Positions 1 to 64,000 of a stretch of DNA of 64,000 nt are shown piece by piece (positions within the stretch are counted from its first letter, which is position 1; the number at the start of each line of letters is the position of its first letter). The notes under the pieces were generated by a model. The model worked only from the letters and a program-made list of their open reading frames with translations. It searched no databases and was not told the DNA's origin. A program made the translations under genes and the position numbers. Source of the stretch: Tribonema minus (Eukaryota; Sar; Xanthophyceae; Tribonematales; Tribonemataceae); NCBI GenBank assembly GCA_017506865.1, contig JAFCMP010000532.1:372001-436000 (forward strand), in the 5' to 3' direction.

Positions 1-197
1 CGAACTGTGACCGTGACAAGCATTCCAGCTGTCATCACAGGTGCTTCAACAGTTGCTCAACACATTCACACGCAACTTCAAGTCACCGACAAGCGCGGAC
101 ACCGATGCGCAACTCCGTCACACGCAAGCGGGCAAGAAGCAGCATAGCGCCAATGTAAATCACTACCTCAAAGCATGTGCTTATTAGCATGTGAACT

Positions 198-3100
198 TCA
201 ACTTTTTTGGCGCGCCGTCGACACCTCAGCGCCTCGATAGCGGTTGATGGCGGCAGCAAGCTCAAACCGCCGCGGCCGTGCAAAATCGCCTATGAATGCG
301 TTCAGCGCCAGCGCATCCAGGCCGTTGCTGTCAACCTGATCGTGCAATGAGCAGTAAAGAGCGAAGACAAGTCGGTCAATGCACGTAGTGACACGCTGCA
401 GGGGCAGCCGCAATACCAAGCGCACGTTGTCAAGAGAAGGACTTCGGATTCCGATTCCTGCAGCACAAGCAGGGTTGTAATTTACGGCACATTGAGGTAG
501 TTACCTACGCGTAAGTACGTCCGTCACTCGGTAAGACTGACTTACGGCATTTTCGGCTACGGCCAACTTCAAGCGACTGTTGTTGAAGTTCACCTTCAAC
601 ACCTTGTCAACTTCAAGGGTTTGAAACTTCAACTTGTGTTTTTTCGTGTGTTCCTCGCTACAGCGCGCCCGTCGCTGCACTAGTGTGTCTGCCGATAGCA
701 GTAAAATCAGTTACTTACTTACTTACTCTGACGTAATGTGGCGTCATTACGTCATTAACAACCCTGCCACGAGATTCCAAGAGGCAAGTACATCCGTAGA
801 GACTAGTTTTGACTCGAGCAGCCCCAGCTGACAACGAACTATGAAGTGATGTAGGACGACTAGCAGTCACCATCGCCGAGCATACATTCTGTGGACGAGT
901 GAGCTGTCACGGCCCCTGGTCCCTTTTTGGCAAGCTGGCTGCCTCACTGCTCAGCATTGTCCAGCCCCCCCCCCCCCCCCCCCCCTTTCAATGTGCTTGC
1001 CAGAATGAAATACTCTTGTCGTCTTGCTAGTTGATGAAGCTGAATGTCGCCGCAATGACATCTTCCAAATTCAGCGGTAACTATACGGCTCACATGGCGC
1101 ACAATCACCCATCGCAACTGCAGAGCATGCACACGTGTACACATCACCATGCCGCATGCGACAACCACTCTTTTTGTTGCTTTGTCAAGGCAGCCATCTG
1201 CAAACAGCACATGCAGAAGCCGCCGCAACTATCACAGCAAACCACACATGAGCGCTCTGACCTGGCTGTCGAACCAGTCCAGCACGTGCTGCATGGTGGC
1301 GCGCTGCGCCATGGGGCCGACGCTGGACGCCAGAAGGCGCATGGCGGCGCCGATGGCGCGCGTCTGGCTGGCTTCGCACAGCTGCTCCACGGGCGCCAAT
1401 TCAATGTCGACGTCGCCGTACTGAATCTTGTCCTTCCCGCGGGCCACCACCTGCGGAGGGGACGCGCAGTCGCCTCAGAGGGGTCCACAGGTGCGTCGTG
1501 ATCATGTATGCTGTACAGCAAAGGCAATGCTGTTGACTGCATACTTCACCTCTGTGGCAGTTTGAGGCACGTCTGAGGTTTACACCATGAATGCGTGGGA
1601 TCTTGATGTATATACCAGGGTTTAGATTCGTGGTTGTATATGGCGCGTTGGCGCTGGTGGGACAGCGCAGCGCGGCGTTCCGGCCAAACAGCAAGGGCGC
1701 TCGCAGGCGGACAGAGCAATACAAGCACAAAGTCTTCGATCGCAGAGGGTGACCCTGCACGTGACGTTCGAACAACGCAGCTGCAGCTGCAGCAATCTCA
1801 CAGGACAGCATCAAACCTGAGCAATACCTCCATCTAAAACGAGGCCGTCGGCACCATCCAGATGGCAGCAAGCATGGGGGAACTGGTGACACAAGCATGA
1901 ACGCAACGCGCACCTTGCCGTGCGTCGTGAAGGACGCCGCGGAGGGCGTGCGCTGCGACACCTGGCCAAACTCGGGCAGCTGTATGACGGACTTGTGGCC
2001 CAGCGACAGCGACTCTGTGACGATGGCGCGCGCCTGAGCCGTGACGTCGCGCGGAGCGTAGCAGTCCATCATCACCACCGTGTCGGCCACTGCAGCACGA
2101 AATGGCGCAAGAGACATCGGCATCGCAAGGCCGGCATTAGACACGGGTACGCATGTACTCGTGGTTTATTGCGCACACCTTGGTAAAAGGTGACACCCAC
2201 CGACTGAGGCGTGTTACGGTACATCTTGACATTGTGTCAATGGCATGCGTGCGGCTGTGTGTCATCAGACCAACGTCCGCAGGGGGAGAGTTACGTAGCG
2301 CGGCAATCGCTGGGCACGCCTGTGCAGTGCCGCCAATCACAAAGACACAAGTGGTGCAGTCAGACCCACTTGGCAGTTGAACCTGCGCGCAGCACATTTG
2401 CAGGGGCCGGCCGCTACAGCAGCCTAACCCTAATCATTATACTAACCCTACCCTAATTTCAACATGACCCTGACCCTGAGAGCAGGCAACATAATGCTGC
2501 AAGCTGCGGACGGACCAAACGCAACCGCGCCAAGCAATCGAGCACAATGCTGAAAATTGTCTGTCGCGCCACACGCAGCGTCACGAAAGCACTACACGTT
2601 TGAGGGGCTCAAGTGCCAGCAACCTTCGGAAATGCATGCGAAACGAGAAAAAGCTTGCCTTCAAAGTAGTCGCCGGCGCCGCCGATGACGAGCACTGAGG
2701 AGACGCCCTTGTCCGCATACAGCGCGCGCACCTGCAGCACCAGGCGCACCCAGCACAACGCACACAGGCAGCGAATGTCATAATTGCCATACTTGAAGTT
2801 GAATATTCTCGAAGTTGAAGAGTCAACTTGGGGGGGGGCTGATGTGCCTGTGGTCTTGCCCGCATACAGGGCGCGCACCTGCGGCAGCAGACGCACGCGG
2901 CACAACTGACGACAGGCAGCAGGTACAGTGGTGTCAGACTTCAAGTTGATGTATCGGGCTGACGTGCCGTTGGCACGGCGCATGAGCGTGAGTGCACGTG
3001 CACCGGCGGACACACGGCTGCTCTGAACAAGTGCGGGGGCTACAGCAACGAGCATTGACTTCAGGCGCGTCGTGACAGGGGCCGCTACGACGTTCTTCAC

Positions 3101-6100
3101 AGGACAGAGGGCTTTTGGCAGACGCTGGCTTGTTGTTGATGGCGCGCATACGATCAAGCACCAATGCCATCAGCCATTCACATCGAGACGAGGCTGCGTG
3201 CGAGGCAGCGCAGCCCGACAGCGCATGCGGCGCTCACTGGCACCACACGCAGCAGTTGCACAGAAGCGATGCTCAGCAGCAGGCAACCTCAAACAGCTAG
3301 CTACAAATCCAGTACGCTGCCCCGGGCGCAGAAGGCCGCATCGCGCCCGCCCGTGCGCGCGCGCGCTTGCCTTGGAGATGAACGGCGTGATGGGCTCCTT
3401 GTCGGGCGCCACGAGCGCCTGCATGCGCGCGTCCCTGATCATGAAGTTGGTCGCGCACGTGTCCTCGTCCACCATCAGGGTGTCGCAGCCGGCCTGCGCG
3501 GACGGAAGGCGGCAGCGTGCGCGCATGTGCGTGAGTGTGTGTGAGAGAGCGAGTTTGCCAGCGCAGCGCGCGCAGCTGCCAGGGTACGACGCGCCGCGGC
3601 GCAGCTGCGCCGTTGAAAAGCAACAGTGCGCAGTTGAACTTCAGTTACGCACAAGACACTGGGCATCATCGCAGCGACAGCAGATGCAGGCGCACGCCCT
3701 ACTGTACCACCATCCCGCAGTTGAACTTCGATCCTGCAGTGACTGCATGGCGGCAACGATCAGCAACCATGCTCTAGCTCCAGCGCCTGGGCACAACCGT
3801 ATCATGACAGCAAAGGACGGCAGCGACGCCCGACTGTACCGACGATCTAAAGTTGAACACAAGTAGCGCAGTGGCACACCGCATCACGGCAGCGAAAGAT
3901 GCGAGCGCACACCCTACTATACATACTTACATACCTCCAGCGCCTCCATGATGGACGCGGCCTGGCTGGTGCTGCCCGATGCATCGGCCGTGGTGAACGC
4001 GCCCGTGCTGCGGCCGAACGGCAGGTTGTCGATGAAGGGCGAGATGTCAACGCCGCACACGCTGCGCCCGTCCTCCGCGCGCACCTTCACGGCGCCGGAC
4101 TGCGCGGCGAACGCGTTGCAGCGCTCAGCAATTAGTGTGGCAGCGCTCCGTGTTGTGGCGCTCATCGGCGTCTGACGATCGCAGTCGTCATTCACGCACC
4201 GCAGCAACGGGCAGCAACGGGCGATGACGTACGGGGTGCCTCCCCCCCCCCTCCTCTGCGCGGGGTTTTGCAACTCGCGCTGACACAGCAGCGCTCAGCA
4301 TCTGAGACTTGAAGAGATGGAGAACTCCGAGGGGGCACTACTGGGAGGGGGTAGCCCCCCAATGCAATTGCGGTGGCAGCGCTCAGCGACTGGCGATTGA
4401 CGTTGCAATGCTCAGCAACTGGCCATTGCGGATGTATGACAAATGCCGTGGCCGCCGCTGCGTGCGCCTTCATGTACCCGGGGGCACGATAACATTGAGA
4501 GCTCGCATGACTCGGAGGCTGAAGTTGAAGCAATTGATGACTTCAAGGGCCGGGCGCACACGCACGCGGGGGCATTGCCACGGTTGCCTGGGCATCATGC
4601 ATGCATTGCCTGCAGCGCTTGCGCAACGTGCACACCCTCGGTCTCCCACGATGTTGTAGACTCTGAATAATGCAGGAACACGTCCCTGCGCATTGATACG
4701 TACCCGCACAGTGACAAACTCACGCCCGTCGCCCGGAATGTGGTTGTACACGCCAACTTCCAGCGCCTGCGCAAACAGAGGGATGGGGAGGGGCAAGGCT
4801 TGTGATGTGTAACCATGTCATCAGCACACTGCACACGCCATTCGATATTGTTGTCATGATCATGAGCATGGCGCAGAGAGCAGTCTCTGATGTGATGAGT
4901 GGTCGCAACTGAGTTATCATGGCATAAGGGCGCCGTAACACGCGCGCTCTGTGGGCCAGACAAGCAAAATGTCGGCGCGCAGTTGGGTGGCAAGACTGGC
5001 AAGCTCAAGTTCAAGTTCGATGCAAATCTGCAACGAGCCCAAATCGCGCCCCAGGGCTGCACGCTTACATCCAAAGCAAGCACAGCAGTCGTGCCTTTTG
5101 CGATCAAGACCTTTGCCAGCGCGCGCACACCACGGCCGCAGCGAGAGGCGGCGCGCACAGACTCTCACCCAGCGATGCCGCCGTCATCGATGCAGCAGCG
5201 TTCAGGCGCAAACCCACCTGCAGCAGCGTGCTCTTGCCGTGGAAGCCGCCGCCGACGACGAGCGTGACGCCGGGCGGTATGCGCATGCCCGTCACCGCTC
5301 TGCCGCTCGGCAGCGCGTACGACACTTCAAGCTCCGGCGGCGACTGGAAGCGCACCACCGACGCGCCCTCCATGGGCCTGCGTGCGCGGGGTGTGGCAGT
5401 GGGGTGGGTATGTAGGTATGCATTGTCAGTGCGCGGTCCTGCGGTGGTGCTTGCGCACATACATATGACGTGTTGGCACGAGGGAAAGCCGGGACATCAG
5501 GCAGCTGGAGTAGGCAGGACGTGAAGATCCGGCAGGTGCACACATTCAGCGGCCCAGCGCAATTAACATGCCCCATGCACGCAGACAGTGCATGCAAAGG
5601 CAGATGGTTCATGAATGGGGAGATCCCATTCACGGGCCACATAGAATTGAGTGGGAGCACGCAGCATAGTGCACTTGCAAACAATGCGTACGTGGAACCT
5701 GCCAGGCGCAGATCGAGGCAGTGCCCGCCAACCACCAATTGTGTGTGTGGATTTCGAGCAAAGTGGCCGTACATGGGCGCTGAGTGCTGTGTCATGGCAT
5801 TAAAACACTTCTGCCACGACGCTCTACTGCACGGAGACCATTGCCCTGCCGAACGAAACCCTCCTGGAATTGCTGAACAGTCCTCGTGCGCCATCATTTG
5901 GTCATGTTCTGCAGCAGCTGCATCGCTGCACTCTGCGCTGTGAGGTTCATTACTGGTTGCACTGGCTGCAATCGCCCCCTTCCAATGGCTGCATGACCTT
6001 CCACGTGCTGCCGCGCACGGTCCGACTGCATGCGGCAGAAATGCGGCACCGACCTGTCGCTGTTGCCGCTCTCCCTGGGCAGCACGGCGCCATTGGCCAC

Positions 6101-9100
6101 GAAACCCACGTCCCCCTTGGCCGTGACAGCGCTGCGCAGAGCCTCCTGGTCCTCCGCGCTGACAATGTGTTCCCGTAGCGCCGCGGCGTCCAATGCGCTG
6201 TAGCAGAGACTGCGGGGCACAGTGTGATTTGCACAGCAGGGCTTGAGAGGCGATCGTGAGCGGTCACTCGACGGTGGCTCACTTGGAGTTGAAGATTGGG
6301 TGCTCGCGGGGTCTGTTTGACGCGCAGCTTCCTTGAAGTTCAACGCGCGTCTCTGTCAGGGGTGCATGAACACATGCGGCAATTGTGCGCGTTCCACAGC
6401 TGCTGCTGGGTTGGATTGCAGCCCCTGCTGTTGATCTGAGAGTCAGTCAGCCTGGTTTCAATACGCATGGCATGCAGTTACGTCAAGCTGTTGAGCGTCA
6501 CCAGCAGTTGGCACACTTATGTAGCCATCGCAATCATGGTAAACAAACTTGCTGGCAGCACGCAGGTGCTCAAAGGGGGGGCAACATTGCCATGCATTAT
6601 TCAGCAAAGCGCGCTTGAGCTCATCAATTTGTGAGTGGACATACCCAATGTACCTAAAGTGTGCAATGATTGCATGCCAACATGGCAGAGTGTGTAGTGC
6701 CAATGTGGACGGAACAGAACTCAAAACCCACTGGTGAGCCATTAGCATGGCCGCCATCTGTTCAAATGCAATGCAGTGCAGCCCGCGCACGTGGCCGTCA
6801 GTTTCAGCGCGTAACCGCCGTAACCGCCCCAGCGCACCATCACCAGCACCTCCGCATTACTACACACAGTCTCACTTGTCCGCCACCAGCTTCGACACCA
6901 TCGCCCCCAGCATCTCCATATATGAATTCTTCTATAGCGCATCGCTAGCACACTGCATCAGCACACGCTCTGACCTGGCCGCCCCCAGCTTCGGTGCCGT
7001 CGCCTCGCGCATCTCCATTACGCTCTCACAGCGCATCACCAGCACGCTACATCAGCACACGCGCTCACCCGTGGCCGCCATCAGCTTCGGCACCGTTGCG
7101 CGTAGCATGTATACATCCTTCTACAGCGCATCAGCAGCACCACTACCTCAGCAGCACGCGTTCTCTCACACCTGGCCGCCACAAGCTTCGGCACTGCCGC
7201 ACCCTGCGTCTCCATTCTACTTGTACAACGCAGCACCAGCACAAGCTCTCACCTGGCCGCCACGAGCTTCGGCACCGTCGCCCCCAGGATCTCCGCCGCC
7301 CACGTTCCGCAGATGGTGCGCCCCCGCGCCGGCAGCGCCACGGTGAAGCGCGCCTGCACGCCGCCGTCCGGCAGCAGCTGCACGCTCGTCCGCTCCAGCA
7401 CGTGCTGCCCGGGCTTGTCCATTGTGATCTCGCCGCCCTGAGAGCGCGCACGCAGCAGCAGCGACGGAGCACGCGGCAGCGCTCAGTACCCCGCGCTCAG
7501 GGGCGTGCGATGGGGACAAAGTGCCGCATCGGCAGCAGCAGCGGCGGAGCGCATGTGGCAGCGCTCAGTATCCACGCCAGACGCGTGAGATTTGGGTTAA
7601 AGGGTGCCGCGGCGGCGGCGAGGCAGCGCGCGCTGCCTGGAACACTGGGGCGACGCGCAGCTGAATGAGCAGCACGCGGCAGGATGCGCTGTTCGCGTCT
7701 CGTGAGAGGCATACGGTACTCGGAGGCAACGGCAAACTTTGAAGCAGCTTCTGCCGAATGCACGCCTTCGCTCAGGATTCGCCTGCGCGCTCGCATCGAT
7801 GGATGCAGCACTGCTGCATATGTGCGCTGAGCGCTGCTGCAAAGCCTGTTGAGCGCTGCTGTAAGGCGCGCGAGTCAGCACGTCCAGTCACGCGAAACGA
7901 CCGCACGGCACGCACACCACTCCTTCCCCAAACCTTTACATCGGGCGCGTCGTCCGTGCCCCAGCACGTCACCATTTCCAAAATGTTCTTCCGCACACGC
8001 CGCGCGCAGCGCCATTAGGCACGTCCCCATATTCCGACACGTTCTCCCGCACGCGACGTGCGCAACGCGCGCCTTGGTGCCTGACCACCCGCCAGTCTCG
8101 CGCCGCTGGTCCGCACCAAACCTCAACATTGGGCACGCCACCAGTTCCACTTCCTACTTCCCCACAAGCCGCGCGCAACGCGCACCTTGGTGCCCGACCA
8201 CCCGCCGCTCTCGCGCCGCTGGTCGGCGCCCGCGGCGTGCGCGGCGCGCCAGAATGCGCGCGTGAGGAAGTCGCACAGCGCGATCGCGCGCACGCGGCTG
8301 GAGCGCGCTTCCTGCGGGAAGCCCGCGGCCGCGGCGGGGAGCGTGACGTGGAAGCGCGAGGGGGCCGCAAAGGGGTCCGCCTGGAGGTAAGGGAAGGGGG
8401 GGGGGTCATGGTGTGCAGGGAGGGGGGCTTGCCGAGTGAGGGTGCTGGCATGCTGGCATGGGGGGGGTGCGAGCGTGCTGCTATGGGGCGGTGTCGTGAC
8501 GCGCGATGACGCGGCGGCGGCGGCAGCGTCTGCAAAGAGCAGAGTGGGCCTGTGGGGTGGGCAACAGACATGCGCCCAGCTCTGCGTAATGCCAGGGGCA
8601 TGTGCATATGCAGACATCCTTCGTCGTGCGCACCAGCCAGCTGGTGTGCACATTCAGGCATCGTTTCCAGCAAGCTGCGCAGAGCAGCCGCCCTGGCCAC
8701 TAGGGTCAACCCCCCGCTTTCACAGAGCTGGCGTGACACGAGCTCGGGACGCTTGCAACCGGGCGCAACGCCCCCCCCGCACACCTGAACCTTGTCGACG
8801 GCCAGGGCGAAGGGGACGCCGCCCGCCGCGCCCCCGTCAAAGGCGAAGGTGCCCTCGATGTCGTGGTACGCTCCGTACGGGCGGTTGTCTATGCGCCTCA
8901 GCGTGTCCACCAGGTCGTGCGACGTGCCGCGGCGCGCGGTGCACTTGGACGGCGCCGCGCCGCTGAAGTCGCCTCCACCGCCGCCGCCGCCGCTGGCGCC
9001 TGTGCTGGGCCGCGAGTCGTCGCCTGCGCATGTGGGTGTGGTGCGGCGGCGTAGGGGTGGGCTGAGGGAGGGATTTGGGAGGTTGCGTCAGCGTTTTGCT

Positions 9101-10074
9101 GCTCGTGTGGCAGGTGTTTGAGCGTGAATGGGCTGATGTGTGTGAATTTGATCGCAGAGCGTTTGGCATGCCTCTTGCTCTCAGCTGTTGCAATCACTGC
9201 CCATGTCATTATCGCCTGATCACCGGTGCTAGTGCGCCTACGGATGTTGTCGCCAATGCGAGTCAGTACACAAGGCCATGCACAACGTGGGCCCACAAGA
9301 ATTGATCTGCAGCGCACATAGAGTGTGTAATGTTTATGAGCTCACGGGCAGTGAAAAGAAGCTTGGGCCAGTCAGTGCATGCATTGCGAGTGAAAGGCTG
9401 TACTGAGGGAAACGGGGTCATGATAAGGTGTGCTGCATGGTGGTTGTCAGCTTCATCTTGCTGCCTGCGTTTGACCACCTGTTACAGCTGAGGAAAGCTG
9501 GCTAGTACAGTGCTGTACCCATACCCTGCACTTCTCATCGCCAAATAAGTTGAAGTTGAAGTTGTATTTTAGCACTCGTGTGCTTGCATTAGTGGCACCT
9601 TCAGCGAGCTGTGGGGTCTGATGATTTGTTACTGGACATCCCGTTTTCAAAGTCGTCCTTCAGGTCAGCAGAGCATTTGATATTGGTGCCAATCAAAGCA
9701 AGTGTGCAGGAACCTGGTGGCGATCGCGGTCGCTTCCCACCTCTGCCGCCGCCTCCGCCTGCCCCGCCGCCAGCAAAGTCACCTCCGCCGCCGCGACCTG
9801 CTCCTCTGCCACCACGCCCTCCGCCATACTTGTTTTTGTAGTATTCGCCTTTTGATGCAGCAGAGAGGTGGAGGCCGTGAGCAAACCCCGACGACTGCTG
9901 CTGGCAAAATGCTGCACATGATCTGCTGATGCTGCTGCTCCGCTGAGCGACCAGGCAGGCAGTAAACCCTCTGAATGTGCTCAGAAGAACTACCGCTGAT
10001 GGTGTTGATGCAGCAGTTGCCAGCTTGAGCGAACACATCATTAGCAGCGGCGGTATCCTCAAGATCCACAACAT
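198..10074 (-). CDS. Predicted ATPase of the ABC class (PF09818 type) with an RGG-rich N-terminus
   Basis: Thirteen exons join in phase: 9714-10074, 8785-9023, 8186-8380, 7253-7437, 6054-6209, 5218-5377, 4704-4766, 3935-4099, 3371-3493, 2659-2731, 1914-2089, 1262-1450 and 198-335, giving about 740 residues. The product follows the bacterial/archaeal ABC-class ATPase family along its whole length. Exon 6 carries the Walker A GGGFHGKST. Exon 8 carries the signature-like SGSTSQAA. Exon 9 carries the Walker B LMVDEDT. The last exon ends in the family motif ARPRRFELAAAINR. Exon 1 adds a Gly/Arg (RGG) stretch after EYYKNKYGG, suggesting RNA binding; the cellular role of the family is not known. The introns after exons 9 and 10 start with GC rather than GT. 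The start is the least certain part: I used the in-frame ATG at 10074, which gives a hydrophobic, Ser/Arg-rich leader that could be an organelle targeting peptide; a spliced upstream start is possible. Confidence 0.9.
450..830 (+). repeat. Dispersed repeat family R1, copy in the last intron of the ABC-class ATPase
   Basis: Two stretches match sequence at 56690-57470 in reverse orientation and in the same order. One is GGCACATTGAGGTAGTT with a following tacgtccgtcact element (about 490-535). The other is the ttacttacttactctgacgtaatg block (about 708-735), followed by gtcattacgtcattaacaac. The second block also recurs near 39180-39235. The copy sits wholly inside the 336-1261 intron. No coding capacity is clear; the type of element is unknown. 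Confidence 0.55.
965..986. repeat. C22 homopolymer tract in an intron
   Basis: Twenty-two consecutive C on the plus strand (a G-run in the minus-strand transcript) within the last intron of the ABC-class ATPase gene. Other long G/C runs in the window are G20 at 16449-16468, G15 at 23800-23814, C11 at 24362-24372 and G18 at 60256-60273. Confidence 0.95.
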
Positions 10075-10605
10075 GAACGTCAAAATTGCTTACCGCGCCC
10101 TCCCCCTCGTCCCCTGCCGCCCATGCTTGTCAGATAGCGTCGATTATCTCACGATGCAGAGCGGAGAAAGCGTCCTGAAGCTTCGCTCACACACAATCCT
10201 GGCCAGCTCGGATTGATGATCACGCTGTTGAAGTTTTGTATTACTATTAACGGTATTATGGTTTCCTGTAGTACCAAAGCGAGCTAATAAGCGCTTCTTC
10301 TGCTGCCATGTCCAGAAACCAGGAAGGAGGCCCACGCACGGTTTCTTACGTACAGGTGAGGCTATAATCCTTTGTTGCTTCATCGCTGCAGCTACAGCCC
10401 ATCTGGCTATCCCGCTGTGGTCGCCACATTGTCTGCTCCTTGCACAGTGTCAGATCAAGATCACACCTGGGTTGATGCATGCTGTGGAAGCGCTCATGCC
10501 CGAGCTGTCTCAAGAGCCACAGCTGCGGTACCGTTTTCCTCCGTCCCTGCCTGTCATCGACAATTTTCTTCCCACGATGTCTGCCAAGCTCGCAGGGATA
10601 GTACC
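10075..10605. promoter_or_regulatory. Divergent intergenic region between the ATPase and the IF1-like gene
   Basis: The 531 bp between the proposed starts of two head-to-head genes must hold both promoters. No TATA-like core is convincing. A GTTGAAGTTTTG element (around 10228) belongs to the GTTGAAG/CTTCAAC motif family scattered over the window. Its limits depend on the two inferred start codons. Confidence 0.4.
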
Positions 10606-12266
10606 ATGGCGCTCAGGCTTGCAGCACTGCGTGTTGGGCAGGTGTCCAGCGCAGCTTTGAGGACCCCCGCTATCGCGATATCGACCCGTGCGATGAACGG
10701 CTATATCTCTTTCAACGAGAGGGAGAAGGGAGAGGAGCTGGTACACATCCGCCAGCAGGTGAGTTGGCCGATTTGAGACGACATATGATTCGGTCGCGAG
10801 AAGCTGTCAATTAGTCACGAGATAAACGTAATGAATGAATGCCCGCATTCAAAAAATGTACAGGCAAGTAAGTTTCAATCGCTTATCAGACGGACATCTC
10901 CTTACTTCCATGGTGCATGCAGCACCAATTTGGTGGGCGGTAAAGCCCTCCCTTTCTGCACTAGCACTTCCAATCGCTTTCAGACTTCAGAAGCAGCTTC
11001 TTTTCAGTTAAAAATACTGCAGCGGTGTGGAACGTTGCAGTTTTTCAAAGTGGAGGAGCGGCAGATTGAACCTCTGTTGCAGAGTATGTTTGCCTTCAGG
11101 GTCACATGGTGCTGCGCGTGCAAAGCGAGAAGTGAATTTATTTTTTAGGCAAACTTTGGTGATGCGCAGGACATGTTCTGCTGACATTGCACGATATGCA
11201 ACATTTGCGACCTGTTTCAGACACCGCCAAAAATTATGGCGCACCTACATGTCAATGTCTATGAAACGTCTGTATGATTATACTGCATTATTCTATGAGG
11301 GGCTGTGGGAATGCCATTTCATCACTTGGCAATCGAATGCACTCCCACATCCACATACTTCTGTCGCTAGCAGTATGCACCCGGTGCACAATGTATCACG
11401 CCCCTGCCTACCCGCCTATGATTCCTCAACGTAACCGTTGCACACACAAAGGAATCAATATTCCGCAAATCTACCTAGTCCCGCCCCACACATAGCCCTG
11501 CTGTACGCAGCCCACCTCCGTGCACACTCTATCTGAACATTGAATACTTCAGAAGTTGCAGAAGAGGTCATTGCGAAGGGCGCAAAACTGGCTATGATGT
11601 GACTCAGCCATGACGTATGGGGGGCACACGGCGCTAAACACTGATGCTGGCGAGGCAGGGATTGTCGCTAAGCAAAAGCTCATCTCCCCGTAGATGCAAA
11701 CTCTCGTTTTTGTTTTCAATCAGCACCGATTGCTGTTGCCTATGAGCCAGTAGATTTGACGGGCGCAGTCAGGACCTACCAATGTAGCTCGTCCGTTGTG
11801 TTGATGCACTTCCGCATGCGCACTTATCTGCACTGCACAGTCTTGACTTAGTATGCAGTGGTTGCAGTACCGCGTTGCTGAGGTGTGCTCGAAGTGGTCA
11901 CGGTAGCGTCTGCTAAGGTGGGACAGGGAGAGCGTATGTTTGTAAGAAGTGATCATTGCCCCACACAGCCGAGACCTGTGCTGCCAACATAGCTGCCATG
12001 TTGTGCTCTTGTTGCGCGCCTCCGCATATCAAGACGACGCAAGCGCGCACAAACTTGACTCAGCAGTGCGCCAGGTGCGGCACCACTTGCTGAGCATCCG
12101 CTGCGCGCGCCCCCCGCTGCCCCCGCGCCCGCAGGAGAAGGAGCTCCTGCTGAAGCTCAGGCAGAACAAGAAGATCGCAAACGTCGAGCTCAAGGAGCTG
12201 CTGGGGCCACACCAGCTGCCGGACGACGTCCTGGAGAAGTTGATAGAGTGGAAGTTCAAGCAGTAG
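10606..12266 (+). CDS. Mitochondrial ATPase inhibitor (IF1)-like small protein
   Basis: Two exons, 10606-10758 and 12135-12266, join in phase 0 at CAG|GTGAGT and GCAG|GAG to give 94 residues. The first 30 residues (MALRLAALRVGQVSS...) are rich in Arg, Ala and Ser without acidic residues, as in a mitochondrial presequence. The rest is short, charged and helical: FNEREKGEELVHIRQQ runs into EKELLLKLRQNKK. This resembles the IF1 core, where a conserved E-rich helix is followed by a KELL..L segment. IF1 blocks ATP hydrolysis by F1-ATPase when the matrix becomes acidic. The match is by size, presequence and helix pattern only, so another small matrix protein is possible. The 1376-bp intron could hide a further small exon, although none is needed for the frame. 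A telomere-like hairpin lies 16 bp after the stop. Confidence 0.5.
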
Positions 12267-12282
12267 GCGACGCTCCCATGTA

Positions 12283-12327
12283 GCTAGGGTTAGGGCTAGG
12301 GTGAGGGTTACTAACCCTAACCCTAAG
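12283..12327. repeat. Inverted telomere-like repeat (TTAGGG/CCCTAA) downstream of the IF1-like gene
   Basis: ctagggttagggctaggg is followed within about 10 bases by taaccctaaccctaag, so the two arms can pair over about 15 bp. It could act as a 3'-end hairpin of the preceding gene or be an interstitial telomeric scar. Looser CCCTAA-type tracts occur at 2424-2457, 14940-14975, 18590-18620 and 20127-20145. Confidence 0.8.
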
Positions 12328-13435
12328 GCACGTACACCATTTACGAGAGGCGGCGATGGCGGCGGGGGCGGGGGAGGGGGGGGAGGGGGGCGATTAGCAG
12401 GCGCCCTGAATGCGATGAGATGATGCTCAGGTGCCTGTCACCACCGGCGGCGCATGCGCAGCGAGCGTCAGGCGGCGCCGCTGTAACAGCAGGAGCGATT
12501 GATGATTATGGGCGCGATGTACGCCGACGGGGGACAGGTTCACCATTCATGACAATGCACTTTTTTCTATGCACATGCGCGAAGGTGCTGGCGTGTTGCA
12601 CGTATTACCCCATGTGGTGATTGAGCTGTACTGCACCGCTGCCCATGGCATTTCGCACGCCTTGATTAAACGATGTTGTGAACGACACATACACCATAAA
12701 CAGCAGTGTCTTGCACAGCGCGTCAATATGGCATTAGGCAGGCGTTTTAGCATCATGATGATGGATGACGCCAAGCGTACTAGTCATAGCTGCATCCAGC
12801 ACCATGGCGCTGTTTCCATTTTGTCAATGAAGTGATGATATGCAGATGCAGTTTTGCATGGATCCCGCAAGTGCAATGGACCGCGTTCTGGCTGCAGTAC
12901 TTTGTCTTTGCTACTCATTCCGCTGGTCCAAGTGAAGGCCGCTCGATTGATTTCAGTGCCGCCAGCTCAGCAAACGCCCGATCGTCAGCAGATCTGACAG
13001 CTGCTGTCCGTGTCACCCCCACTGGTGTGGGGGAGGGGCGTATCATTCTCTGAGAAGAGAGTTCAGCTTGCGGGCGCTCGCACAAACTTTATGAAGCGTA
13101 ATTCGAAGTATACATGTGATATTGCAAACGCGGATGCAGAAGTGAGCTGTAGTTGATTACATCTGCTTCTGCACCACACACAACGCATGGTGAACGCCCA
13201 TGCGCACGTGAGTCCGCGATGCAATTTCATGAGCTTCAAAGTTTAGCAACAAATTCAGATGGTGTTCAGCAAAGTCCAGGACACAGCCAAACAGCTTGCG
13301 GCCATACCATTCTGATAGCACGTAGAAGCGCCAACTCAATCTGCAATGTGACCAGCGCTACGGAAACAACAGGATTGTTACAGTGTAGTGTACGGCGCCT
13401 GTGCAGCACATGCATGCATCCTCCACGACCTCCGA
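12328..13435. other. Intergenic stretch, nothing recognised
   Basis: It lies between the end of the IF1-like gene and the stop of DLEC1 and probably holds the 3' untranslated regions of both convergent genes. A G-rich low-complexity run (about 12358-12392) is the only notable feature. Short ORFs here show no conserved pattern. Confidence 0.5.
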
Positions 13436-16400
13436 CTATACGCGCGGCGGGGGGTTGGGCCGCGTCCCCTCCTCATACGTCCCGCGGCCCTCCAGCAGCA
13501 CCTCAAACCCCTCGCCCCCCTCCACGACGAGCTGGAAGCGGCTGCGGTACCGCGTCGCGCACGTGGGCGCAAACTCGACGTGCAGCGGCCGCGGCAGCCG
13601 CCTGCCGTCGTCGCCGTCGTTCGCCTCGCGCAGCGCCTGCTCCAGCGACAGCGTCGCCCTGCAGTCGCCGCCGCTGCCGCTGCCGCCGCCGCTGCCGCCA
13701 CGCCACGTGAGCTTCGTGCGGCACTGCGCCCACGTCGCGTCGGCGGCGCGGTTGCCGTCCGTCGGCAGCCGCGCCGCGCTGCTGCCCAGCGGCAGCGACG
13801 GCCCGCGCACCGTGCCGCCGCTCTCCGAGAACGAAAACACGGAGGGGTCATCGACGCAGGCCCTGTCGCCGGCGCCGCTGCCGTCACGGCGCCGCGCGTG
13901 CGCCATCAGCGGCGGCGGCGCCGGCGCGTGCCGCAGCGACCAGCGCGCGTCCACCGCGGTGGGGTTCGCCAGGTACAGCGTCGCGCCGCACGCGGCCTCG
14001 ACGTGCACGGTGCCGTAGTCGTGGCGCGGCGGCGCCGCCGTCAGCGCCGGCCGCACCACCACGGCGTCCAGCGCGAACGCCTGCCGCGCGTGCGCGCCGC
14101 CGCCGCAGCCGCCGAACGCGACGGTCAGCGCGCCCTCCGCGGCGGCGCGCAGCAGCGGCGCCCCGCCGCCGCCGCCGCCGCCACCGCCGCTCGCCGTGAG
14201 CGCCGCCGCCGCCGCCAGCGCGGGCGCGAACGCGAGCTCCAGGGTGAGGCTGCGGCCGGGCAGCAGCGTGTGCCGCTGCGGCGGCTGCGCGGTGCCGCCG
14301 CTGCCGCCGCCTCTGACGCTGCCTCGGTCCCTGCGGCGCGCGTCAAGCGCGGCGTCGCCGGTGCGCACGCTGCCGAGCACGAACGGCCCTTGCAGCGACA
14401 GCGCGCAGTCGAGCGGCACGCTGAGCGGGTTTGTGAGGACCACGTTTCGCCGCACGGCGGCGGGCAGGCGCTCGAAGCTGGGTGCTGCGGCCGCGACGGC
14501 GAGATCGGTGCTCGTGGCGGTGAACTTGATGTGTTGAGTGGCCGTGGCGGCGGCGGCGGCGGCAGTTGCGGCGTCGGCAGAGGGCACAGCGGCGGCGGGA
14601 CGCGCGTCGAGCAGCAGGGTTGGTTTCACGCCGCGTCCGACGAGTCTTACCTGCAAGAAGCAGTAATGGGACCATGGTGTTAGAAGCTCATAGCCGTCAT
14701 GCAGTGTAGGCACACATAGAGCAGACAGATTGATAGCAACGTGGACTTGGCAGCGCGAGATACTACTACAGATGGTGGCGGTGCTCACGTGCTGCTGAGT
14801 GAGATGGTCATGATCACGGCCTGGCACTCTCGTGCTTGGCACAGCGGCCGCACACCGCACAACATGGGCGTTCATCACATTGAGGAACACGTTGAAAACG
14901 TACCAAAAGAGCACTTGTACCAGGCTGCAGTACGGCGCTTAACCCTAAACGTAAACCTTATCCGAACCCTAACGTTACTGCGACACATTCTTTCAAGTGG
15001 GCGTGCCTGTACGCGCTTGTTCGCACAATTCGCTCAGCAGCGTTGGTTGGCGTGTTCTGACACCATGCATCACGGACTCACTACATGCTTCGGTGATTGA
15101 AAATCAACTCTCTGTGAGTGCACTGTGCTGTGTGAGGAGATGCTAGCATTGTACAACTATCCCACGCTTCAAGCACGACGTGACAAAGAACTGCTTGCTG
15201 ACATCTGTCACACATGGACGCACCTTGAGCCCTGCCGCGTTGCTCTACCTACACCTTGAGTGCCGCCGGCGTGCTGCGCCACATACGTGTGCACGTACAT
15301 CTCTTGCAGCGCACGGCATGTGATGCCGCTTAATAACACTGCGCAGCAGTCTCAGCATCTGAATCCTCGCAACGATGCACCTGCTACGCTCCTGGAGACT
15401 AAATCGCTGCGGGCATGAATGCTCACGACACAACTCCCGCACATGTGCTGTCTACATACCTTGAGCGCTGCCGGGGTGCTGCGCGGTTGGTGGTGCGCGC
15501 CGCTCCCCTGCGCCGCCCCCTTGAGCGCCTTGGCGGCGCGCGCTGTCACAAACGTCGTCATCATGTGCGACATCGGCTTCCGGGCGCTCTGCGCGCGGCT
15601 CGGCGGCGTGGCGGGCGTGGGGGTCGATATCCCTGCAAATGAGGGGGGGAGGGGGGGGTGGGGGGGTGAGGCATGCAGCTCAGTGAGCTAAGGTAGGCAG
15701 ATGCAGCAAGACAGAGGCGGTGTGCTGTGCTGACGTCGAGGCAATGAACACGTGTCTCAGCGCGATGCGCGTGCGCGCGCCGGCAGGCATCGCAGGGGGG
15801 CCTCCGAGCCGAGCTGGGCAGCGTGCGCTCTGGTGGCGCCAGGCGGCATCGTCAGTCAGATCCGTCCGCTGCGTAGAATTTGACGTGTAGAATTTGAACA
15901 GAGAAAAGTGCTGCGGGATCGCAGCTCGCTGTCATCCACCATGAGGAGCAGCGCAGCGACTGGCGGGGCACAGGAACAAGTTCACCTGGAAGTGATCGCC
16001 GTGCGCATTGAGACACCATGTCACAAGGTACATGTAGACTCTGCTCGCAAGCTAAACATTGGCCATGGGAGCTTGTTAACGCCCTGTGCGAGAATTCACA
16101 AAAACTACAACTGGTGGTGGTGTTGTGAACGTCAGGTGCACGGACAGCGTCAGCGGCACACCCGACATCTACACATCGTACATACATACATACCTCCGGA
16201 TGACTGCGTGGGCGACGTCGGCGCTGAGCCCGGGAACATTCCCAGCAAGCGCGGCGACGCGGCGGGGCTCGCAACAGTTGCCGTGGTGAGCGCTGACACA
16301 ACGCTGCCCTCTTCCGAGGCGTTCTCGCTGCCGGGCGCGATCCACGTTGCGTCGGCGATGAGCACTGCCGCCATGTGCTGGTGCAGGTGCGACGGTATCG

Positions 16401-19400
16401 TGACCTTGAAGGTGGCCTGCTCGCGGATGATAGGGGTGAGAGGGGGGAGGGGGGGGGGGGGGGGGGGGCGTGTCAGTGGTTGAAGGTTGTGTGCTCGCAC
16501 TGGGTAGGAGGGGGGGCGGGAGGTATGTTATCAGTGCGATAGCGATGCTGTCGTCTGCGGTGATGTGCGAGGCGTGGCGCTTCCACGCAGCGGTGCTCAG
16601 GGCAGGGAGGCTGTCAGCGCCAGGTGCTGTGCAGCGGCTACTGGGTCAAATGACGCAACGGCAGAACGGCTTTTTAACTCTGGCAATCGCTGAGACGCCC
16701 ACGTAGGCTGAGATGAGCGGCGCACCACATCATGCGAGTCTTCATTGCAGGCAGCGCGACGCCGGTGAAGCGCTTGAAGTAGTGACAAAGTGCAGGCTGT
16801 GACGCACCTCTCCTCGCGGCGGCACGCGCGTCACGGGCGGATCCACCACAAACGCGCTGGTGAAGGCCGCCTGCTCCCGGTAGGCGAGCGATAGGGACAC
16901 CAGCGGGGCCTGCGGTGTGCTCCTGAGCCGTGTGGTGAGGGCACAAAATGCAGATCAAGGGTCAGCGCTCAGGTTGCTGGGCGGGGGTAGGTATGCTGTG
17001 TGGCAGCGCGTTTTCAATAAGTGTCAGCGCTCAGGTCTGCTAAATGTCAGCAAATATGCTGTGTGGCTACGCGTTCTCACAACAGGCAGCATGGAGGTGT
17101 GTTGATGCGTGAGTGGCTGCAGCATCGCTTCAATGGCAACAGTGACAACAGCTGGAGGCTTGCCATCAATGGCGTCTGAAATGCAGTGCAAGCGATGCAC
17201 GCCGCGGCAGCTGAATGTCGCTGCTGGTCAAGTGACGCTCAAGCAGGCTTCGCAAGAGGTGGCTGAATCATGCGATTCCCATACAGCCGGCTGCTCAAAT
17301 GTCAGTGATGTGGCTATGGCCAGCATACATGCAATGTGGGCAACGACATTTTAATAACCATGCCTTTTAGAAGTATGTATCTCTAAGCATGTCTTACCTG
17401 CCCCCCCCTCTGCTTGCCGTCCTGCTTCCGGTGCCCCTGCCCCTGCTGCTGCCGCGAGCGCCGCCGGCGGCAGCGGAGTCCGGCGGCAGCGGCGGCGCTG
17501 TCTCTATTTTAACTTCAACAATGCGGCCCTCGTCGCCGGTGTCGCCCGCAGGGTGCAGCGACCAGTGCAGCTCTGCGGTCTACAGAGGCACAAGCAGGTT
17601 TAGAAGGGCGACGTGAAGGTCAGAAGGCTGCGACATGGTGCCTGATGGACGTCTCTCTGCTCCATGGCCGCAGGCCGCAGAGGTGCAGCACAACAGCGTG
17701 CGCCAAACACTATCTGTGGACACGCTTCAGATGGCATATAATATGGACACCCATGCATCGAACGCTAAAAAGATTGCACACATAACTTTTTTGACTACTG
17801 TGGATATGATGGCACTGTTTGACTCATGGTCAATGACTGCAGCAGCGGCGACCACGGTCATTGGTGGAAGGCACTTGCGGATTACCACACCTTTTCACCT
17901 AGAGCTCTACCATCTTGATTTGTTTCCATATATGGCACATGATCTGGGCTGAGCACAGACTCAGCACTGCACACACAGGAGCGCTTCAGGGAAGTCCTGC
18001 GCACACACCTGCCCACAAACTGCGGAACACAAAAGACAGCGGCTCATCGAGAGCTATTTTGAGCGTCAATGGCTAGGGTTGGCACTAATTTGCATAGTCT
18101 GAGTGTCCCTGACATTTTAGCACCCGCTAGCACACTCCGGTCATGTTGCCACAAACGTTCGCTTGTGCACCTGGGCCAGCTGCGGGACCGTTTTGCAGGG
18201 CTCACATGTGGGGTACATTAGTGGGCCTGACAATGCAGCGATTGCGTCAGCCTACCTGAGTGCCGGAATTACGCACGCGCAGCGCGCGCGCGGCGCCGCC
18301 GCCGAACGCCAGGACGTCGCCGAACGAGAGCACGGGCGGCGTGCAGGATGTGTTGAGGCCCAGAGACTCTGCGCGCAGCGACAGCGGGCAGCCGCTGACC
18401 TCCACCTTGACGGGCACCTTAAGTGGCGCGTTCTCGGCTGACACGAAGAAAGGCATGGGGATGAGCGGGGGGCACCCGTCAGCGATGGCTGCGGCATCGT
18501 GGGTTGGCTGGGGAAATGGTCGGCAATGCGTTGAGCGCAGCGTCGACGCAGGACTTGTGCTTCTGGCATGCTCATGTGGGATGACCTGAGGGTGAGGGTT
18601 AAGGTCAGGGTCAGGGTCACGTGATGTTGCCACAATGCAGTACAGCAGCCATATTCTGCTGGCGTGCTCTACAGCCTCCAATCACCCATCCTGAGGGCAT
18701 CATTCATCACCAGAAACGATGTGTTTGTCTAGTTGGAGCGTGACCACTGACTTGCACACATGGAGCTCCACCGCTACGTGGCTGCATTGTCCCTGCGGTC
18801 GGCTGCTCACGCCTCAGCATATACCTCACCGGCATGCAATGCGTTCTCTCATTCCACACCTGCGTTTGGCAAGTCGGTGCGCACGCGGCACACGATGTCG
18901 TCGAAGTAGCGCCCCGGCGTGTCGTTCCAGCACGCGACGCTCAGCTCCGCGACGCCCCACGGCGCCAGCCGCACCGCCGCCGGCGACACCAGCAGTGCCA
19001 TGCCCAGGCCGCGCCGCAGCGCGAACATGGCCTCGCGCTCGCCCAGCTGCGCCGCGAGCCGCGCGCGCCCCTGGCCGCTGCTGAACGCCTCCGCCGCTTC
19101 GTGCGCGGCGTCGAGCAGCCTGTCGCCACCGCTGCCGCTGCTGCCGGCGCCGCCGCTGCCGCCACCGCCGCCGCTGCTGCTGCGGCCGTCGCCGGTGCCG
19201 CCGCTGCAGCGGCTGGCGCCGACGGCAGTGCTCAACATGCTGCCGCTGTTGGTGCCGCTCGCGGCCCTGCTGAGGCTGCCGCTGCTGCCGCTGTTGCCGG
19301 CGGCGGCGGCACCGGCGGCGGCGGCGGCGTCGCGCGCGCCCGGCGGCAGGTACGCCGCGAGTGCCGTGGGGTTGCGCAGCACGCGCTGGAACGCGTCGTA

Positions 19401-22400
19401 CGGCATGGGCGCCGCGACGAGGCGCGCGGGCGCGGCGGGCGCGCTGTCGAACTTGCGCGGCGCGAGCTCCAGGAGCGCGGGAATCGCGCTCAGGTTGCGC
19501 ACCGCGAAGCGCAGCGCGCGCCGCTGCAGCAGCGGCACCGTGCCGAAGCTCAGCGCGAGCGCGCGCGGCGCCTCGGGCGGCGCATCGCCGCCGCCGCGCC
19601 ACTGCGGCGCGTCGGCGGGCTGCAGCGGCGGCAGCGGCGCGGCGCCGTCCGGCAGCGCCTCGAAGGACAGCGCGAGCGGCAGGTTGCGCGCGCGCGCCAC
19701 GAGCCCCAGCGGCATGGCGATGCCGTACACCTTGCACGCGAGGATGTCCTCCACGGCCAAGGCGCCGCTACCGCCGCCGCTGCCGCTGCTGCTGCTGCTG
19801 CCGCCGCCGGGACTGCCGGGCGCAGCAGCGGCGGCGGCGGCGGCAGTGGCGCGCGCCGTGTAGGTGATGGTGATGGCGACGCGGTCGCCGCCGTTCAGCG
19901 TGCCGCTGCAGGGGGAGAAGGTGATGTCGTGGGTGGGCGCGGCGGCGCCGCCGGGGCGCTCGAGCTTGAAGCGCGTGTCGAGGGAGGACAGGTTGAGCAG
20001 CGCTACGGTGCGCTCCACGGGGATGCCGGCGTAGGCGCCGCCGAAGTCGATTGCTGAGGCGCTGAGGCACACCTGGCGGGGTGTGGAGGGTTGGCGGCAG
20101 GGGTAGCGGTAGAATCAGGGTTCAGGATGTGTTAGGGTTGGGTAAGACGAGCTGAGGATCTGGGGACAGCAGGTTAGAGTCATTATGAAGGTAACTTGAT
20201 GGTTCACGACGCAGACGGACAGCAGTGGCAGCTGCAGGCGGCGGATGCATTGGCAACGCCTCAGTGCGTGGGCATGGCGATTGCAGTTCTTGGTCAGTGT
20301 TGAAGCGTAGCCAATTCAGAGGCATGCACACTGTGCACCGGCACTGTGCACAGGCTGAGGCATGCAGCTCTTTGACAGATGACACTTGGCTCCATGGCAC
20401 ATTGAAAAGAAGGACTAATGTCTGGAAGTGGCACTTCAGCCCGCCACTTGCAGCACTGCTCAGTATGTTGAGGCTTACATGCATCAACAGATATCACCAT
20501 GCCTGGCCTCCCGCTCTGTGGACATTGCGTACCTTAGGCTCCTGCACCTCAGCGCGGACCGCCATGTGCCGCGCGCCAAAGTTGACGCCCCTGCCGTCGG
20601 CGCTGCGCAGAGCGCACGTCAGCGTTGCGCGGATGCGTTCCGGCGCCTGTCCCGCCTGTATGGACATGGTCACCGTCACCTGTGCGCAACGGTGCAAGGA
20701 CGCGACGGATCCGTTACATTACTGCGAACACGGTACATGACGACAAGATCGCGAGCCGCACGCCTCGCAGTGACGTGCCTCAAGTGCCGCGCTGTGCGGC
20801 GCGCACGCTACAGTCCGACAAGCGTCACACGCCAGTCCATGTTTCATGCTGTTCAAAGTTGTGCGGCAGATAACAGTGCTCATCCTTGCAACATCACCGC
20901 CCAGCAAACGCTGCAGAGTCTGGCATATCGCAGAGGGCTTCCTTGCCTAGCACCATACAAAAAGCAGGCATACCGGCTGGACTCTAGCCACCTCGCTCCA
21001 GCACCACATCTGTGATGCACATCGCCTGGCCCTGGTACTGAACACACACCCCTGATCTCCCGCTACCCTCATCAACACCGCACTCACCGAGGCGCCCGGC
21101 GCCAGCACGCCGCGCGACGGCTCGCACGCGAGCCGCGCCGCCGCCGCTTCAATGTTGAAGCTGTCCGCCGACGCGATGGACGCCTGGCTGCGCATGCGCC
21201 CCCGCCCCCCCGGCCCCCCGCCGCCGAGCGAGCTCGCGGACGACGGCCGCCGCGCGCTGTCGGCACCCGCGCTGCCGCCGCCGCCGCCGGTGGCTGCAAT
21301 GGCGGCGGCGGCGACGGCGGCGGCGGCGGCGGCGGCGGCGTCCGCGACGGCGGCGGTGGACAGCTCGAACTGCGCGGCGACGGCGCTGCGGTTGGTGAGC
21401 GTCAGGGCGCGCTCCGCGCGCGCGCCGATGGCGACGAGGCCGAGGTCCGTCTCCGCGGCGGCGAGCGCGACGGCGGCGCCGGCACAGCGCACGCGCGCGT
21501 GCAGCAGCAGCGGCGCGCCGCAGCGCGGCGGCAGCGCGCCGGGGGCGTGCAGCGGCACAGCGATGCTGAGCGTGCCTACCGCGAGCGGCGTGACGGTTAC
21601 AGTGAGCTGCAGTGCTCCGCCTGGCGGTATCATGCCCTCCGCGGGCTCTATCACTACCGTCGCCGGCGCGGCGCTGGCGGCAGCAGCGCCGCCATCTGCC
21701 TCCGCTGCTGCTGCTGGTGCTGGAGGCACTTCAGCGGCGATGCTACTGCTGCCGCTGCTGCAGGTGCCTTCGCCCTTGACAAAGCAGGCACGGTCCACGT
21801 CTATACGAAACGGCAGCGGCGCGGCGGTGGAGCGGTTTGTGAGCGTCACGATGCCGCTGCAGGGCACCCCGTACAGCGCAGTCGCAGCCATCACCAGCGT
21901 CGGCGGCTCCAGCGACAGCGCCACTGGGTCCGCCGCGGCGCGCACCTCCAGCGTCACCGCCTCCACGTCGCGCTGCAGCCGCGACAGCAGCAACGCGTCC
22001 GGCGCTGCCGCGGCGGCGAGGCCCGCCGCCGCCGCGACGCAGAAGCGCCGTCCCAGCAGGTCAACCGCCGCCTGCGCGTCCAGCAGCGGCTGCTGCTGCT
22101 CTGCGTTGTCGTCGCCGCTGCTGGCTGCGCCCGCAGCGGACCGCCGCAGCGCACACAGACCCGTGTTGAGCACTGCTGCGGCCTCTGCTGCCGGAGCTTC
22201 GCAGTGGTCACCGCCGTCATAAGCCTCAAGGCGCAGTTGCTGGCTGCTGCCGCTGCTGCTGCCGGCGTTGCTCGCACTTTCGACGCCGTGTGCACTCGCT
22301 GCGGCCGCCAGCAGCGGCTCCAGCGCATCCGCCAGCGCAGCCGCCGTGAACCGCTCCCCCATCGACCGCAGCACGCAGTCCAGCCTGGCATCGCATTCAA

Positions 22401-25400
22401 AGCCGCAGTCGCTGCTGCTGCCGCAGCTCTCACAGGCGCCATCAGCACCCCGCGCGCTGCCGCCGCACGAGCAGGGCAGCAGCGGTGCCGGCGGCAGCGC
22501 GGTCTCCGTCAGCGCCGCCGGCGGCACCGCCACGAGCACCCCCACCAGCTGCGCCGCCGCCGCGCACGCGCGCTGCGGCGAGAAGCTCACCTGAAGCGGC
22601 GCCCACGACAGCGGCGCCACCTCCATCTCTGCGAGAGAGACAGCGTACAGCGCCGCCTCTGCTGCGGCGGCTTCCGCTGCGGCGGCAGCAGTGGCGGCGG
22701 CGGCAGCGGCGGCGGCGGCAGCCGCACGGGCGCCGCGCGCGCTGTTCGCAACGGGCACGCACGCCGCCGCGGGAGTAGCGCGCGGCCTGACGCACCAGCG
22801 CATGCGCAGCGGCAGCCGCGTAGAGTTGTGAACCCACAGCGTGCGGGCGGAGGTGGCGCCAGCGGTGCCCTGCGGCAGGCAGACGCAGGTGGTCTGCTGC
22901 GCGCTGCCGTTCAGCAGGTCGCGCAGCATGGCCGCGGCGTGGTCGGCGCTGCCGCTGGGCGGCGCCAGCATCGCGACGCGCGCGGGCTCGCAGGTCGCGG
23001 TCAGCGTGATGAGCCGCGCCTCGCAGTTGTCCTGCTCGGGGGTTGGGGCGATGGACAGGTCGGTCAGCGGTTACGGCAGTGCGCATTGCACTGTGCTGTG
23101 GAGTTGGGTGTACTGGCAGTTGACAAACTCTAATGCAGGTGGCAGACACAGAGCTTGGTTTGTGATATGGCACCTGGTGCGGTGCTGCAGCACTTGCAAA
23201 GTGCGGCGATGAGCAGCACCAACCTGCAAGGCTGCCGTTGGCAAAAGCTCCACATGTGTCTGTGACATTGTACTCTACCCATCTCAAAGACAAATGGCGG
23301 GTGCAGCCAGATCCACCTGCTATGCCGGCCGCTCTAGCTGCAGCCAAACGCGCCCCCGCCGCTGCATAACCCTGCACACACGACCAGCTCCAGCGCACCT
23401 GCAGCAGCACCAGCCGCGCCGCGTGCTCCCCGAGGCGCCGCGGCGCAAACTCCACCGCGACGCGCCGCTCCCCCCCGCGCGCCGCCAGCGCCAGCTCCGT
23501 GGGCGACACGCGGAACGGTCCCAGCTGCAGCGCGTTCCGCAGGCGCTGCGCGACGCGCGGCGCCGGGTACGCGTCCTCCGGCAGCAGGCGCAGCGTCACG
23601 GCGCCGCCGCCGGCGTTGGTGATGGTCAACGCGTAGCGCAGCGTGAGGCCGAGGAGGCACGCGCCGCAGCGGATGACGCCGTCGGCGGGCAGGCTGAGCG
23701 CGGGGGGGGCGCGGCGCGCGCGGATGGGGACGGACAGCGCACCGCTCTCGGAGAGGACGGCCAGCTGCGGCCGGGGGTTGGGGCGTAGGGGGTAGGGGCG
23801 GGGGGGGGGGGGGGCATGAGCTGAGGCAGGGGGGGTTCATAGCGGCATGGCGGATGCGTCCGTGGTGGTGTTGGTTGTGTGGTCAGAGCATTGAGTACAT
23901 GGTGACATTGATAGAGTAGCCGTGCAGCTGCAGCCGTAGGCAGTCCTTTGCATGGAGTCCGTGCTCAGTGCTCTGCACCGGGAAAAGCACTTGGCACCAC
24001 ACACGGAAAATAAGCAGTTCTGGAAAAGTGTTTATCTGGTTTGTTCTGCAGGCACATCAATAAGGCGTTGAGCTCTCATGAGCCTCTGCAGTCACTACGG
24101 TCAGTATCCATACAGACGCCACAAGGTGACTCACCCTGATCAATTTCTAGAGCCCATTCTGAATACCCTGCTTTCTACTTTGTAGATTGCAGGCACACAG
24201 ACATTGTGTGCTAATTGGTGACCTGCCGCAAGTTTTAAGTGCCTGGCACTTTGCTGCTGGACGTGCAGCGCGCTTTTTGAACATGCACCAACTGCCCATA
24301 TTATCCAGATGTTCTCACCGTCATGCAGCACTACGCGAGTCTGCATGCGATCGTCGCCGAACCCCCCCCCCCTCACCTTGCTGTCATAGCGCCCCAGACT
24401 GTCCGGCGCAAAGTCCACCAGCACGCGCGCCGCCATGCCCGGCGCCAGCAGCCCGCTGCCGCCGCCGCAGCCGCGCGCCGCCACCGCCGCCGCGACGTCC
24501 GCCTCGTCCGCGAGCGTCGACGGGAACGTGACGGCGGCGAGCGAGAAGTGCGCGCCCTGCGGCGGCAGCACGCGCAGGTAGCGCGCCACCGCCGACACGT
24601 TGCGCAGCAGCAGCACCGCCGTGTACGCGCCGCCGACGTCGTAGTCTGCGAACTCCACGTGCGGCGGGTCTGCCAGGATGTAGCCGCCGCCGCCGCCGCC
24701 GCCGCCGCCGATACCGCCGCCGCTGCTGCTGCTGCTGCCACCGCTCTTGTTCGCAGCGCCGCCCGGCGCAGTGCCGTGCGTGAGGTCCGCAGCCGCGCTG
24801 CCGCTGCTGCCTGGTGCGGCAGCTGGACTGTTGCTGCCACCGCCGCCGCTGCCGACGGTGATCACCTTCTCATGCCAGCGCGAGCGCGGGTCGTGGCGCG
24901 GGTTGCGCAGGAACTGCAGCTTGCGCTCTATGCGCAACAGCGCCGCAGTGTCCGCGTCGCGCTGCGCGCCGCTGGGCAGCGCGCGGCGCGCCTTCCGCTG
25001 CTGCTGCAGCGTGCCATCGCCGCTGCCGCCGCCACTGCCGCCGCTGCCGCTGTGCCGCGTAGGACTCTGCCGCAGGGTGTTGGTGCCGTCCATCGGCGCG
25101 TGATCAGGGTCCGCAGTGGTGGCCAACGCATGAGGCTGTTCACCGTCTGTTACAGTAGTAGCAGCAGCATCGGGATGCCGTCTCCGACTGCGGTGCTGCA
25201 GCTGGCCGCGGGGACCGTAGCTGGCCGGCAGCGCCAGTGCCTGTCTATTGGCGGTGACTGCCGTGGTGTTCAGGTATGCTGGTGTTTCGGGTTTGAGATT
25301 GAACCCCCTGTCGCGCGTCTCTCCCCCGCTCGTGTCCCACGCGAGGTTGCCGCTTTCCCTCAGCTTCTGTTTGACATGCGTCTGGACCAGCTGGTGTGCC

Positions 25401-25870
25401 TCAACCATCGAGTTGGAAAAGTCCCCATAGCTGTCAAGTGCATCAGCGTCATATCGCAGCTGGCTTTCGCCTAGCGGCAGGTGTGCCACGACCAGGCCCT
25501 GTCTTTTGTAGTCATCGCGAACCTGTTGATCTGCCTCGCTCGCCTGATGTTGCTGCTTTTGTAGGTAGTGTTTCAGTTGTCGCGCCTGCTCCCTCTTTAG
25601 TTCCGCATCATGATCTATGTCGGCAATTGTAGAACTGAGTGCAGTGATGGACGCATGCGTAGTCGTGTGGACTTCGGATTCGGTGTCGGCGGCGACATCG
25701 CTGGCTTGCCGGCCTCCAACACCTATGCTGCTAGCTGCAAATACATCTTTGAATGCGGTGCCCAAAATATGGGATATAGATCCTACAGCCGCCACAGCAG
25801 CATCGTCTGCTTCATCATGTATCGCCACGTCCAGCAGGTCCTGAGCAGGTAGCTCCGTAGCTGTCGTCAT
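13436..25870 (-). CDS. DLEC1: DLEC1 / CFAP81 orthologue, ciliary ASH-domain protein
   Basis: Eleven exons join in phase: 24377-25870, 23399-23764, 21088-23031, 20533-20679, 18860-20072, 18256-18437, 17398-17579, 16808-16922, 16194-16416, 15460-15632 and 13436-14650, giving about 2417 residues (human DLEC1 is about 1755). Landmarks follow human DLEC1 in order: KLQFLRNPRHDP then VEFADYDVGGAYT in exon 1; the RRAPPALSLP...CGACLLG segment in exon 2; DNCEARLITLT opening exon 3; GRYFDDIVCRV closing exon 5; and a C-terminus ending LEGRGTYEEG. The protein is a chain of Ig-like ASH/MSP beta-sandwich repeats. In Chlamydomonas the homologue FAP81 belongs to the axonemal central apparatus, so a motility role is expected. 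The extra length is mostly Ala, Gly and Ser runs from GC-rich trinucleotide expansion between conserved blocks. The start ATG fits a 205-bp shared promoter with BABAM1. Confidence 0.93.
16449..16468. repeat. G20 tract acting as a C-rich polypyrimidine stretch upstream of a DLEC1 acceptor
   Basis: On the minus-strand transcript this is C20, ending about 32 nt before the acceptor of the exon that starts at 16416. A further CCCCCCTCTCACCCC follows, so the tract probably serves as the polypyrimidine tract. Confidence 0.75.
17740..17940 (+). repeat. Dispersed repeat family R2, copy in a DLEC1 intron
   Basis: About 200 bp matches 51962-52180 in reverse orientation, and its end also matches 60768-60810. 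The shared core includes gcggcgaccacggtcattgg and cacctagagctctacc. Both long copies can be read as a similar peptide containing SMTAAAATTVIGGRHLR (here) and PITAAAATTVIGGRRLR (there), so it may descend from a mobile-element coding region. It lies inside the 17580-18255 intron. Confidence 0.65.
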
Positions 25871-26075
25871 ACTTGTTGGCTGCGCACTGCAGCGTCCGTG
25901 CGTGTCGACCGCGCTGCCCTATCTTCCTTCTCCGCTTACTCTCAGGATGCCATTAATTCGGCACCAGGCGCAGGCATCAATCCGTTCTGCAATTTGTATT
26001 TTTCGGTTACGCATCAAAACTTCAAGTGGAACTTTTGTTTGGGGAAGTTGAAGTGGGTTCAACTTTCTGTGTGTG
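25871..26075. promoter_or_regulatory. Compact bidirectional promoter between DLEC1 and BABAM1
   Basis: Only 205 bp separates the ATG of DLEC1 (minus) and that of BABAM1 (plus), so both genes must be driven from here or share elements. The half nearer BABAM1 carries three GAAGTT/AACTTC-type words in 50 bp (acttcaagtggaactttt, gaagttgaagtgggttcaac). No TATA box is convincing. Confidence 0.6.
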
Positions 26076-28464
26076 ATGGACTCGCTGGCGGATTCCATGG
26101 CGTCTGTGCAGGTGGCCGAAGCTGGCAGGGCCTCACCAGCAGCAGATACAATGGCACCACCAGATGACGCGCAAGCGCTGCCATCGGAGGAGGAGCGGCT
26201 GCTGGTACATGAGATGTCGAGGGTGCCAGAAAGGATCGTCCTTTGCGTGGATGTTGGTGACGAAATGGACTCTCCATGGGATCTCAAGGGGGGCAAGACG
26301 CTGCCACGACTGACAGTCGTCAAGAAGGCATTGCAGGTGAGTCAGCTGAACTTGTTGCGTGACATGACGAACTTCACCTTAGCCGGCTTGCAGACGCAAG
26401 ACTGGCCGCATTGGCAGTTGCTTGTCGTCACTGCATGCTGGGGACTTCGCTCTTCACTGGTGCAGGAGAGGTTGCTCTACGATGCATATTAACATCACTA
26501 AAGGCGGTCGGTGTGCCCGAGGCTCGGCCACCACGTGAACAGATACCGAGCATGACAGTGCAAGTCGTCTCTGCTTGTGGTGGGGAGGAGCATGTACTGC
26601 CTGCTAGTCCACTGTAAGTCAATGTTTGCATGCTGTCATCATCATTTGACCTGTTGCGGTTGTCTGATACAGGAAGCCACCACAGCTGCTGGCTGTCGCA
26701 AGCGCCTGTAGTGCGCTGGTTCTCTCACCAAACACCCAGCTTACAGCCACCCACTAAGCTGACAAAACCTACGCATTCAATTGCCTCCGCGCTCTGCTGC
26801 AGAACTTTGTGCAGCTGAAGTCGTGGTTCAGCCCGCGTCACAGCTTTGCGCTGTGCTCGCTGACGGACGAGGCGGAGTGGCTGCTGGACTTTACCAGCGA
26901 TGCGGAGATGGTTCAGAACATGCTGGAGGGGCTGCACGTGCAGCACGGCTGCGACGCCGCGTTCGATCTGGGCAAGCTGTTCACGGCGCTGCAGGTAGTG
27001 CGCGCTGACAGAGTGCCACGCATGCTGTGCGAGATGCGAGTATGTACGCATTTGAAATTATAAGGCTGAGCGCTGTTGTTGACATATTTGCGGTCAGGGA
27101 TTGTGCGTCATTATTGAATGCAAGTGGGCAGCGATATGGCAGCCCCACGAATGTGTATTCGCCGACAGTTGTGTAACATGCGGCATGAGGAACACAGCAG
27201 CAGCTGTGCCAGCGACAGAGTGATTGTGCTATATCACATCGGCGAACACGGAGATGGTGCAAGTACGCCAGTGCCAGCAGCCCGATGCGGACATTGCTGC
27301 AGCTCCATTATGTCGTATTGCTGCCACCAAGCTAGTCTGAATAGAGATCTTCAACAGTGTTTCAATCTGAGCTAAGTCTGTTGTCAGGACTTCAAACTGA
27401 AGCAGAGATTGCGTTTCATATACAGCATTCAATACTTGAGGTTCATTGGAATCTCAAGATCAATTACAGTCCAGTTACGTACTCCACCCCTTGGCAATAC
27501 ATAGATCGCACTCACAGTTCAATAACCGTATGCACCCCCGCCGCCTCTGTACTGCCTCCCTCAGAAGCACTGCCCACCGCCGCCGACGCCCACGGCTACC
27601 TCGCCACCGGACGCCATCGTGCGCGTGATACTGCTGTACGGGCGCTCTGCCGCGGTGCCGCGCGTGCCGCCTGCCGAGGAGCGCCCGCCCCTTCTGTCGC
27701 ACCCGTGCTTTTATTTGGACGCCCTGTACGTTCATGCGCACCCCAACGAGGAGGTGGAGGGCCAGCCCAATGAGTGCCAGGGAGCGTACGACGCGCTGCA
27801 TGCAGCCATCAGGTGCGTATTGCAGTAGAGTACTGTGAAGTATGTTGTGAGGTATTTGAGGCCAGCATTGGCCATTGTCGTATGCTTTGCAATGCTCAAC
27901 TCTTTGGGCTCTCGTTGTGGTTTTTAAAGCAGTATCTACCTACTCTTCATGGCCTCGCGTAACGGTGGGTTCGTCATGCCTGCTTGCGGCACGCAAATAT
28001 TTACTCAAAGGCATGAACGGCATCTCATGCGCGTAAACCACATCCGCCTGCACGTTGTTGCGATCGTCAGATGGCAACGCCTGCACTGCCCTGCCTGCCT
28101 GCCTGCCCTGTGTGTACTTCAACACATACTTGAAGTCGCCGCTCACAACGTCCGTTGTGGTGCCCCCCTCTCCCGCATGCGCAGCGGCGGCGCGACGGCA
28201 ACGGCGTACCTCTGCGAGCAGATCCACAACGCGCGCATGCTGGGGCGTCACCTGACACTGCTCCTCGCGCACGGCGCGCAGCGGCAGCCACGTGACGTTC
28301 TCGGCCGCCACGTCTACTACAACGCTGATCCCGCTGCGGCGGCGGCGGGCGGCGAACGGGGCGCTTCGCAGCCGCCGCAGGCACGGCCGGCGGGCGAGGG
28401 GTCGCCGCAGCGGCGTTCGAGCACGAGCCCTCCAGCCGAGCGCATGCAGCAGCAGCAGGAGTGA
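26076..28464 (+). CDS. BABAM1: BABAM1 / MERIT40 homologue (BRISC and BRCA1-A complex member)
   Basis: Four exons, 26076-26336, 26803-26994, 27565-27812 and 28185-28464, join in phase to give 326 residues. The product has the MERIT40 von Willebrand A-like fold: ERIVLCVDVGDEM opens it with the degenerate metal site typical of this family. HSFALCSLTDEAEWL follows, then IVRVILLYGR, and HPCFYLDALYVHAHPNEE corresponds to the human PYFFFDVVYIHN segment. The exon 4 segment LHN-like IHNARMLGRHLTLLLAH matches the human HNCMVKLLAHPLQRP region. MERIT40 scaffolds the K63-deubiquitinase complexes acting in DNA repair and signalling. The C-terminal about 45 residues are low-complexity and end in QQQQE. Exon 3 is where the segmental duplication begins, so the 3' half recurs at 45758-46479. 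The first ATG in the frame was taken as the start. Confidence 0.9.
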
Positions 28465-29408
28465 TGGGTGGTGGTGGGTGGCATGACAAGTGCCTTGTTA
28501 TATGAGCCGCGAGAGCGAGGGTGCGCCAGAAGCGTGGAGCATCAGCATGCGGTCGTTTGCCGGACATCACTTGAGAGACGCTGAGCGCCACATGCAGTCT
28601 GCGCATCAAACGCCCTCGTGGGTTCCAGGCCCAAAGTGACAGCAGCATCGTGCACTGGTGCGTAGCAGGCGGGCAACTTGCACATGAGCTGGCGACCGCC
28701 GTGCATGCACGCACGCTGTCAGAGATGCTCGCCTTACAATGCGCAACACACAGCCAATCCTTCTGCTGATTGTAGGCGGCAACATGTGCCCCCATCACCA
28801 CCACGACCCGACTGGGAATTCAGCGGCCATCAGGAAAGGGCAGCACCGCAGCAGCGTCAGCGTGTGAAGCCGGCTTGCGGCTGCAGCGGCATGTTGGCTT
28901 CTGGCATCATGATAAAAGCGGCGATCGGATGTTGTGCATCGTCGTACTCAACAAAGCGGCTGCGGAGTACGAATGCAGACATGTACATGGGCGTGTTAAT
29001 GCTACATTGTGCACTTTCAGCAGCACATACCACTTGAATGCATGCTTTTGTCTTGTGCATCTGCGCCGTTTTGTCGTTGTCGTCATCGTCGTAACGGCTG
29101 CGCGCTGCGCAGGCACAGGGATCGACATCCTCAACAGTGACGCACGCTCCTGTTAGTATGGCAGAAAAGCAAAAACGTGGAATATGTTTCTGTAGGGATG
29201 CGCATCTGATACCGTGCGGCACCCTTGACCATGCCGCAAAAAACAGTCCAAGCCGGTGTTGCTTTTCGAGTTCTCGTGTTCACAGTGAACTTCACACTGG
29301 AAGTGTTGTTCACGTCCGGAAAGTGCCAGAAACTTCCTCCCAGCTCGCTGAGATTGTTGCTTGAGCAAAGTGAGGCAGCTGACCATCATGACCTAATTTT
29401 TTGAGCAG
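28465..29408 (+). other. Intergenic block upstream of NLR-like copy A
   Basis: No gene is supported. The block is alignable with 46480-47410 of copy B (for example ggatgcgcatctgataccgt versus ggatacgcatctgataccgt), so it probably contains the promoter and 5' untranslated region of the NLR-like gene. Copy A has extra sequence compared with B. Confidence 0.5.
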
Positions 29409-29850
29409 GATGGGCTGCAGCAGCAGCAAGCCCTGCAAGAGAGCCCATCGCACGGCCTTGACCATTGTCATTGTCCACATCATGTTTACCTCCAGCAGCA
29501 ACTTTTCGCTGTCACAGTGATACACAGTGCACTACAGCTGCAGCAGAAGCTGCGACCGTATGCGGCATGAACCGACATCTTCAACAGCGACGCTCCGAAA
29601 TAGGGATCTGGCAAGGAGCTGGCAGCTGATATTGATTTGCTTTTGGTTTCTGCGAGAAAGCCCATCTGGTGTCGCACAGCCACTCTTGCATGCAGTGGAT
29701 GTGGAGCCACCAAAAAACAACTCACTTCAACTCTGACAGAAACTTCCGCACCGTCGAGATACTTTTTTAAAAACAACTCTTAGCACAAAGATAGCTTGAA
29801 AGAAAGATAGCTTGCACATATATCGCTATCGCTTAGCTCAGAGCGAGATA
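29409..29850 (+). repeat. Split or duplicated 5' end of NLR-like copy A
   Basis: The ATG context of copy B (gcaacATGGGCAGCAGCAAG, 47411-47430) aligns here twice. At 29409-29435 an ATG opens MGCSSSKPC but the frame stops after about 36 codons. At 29848-29870 the reading IGCSGSKPATT continues into the full gene but starts with ATA. Roughly 420 bp of extra sequence separates the two, with weak internal similarity to the upstream block. Confidence 0.55.
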
Positions 29851-32800
29851 GGCTGCAGTGGCAGCAAGCCCGCTACCACCGGCGGTGGCACCAAAAGCGT
29901 TTCCCTGCACCACCAAATAGCTCTGGCCGCGAGTGTGCAGGATCCTAGCACAGCTGGCCCAGGCGATATCGACGCAACCGAGGATGGGAGAGGGCTTCAG
30001 ATGGCCCAAGAGGTGGCCACGGTTGCTGTGAAAGCGGGTGTAACGTCTGGCATCGAGGTCGTCAAAGCAGCTTTGGAAGCCATGCTCCCCAAAGTAACTA
30101 CGGCAGGAGAGAAGCTGCCCTGGGTGGGCGCCATCTTCTCCTTCTGCAACCTCATGTTTGAAATGGTCCAGAGCAATGCAGAGGCCAGGGAGAAGTGCGC
30201 CGAAGTGCTGCAGGAGCTGGTACAAGAATTTCAGGTACTGTACAGAAACTCGATACATGTCACCAGTGAATTGCATTTTTAGATCATCATCACCTCACGA
30301 GTAGAGTGCATCTTGAATGTTGAGTGCCAGCCATTCCCCAGTCATATCATACGACGAGTCTGTGTCGGACGTCCAGCTCTGTGCTCATGTGCCATGGCCT
30401 TCGCTCTACGTGTGTGCAGGTTGTAATGACAGTGGTGATGGACTGGCTCGCAAAGACCCACATCGCTCAGCACATCAGGGAGCTGGTGGTCAGCTACAAT
30501 GAGGAGACGGCAAGCGTGGAGAGGCGCGTGAAGGAAATCAAGGACATGAGGAGTGCAAACCGATTTCTCACTGCCGCGGAGATTGTGGAGGAGCTGAAAC
30601 TCAAGCAAGCCCGCTGTGAACGCATGAAGACCACACTGATCACTCTGAAGGTCTTCAATTCCTCTGGGGAAAAAATCAACAGGTGCCACAGTGTGTTGCG
30701 TTGTGGAGACTTGCGTTGTGCATGTTGAAGTGTTGTGTACATACGTCAAATAGTCACGATGGCATCAATTTGACAGTGGTAAACTATGTTCTACCTGAAC
30801 CAGTCGCACCAAAATACGACTTGACAATGATTATCGTCATGCCTGTCATTTGCGCTGACTCCCCTGAAGTCGCTTCAGTGATTATTGCACCACTGTCGTG
30901 CTATGTGCTTGCAGCGCCAAACCAAGAACTCCACCATTCTTTCTTCAACGCTTGGGGGATGCGGACAAGCTTGTGGGAAGAGATGAGCTTGTCAACGAGG
31001 TCAAGCGCAAGCTGACCAGCAGTCGTGCTGTGGTCCTGTACGGCGGCCCCGGCGAGGGCAAAAGCACAGTGATCATGGAGGTGGCAGAGCAGCTGGTGGC
31101 TGCAGGGGGCTGCTCTGGCGGCACATACAAGGTGGACATGGCAGGTAATGCTATGAAATGGCAAGTGCGCCTTACCTACGCACGCGCGCGTACAAATTTG
31201 TACAATTTGCTGACAGGACCAACTCCTCTCATTGCACGTTCTGATGCACAGGATTGATGGTTCAAGATGCGAACGGCCAAGATACGGGTGCCGCCGTAAG
31301 AGCGCACATCGGTGGTGCATCGTACAGAGTGCTCATAGAGTGCGAGGTAAGCAACCAGCCGCGGTGATTCGCCTGTGCCTCAGTACTTTGAGTCCCCTAA
31401 CCGCATTGCCTAGTTGTGTTGCATGCGCAGTTGACTTGAATATGTGGTGTGTGCTGACCCCTGGGCATTGTGCTGCCTCTCTGCGTCAGGGAGGCATCGA
31501 TCAGACCGACGCTGCAACAACAACAGCTCAACAGCAATGGGACGCGGTATCTTTGTGGCTGCGTTGCCTCCAGCTTGCCAGCAAGCAGGTGCTGTTGGCA
31601 GTGGAGAATGCTGAGTACGCTTCCAGCGTCAGAGCATCGCAGGTGAGCACTTGTGTTGCGTGAAATACAAACACCTACTTAGAAATGCGGGAAGTCCATA
31701 CATGTACTTTGAAGTCTACTATGGCTCATGTATGTATCAATGATTCAATGTTGTTGTGGAATATATAACGTATTGACAGCGCAAATGTGCAGGAATTATA
31801 CGCCGCCATCTGCGTGTCCTGTCTGCAGCTCGTCCTTCTGCCCTCTGGCATGTTTATTACGAGTCCCCATTCCAAGGTATTTCACGAAGCAAGCGAGCAA
31901 CTGATATATGGGGAGGCATGCTATAAAACAAAGATTAATCTGTTCAGGCTTATCAGAACCATGACAAGTCGCCACCAAGCAGTGCGGCAGCTGCAAATTC
32001 GGAGGAAACGCGCATGTATACTTTTCGCCATCGAGCTGGGTCAGCTGTCACAGCGAGCTTGTAATAGTCACGAAATGATTCATGGACGGATATGTTCTGT
32101 GTTTCCAATTTCTCTATATTCAGGTAGTGTTCACAATAATCCCGCATTGGCATTGTGCTGTGCAACATCAGTTGCCAGCTGCAGCACTACCATACCCCTG
32201 CCATGCAGTCAACATCTGAAGTTCTTGTGGGTGAGTGCATGCATTGAGGCCATGCTGCTGTGCTGATGGCTGCCTGCCATTTTGTGATGTTGCTGTAAAC
32301 ATTGCCGTGCAACACGCATCTGTGCTTGTCGAGCCATGCTGCAGGCATGCTAATATGTTGTGCTCTACGCCATGCATGATGCTGATGCCATGCTCAGCGG
32401 TACTACATAGTATGTGGCATGTACAGTGACTGCCCTAATAATCGTTGGCATGTACGCATTTAATATTAATGTCAGTAGAGCACAAAAATATATATGATAG
32501 ACGAATGTGCGCCGTACAGATTTGGCATTGTAGAAATACACATTTTGTTGGCGCCCTGTGAACACCCGGCAGGATACTTGCCAATGGGAGCAGGTCAAGC
32601 CAACGTCATTTTTGCCATGTGATGCAGTTTTACGACCCTTGGCCCTTCCTGTGTGCATCACTGATTTCTCTTGCAGGAGCTTGCCGATGTTCTTGAAGAG
32701 ATTCGGCAAAACACCTTCACTCTACTGCTAGTGGCTTCCCGAGAGACCCCTGCTCTCTACCGCAAGTTTGGAACGGTGCAAGTGAAGCCCCTTACTCCGC

Positions 32801-35800
32801 AGTATGCGACACAGATGATTCGCAGCAAATGCACGATGACGGACGATCAAGCGCGTACACTCTCGGACAACTGCGGTCGCAACGCACTGCTGATGGAAGT
32901 GGTGTCAAGCTTCCTGGACACACATCCTGACGAGCTGCTGGTAAGGCTCTGCCTCATCTCTTACAGTCAAGTTTTCACATTGTACCTCATAAACATCACT
33001 GATGTCAACGACAGCTTTAGTATAAAATTATTAGGGCATGGCATATGCCGATCTATGTATTGTACATCCTGTTGTGAACATCAATGCAACGTTATACTTC
33101 AAATTTTCAGCAGCAATTATTTATTTGTCGGCTCAATCGAACACATCTTGTCTTGCCACTCTTGGCGCGTGTCTTGGGTGTGTTCTGTGGCACCAATCCT
33201 CTGCCACGCACACATTTTCTTCTATGACTTGGCATGCACAAGAACATTACTGATCATTAAAACATAGCGAAGCCTGACTCAGAGTCCTCAAGGGGCATGG
33301 ACAGCGCTACCCCTGAAAAGACAGGAGACTCATATGCTGAAGCAACGAGGCTGGAGACGCATGCCAGCCGCTGATGCCAATGCTCGCGCCAGTTCCTACG
33401 AGTTGACAGGCTGTTCTCCATGCTGAACGACCACCGAGCAGACGTCTAGAAGCGTTACCTGGTCAGCAGCAGACTTCACGTCTCAGATAAACAAGGCTGA
33501 TCAACATCAAAAACCTGATTTTGCTTTCACCATGGGCGAGTGCTTGCAAATTAATTGATTCAACTCCACATTGAGCTTTTCTAGACTCAAGTTCCAATGT
33601 AAGAGCGCTCGACATGGAGGGGGCACAGAATGAGACAGTCGGTCCGACATTCGGCAAAGTTTTTGGTTTGCTGGATGCATATGTAGTACCAAAATCAATA
33701 CAAAACCTGTCGCAGCCCAATGCTTCTCCGGGCTCCCTTTTTTTTCTTGACAACCCCCTGCTCACAGCTTCACTATCGATTATGTGCGGCAGGTTTCTGT
33801 GCTGTTCATGCCAAGCTCATAAGTTTAATTTGGGTACGCACACAAGCATGGCAGCCGCAGCGGTAGTGCCACATGTATACCAGCTTTACGTGAAGTTCAT
33901 GCACTTTTACATAGTACTTCGAAGTATACTATTACAGTAGCATGCCGTTGTTGTTGTATTTGAGCCCTAATATTTGGAGATCAGCTTAGAGTGTAACCTA
34001 TCACTTGGTGAGCAATTTACAATATGAGAGCAGTGCAAGCGTATTTAGCACGATTTTGTAGCCAGGACCGACCTGCCAAAAATATTGCAATTATCGCGTG
34101 ATTGAATTAGATCCTGGGAGACACGTGCTCAGCAAGCCCGAGAAAAAAAAATGCTGCTTATCAGTAGCGCAAAGTCATTGCAAGAAAACATGTTGTCTAG
34201 TAGTTCAGTGTAGCAGTGTGCCTACAGTACATGATGACATGTGATTCAATTACATGCAATATGAGTGCCGTGTCATGACATGACATAGTGCAGTATCTTG
34301 ATTGTTGAAGTTATTCGAACCTTTGCCTACCTGACAACACGTTGTGCCTTCAAGGTGAAGAGAATTGCAGGTGATGATTAGTGTACCTTGACTGTTGCGA
34401 CAGGTGGCATCACAACTTTGCAACTGAACTACTGCCGCATGGACCAAATGTGTTTGCATATGTTGCGGATGCGCATCTGACATGCTACCGAAGATCGTCT
34501 CCTTCATGCATGCAGATGAACATATTGATCAATTGAAGCCTGCCTTCAACGCTTAGTTACAGACAGTGTTTGTGCATGTTATCATCCACAACAGACATAA
34601 GTTACAACAGTCATACACAATGTATGCTGCATGAAAGTCGCACTATACACTGCACGCAACTCTGATGACATGATGGTATTCAAAATTGGAGGATAGGCCA
34701 TGTTGTGTATGGTGATACAGCTGTAATGTTTATGGAGCTCGTTCCACATGTCATTGAGTCGTAAGTGTGCAGCATTATGATGCTTGAATTTGTGAGTTTT
34801 GTTCACTTCCGCTATGATATCTTTGAGGCTGAGGGAGTGCCGGACCAAATGGCATCTGAAAGGATATACCTCTTCTCATTCAAGGGACCGTCGCACGCCC
34901 ATAGCCCGCAGAGCTACACTACTGTCGCCCCACAGGTTAGGATGCAACAGCACCTGCCAGTGCAATTATAGAGAACAGGATCCAGCATAAACCACTTTAA
35001 CCAAGTTTGTTTGCACTCGGCTAGCGTTCGTTGCTGCTTGCGAACTTTATGCCTCAAGGATGTGTGGTGAAGACACTGGTTTCGGAATTGGTAGACTCTT
35101 GAAACTTCAATTTGTAGGTAGACTTCATGCTTCAAGCAACAATTTTCAATTCATGTTACTGAGACATGTCAAGTCAAGAGCCTTCAAACAAAATGTTTCT
35201 TGCTGAATGAAGAAAATTCCAGGCATGACTTCTTTTTTTTTTTAATATTTATTACTACTATAACATCTATACTTAGTCTACAATTTAGCAGAAGTCCCCT
35301 CATAGCTACTTGTGTAACTTGTTTTTTGCAACGCAAAGTCAAATCTCTAAGACACAACTTCACGCCTTGGAACCTGTTCTTTGCAACACGAAGCTGAGTT
35401 CCACAGACAAATTCATGATATTCTAACTTATTCGGTGCTTGAATTATTCTTAATGGTTCTCGTTCAAGGCACAGAACAGCATTTGAAAACTGCCTAGTTG
35501 ATGACGATACCGAGCTAGCTGCTAGAGATAGCGCCACCGATACCTCATACACGGAGTTGAACTCAATCACCATGAAAACTATTGCTGACTCACGTCGGAC
35601 GCAACTGAAAACGAAACCACAGCTCACCTGGCTGTGCAGTCCTGATGTGGTAGAAGAGTCAGCCTGCTTTGAAGGCCTCTTGCAGGCGCCAGCATTTGGA
35701 CGTATGAACTCACTCAGTGACAGACTGGCAGGTTCAATGATGCATCCAGAACATGCGCAATGTGGTGTACCCATCATAGTGTTGAACTTCATTCGTAAAT

Positions 35801-38101
35801 ATTATTCGTGACCATGCTCTTATTCAAACATCCCGCCCAAGGCGCACAAAAGTCCAGATGATCATATGATGCCTACAGCAACTTGAACTTGAAGTTGTGA
35901 TCCCCAAAAAATGACTCGATGTTCAATTGCCTCTCGCACACTTGTTTGAATGCTTGTTCAAAACAGGATGTCGTGTCAGCGGCGAAGCAGCAGCAGCCTT
36001 TGCCGGTTGGGGCAGGCCTCGAAAATCAAGTCGACATGCTGCGTAAGTGGCTGATGGTTTCGGTGAAGGATGACACCAGGCAGCTGCTAGCACGGCTGTC
36101 GGTGTTTGCCAGTGGCTTCAGCACGGACGGGGCAGCGGCGGTCATGACTCATGCTGGCGACAGACCACTAGAGCAACTGCTGCAGGAGCTACGCAACATG
36201 TCCATCATACGCCGTGTGCAGGCCCTACAGTCACCATTCCCGGCGGTGCCCACTACAGGATGCACGCCATCTCCCTCTTAGCGGCGGCAAAGCTATTGCC
36301 ACCGGCAGAGCTGCAGCCAGTACAAGACGCCTTTGCCCTGCACATTTTGGGACTGGCCAAGGAGCTGCACAGGCTGCGGCCTGAAACTGGAGCGGCTTCG
36401 CTCCTTCCCGCAATGGAAGTGTTGACCGCGGAGCTACCAAACATCAGGAGGTTGCTGACCTTCATGGACAATGGAGCTTTATGGCGAGAGAAAAGCTGGG
36501 CAGTCAAGTTCACAGACCTTGGCGATGAGTTGATGATGCGGAGTGTGCTGAGGGAAGCAGAAAAATTGTTTTGGCGCGCGTTGGCCGTTAGGGAGGAGGC
36601 GCTTGGCGTTGAGCATCCAGACACGGGGACATCTCTCAACAACATTGCCTCGCTGCTACATGATCAGGGCAAGTTCGTGGAGGCAGAGCCGCTGTATTTG
36701 CGCGCACTGGCCATCAGGGAGAAGGTTCTTGGCGCTGAGCATCCAACCACAGCGACGTCGCTCAACAACCTCGCCTCGCTCCTGAAAGCTCAGGGCAAAT
36801 TGGCGGAAGCAGACTCTGAGCCGCTGTACCGGCGCGCGCTAACCGTCAGCAAGCAGGTGCTTGGCACCGAGCATCCAGCCACGGCGTCATCGCTCAACAA
36901 CCTTGCTTTGCTGCTGCAAGCTCAGGGCAAGTTGGCAGAAGCAGAGCCGCTGTACCAGCGTGCGCTGGCCATTAGGGAGGAGGTGCTTGGCGCAAAGCAT
37001 CCAGACACGGCGCAGTCGCTCAACAACCTCGCCTTGCTGCTGCAAGCTGAGGGCAAGTTGGCAGAGGCGGAGTTGCTGAACCGTCGCGCGCTGGCCATCT
37101 GGGAGGAGGCGCTTGGTACAGAGCATTCAGATACGGCAACGTCACTCAACAATCTCGCCTTGCTGCTGAAGGCTCAGGGCAAGTCGGTGGAAGCGGAGCC
37201 GCTGTACCTTCGCGCGCTGGCCATCAGGGAGGAGGCGCTTGGCGCAGAGCATCCAGATACGGCCCAGTCGCTGAACAACCTCGCTTTGCAGCTGCAAGCT
37301 CAGGGCAGGTTGGTGGAGGCAGAGCCGCTGTACCGGCGCGCGCTGGCCATCTGGGAGGAGGCGCTTGGTGCAGAACATCCAGACACGGCTCAGTTGCTCA
37401 TCAACCTTGCCTTGCTACTGAAAGCTCAGGGCAAATTGGCAGAGGCGGCGCCACTGTGCCGGCGCGCGCTGGCGATCAACGAGCTGAGGCTGGGCGATGA
37501 GCATCCATACACGGCGACAACGCTCAACCACCTTGGCTTGCTGCTGAAAGCTCAGGGCAAATTGGCAGAAGCAGAGCCGCTGTACCGGCGCGCGCTGACC
37601 ATCAGGGAGAAGGCGCTTGGCGGCAAGCATTCAAACACGGCCCTGTCGCTCAACAACCTTGCCTTGCTGCTGCAAGCTCAGGGCAAGTTGGCAGAGGCGG
37701 AGCCGCTGTGCCGGCGCGCGCTGGCCATCAGGGAGGAGGCGCTCGGCGCTGAGCATTCAACCACGGTCCAGTCGTTCAACAACCTTGCTGTGCTGCTGCA
37801 AGCTCAGGGCAAGCTGGCAGATGCGGAACCACTGTACCGGCGTGTGCTGGTCAACAGGGAGCAGGTGCTTGGCGCCGAGCATCCAGACACTTCTACGTCG
37901 CTGAACAACCTTGCGTCGCTGCTGCAAGCTCAGGGCAAGCTGGCAAAAGCCGAGCCGCTATACCGGCGTGCGTTGGTCATCAGAGAGGTGGCGCTCGGCG
38001 CCGAGCATCCAGACACGACGAGGTCGCGCGACGGACTTGCCGGGTTGCTGCGATCGAAGAAAAAATGGTGGAGGCGCAGCCGCTGGACGGTGCGCTGGTG
38101 A
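29848..38101 (+). CDS. NLR-like receptor, copy A: HeLo/MLKL-like helical domain, NB-ARC, winged helix, 12 KLC-type TPRs
   Basis: Exons: 29848-30234, 30420-30682, 30915-31144, 31252-31346, 31490-31642, 31793-31876, 32677-32940 and 35967-38101, about 1200 residues. The N-terminal helical region has LPWVGAIFSF followed by AREKCAEVLQEL, like the VPxVGPI...C..L core of MLKL/HeLo-type four-helix domains that execute cell death. NB-ARC follows: Walker A YGGPGEGKST (near residue 260), a Walker B-like VLLAVENAEYA, the sensor-like LLLVASRE, and CGRNALLMEV in place of GLPL. LLARLSVFASGFSTDG is the usual winged-helix segment. Twelve 42-residue TPRs follow. Such proteins are ATP-driven switches that sense ligands through the repeats; an immune or allorecognition role is inference. 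Two faults: the start aligned with copy B is ATA, and a 1-nt deletion near 36223 shifts the frame before the TPRs. Either the copy is a young pseudogene or these are assembly errors. Confidence 0.75.
35184..35792 (-). other. Unassigned 202-codon ORF inside the large NLR-like intron
   Basis: Open for 609 bp in an AT-richer stretch of the 3-kb intron between NB-ARC exon 7 and exon 8. The reading has several Cys and Ser and no recognised motif. A plus-strand frame is also open over 35557-35811, and the copy B equivalent near 53750-53850 is interrupted. It is probably not a gene. Confidence 0.15.
36540..38045 (+). repeat. 126-bp coding tandem array, 12 TPR units (copy A)
   Basis: Each unit encodes 42 residues of the pattern LNNLALLLQAQGKLAEAEPL followed by YRRALAIREEALGAEHPDTA. 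Twelve LGxxH signatures can be counted, all in one exon and one frame. The third unit carries two extra residues (LAEADSEPLY). After the last unit a frame change at the gaagaaaaaatgg run turns a recognisable thirteenth half-repeat (MVEAQPLDGALVIRQEPLG) out of frame. Confidence 0.9.
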
Positions 38102-39950
38102 TTAGACAGGAGCCGCTCGGTGTCAACCACCTGTCCATGAAGGTAATGGTAGCAGTGCTGCCGCCTGCAGAGGCGTGCAGGCAATGTTATTGAGTGAGCG
38201 GCGTCACATGTGGCAATGATTTCTTTTTTTTAGCATGATTGCGTCAGAGGCAGTGTTCAGGTCAATATGGCATAGGAGCAAGTAGGACTGGCAGCAGCAG
38301 GCCCTGCTGCTGGTCCCTGCTGCTGGTCATGTCAGTATTTCATGTCAGTAGTTCCAGCTACAGTTTGGCCAGCATGCAGTCGGCACATCTTGTTTTCTGC
38401 TACTCAGCACACATGCATGTACACAGGCAACCCGGCCTCCCTTGGGCCTTTATAAATACAAGTCCATACGTACACAGAGATGCTAATGCTGCTAAAAAGA
38501 AGGACTTGTTTTCGCAACCGTGCCTGACCCTGCTGTTGTACGTTTGCAATGATTTTGTTTGACGGTTGTGACTGGTGACCCTGCTGCTGTGCATCACCCA
38601 GTGCGATATGTTTCCTGCGTCCAGTTTGCGCATTTTGCGCGAGTCGGTTGAGGTTGCTGCTGTTGATCGTGCGCACTTTAAAGCACAGTCACAGTCAATG
38701 TGGTGTGATCATAGGCTGTGTTTTCATTATTATTGGTTTGAGTATACTGCGCAATGCCAGGCATGATGTGTGCACTGGCACGAATAAGCAATGTGATGCT
38801 TCAAAATTAGCGTCAAGGTCAAGATTGCTTTCAGATGGGCAGTTGTTTATTTTGTGCATGCACATGTTGAAGAAGCTGGTTGTCTGCGCTGCTATCTTGT
38901 GATATGCTCTGCACTGTGAGGCAGACCAATGGCTGGCAGAAACAGAAGGCGATGCTTCTGAGAGTTGCACACAACAAGCTGTCTTCACCGCACCACAGAT
39001 CCAGCTATCGCTCAAAAATTATGAAGTCAATTGTATCTCGCTTGCAAGCTTTAGGGTGAATGATATACCTACCTAAGCTATAGACAAGCACAACAGAGTA
39101 TGGTTTTTAAGCCAGCATGGGCAAATGCCTGCTTCACCAAGATATGCTGCATGACTATATGCAGCGCAGTTGCTTTGTATCAGGATTGTTGATGATGTAA
39201 TGGCGCCAATTTATGTCACAGTAAAGTAAGCAAAAGCACTGCAAGTTCTTGAAGTCCTGCAAATGATGGCAGGCTTCAAGTGAAGCTTTAGAAACTTTTA
39301 ACTTCAACAATGCTGAACTGGTACAGAGGTGGTCAAACATAATCATAAGATGCAGGAAATGCGGCACCGCATGTATTATAATGCATTCATGTACAAGCTC
39401 TTGGCGGTTGTCGCAAGTATCTGTTCATGGCTGAGGCAGACGCGGCCTTGCTGCGTTCCACGAGTTCAGCTTTGACAAGTCCCTGCAACTCTGCAGGAAG
39501 GGCACCCTCACTACGGCAGATGTAATTATTCATGATTACCCTCTGCAAAGCCACCTTCAACGCAGCGAGGTATGCAATCACCTCAAAGAGTGCTTGCACA
39601 GACCTTTCTTGGCACTTATGGACTTATATTTCTAAAGGTCCAATTTCCTGGCACTTGTCCACGCAAGCAGCAGGTGTACTCCAGCCAGATAATAATTGTT
39701 TAAAATATATCGGCAGACAAGCTACTGCACCGCAAGGGCGCTGGTCAAGAACAAACAAAAAAACGCAAGAAGAAAGTTTGAACCCTTGAAGTCACGTACC
39801 GAACACCGCATACCATATTGTGAGGCATCCGCGTTTGCAGACTTCTGTGTGCATGGCAGCACACAATTGTGCCAGCGTGCGGCGACACTTAGTCCACTGG
39901 CTGCAGCAATCCTGATGACAATGAATACTGAGTGCTGCACCCAGTAGTGT
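38102..39950 (+). other. Non-coding block between NLR-like copy A and the surface-protein remnants
   Basis: Closely matched by 55680-57200 in copy B (for example gtggtgtgatcataggctgtg versus gcggtgtgatcgtaggctgtg) but without a conserved reading frame. It contains an R1 repeat fragment at 39150-39600. It is presumably the 3' flank of the NLR-like gene. Confidence 0.6.
39150..39600 (-). repeat. Dispersed repeat family R1, fragment in copy A
   Basis: The segment gttgatgatgtaatggcgcc followed by a cagtaaagtaagc tail is the reverse complement of the 708-770 block and is alignable with 56696-56750. The minus strand can be read as a peptide with IAYLAALKVALQRV and EGALPAELQGLVKAELVER, shared in part with copy B. 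It may be a decayed mobile-element coding piece. Confidence 0.5.
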
Positions 39951-40343
39951 CGCCGCATGCTGCCACAAATGATGCTGATGGCAACGCACTGCTACTGCAA
40001 GCTGCGTGGGGCACATGCATTCATCGAGGCTCAGGGGAGTATGATGTGCTCCAAACATATCTGTCATCTGAAGCCTGTTGGCGCAGGTTACAACCACATT
40101 CAGCATCACCAGCACCTGCTTCTGCTGAGGTCGCATACTTACGTCACGCGCCACGGGTGCTGCCGCCACAAGCTCAACGGAAATGGTGGCTGTGCCCCCT
40201 ACAAATTGTTGCAACTGTCAGAACCTAAACAACATCAGCCTCACGCAGCTGGCGCCGTTGCTTCGATGCTGCTATGGAAAATGTGTGAGCCAACTGGCAC
40301 AGCCAACGCTGCGCACAAGCTCCGTAGAACATCAGCCCCTCGA

Positions 40344-40650
40344 CAGCACACAGCGACACGTCCCGCCGCAGATGTCAGTGTAACCGTCATGTGGCCCTCC
40401 ATGCGGCGCCCGTGCGGCGGCGTGTAGGGTCTGCCCTACACCCCCCTATCGGCCACCATGGGCGCAATGTGAGCTGCAGCAATACGGACGGCAATGGCGA
40501 CAGCACACAGCAACACGTCTCGCCGCAGTTGTCAGCGTAACCGTCATGTGGTCCTCCATGCGGCGCACGTGCGGCGTTATGTAGCGCCGCCTGCCCTACA
40601 CCCCCCTGTCGGCCACCATGGGCGCAATGTGAGCCACAACAATGAGGACG
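40344..40650. repeat. 157-bp tandem duplication present in copy A only
   Basis: The block starting cacagcgacacgtcccgcc, with ggcgcaatgtgagc at its end, is followed 157 bp later by a near copy (cacagcaacacgtctcgcc...). Copy B has a single unit at about 58350-58480, so this arose after the segmental duplication or was lost from B. Confidence 0.8.
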
Positions 40651-40682
40651 GTGAAGGCGCCGCTGACGCTGAACGAAGCGCC

Positions 40683-43600
40683 CTACAAATTCATGCCTAC
40701 TCCCATGGAGCTAGTTGAAGTGTTGGGTCGCAGTACGAAGCCCCTCGTGGTCACACTGTACTGCAGTGCCTGAGACATGGTTGTGCTTATTTCACACAGG
40801 TGTTCTGCATGGCACTGTTGAGCGTTGCTGCGCTGCTGTGCAGCATCAGCAGCGCACCAGGCTGAGCTCTGCTGTTGCCGGTGCCGCTGCAGCATGTGGC
40901 GGCCTCTCCCCAGCGTGCACTTGCCGCAGGACAGCTCAAATTTGAGGGACACCTTGGGACTCGGAGGGCATTGCCATCTGTACACAACGCTCAGCGGGGC
41001 ATCGGCGTGCACGACAGGCAGCAGCATGACCTCCGACGCTACGATCTCGTGTTGCGTCCCCGCCATGAACAGGTTGCCGCCAACCTCCACAATGGCGCGC
41101 GCGCTGCTGTTACGTTGCAGTGTCGGCGTTGCCGCGCCATCAACGCTAAAGTCAATGTGGGTTGCGTTGTTTGCACGGTCTCGCATTGCGCCCATACCCG
41201 CGGCCATCTCGACGCTGTGGTACAGCTGCAGCAATGTGCCGACGCCGGTGCCGCTGCCGCCGGTGCCCTGCCCTCAATGCCGTCGCCGTCGCAGCTGCCC
41301 CCGCCACCGCCACCACCGCGGCGCGGCGATTCCGAGTGGATGTCCTTCGCCAGCGGTACAGAGACGCCGCCGTAGACAAAGCTCGCGGCTCGCGCGGCAG
41401 GTGGTCATCACTGGCAGCAGCAGCGCCGATGGCAGTCAGATGCGACACGTCAGAGCCGCTGCTGCCTGTGCACACGCGCCTGCAACGCGCTGCATGCCGC
41501 TGCGCATGCCGGTGCTCACCCACAGCCTGAGCGCGCCCACCGCTGGCAGCGCCACCGTTTGTGCTTAGGAACAGGCACTGCAGCCTGAGCACCAAACGCC
41601 AGATGAGCTACTGCCGCTCCACCGCAGCGGCGCCCCAACGCAACGTCGAGCACTGCCATCGGCGGCAGCACCAGTAAGAATCCCCAGCTGGCACTGCGTG
41701 CACCAGTCATCCGCCGTTAAGCAACAGCGGGGCGCCGTCGTCACTGCTGTCGTCATCAGAAGCAAGCCAAGGCGGACGCAAGCTGCTGTACCACGGCCTC
41801 GTATGTACGACTCGGCTGCGCGCGCTGGTGCTATTGTGGGAGCGCTCGTGCCGCGCGCCGCCCCAGTCGTATACCGCCCATTCATAGACCGCCCATTCTC
41901 ACTGCCCGTAACACACTGGCGGCGGCTTGTGCGCAGGAGCCCAGAGCGCGATACGCGGCGCACAAAATAGCGCGACAGCGTCCGATGTCGCGTGCGCTTG
42001 GGCTGCAGCACGTCAGTGATCAGCACCAGCTATGCGCGCCTGTTGCTCGCCAACAGCTTGCGCCTTGCTGCCTGCAACGGTACTGCGTACAGGACAGTGC
42101 TGCTGCTGCCGAGCGCTGCACGGCGCCGGCGATGTGTGCGGGTCCGCTCGTGACCGCGCAGGATGCGCTGCTGTGCTAGTGGCTGTCGCCGTTGACGCTG
42201 CTTGTCGCCTACGCATTGCGCCGCGGCGCGCGTTGCGCTTCGGCGCGTGCTGTTGTTCGGCCTCAACTACACACAGGAGGTCACGGCAATGCACGGCAGC
42301 GTCATACCATTGAGCGCTACGCCAATCGCCTTTGCGCTGCTGGCACCGCATTGTGAGGTGCCGGTGAAGTTCAGCTTGCCATCAGAAACATTTGCGGCAT
42401 TCGGGGACGGCAACGCGGTCGGCGACGCGTCGCTGTCGGCGGCGTGGTGGCGCACGCTGCGGTGCTCAGTGCCGTTGAGCACTGTGAATGCGGCGCTGCT
42501 GGCAATGGCGTAGCGCGGTGCCGCGGCTCAATGTGAATCGGACGCAGTGAGTGTGCCTGGCTAGTAGTGTGGTCATCTTCTTTATTTGTTCAAGCACGGG
42601 GGCTGTGCAGCTGTGTGTGCATTGCTGTTGGCCTCTGCCAATCATCATATGACGTGCTCCGCTGCTGCTAATAAGTATTACTCATTATTTTCTGGCAAAA
42701 TTCAAATTCTATGGCATGCGCCTGGTCCCCGTATGAAGCGGCAGCGTGTGACAAGGGGTGGTAATGTCAGTGTGGGCTGAAGCACAACCTGCATCTCTGG
42801 CTGGGCCTGCGGGTAGAACGTAGCTGAAGGTGCTTTGCAGCCGCCGACCCAGCAAATGTCTCAGTGCTGAACACTGCTCATCATTCTGCACCACAGGCGA
42901 CGGGCACCGTGATGGACCCAGACGGCCTGCATGCCAATGCGCGTCCCCGCCGATTGTCATCACAGTGCTCAACAAACTGGTCGTCCTTGGCGCCACGCTA
43001 TTACGCCTGCACCCGACGCTGCTTGCCCCCAGCAATCCCCCCGCATCATGAGCACTGCCATTCTACTTGGCACCGTAGATGTGCCGCTGCTGCTCTCTGC
43101 AGCTACGGCGACCACGCCGACTGGGGCCAGCAATTGCATATTCGTAGCGGTTAGCGCAACTGCCACGCACAGCTGCGTTGCCCTGCAGCCTGCACCAGCA
43201 GATGCGCCGCAGGGGATGCAGAGTTGAAGTTCACGGGCACGCTGGCCGCCGCGGCGGCGGCGCTGCAGAGCGCTTGACGTTTAGGCCTCTGCCAAAGAAG
43301 TTCAATGGTCAAGGGGGTCTGTGCGTGTTGAGGTGCTCGAGTATGGCTGCAGCGGCAGCGGGGCGCACGAACAGGTGCGCGCAGTCTCCATCGTGGAGTC
43401 GGTTATCAGCAGTACACAGGGGTGCATTCTGACCTGCCTGACTGTGCTTTGCCGCATTTCAGTGTTGTTATGCTACTTCAAGGGTCACTTCCATTCTGAA
43501 TAGCATTGTTACTTGGTCGTGAACCTCGACGCGGGCAACTGCACGCTACATACACATACATCAGAGTTTTGCAGCCAAACAATGACATCATTGTCAACAT

Positions 43601-45757
43601 CACTGCGCAACAATATCCTGCGGCATTTCAAGTTGCTTAGACCTCTCACCCCCAGTGCATTTAAATTCTATACAGGCTTCAACACAAGTTGTATAATAGC
43701 CCCAGATCTTGTGCTCAAGAGATGAGTACCCCCCAGTATCTGAATTGCCTAACACACCTTCTTCTGGCGCGCTGCAAGCTTCTGGGCACTCGAGCGATCA
43801 CTACAGCCTGTGCGAGCAGCATTCAGCGTGATTGAACGCAGGATCACCAAACCGCAGGTGCCTGTCCAAACGTATGCTTGAGCTGGCCATGGTGAGTCTG
43901 ATCCCAAACCAGTAATGACGCCAGCATCGCCCACTATCTGGCCGCCATGTGGTGCCAGCTTTACTGATGCATGCACTGTCGTTAAACCTGTTGTTAGGTG
44001 ACCACATTCAGGGTTGTGTAGGCGCGCTTGCGCTCCCCATATCACATAGCCTGCTTCCGTGTGCTCTCCGAACCATATGCCACCACCGCCAGTGCTTGCA
44101 GCACACTTGACCATCACATATCTGAGTCTCCCACTGTACTTACCCCCGTATCCCCCCCCCCCCACGTGCAGGCTAGCGACCGCTGCCCACCGCCTCGCGC
44201 CCCGTCAACGCCCCCCCCGCCTGGGCTCTCCACGTGACGCGCACCACCTCAGTGCCGCCACCGCCGCGGACAAAGGCGGTGCAGCGCGTGTTGGCAGCGT
44301 GTCCTTGAGCGCTGCACAGGCAGCGCTCGCGGCAGCAGCATCGCTTGACGACCGCATCTGCATGGAGCTGTCAACGGAGGCCTTCGATCAGCAACGCCGG
44401 CACGTCCGCCGCTGCCGCAACGGACACCGGCGCAATGTGCGATGGGCAGAGAGCACCGGCGGTGGTGACGGCGGCAATGATGATGTCTTCGTCGTCGTGC
44501 CAGTCGAGGTGAGGAGCGTACACGGCGGTCGCTGGCACGACGGTTATTTTCAGTAGCGGGCCCGCGAGCACCACAGCGTGCCGCCGCTGTCCGCTGCTGC
44601 TGCATTGCCATCCCGCTGTTGAGCGCTGTCGCCTTGAGGCACAGCAGGCGGTGGCAGCAGCACGGTGCCTGTGCAGTTGGAAATGGAGAAGGCGCTGTGC
44701 GCAGCCGACAAGCCCATCTGCAGCAGTGCACCGCAGTGCTTGGTGCTGCCCTTGTTGCCCATGCGCAGGCCCGGCAGTGCCACGGGGGGTGTCCTACAAA
44801 ACCTGCGGCACAGTGTTATGCTGACCAGTGCCATCGGCGGCTGACCAACGACACAGCGGCATGTCAGCGCTCCTGCCGCCGAAGTGACGTTGTCAAGGGC
44901 TTCCATGATGACCTACTTCATGGGTTGAAGTGCGTGTGATGGCGGCAAATCGTGGCAACGCCTTGCAGGGTCCCGCTGCTGCAGCGCTCCGTCACTGGTG
45001 AAACGTGAAGTACGGTGCCGTCATCAAAGTCAGCGATACAGACACCCGACAGCAGGCTGGCGATGGCTACGCTATGGAGAAGGGGAAAGGCGGGCAGCAC
45101 CGCCCTGGACCGTCGTGCACCGTCGTCACGGTGATGCTTAAAGCGGCGATGTGCTGCAGCGGGCCGCCGCGCCATGTACGCTCAGCAGCAGGTCGACCCC
45201 GTTCCAATCCGCGTCTGGCGTGTATGAACCGCCAATTACCGCCGCCAGTGCGTTGTCTACATTGCTTGTGAACCTCTTGCACGGGAAACAGCAGCTACTG
45301 CGTGCCCTTGCACTGCATGCCGGGAGCGTTGCTCGCTGCAATGCCACTCGCAACGCTCAAGCCCTCTGATGCGGCGAGCGGCAGCCGGCTGTGCAGGCAC
45401 ATCAACCTCACGCGCAGCAGCGCACTGTTGGCGATGTCGCCGGCATTGTTGCAGTCCACGTCGTCCACTGGGCAGCGGCGACGACATCCTCAAAATCTCC
45501 TCTTCAAGTATGGCGGCCCCGGCGAGGGGAATTGTGAGCGCAGGCATGTTGTTGACGACCAGCACGACGCTGACCAATCGCATTGAAGTTACAGGCACTG
45601 ACACAGGTTCCACGCCACCGAGCGCACTGCAGTGTGGCTGCAACATGTTGCTCACTGTCACCATCCCACTGCCATACGGCGGGCTGTCCACGTTGAAGTT
45701 GGCAGATGTTGAGGCTTGCAGGGGCGCGTCCATGTTGGCGGTGGCTAGTTCTCACAA
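40683..45757 (-). pseudogene. Decayed surface-protein gene (tandem-95/VCBS-like and beta-sandwich repeats), copy A
   Basis: The minus strand holds broken pieces of extracellular repeat domains. At 45640-45500 VVNNMPALTIPL is followed by ILEEEIL, the VNDAPxLTVP...EDE opening of tandem-95/cadherin-like repeats. At about 45250-45160 GGSYTPDADWNGVDLLLSV is the typical YTPxxxxNGxDxLxxxV close. At 44570-44375 a second unit ends in HIAPVSVAAAADVPAL. At 41234-40683 a 183-codon piece contains NNATHIDFSVDGAAT and VEVGGNLFMAGTQ. The pieces lie in different frames with stops between them, and no chain of splice sites restores one protein, so I call it a remnant. Its 5' end is cut at 45757 by the duplication junction. 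The block 44010-44400 is inverted relative to copy B. Confidence 0.45.
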
Positions 45758-46479
45758 CTGCTGTACAGTCGCTCTGCGGCAGTGTCGCATGTGCCGCATG
45801 CAGAGGAGGGCCCGCCCCTGCTATCGCACCCGTGCTTTTATTTGGACGCCCTGTACGTTCATGCGCACCCCAATGAGGAGGTGCAGGGGCAGCTCAATGA
45901 GTGCCAGGGCATGTGCGACGCGCTGCATGCAGCCATCAGGTGCGTACTGCAGTTGCTGATCTCACTATCTTTGGCAGTGCGTTCACCGCTGGACGCAGTA
46001 AGAGCAGCAAACTGTGCACAGCGCGCGACTCATGTCCGCCTGCAATCAACAGCGAGCATTACTGTAGCACCTGCACTGACTGACCCCATCCGCAGCATAA
46101 ACCTATACTTGAGAAGCATTATGCATTATGATAGCTCCTTGCAAAGCTCAGTGCCTGCCCCCCTGCCCCTCCCCCCCGCGCTTTGTGCACCCGCAGTGGC
46201 GGCGCGACGGCAACGGCGTACCTCTGCGAGCAGATCCACAACGCGCGCATGCTGGGGCGTCACCTGACACTGCTCCTCGCGCATGGCGCGCAACGGCAGC
46301 CACGCGACGTTCTTGGCCGCCACGTCTACTACAACGCCGACCCTGCTGCGGCAGCGGTAGCGGGAGGCGAGCGAGGCGCTTCGCAGCCGCCGCAGGCGCG
46401 GCCGGCGGGCGAGGTGTCGCTGCAGCGGCGCTCGAGCACCAGCCCTCCAGCCGAGCGCATGCAGCAGCAGCAGGAGTGA
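45758..46479 (+). pseudogene. BABAM1 3' fragment (exons 3 partial and 4), copy B
   Basis: 45758-45940 corresponds to 27631-27812 and keeps the frame (LLYSRSAAVSHVPHAEEG versus LLYGRSAAVPRVPPAEER; HPCFYLDALYVHAHPNEE identical). The donor at the end of this exon is kept. The second exon, from about 46200 to the stop at 46477-46479, matches 28185-28464 almost residue for residue, including IHNARMLGRHLTLLLAH and the QQQQE end. The two 5' exons and the promoter are missing, so no complete MERIT40 can be made. High conservation of both exons argues for a recent duplication. Confidence 0.88.
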
Positions 46480-49400
46480 TGTGTGATGGTGGATGGCATG
46501 ACAAGTGCCATGGTATATGAGGCAACAGGGAACGCTTGCTGACGCCATGCTCTGCTCGACAAGCAGCAGCGCTTAATGGCTGGTCACCTGACTCGGCGAC
46601 GCCTCGTAGCGCTGGAGCTGCTCCAGATGCGGTCAGCGCATTGCATGCGCTGAAGGGCAGTGGCAGGGTCTGTGAGTGACAGCAGTATCATGCACTGTTG
46701 TGAGAAGTAGCTTGCGGGCAACTTGAACATGACTCATGAGCCAGCAGATGACGTACACAGATGCTTCTCGCAGTGCCAGGCGCACGACGCTGACATCCCT
46801 TCAGCTGACAACAGGGGCAACACGCGCTCACCACCACCACGCGACAGGGAACTCAGCAACTACCAGTGACGGGCGGCACCGTAGCAGCGTCAGCGTTTGG
46901 TACCAAACCGCAGCTGCTGCAGCTTGCTGGCTTCAGGCATAAAGTGCGATCGGATGTGATGTTCAGCATCGTCGTACTCAACAATTGTTAACTTGGCTGC
47001 AGAGTACGGGTGCAAACATATGGGCGTGAATGCTACATCATGCACTCTCAGCAGCACATACTACTTTGATGCATGCTTTTTTCTGTGCATCTGCGCCATT
47101 GACATTGACCGTTGTTTCCGCACAAACTTCAATAGTCACAAACTTCAAAAGTGACGCTCCTGTTAGGATTGCACGTGGAATTCTGTTCTGCAGGGATACG
47201 CATCTGATACCGTGCGGCACCCTCGACAATGCCGCAAAAAACATTCCAAGCCAGTGTTGCTTTGCGAGTTCCATATTCACAGTGAACTTCACACTTGAAG
47301 TTGTTCACCCGCCGGAAAGTGCCAGAAACTTCCACCACAGCAACTCATCGCTGAGATTGGCTTGTCTGCAGTGAGTGAGTGAGGCAGCTGACCATCATTT
47401 GATTTTTTGAGCAACATGGGCAGCAGCAAGCCCGCTGCCACCGGCAGCGGCACCAAAGGCGCGCCCTTAGACAATCAGCAAGTGGCTGCCACAGCTGGTC
47501 GTGGATCAGGCGTGGACGCATCCGCATTCGAGGATGGGCTCCAGGTGGGCCAGGAGGCGGCAAAGGCTGCCGCAACCGTGGGCGTAAAAGCCGGCGTGGA
47601 CATGGCCAAAACAGCGCTAGAAGCTATTCTTCCCAGGGTGACTACGGCAGGAGAAAAGCTGCCCTGGGTGGGCGCCATTTTCAGCTGTGCAGCCTGATGA
47701 TTGAGATGGTCGACAGCAACGCAGCGGCAACCGCAAAGTGCGCTGAAGTACTAAGGGAGCTGGTCCGAGACTTCAAGGTACGACATGTAAAATCAAGTAT
47801 AAAATCAAGTATTGACTAACGGCGCTCTCATGGACCAACCAGGTTTAAACCGTCCACAGCACCTACACAGCATATAAATATTGACCAACGGCACGCTCTC
47901 ATGGTTTAAACCGTCCGCAGTACCAGCCAGAGAGTTGCGAATTGGTACCTGAGCATCATCATCTTGTGGCAGTGGATCATGAGTCTGTGACCTCAAGCTC
48001 TCAACATTATCTTGCCACATAATCTGTACGCAGATCGTAATGGCGGCGGTCATTGAGTGGGCGGCAAAGCCCTTCATCAGCGATGACATCAAGGACTTCG
48101 TGGCCAGCCTCAACCAGGAGTCGGCCGATGTGAGAAGGCGCGTGCAAGAGATCGAGGACATGCGCAGGACGAGAAAATTTCTCACTGCCGCAGACATTCT
48201 AGTTGAGCTGAAAGATACGCAGGACCGCTGTGAACACACGAAGACTACTCTTATCGCTTTGGGTGTCTTCATCGGCCCAGGGAATGACCTCGACAGGTAC
48301 GTTATTCGATGTCACCTGTTGCACTTAGCATCACATGTGAAGCGTCCATGATGGCATCATACTACAAGTAGGTGGCTACACATTCCTCATGTGCCCCAGC
48401 TGCAGCATTAGTGCACAGATGTCCAGCTCTGAACTCACATCTCAATGCCCGTACCACTTCAAAGAAGTTCAGTAGACTACAACGATACTCAATGTACCAC
48501 CATTGTCGTATTGCCCGTTTGCAGCACTGGACCAAAAACTCTGCCATTCTTCCTTCAACGCGTGGTGGATGCGGACAAGCTGGTGGGAAGAGATGATCTT
48601 GTCAAAGAGATAAAGGACAAGCTGGCCAGCAATCGTGCTGTGGTGCTGTATGGCGGGCCCGGCGAGGGCAAGAGTACAGTGGCCATGGAGGTGGCAGAGC
48701 AGCTGGTGGCTGAAGGGGGCTGCTCTGCTGGCACATTCAAAGTGGACATGACAGGTAATACTGCACAATGGCAATTGCGCCTTACGCACGCGTGCCTACA
48801 GATTTGTACATTCGCTGATAGGACCAATATCTCGCTCTGCATGTTCTGATGCACAGCACTGATTGTTCAAGATGCGAGTGGCGAAGATATAAAAGCTGAC
48901 GTGAGAGCGCACATTGGTGGTGCATTGTACAGGGTGCTCGTAGACTGCGAGGTAAGCGGCCAGCCGTAGTAGTTCGCCTGCGCCTCGGTGTTATGAGTCC
49001 ACTGCCCGCATCACCTAGTTCTATTGCATACGCACTTGACTCAAATGTGTGGTGTGTGCTGACTCCTGGGCATTGTGCCGCCTCTCCTGCCACAGGGAGG
49101 CATCACTCAGACCAACGCTGCAACAACAACAGCTCAACAGCAATGGGACGCGGTATCTGTTTGGCTGCGTTGCCTCAAGCCTTCCAGCAAGCAGGTGCTG
49201 CTGGCAGTTGAGAATGCTGAGTACGCCACGACAGTCAACGCAGCAGAGGTGAGCACTGGTGCTGTGTTGTTGATGACCACATAGAAATGCAGAAGTCTGT
49301 ACGTGTACTTTGAATTCTATCATCGTGTACTTTGAGGTATATGCGTCAGTTCAAAATGTCACAACACTTTGCGTACTTTGTGGCGCACATCTGCGGGCGC

Positions 49401-50069
49401 TGTATGCCGCCATCTGTGTTTCCTGCCTGCACCTCGTCTTGCTGCCGTCTTGCACATGCGTTGCGAGGCCCCATTCCGAAGTGATTGATGAAGTGAGCTA
49501 GCAACTGGTCTGTGTGGGCGGCAGGCTGTACACGATGATTCTTTTTGTGCGGACTTTGGCTTGCCACAATCATGCCTAGCTGCCCAGAAAGCAGCAGGCG
49601 CGCACTGCCAGATGCAAATGCGGAGGGAGAATGCGCGGACAGTCTTCGCCTTCGTTCAGCCGTTACTACAGGTTGAGCTTGCAACTCAAAACAAACACAG
49701 AACAACCTCATGAGCCAAGGAAAGTTGGGTGCCATGTCAATACTTTCACTCTAACGAAGTTTCCAATATTATTACATAATAATAAGATACGTTTCACAAC
49801 AACACCACATTGGCTCCGTGCTGTATAAATCTGATTCAGTTGCATGCTGCAACACTATCTCTGCTACACAGCTGTACAGTACACCCCCTTAGTCCTTGTG
49901 GATGAGTTCATGCAGCGGTGTCTCATGGTCACGCTGCTGTGTGCTGATGACTGCCTGTCATGCTGTAATGATGTGTTTACATTGCCGCAAAACATACATC
50001 TGTGCATGTCTCAGCCATACTGCAGGCATGCTGATATATTGTGCTGCTACAATACTGGAGTGATGCCGT

Positions 50070-50170
50070 GCTCAGCGAGATATATGCAGGCTACACTGCC
50101 CCCATACGTTGGTGCTCAGCGGTATATGCTCAGCGGTATATATGCAGGCTACACTGCCCCTATACAATGG
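50070..50170. repeat. Short tandem duplication around tatatgcaggctacactgcc
   Basis: The unit atatatgcaggctacactgc is present twice about 70 bp apart with an intervening repeated gctcagcggtata. It lies in an intron of NLR-like copy B and is absent at the equivalent place in copy A. Confidence 0.7.
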
Positions 50171-50923
50171 CATGTACGGAATTAAGTCACTGTGCAACCA
50201 TATACGTTAATATGCACGATATACAGATGCGCGTCGTACAGGTTTGGCATTGTAGAAGTATTTGTTGTGTCACCGCCGTATGAGCATCCGACGGACCGGG
50301 GATGCTTGGGAGCAAGTCAAGTCAACGCCATGATGCATTGCCAGTTGATGCGGTCTTGCAGATCTCAACCCTTTCTTTGTGCACCATTGATTTTCCTTGC
50401 AGGGGCTTGCTGATGTTCTTGAGGAGATTCGGCAATTCACCTCCACTCTGCTGCTCGTGGCTTCACGAGAAAACAGCGCTCTCTACCGCAAGTTTGAAAC
50501 GGTGCAAGCGAAGCCCCTCACTCCACAGTATGCTGCACAGATGATTCGCAGCAAGTGCACAATGACGGACGACCAAGCCCGTACCCTCTTGGATCACTGT
50601 GGTTGCAACTCACTGATGATGGAGGTGGTGTCAAGTTTCCTGGGCACACATCCTGACAAGCTGTCGGTAAGCCTGTGCCTCATCTCTTGGGGCTGAGTAT
50701 CCCAATTCACACCTAGTACAATAGTATCATCATTGCTGATGTCAATGGCATCTTTGTCACTGACCAATTTGAAAGTCGTCAGTGTTGCGCATAACGTACA
50801 GTGGAAGCAGTGACTAGGGGGATGAGCACAGGTCCATGAAATATCTCTGGAGACCCCGCTTCCCTGAATGTGTTCAGTAGCTCAAACGGTCGGGATTGAC
50901 GAGCCCTTTCAAATGCACCTGAT

Positions 50924-51245
50924 TTCAGGTCCCCAGGCCCCAAACGAGAGTTACAGTGGATTTGGTGACTCAATCTGTGCTTGAAGTAGCTAGGGTTTGG
51001 CCTAGGGTTTGGCCTTGACTCGTGGGGAATCAGGTCCCCAGGCCCCAAACTTTGAGAGTTACAGTGGATTTGGTGACTCAATCTGTGCTTGAAGTAGCTA
51101 GGGTTTGGCCTAGGGTTTGGCCTTGACTCGTGGGGAATCAGGTCCCCAGGCCCCAAACTGAGAGTTACAGTGGATTTGGTGACTCAATCTGTGCTTGAAG
51201 TAGCTAGGGCTTGGCCTAGGATTTGGCCTTGACTCGTGGGGGCTC
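50924..51245. repeat. About 108-bp tandem repeat, three units
   Basis: Units start at about 50924, 51029 and 51139 with tcaggtccccaggcccc, and contain gagagttacagtggatttgg and gtagctagggtttggcc. Units one to three are nearly identical, apart from 2-4-bp length changes after ccccaaac; the third diverges at its end. It lies in the large intron of NLR-like copy B; copy A has no equivalent. Confidence 0.9.
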
Positions 51246-51961
51246 AAGGATGTGGCCAATCAAGGCCTGACACGTGGAGCTTTCCAGCGGTGCGATCAGA
51301 TTTTCCTGAAATCCGGGGTCGCCGGCGTTTGTTTCAGGCAAGCGTGCTGCTGAGAGAGCTCTAAATGGGAAGTCAGCCTGCAGCCTTGCGGCCGCTGTTG
51401 TGGCACCCAGCCCATGTAGCCCTGTCGAGCACCTCGTTAGAACGCAGAGAACACGTAGTACTCGCAGCCTCGCCTGCAACGCGTGTGTGTGTGCTGCTGC
51501 TGATACAGCAGCAGCAGTAGCTGTGGATTATCGATGCTGCTTGCCCTGCTACACACATACGACCAGCAACATGGCAGTGACAGGTGCACATGTGCAGGAA
51601 GACCTTGCTGAGAAGCGGGCTGATCACATCGGCCGGTTTCAAGGCCATTTTCGGGATTTGGGCGACTATAGCCAATTGTAGTCAGCGTCAGTCGACAAAT
51701 AGCCGGCTATAACCGATTTTCTGTGATTATTTGTGACTAAAGTCGGCTAAAGTCGGACATGCTATCAACTATCCTACATCTCAGTGAGGGGATTCCAGTC
51801 CACACAATATTAGAAGCCACCGACCTCATTGTCAGAAGTGATCCAATATCGACCCCCATCCCCCTAGTCACTGCTTCCAATGACTCAGTGTTACCGTCAC
51901 ATCTCTACTCAAAAAATTGGCAGGGCACCTATATAAGGTGATACTTGGCCCCGAAACTATT

Positions 51962-52180
51962 TAAAGCCTGAATGAAAAACGAATCAAAAGATCGCAGAGC
52001 TCTAGGTGACAAGGGATGGTTAGCCGCAAACGCCTTCCACCAATAACCGTGGTCGCCGCTGCTGCAGTAATTGGCCACGAGTTAAACAGTGCCACCATAA
52101 CCACAGTAGGCAACAAGACTTCTGTGTGCAAGGTTTTTAGCGTTCGAGGCATGGGTGTTCAGAATGGAAAGGTCACACGT
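51962..52180 (-). repeat. Dispersed repeat family R2, copy in NLR-like copy B
   Basis: Reverse-complement match to 17740-17940 (ccaccaataaccgtggtcgc is the mirror of gcgaccacggtcattggtgg) and direct match of gaaaaacgaatcaaaagatc to 60769-60790. It is an insertion in the large intron of copy B. Confidence 0.7.
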
Positions 52181-52949
52181 GTTCGGTAGGCCAGCTCCAG
52201 CCTGCAGTCCCAAACACAGAGGTTCCGCAGCTAGCGACAGCGCTCTCGAATGTGTCGTAGTGCAGAAGGTGATGAACGGGTTTTGAACCAATCCGTGCGG
52301 CGACACGGTGGCTCCATGTTGTTTAGCACGAGCTATCCGTAGCGTTCTCCTTTCCTCGCCTACGAGCAGTAGCTTAGCAGGCGGAGCGCGTGTCAGGAGC
52401 CTCGTCTGGTCCCCTAGCTTCGCCGCGCTAGAGGTGTAAACCTCCTTTTTCTAGCTCCATCTACCCAGTTTTCACTCCGTCTCGGGTTGTGTCCGTCAGC
52501 AATGTTTAAAAAGGAAACGTATGTGGTATGTAACAGCTTCGTTTTTCTCAACTTAATGATTATGCAGGGCACTGATATGTGCTCATCTGCACAGGTGAAT
52601 CATATACACTGATTCACATGATGTAATTTCCCGTTGCATCCCGTTGCGCTGTTTCGGGTCCTTCACCTTCAAGTTGAAGTTGAAGCAAATGAGTCGTACG
52701 TACGGTCAGATCACCCCAGAGTGGGGGTGGAAAGTCCTATTTGCATTTGCAGGGAGGTTCCCCGTACGCACCATATCCACCGCTTTGAGCCACACTACTT
52801 AGCTTAGGTTGCGGTGATCAAAGCCATGAATACAGAAGATATACGCTAGTCGTGTTTCTTTCTGCTTATCTGCTACCACTTGACGCATGATAATTCTGAA
52901 ATACTTTTTGGCTGACCGTTCTGTTATGTGATTGACATGATGTCTGTTG

Positions 52950-53000
52950 TGTACTTTTTATTAATTCTCGCTCAGGGCGCGAAAAAGCTGTTGTGTACTT
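52950..53000 (-). repeat. Dispersed repeat family R3, copy 1
   Basis: On the minus strand it reads gctttttcgcgccctgagcg followed by agaattaataa, matching 62758-62800 and 63961-63992. It may be part of a retrotransposon 3' end. Confidence 0.6.
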
Positions 53001-54649
53001 CTGAAGTACTGTATACTTGTGTACTAAATAATACATTTGCTGCATTGAATTTTTGCCCCCCCCCCCATTTTTGCTAGTGCGCATGCCACAGTGTGAGGTA
53101 TGTAGCATAACATACCTTTCGAGTCCAGGGAATGCAGTGTTATACTCCAAAGTTTCAGCAAATACTTTATCAGAAAAAAACATTTTATTACACAATGTGG
53201 CGCGCTTGTCTCACTGACAGGCTGCTGCGCACAGCAGCAACAATACTCAATCGCACACACACTCTCTGTTGTGGCTTGACGTGCGCAAAATGATGATAAT
53301 TTCTTGGTCGTCGTGTAGCCTGAATTTCAAGAGGTGAGGACAGCGCTCCTCTGTGAAGAACTTACTACTGGTAGACTAGTAGACTCACTGACAGGTGCTG
53401 GAGTGATGAGGCTGGAGCACGCCTACTGGTGCACAACCTTGATAATATTACATTCGTCATCAAGGTCAGTATATTCGGTGTTCCATCAATAACTGCATCC
53501 TGTCACATTCCACTTGGGGCCGTGCATGTGTGCATCTCAGCGGTTGCTGACGACAGACCTCTTGTCACTCTAGGATCAAGATGCTGCACGCTCAACTTGC
53601 AAACTGCACACCGCGCCCACTTCACCAACTACAGACCTCTTAGCAGTGACTCAGCGGACTGCCACATACACTTAAGAAGTAATGCCCCGCAAGCTACATG
53701 ACTGTCGCCCCACAGACACGTTGTTTTGTAGTTGATAATTGAAGGATTCAAAGTGAATCAATTCTCGTTCAAGTCTCAGAAAAAATCAGAACATTTTGGC
53801 ATGTAGCTGGCTACAGAGTCATCCCCATTCAGATGCGCCATAACGGAGTTGAACCTGTCAGTGAAACATCCAAGTCTATATATTCATAAATTATAAAGGT
53901 AAACATCTCGCCAAAGTTGCTCAGCAGCTCCTACCACAGGTTAAAGCTGAAGACGTCGTCTCGCACTTATACAATCGATGCTCTCATCACCAACTTGCTA
54001 AACAGGATCGTGCATTGTTTTGTTGTTATGCTTGCCTGTCACAGGATGTCATGTCGGCGGTGAAACAGCAGCAACCATTGCCCATGGGGCGTAAAGCCGG
54101 CCTTGATCATCAAGTAGACAAGCTGTTTGGATGGCTGAAGAAGTTTTTGGAGGAGGACGCCAGGCAGCTGCTAGCACGACTGTCGGTGTTTGCCAGCGGC
54201 TTTAGCACGGACGGGGCAAGGGCGGTCATGCCTCATGCTGCCAGTGGTGGTAGACCACTACAGGATCTGCTGGAGGAGCTGTGCGACATATCCATCATAC
54301 GCCAAGTGCAGGCTCCTGCAGTCACCAAACCCGACAGTGCCCGCTACAGGATGCACTCCATTTCCCACTTAGCAGCAGCAAAGTTGTTGCCTGCGGCAGA
54401 GCAGCAGCCGATTCGAGACGCATTTGCCCAGCACATTTTGGGGCTGGCCAAGGAGCTGCACAGGTTGCGGCCTGCAACTGGAGCGGCTTCACTTCTTCCA
54501 GCAATGGCACTTTTGTCAGCAGAGCTGCCAAACATCAGGAGGTTGCTGATGTTCTTGGACAATGAAGCATCATGGCAAGGTGAAAGCTGGGCAATCAAGC
54601 TCGCAAACCTCGGCGACGAGCTAAGAGCTCTAAGTGTTTTGATGGAGAC

Positions 54650-55610
54650 GGAGGCGCTTTTTCGACGCGCATTGGCCCTCGAGGAGCGGGCACTTGACGC
54701 CAGACATCCAGCCATGGCAACATTGCTCAACAAACTCGCCCTGCTGCTGCAAGCTCAGGGCAAGTTGGTGGAGGCTGAGCCGCTGTACCGGCGTGCGCTG
54801 ACCATCAGGGAGGAGGCGCTTGGCGCTGAGCATCCACACTCGGCGCAGTCGCTCGGCAACCTCGCCGGGCTGCTGAGAGCTCAGGGCAAGTTTGCGGAGG
54901 CGGAGCCGCTATACCGACGTGCGCTGGCCATCAGGGAGCACGCTTGGCACCGAGCATCCAGACACGGCGACATCCCTCAACAACCTCGCTGGGCTGCTGC
55001 AAGATCAGGGCAAGCTGGCGGAGGCGGAGCCGGTATATCAGCGCGCGCTAGCCATCAACGAGGAGGCACTCGGCGCCAAGCATATAGACACTTCGACTTC
55101 GCTTAACAACCTCGCCTTGCTGCTGCAAGATCAGGGCAAATCGGCAGAGGCAGAGCCACTGTATCGGCGCGCGCTGGCCATCAGAGAGCAGGCGCTCGGC
55201 GCTCATCATCCAGATACTGCGACAGCGCTCAACAACCTCGCCTCGCTGCTGCAAGATCAGGGAAATTGGCGGAGGCGGAGCTGCTGCACCGTCGTGCGCT
55301 GGCCATCAGGGAGGATTGGCTCGGCGCCGAGCATCCAGATACTGCGACGTCGCTCAACAACTTTGCTAAATTGCTGCAAGTTCAGGACAGGTTGGCGGAG
55401 GCAGAGCCGCTGCACCGGCGCGCATTGGCCATCTGGGAGGAGGCACTTGGCGCCAAGCATCCACACGCGGCGACATCGCTCAACAATCTCGCCGAGCTGC
55501 TGCAAGCTCAGGGCAAGTTGGTGGAGGCAGAGCCACTGTACTGGCGTGCGCTGGCCATCAGAGAGGTGGCGCTCGGCGCTGAGCATCCAGACACGGCGAT
55601 GTTGCGCATC
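54650..55610 (+). repeat. 126-bp coding tandem array, 8 TPR units (copy B)
   Basis: Same 42-residue unit as copy A, with eight LGxxH-type signatures, split over frames by the indels near 54938 and 55263. Confidence 0.85.
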
Positions 55611-56689
55611 AGACTTGCCGGGCTGCTGCGATTGAAGAAAGATGGTGGGGGCGCAGTCGCTGGACAGTGCGATGGTGATTAGACAGGAGCCGCTCGGTGT
55701 CAACCACCTGTCCATAAAGGTTATGGCAGCAGTGCTGCCGCCTGCAGATGCGTGCGGGCAATGTTATTGAGTGAACGGCGTCACATGTGCCAGAGGCAAT
55801 GATTTTCAAAAAGCATCATGATGATCACGTCAGAGGTAGTGGTTAGGTCAATATGGCGTAGGAGCAAGTGGGAATGGCAGCAGCGGCCCTGCTGCTGGTT
55901 ATGTCAGTAGTTCCCGCTACAGTTTGGCCAGCATGCAGTCGGCACATCTTGTTTCTGCTATGTGGCACACATGCAGTGCATGTACTTGCATAGAGACGAC
56001 AATGCCAAAAAAAAGGAACTTGTTTTCAGAACTGGGACTTACCCTGCTGTTGTACGTTGTAATCATTTTGTTTTGCGTGTGTGACTGGTGACCCTGCTGC
56101 TGTGCATCGCCCAAAGCGATAGTATGTTTCCTGCGTCCAGTTTGTGCGCATTTTGCGCAAGTCAGGTGACATTGCTGCTGTTGGTAGTGCCCACATTAAA
56201 GCACAGTGACAGTCAATGCGGTGTGATCGTAGGCTGTGTTTTGATTATTACTGTTTGAGTACACTGTGCACTGCCAAGCATGATGTGTGCACTGGCACAA
56301 ATAAGCAATGTGATGCTTCAAGAATTAGCGTCAAGATTGCTTTCAGGATGGGCAGAGATTTTTTTTTAGTGGGTGCACATGTTGAAGAGTCTATGTAGTT
56401 GTCTGCGCTGCTGTCTTCTGATACGCTCTGCACTGTGAGGCACACCAGTGGCTGGCAGAAACAGAAGGCAATGCTTCTGAGAGTTGCACACAATAAGCTG
56501 TCTTCACCGCACCACAGATCCAGCTCAATAATTATGAAGTCAGTTGTATCACGCTTGCAGACTTTAGGGTGTATGATATACCTACCTAAGCTATAGACAG
56601 GCACAAGAGAGTACAGTGTCCAAGTCAGTATGTGCAAATGCCTGCTGCAACAAAGATATGCTGCGTGACTATATGCAGCGCTGATGCTT

Positions 56690-57470
56690 TCAATCAGAGT
56701 TGTTGATGATGTAATGACGCCAAATAACGTTACAGTAAGTAAGCAAGTACTGCAAGAAGTTGACGAGTGCGGCAAATGATTGCCGGCTCCTAGTCGAGCT
56801 TGAACAACATCTGACTTCAACAATGCTCGGATATTTTAAGGTGGTCGAGCATAACCGTAAGATGCACGAAATGGGACATCGCATGTTCAATGCATCCATG
56901 TACAAGCGCTCAGCAGTGGTGGCAAGTAACTGTGCATGGCTGAGGCAGACGGAGGTGTTGTTGCGCTCTACGAGTTCAGCTTTGATGAGTCTCTGTAACT
57001 CTGCAGGAAGGGCACCCTCACTACTGCAGATGAAAATATTCATGAATGCCCTCTGCAAAGCCACCTTCAAGCTAGCGAGGTATGCATTCACATCCAAGAT
57101 TGCTTACACACAAGTTTCTGGTCTCCAGGCCAGCAGCAGGTGTACTCGTGCCAGATGATGATTTAATGGCTTTCAGCAGACAAGCTACAGCACCGCGAGG
57201 GCGCTGGTCAAGAACGCACAAAAAAACAAGATGAAGCCCCTTGAAGTTGAAAGGTGTTGAAGTTGAAGCTGAAGTTCATGCACTTAAAGTTGGCTGTAGT
57301 GGAGCCTGAAGTAAGGCTTACATAGTGACGGACGTAACTATGTACGCACGTAAGCAACTACCTCGATGTGCCGCAATTGAAAACCCTGCTTTCAACAATG
57401 CCGTCGTAAGCCAAATGTTTTCAACTGATGTGTATCTGACAGCTACATAGCGCCGACACTTGAAGCAAGG
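56690..57470 (-). repeat. Dispersed repeat family R1, longest copy (in segmental copy B)
   Basis: It contains, in reverse orientation, both blocks seen at 490-770: gttgatgatgtaatgacgcc with the cagtaagtaagcaag tail near 56700-56750, and gtgacggacgtaactatg with aactacctcgatgtgccg near 57325-57375. Copy A has only the first block. Confidence 0.6.
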
Positions 57471-58599
57471 AGCATGAGGAGCACTGCACATGCAAGCTGT
57501 GATGCTTTCTATGGCTCTAAGGCAAGGTGCACTGCAAAGGCTGCAGCATGACAAGCGCTGGTCCTTGCAATGGTGATGATGGGAGGGGGGGGGGATTTGT
57601 GTATGCCACCTAATTCCTGCTGCACTTTTCGTGTGTGAACATTTGAGTGCATGCGCAATTGAATACAGGCACTGACATGGACGCAACCAACCAACCAATA
57701 TTAAATTAGAAAGAAAGGTTTGCCACAAAGTTTATGGTGGTGCTATGAACACCGCAGTCACCATTGAACCATATTGTGCGGTATCTGCCCGCACTGGCAG
57801 AAGTTTGTGCATGGCAGCACCCAATTGCGCGGCGACACCTTTGGGTGCAGCAACCCTGATGGCAATGATGCAGCAACCCTGATGGTAATAAATCATGATT
57901 GCTGCACCCAGTAGTGTCGCCACATGCTGGCACAAATGATGCTGATGGCAACGCAATGCGACTGCAAACTACATTGGGCACATGCATGCACCGAGGCTCA
58001 AGGCGGCATGTGCTCCAAACGTAATTGTCACTTGAAGCACATAAGCGCAGGTTACAACTACATCCAGCATCACCAGCACCTAATTCTGCTGAAATTGCAG
58101 TGCTTATGTCTCGCGCCGTGGGCGCTGCCCCCACAAGCTCAACGGAAATGGTGGCTGCGCCCCCCCCTCATGTTGTCAACTGCCAGATTCTCAACAATGT
58201 CAGGCTCGTGCAGCTGTCGCTGTTGCTTCGACGCTGCTATGAAAAGTGCGCATCATGCGCCGCATTAACATCGTTCAGCGCACCAACAATGGTAACGTTC
58301 CGACTGGCACAGCCGATGCCGCGCACAAACTTCAGCCCCTCAACAGCTCACAGCGACACGCGTCCCCGCCGCAAACGTCAGCGTAACCGTCACCTGGCCC
58401 TCCATGCGGCACGCGTACAGCGTCGTGTCGCGTCTGTCCTGCACCCCCCTGTCGGCCACCACAGGCGCAATGTGAGCTACAGCAATGAAGACGATGATGG
58501 CATCGCTGGCGCTGCGGGAAGCACCGTACTCGCCGCACGAAGCCGTGCCCACACTTGGGGAGCCAGTTTCTGGGTGCGCCCAGTTACATGACACAGGTA

Positions 58600-60420
58600 G
58601 TTCTATATGGCGCTGTAGAGCGTTGCTGCGCTGCCGTGCAGCACCAATGCACGCCAGGCTGTGCTCTGCTGCCGCCGGTGCCGCTGCAGCATACGGCAGC
58701 CTCTCCTCAGCGTGCACTTCCCGCAGGACAGCCGAAGCTCCAGCTTGAGGGACACCTCGAATTGCGCTGCCATCCGAACACGACACTCAGCACGGCATCG
58801 ACATGCACGCCAGGTGGCAGCACGACCTCCGCTGCAACGAGCTCGCCTTGTGTCCCCGTCACCAGCAGGTTGCCGCCAACTTCCACCATGGCGCACGCGC
58901 CATTGCGCTGCAGCGCCGCCGTCGCCGCGCCGTCTACAACAAATTTAACATGAGTTGCGTTGTTTGCACGGTCGTGCATGCGCCCATCCCCGCGCCTATC
59001 TCGTCGCTGTCGTACAGCTGCAGCGACGCGCTAGCGCTACTGACGCTGCCACTGCCGCAGCCGCCGCGACCGTCTTGCCGTGGTGATGCCGGATGGATGT
59101 GCTTCACCAGCAATACTGAGACGCCATCGTAGAGAGAGCTCGCGGCCCACGCGGCAGTTGGTCACCACCAGCAGCAGCAGCGCTACGGGTCGTCAGATGC
59201 AACGCGTCAGAGCTATTGCAGTGCTGTCGGGTCACACGCCTGCGATGCGCTGCGTGCCGCTGCTGCTGCCATTGCTCGCCCAGAGCTCATGCCCACCGCC
59301 GCCGGCGCCACCGTTCGTGCCGAGAAACAGGCGCTGTAGTGCCGGACGGCAGATGAGCTACAGCCTCTCCGACGCAGTGCCGCCCGGCGCAATGTTAAGC
59401 AGTCCCATCAACAGCAGCGCTACAGTACGAAACCACAGCTGGCACCCTGTGCACCAGTCGTCCGCCATGAAATAACAGGGCAGCGCCGCCGCTACTGTTG
59501 CTGTCATCAGAGTACGCCGGCGCGGCCGTGAGCCGCTGTACCTCGCCTCGCATGTACGACTCGGCTGCGCGATGCTTCTGTTGCGGCAGCACTTGCGCCG
59601 CGCGCCGCTCCAGTCGTACACCGCCAATCGGTTTCGCACGCAGTAGACCTGCAGCGGCTCGTGCGCCGGAGCCCAGACCACGATGCGCAGTGCGTTCAAC
59701 AGCGCAGCGCTGTCCGCCCTCAACCCGCCGCAGGGGCTCGCAGGGCAGTCGCACGCGCGTGCTGCATCACCAGCGGCTCTGCAACGCACGCGCCAGCTCG
59801 CATCATCAGCACCATCGACGCTGATGAGTACGCGTGTGCCGAACAACGTGAGGTGGTGGGGACCGCAGTCGCGCGCGGCTGGCCGCAGCACGTCAGTGTC
59901 AGCACCACCTACGCGCGCCTGTCGCTCGTCTACAGCTCGCGCTTCGCTGCCTGGCAGCAAAGCCACAGCAGACAGGACGGTGCCGCTGCCGCCGAGCGCT
60001 GCACGGCGCCGGCATGTATACGGGTCCGCCGCTGACAGTTTTATGCAGGCGCGGGCGTTGAGCAATGCTGCTGCCGCGAGCGCTGCCTGATGCTCAGCGC
60101 TCAAGGACACGCTGCCGCCGCTTGCTGCACCATCCATGTCCACGGCGGTGGCAGCACCGGCATTGGCGCGTGTCACGAGGAGAGTCAGGGCGGGGGGGTC
60201 GTCGACGGGGTTGTGAGACGATGGGCAGCGGTTGCAAGCCTGCACGCGGGGGGTTGGGGGGGGGGGGGGGGGGCAGGAGGGCATGTAGTTTGAGAGTCAG
60301 AAACATCATGGGCGAGTCTGCTGCAAGCATTGCGGTGGTGGTGGCGTATGGTTCGGAAAGCACAAGGGTGGCAGGCTTTGTGCATGGAGCGCCGCGCAGA
60401 GCGTCTGCACAGTGCGGCCG
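58600..60420 (-). pseudogene. Decayed surface-protein gene, copy B
   Basis: The longest piece is a 308-codon minus-strand ORF (59358-60284) with DDPPALTLLVTRANAG, GSVSLSAEHQAALAAAALL, LTLFGTRVLISVDGADDASW and RIVVWAPAHEPLQVY...AVYDWSG. The lower piece, 58979-58707, carries NNATHVKFVVDGAATAALQ and VEVGGNLLVTGTQ, matching copy A. The RTAIWDPAHEPL...AVYDWGGARGTSA unit repeats at about 60620-60480, so the ancestral protein had tandem domains; a concanavalin-A/LamG-like beta-sandwich is my guess. A plausible acceptor with a C18 polypyrimidine tract precedes the long ORF (60256-60273, minus strand). Frames are interrupted between pieces. The 5' end is missing beyond 60710. Confidence 0.4.
60256..60273. 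repeat. G18 homopolymer tract
   Basis: On the minus strand it forms a C-run about 15 nt before the GTGCAG acceptor-like site that opens the longest surface-protein ORF of copy B. Confidence 0.85.
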
Positions 60421-60767
60421 CGAGCCGCGGTACCCCGGGCTCGCATGTACGACTTCGGCTGCGCACGCTGTTGCGCATGCTGTTGCTGTTTCAGGAGCAC
60501 TCGTGCCGCGCGCCCCCCCAGTCGTACACCGCCTGTCCGTACTGCCCGTAGAAGGCCGCCAGCGGCTCATGCGCAGGATCCCAGATCGCGGTGCGCAGCG
60601 CGCGGAACAACGCGGCGGCATCCGCCGTCGACGCTCCGCACTGGCAGGAACTCGCAGGGCAGTCGTACACGCGCCCTGCGTCACGTCAGAGGCGGTGCAG
60701 TAGCTATTTCACGATTTGACTTGACGCATAGTGAGATGAGGCAGGCTGCACTGAAAAGTGGTACGGT

Positions 60768-60810
60768 ATGAAAAACGAATCAAAAGATCGTAGAGCTCTA
60801 GGTGACAACA
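60768..60810 (-). repeat. Dispersed repeat family R2, short fragment at the end of copy B
   Basis: gaaaaacgaatcaaaagatc is followed by gtagagctctaggtgacaa, matching 51970-52012 and, in reverse, 17905-17925. It marks the right edge of segmental copy B. Confidence 0.7.
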
Positions 60811-60966
60811 TACCATATGTTCGCGTCGTATTGCCAGATCATGATGTTGGCCGAGCACTTCCAAATTGCGCATGCCACTGCTTTTGCTTCGAGCCCACGC
60901 CTTGGCCTGCAGAGCAGCATGCACAACAGTCACATGCGATGAAATGGTGAAAACAGTCATAAGTAC

Positions 60967-62685
60967 ATGGCACACGACGCAGCTGCCGCTGGATCAGGGG
61001 CCGCGGCGGCAGCACAGGCGGCACCAGCGGCAGCAGCAGCAGCGGCGGCGCACGGCGCAACTACTCCGGCGGCAGCAGCAGCGGCGGCAGCAGCAGCTGC
61101 TCCAGCATCAGAGGCTGCTGCAGCAGCAGCAGCACATGTTGCACCTCAAGTGGCCTCGGCGGCATCACTAACTGCAGCATCAACAGCAGCGGCTGCGGGC
61201 ATAGGCAACACAGCTGCTACAGGCCCTACTAGCCTAAGGGCTGCTGCAGCACCTGCAACAGGAGCAGCGTCGGCAGGCGGCGCCGCAACCGTGCCGGCTG
61301 CGACAGCGGCAATGGCGGTGGCAGCGGCCAATGCGGCAGGTGCTGCACCAACACCTGTGGCAGCAGCAACACCACTGGCAGCAGCAGCAACGGCAGGCGG
61401 CGCAGCTGCAGCACCAGCGCACGCAGCAGCGGCAGCCGTCAATGCAGGCGCTGCGCGTTCCACACCAGCAATGCTACAAGGCGCAGCAGCAGCAGAGGTG
61501 GCGCGCCTGCCCCTCATGCGGACGATCGCCACAGCTGCCACATCTCTACGTGCAGCAACAGGTGACAAGCTGGAACATATACTGCCACCAGCGCTAACGC
61601 CACTGCAGCAGCAACCACCTACGCAGCAGCCGCCGCTGCGGCCGACAGCAGATGGTGGCACTGGTGCGGATGCTGCTTGCGTACTTGACGCCAGTGCTCT
61701 GCAGTTGCAGTGTAGCCTGAAGCGCCCCAATCAGAGTGCGCTTGCAGATGCCGTCGCTACCGAGCTTGGAAATAAGGTGGAGGCGGACCTGCAACAGCTA
61801 CCGCAGGGCACGCAATGCACGCAAGCACTTGCTCGATTCCGGTCGCAGCGCCACATGCACTCGATCGGCATGGCATACCTCAACGAGCCCATGTACTCCA
61901 CAACGGCTTCGTTCGATGGCCTATCCTGGCAGCTGGCCGTCAAACGCGCCATCGGAGTAGAGGAGCAGACGGCAGGCTGCAAGCTGTGCGGGAAGTCGCC
62001 GGGCGGCACCCTGCATGCACGGCTATTTCAAGCGCCACGCGTCAAGGCGCACGACACCATCGTCCACAATAGCGTCAAGAGGGCCACGCAGCGCATCCTG
62101 CGGCAATACCTCAAAACGGGACTGGTGGACGAGGACTACACGCCGTTTCTGGGGTCCGCCGGGCCGCCGGGGAGTCGCAGGATGGACATCGTGCTGCCTG
62201 CCGACGCCTTCCCGGTGACCGGCTACGACGACCCGACACGCCACCTACCGCTCATGGTGGACGTTACCTGCTTCGAGGCACAGGTGGCGTCGCGGGTAGG
62301 GAAGACTGCAGCAGACCCCGAGCGATGCTGCCGCGACCAAGAGGCCGCCAAGACTACCCACTATTCTGGTCATTATGATCAGAATTGCTACAAACTTGCC
62401 ACTTTGGCAATAGGGTCATTTGGCAGCATCGGGGAGCAGGGGCGGAAGCTGCTGGAGGCTGTGGCGACGGAGTATGCCAGCAGGATGTCAGTGCCCGGAG
62501 GAGCGCGCCCTAAAGCTCTCAAGGGCATCGCCCTGGTGCGCTTACGCTCGGCACTGTCGGCAGCGCTCCACATGGCGTACTCTGGCCGTGTCATGACACA
62601 CATGGCAGAATCCAGGGGGGGGGGGCACATGGAGGAAGACGTAGGGGAGGACCCCGAGATGCCATTTGGCGGCGGCGGCGTTTGA
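60967..62685 (+). CDS. Ala-rich ORF with a zinc-finger/restriction-like-endonuclease tail as in non-LTR retrotransposons
   Basis: A single 572-codon exon from an ATG at 60967. Residues 1-220 are almost pure Ala/Thr/Pro/Gln from GCA/GCG repeats. The rest is a normal globular sequence. It has CKLCGK (residues 338-343) followed by LHARLF and AHDTIVHNSVKRATQRIL, then RRMDIVL (about 404-410) and VDVTCFEAQ (about 431-439), then KTTHYSGHY. This order (C..C...H, R.DI, DVT, K..Y) resembles the C-terminal CCHC plus restriction-like endonuclease region of R2-type and related non-LTR elements. No reverse transcriptase precedes it, so it is either a 5'-truncated or a domesticated piece. The acidic and Gly-rich C-terminus ends MPFGGGGV. 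Assignment rests on motif spacing only. Confidence 0.55.
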   Translation: MAHDAAAAGSGAAAAAQAAPAAAAAAAAHGATTPAAAAAAAAAAAPASEAAAAAAAHVAPQVASAASLTAASTAAAAGIGNTAATGPTSLRAAAAPATGAASAGGAATVPAATAAMAVAAANAAGAAPTPVAAATPLAAAATAGGAAAAPAHAAAAAVNAGAARSTPAMLQGAAAAEVARLPLMRTIATAATSLRAATGDKLEHILPPALTPLQQQPPTQQPPLRPTADGGTGADAACVLDASALQLQCSLKRPNQSALADAVATELGNKVEADLQQLPQGTQCTQALARFRSQRHMHSIGMAYLNEPMYSTTASFDGLSWQLAVKRAIGVEEQTAGCKLCGKSPGGTLHARLFQAPRVKAHDTIVHNSVKRATQRILRQYLKTGLVDEDYTPFLGSAGPPGSRRMDIVLPADAFPVTGYDDPTRHLPLMVDVTCFEAQVASRVGKTAADPERCCRDQEAAKTTHYSGHYDQNCYKLATLAIGSFGSIGEQGRKLLEAVATEYASRMSVPGGARPKALKGIALVRLRSALSAALHMAYSGRVMTHMAESRGGGHMEEDVGEDPEMPFGGGGV

Positions 62686-62719
62686 GTGGTTGTCGTTGCG
62701 ACACTTTCAGACTGTCATA

Positions 62720-62800
62720 CGACATGTAGATTCCTTACAGCTAGATGCCAATCATCTGGGCTTTTTCGCGCCCTGAACGAGAATTAATAACAAGTACTAG
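62720..62800 (+). repeat. Dispersed repeat family R3, copy 2
   Basis: acatgtagattccttacagc is followed by tctgggctttttcgcgccct and gaacgagaattaataac. Almost the same series recurs 1.2 kb downstream at 63920-64000 in the same orientation. It starts about 35 bp after the stop of the retrotransposon-like ORF, so it may be that element's 3' untranslated region. Confidence 0.7.
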
Positions 62801-62842
62801 GCAGCGTCCCAAGCTCGTTAACGCCGAAAGGCGTGGCAGCGA

Positions 62843-63808
62843 ATGCGGCTGGTTTGGTGGGTGGGCTGGGCTGCAGGGCTTGCAGGAGCTAGCACCAGCG
62901 GCCCCCAGGTGATGCCAGCGTGCGTAGCCCCTTCGAGAGAACTTCAAACGTGTGGTGGTGTCTCGGAAGCCCTGGCTGGCGTGCGGAGGAGGGACAGGGA
63001 GCGGCTTGGCGTGCTTGGAGAGCAAGCGGAGTCGGCTGCACGCCACGGCACCAACCACAAGTTACTCGCAGCGGTAAATGGCAATATCTTGTCAGGCTTG
63101 CAGCCTGCGGTGAGCCGTGACCTCGCTCATCAAGGAGGCGATGCTTTATTTAGTTATATAGCCTTTCTCTCTAGCGTCAGCGCCTGGCGCCCAGTGACTC
63201 CCTCTGCTTATCTCTATGATATCGGGGTTCACGTAGATAGCCACAATCTCCAGTTCAGGGCCCATCATGGTGACCTTGGCCTGCATGAAAACTTTGAGAT
63301 GGAGTCTGCGTGGAGCTGGGTGGCCCTTAGAAGGGTCTGTCTGTGGGGGGAGAGTCTTGCAGCTTTGTTTGGTATCCCTGCTAGTGTGTGGGGGACAGTC
63401 GCTTGCGGATGCTTTGTTGGGGGTGATATGGGAGGCCCGGTGAACCACCGTCCCGCTCATCAAGGAGGCGATGCTTTGCTTAGTTATATAGCCTTTCTTT
63501 CTAGCGTCAGCGCCTGGCGCCCAGTGACTCCCTCTGCTTATCTTTATGATATCGGGGTTCACGTAGATAGCCACAATCTCCAGTTCAGGGCCCATTATGG
63601 TGACCTTGGCCTGCATGAAAACTTTGAGATGGAGTCTGCGTGGAGCTGGGTGGCCCTAAGACGGGTCTGTCTGTGGGGGGAGAGTCTTGTAGCTTTGTTT
63701 GGTATCCCTGCTAGTATGTGGGGGACAGTCGCTTGCGGGTGCTTTGTTGGGGGTGATGTGGGGGGCGGGGTGTGGCGTGCAAGCTTTGCATGCTACATCC
63801 AAGAGTGA
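62843..63808 (+). CDS. Hypothetical 321-residue protein with two 110-residue repeats
   Basis: Opens with an ATG at 62843 and reads through two direct 330-bp repeats in one frame. Each repeat encodes AHQGGDAL.SYIAFLSSV, then PVTPSAYLYDIGVHVDS, LHENFEMESAWSWVALRR and WGTVACGCFVGGD. I do not recognise the family. Of twelve base differences between the repeats, seven are silent in this frame, which favours real coding, but the sample is small. The minus strand is also open over much of the repeat. No splice signals were needed. Confidence 0.35.
   Translation: MRLVWWVGWAAGLAGASTSGPQVMPACVAPSRELQTCGGVSEALAGVRRRDRERLGVLGEQAESAARHGTNHKLLAAVNGNILSGLQPAVSRDLAHQGGDALFSYIAFLSSVSAWRPVTPSAYLYDIGVHVDSHNLQFRAHHGDLGLHENFEMESAWSWVALRRVCLWGESLAALFGIPASVWGTVACGCFVGGDMGGPVNHRPAHQGGDALLSYIAFLSSVSAWRPVTPSAYLYDIGVHVDSHNLQFRAHYGDLGLHENFEMESAWSWVALRRVCLWGESLVALFGIPASMWGTVACGCFVGGDVGGGVWRASFACYIQE
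63125..63775 (+). repeat. 330-bp tandem duplication, two units
   Basis: Unit 1 starts gctcatcaaggaggcgatgc at 63125 and unit 2 starts identically at 63455. They differ at about 12 positions with no indel up to about 63770, so the duplication is recent. The period is a multiple of three. Confidence 0.95.
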
Positions 63809-63919
63809 GAACAAGGCGACACACCTACAACATGGCATTTCCACAGCCACAAGTGGAATATAATAAAAGTACATGGCATACTTCGAAGTACTTAGGTGTT
63901 AAATAAGGACTAGCAAGGA

Positions 63920-64000
63920 CACATGTAGATTCAGGTTACAAGATGGACATTGACGCTCTGGGCTTTTTCGTGCCCCAAGCAAGAATAACATGTCATCAAG
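63920..64000 (+). repeat. Dispersed repeat family R3, copy 3 (runs off the window)
   Basis: acatgtagattcaggttaca, then gacgctctgggctttttcg and tgccccaagcaagaataac, a direct repeat of 62720-62800. Together they flank the 330-bp tandem repeat. Confidence 0.7.

Follow-up and report, generated by a model that had tools for sequence, protein, structure and literature searches.

The locus raises the question of whether an alga encodes an NLR-type receptor that carries a cell-death domain at its N-terminus. The first-pass annotation had proposed such a protein for this stretch of DNA, which comes from Tribonema minus, with a HeLo/MLKL-like domain coupled to an NB-ARC switch and a sensor made of tetratricopeptide repeats (TPRs). 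We examined the gene within a window of 64,000 nucleotides (C529:372001-436000), and searched the 158 Mb of the genome (554 contigs) for its relatives.

Gene structure, copies and lesions

The flagged gene spans positions 29848-38101 of the window on the + strand and is composed of seven exons (Table 1). The encoded protein has a leader and linker in front of a helical domain, followed by a P-loop NTPase, a winged-helix region and about 12 TPRs. This is the tripartite layout of NLRs, with an N-terminal module, a STAND switch and a repeat sensor. AG/GT signals were found at every internal exon boundary, and after splicing the reading frame stays open between 29848 and 36223. The parts originally described in this interval could all be located: the helical N-terminus with LPWVGAIF and a C..VL..L helix (KCAEVLQEL) falls in exon 1, and the winged helix and TPRs lie in exon 7, on the + strand. 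The TPR array (36573-38027) consists of 11.5 units of 126 bp according to TRF, carries 12 repeat marks and matches Pfam TPR_12 at 6.3e-166.

Table 1. Positions of the exons of the flagged gene (copy 1), its frame-breaking deletion and the second copy in the window
Feature	Position	Strand	Description
Exon 1	29848-30234	+	ATA (ATG in siblings); leader (GCSGSK) and linker; an extra helix, then the opening N-domain helices with LPWVGAIF and KCAEVLQEL; closed by a phase-0 intron
Exon 2	30420-30682	+	Remaining N-domain (NRFLTAAEIVEEL); phase 0 to phase 2; two long helices predicted
Exon 3	30915-31144	+	Start of STAND NTPase; P-loop GGPGEGKST
Exon 4	31252-31346	+	NTPase
Exon 5	31490-31642	+	NTPase; Walker-B-like LLAVENAE
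Exon 6	32677-32940	+	NTPase; sensor LLLVASRE, then GRNALLME
Exon 7	35967-38101	+	Winged-helix region (YRMHAISLL) and TPR array; TGA stop at 38099-38101
One-base deletion, copy 1	36223/36224	+	Relative to copies 2, 3 and 4; winged helix and TPRs are thrown into different frames
Copy 2	47416-55680 (end approximate)	+	One base missing in exon 1; more frame breaks in the TPR exon

Searching the genome with the N-domain retrieved four loci at E < 1e-5, two of them in the window, a third farther along C529 and inverted (copy 3) and the fourth on C32 (copy 4); weak matches on C9 and C379 (E 0.36 and 0.52) represent divergent relatives. The first seven of eight tested exon pieces match in the same order at the three other loci (the TPR piece was left out of the tabulated comparison). 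For the first 700 codons, comparison with copy 4 gives a dN/dS of 0.32-0.39, and comparison among copies 1-3 gives 0.36-0.44, with dS of 0.44-0.50. The common order of the pieces and the dN/dS of 0.32-0.44 between copies argue that the gene is more than a product of chance. Copy 4 has seven exons with an uninterrupted frame of 1591 codons, starts with MGCCISS and shows no lesion. The number of TPR marks is 12 in copy 1 and 20 in copy 4, in 42-aa units within one exon; it is possible that the number of sensor repeats varies between copies.

The flagged copy itself looks like a pseudogene, since it has ATA at 29848-29850, where copies 2, 3 and 4 have ATG, and lacks a base in exon 7 (Table 1); judged from these lesions, it is probably not functional. 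Starting from the in-frame ATG at 30001, it could still make the helical domain minus its leader. In copy 3, exon 1 contains two additional bases, a TAG stands at copy 4 codon 471, and the frame is interrupted within the TPR exon. One may ask whether the defects seen in the three C529 copies are assembly errors that conceal a functional gene, as most of them are small indels, the copies have the dN/dS given above and copy 1 keeps its downstream ATG. We regard this as quite improbable: neither the ATA of copy 1 nor the TAG of copy 3 is an indel, at least two lesions occur in every one of the three copies and none in the 1591 codons of copy 4, and the last exon of several relatives is still open for 865-1127 aa. 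The genes of this family appear to have been long under purifying selection, with the three C529 copies now decaying.

The NTPase, its siblings and the NB-ARC genes

The switch had been described as NB-ARC. Its P-loop, Walker B, SR/TR sensor, NPLM and MHS/MHA motifs are indeed colinear in NB-ARC order, with a Walker B of LLAFENAE in copy 4 and LLVFDDAE in L053, but the intact copy 4 scores only 15.3 bits against the Pfam NB-ARC cut-off of 23.5. The nSTAND and AAA_16 models also stay under their cut-offs on this region. A profile of the NTPase aligns its motifs colinearly with those of the genome's own NB-ARC domains, with 4 of 100 shuffles scoring equally well. Given the low Pfam score and these shuffles, the safe name on sequence grounds is "STAND NTPase, NB-ARC-like", where the likeness is one of motif order only.

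The NTPase region of copy 4 has 66 matching stretches (E<=0.01) on C529, C32, C379, C9, C223, C279, C207 and C63, and N-termini of such siblings were read from locus sequences. Seven genes carry the helical N-domain on the TPR body (three on C529, one on C32, two on C379 and one at C9:158 kb), and seven others have a TIR or TIR-like N-terminus (five in a cluster on C9, one each on C207 and C63). Four of the latter seven were scanned with Pfam TIR: the genes at C9 144 kb, C9 125 kb and C207 pass the cut-off, and the C63 gene gave no match in that scan. The remaining three were assigned by visual inspection, which in two cases covered the C-terminal part of the domain alone. On C223 the N-terminus is an alpha/beta-hydrolase with GHSLGG (DUF676, 20.5 bits; cut-off 20.3), and the C279 gene, outside its N-terminus, looks like a near-duplicate of the C223 gene. 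Since a TIR or hydrolase domain occupies the same place in siblings, the helical domain sits at the position of an effector domain, as the original proposal implied. In a tree of 14 NTPase exons (~70 aa, too short for counting swaps), six helical members cluster with a support of 0.79. The C9 cluster (117-160 kb) holds six NTPase-TPR genes (L041, L051, L056, L057, L060, L019), five with TIR or TIR-like N-termini and one with the helical domain. Viral contigs and prokaryote genomes, searched by pattern plus tblastn, yielded no relative.

A search of the genome for NB-ARC retrieved nine places, none in the flagged gene's family, of which eight were examined (L001-L008). Four of them (L001-L004, on C33, C179, C90 and C514) are plant-like NB-ARC genes with an acylation-like MGA start, here outside the green lineage. 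All four combine an MGA[C/F].. start with a helical N-domain, which we denote A6, and contain WVHDVLKA. The NB-ARC of L003 reaches 75.1 bits in Pfam; LRR marks number seven in each of L001-L003 (LRR_14 at 2.5e-21 in L001), with just one seen in the L004 stretch. The top Pfam match of A6 is MLKL_N in three of the four genes (E 3.5e-5, 0.0092 and 0.016), under the cut-off, and L004 has no Pfam MLKL_N match. Searching the genome with the N-domain of L002 retrieved L001-L004 only. As for the other four NB-ARC genes, the N-terminus is hydrolase-like in L007 and TIR-like in L008, under the Pfam cut-off in either case, L006 has a different N-terminus, and L005 gave no Pfam match at E<=0.01 in the scanned stretch.

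The helical N-domain and MLKL_N

The direct comparisons of the flagged family's N-domain with MLKL_N failed. Pfam MLKL_N did not match it, PDB sequences gave no notable match, and in hhalign against MLKL_N 32 of 200 shuffles were as good when four sequences were used, and 126 of 400 when seven were used. With no direct profile or Pfam match, we do not file the domain under Pfam MLKL_N. Pfam matches to Rx_N and RPW8 were also absent from the family. An RFLTA stretch common with human MLKL was considered and rejected, being not significant alone (10 of 500 shuffles equal).

A link nevertheless emerges through A6 as an intermediate family. We compared A6 with an MLKL_N-type profile built from the human sequence and six from this genome, five of which pass the Pfam cut-off, while the sixth is a neighbouring open frame picked by eye. 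This gave 93.8% (E 1.8e-7), with none of 300 shuffles as good; against human MLKL alone the value was 37.8%, again with 0/300 shuffles. On its other side, A6 matched the seven sequences of the flagged family at 90.2% (E 1.5e-6, 0/300 shuffles), colinearly across 124 columns. The family's profile against MLKL_N and A6 merged yielded 91.1% (0/200 shuffles), mostly due to A6. Most of the signal is held by the N-terminal halves (89.9%, 0/200 shuffles), with 8.7% for the C-terminal halves alone (0/200); the C379/C9 sub-family alone gave 3.1% against A6, with 2 of 200 shuffles as good. Single A6 members scored 24.7-31.5 against the flagged family's profile and 26.4-40.9 against MLKL_N, and single members of the flagged family scored 16.2-35.3 against A6, the lowest (L019, 16.2) being near control level. 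Control scores were <= 15.3 in 18 comparisons (three profiles with six unrelated proteins), and 12.3 and 16.6 for reversed A6.

The gene structures agree with this. A phase-0 intron lies 11-14 residues past an aligned Cys in all 11 genes of both bodies, its positions being offset by about five columns when A6 and the N-domain are aligned with gaps, and a phase-2 intron follows the helical domain in each of the eight genes checked (copies 1-4 and L001-L004). These shared intron phases provide independent support for the kinship of the two helical N-domains. Modelled alone from 30001, exon 1 forms helices at 2-11, 17-31, 35-56 and 60-76 (mean pLDDT 63); exon 2, also modelled alone, forms helices at 2-46 and 49-82 (mean pLDDT 78). 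One study (PMC9815663) describes an extra helix ahead of the bundle in BaMLKL and Goodbye-like domains, and the predicted helices would fit, without proving, a bundle with an extra front helix as in these basidiomycete MLKL-like NLR domains. No unrelated family gave a better match, and both exons, modelled singly, are predicted as helices only. The HeLo/MLKL assignment is therefore plausible by way of A6 (90.2% and 93.8%), although it fails when put to MLKL_N directly, and the helical N-domain probably belongs to the wider MLKL/HeLo superfamily.

MLKL_N domains above the Pfam cut-off were found at six places in the genome, two of them with equal scores. In the set L025-L030 (C7, C159, C379, C533, C103, C71), examined by eye, MLKL_N is followed by kinase-like frames in five genes and by armadillo-like repeats in one (L030). 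Pfam verified the kinase of L027 (Pkinase, 1.6e-43); by eye, with this one of five confirmed by Pfam, these genes look like MLKL-type kinases of a red-plastid alga.

Eleven genes carry a helical domain on the two bodies, nine of which have an ATG at the aligned place. The consensus for myristoylation and palmitoylation is an MG start, a Ser or Cys at residue 6 and a Cys by residue 5. Eight of the nine ATG genes follow this pattern (MGCCIS, MGCSNS, MGCSGS, MGCKES, MGAFCS, MGACCC, MGACCS and MGACRS), which we take to be a myristoylation and palmitoylation signal by that consensus. As exceptions, copy 2 (MGSSKP) is without the motif, copy 1 has it behind the ATA, and no start was seen for L019. 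Judging by these leaders, the proteins of the family would be N-myristoylated and S-palmitoylated.

A candidate receptor family and its surroundings

A nucleotide switch and a repeat sensor stand behind the helical N-domain, and the same exon set recurs at four loci, which supports the idea of an algal NLR-like family. We think it rather likely that this locus holds one decaying member of a small NLR-like receptor family, of a membrane-tethered cell-death or defence type, in a red-plastid alga that is probably a stramenopile. The intact form of the family is the 1591-aa protein of C32, which should be myristoylated and palmitoylated at its MGC start. Behind this start come a linker, a helical domain resembling the MLKL/HeLo superfamily, the STAND NTPase and its winged helix, and finally the long array of TPRs. 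The lipid anchors would hold the receptor at the membrane; binding of a ligand to the TPRs would release the NTPase, nucleotide exchange would lead to oligomerisation, and the clustered helical domains might then disturb or open the membrane, causing ion flux, defence signalling or cell death. Oligomerisation, membrane action and an immune or allorecognition role are what we infer from this architecture.

The helical N-domain might instead serve for oligomerisation or as an adaptor, recruiting partners at the membrane without attacking it. The domain does not match the executioner domain of MLKL directly, and in this genome an MLKL_N-like domain also precedes armadillo-like repeats; against this, the domain is linked indirectly to MLKL_N via A6 and stands where TIR and hydrolase modules stand, so that we consider an adaptor function rather unlikely. 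The role of the family might also be non-immune, in development, stress or organelle surveillance, as may be the case for many TPR-STAND proteins. The small number of helical members (seven found) would agree with such a role, which we nonetheless judge unlikely, as the N-termini placed on one NTPase-TPR body are of effector type, and tandem copies and decay are seen as in NLR families.

The cell-death or defence receptor that we favour resembles several known systems. According to three reports (PMC9815663, PMC10952240, PMC10197012), fungal NLRs carry MLKL/HeLo/Goodbye, TIR and hydrolase N-domains. In the basidiomycete BaMLKL, HeLo-like and Goodbye-like NLRs (PMC9815663), an MLKL-superfamily N-domain likewise precedes a nucleotide switch, often with TPRs; the algal family differs in its host, its acylation-like leader, its lack of a direct MLKL profile match and an NTPase under the NB-ARC cut-off. 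The system of PMC11467418 shares a helical effector on a nucleotide switch and, in some members, an acylation-like start, whereas the flagged family has TPRs for LRRs and lies outside the green lineage. Plant TIR-NB-ARC-TPR proteins (TNP; PMC9806590) also have an NTPase followed by TPRs, with TIR in front as in the sibling genes here, unlike the helical N-domain of the flagged gene. The brown-algal NB-TPR genes (PMC11378527) are similar in coming from a stramenopile group and in their tandem expansion, but the TPRs of the flagged family lie in one long exon and not in shuffled single-repeat exons. Human MLKL and the genome's MLKL_N-kinases share distant N-domain similarity with the flagged family through A6, with a kinase in place of the NTPase-TPR body and no direct match. 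Among the literature matches listed, none reported, for red-plastid algae, NB-TPR or NB-LRR proteins that begin with an MLKL-like domain.

More tentatively, and at slightly under an even chance, these genes may together represent the NLR arsenal of a non-green alga, in which an LRR body and a TPR body have three N-terminal modules in common: TIR, alpha/beta-hydrolase and an acylated MLKL/HeLo-like bundle. The bundle would be a two-exon cassette with conserved intron phases and anchoring built in, accompanied by MLKL_N-kinases, and the arrangement would follow a plant-like and fungus-like logic of plug-in effectors, possibly achieved by exon shuffling. If the receptor reading favoured above is right, there is a photosynthetic lineage, distinct from plants, animals and fungi, that joins an MLKL-like executioner to a nucleotide switch, and the NB-ARC-LRR genes of the same alga use a related cassette. 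The finding would then matter for the question whether the CC/RPW8 effectors of plants, the HeLo effectors of fungi and the MLKL effectors of animals have an older common origin or were recruited repeatedly, and C32 offers an intact gene for testing membrane anchoring and cell death.

Elsewhere in the window, large open frames on the - strand at 18852-25870 contain DLEC1/CFAP65/HYDIN-type Ig-like domains (Ig_Dlec1_1 3.7e-12, Ig_DLEC1_6th 2.0e-11), pointing to a flagellar-type gene adjoining the receptor locus. Two long open frames on the + strand at 60967-63808 have no Pfam match. By eye, 62843-63808 recurs in the 3' part of L029 and the end of 60967-62685 in L064 at ~719-1120; since stretches recur beside other loci, these frames are probably a mobile or repeated element. 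The genome has 92 LHC matches, and comparison of LHC proteins with PDB pointed to no clear group. A green alga was considered as host and rejected, since the 18S sequence appears to be of stramenopile type and the rbcL presumably red-type. The two short rbcL fragments lie within nuclear contigs at C334:714 kb (L070) and C112:517 kb (L071), representing plastid DNA inserted in the nucleus.
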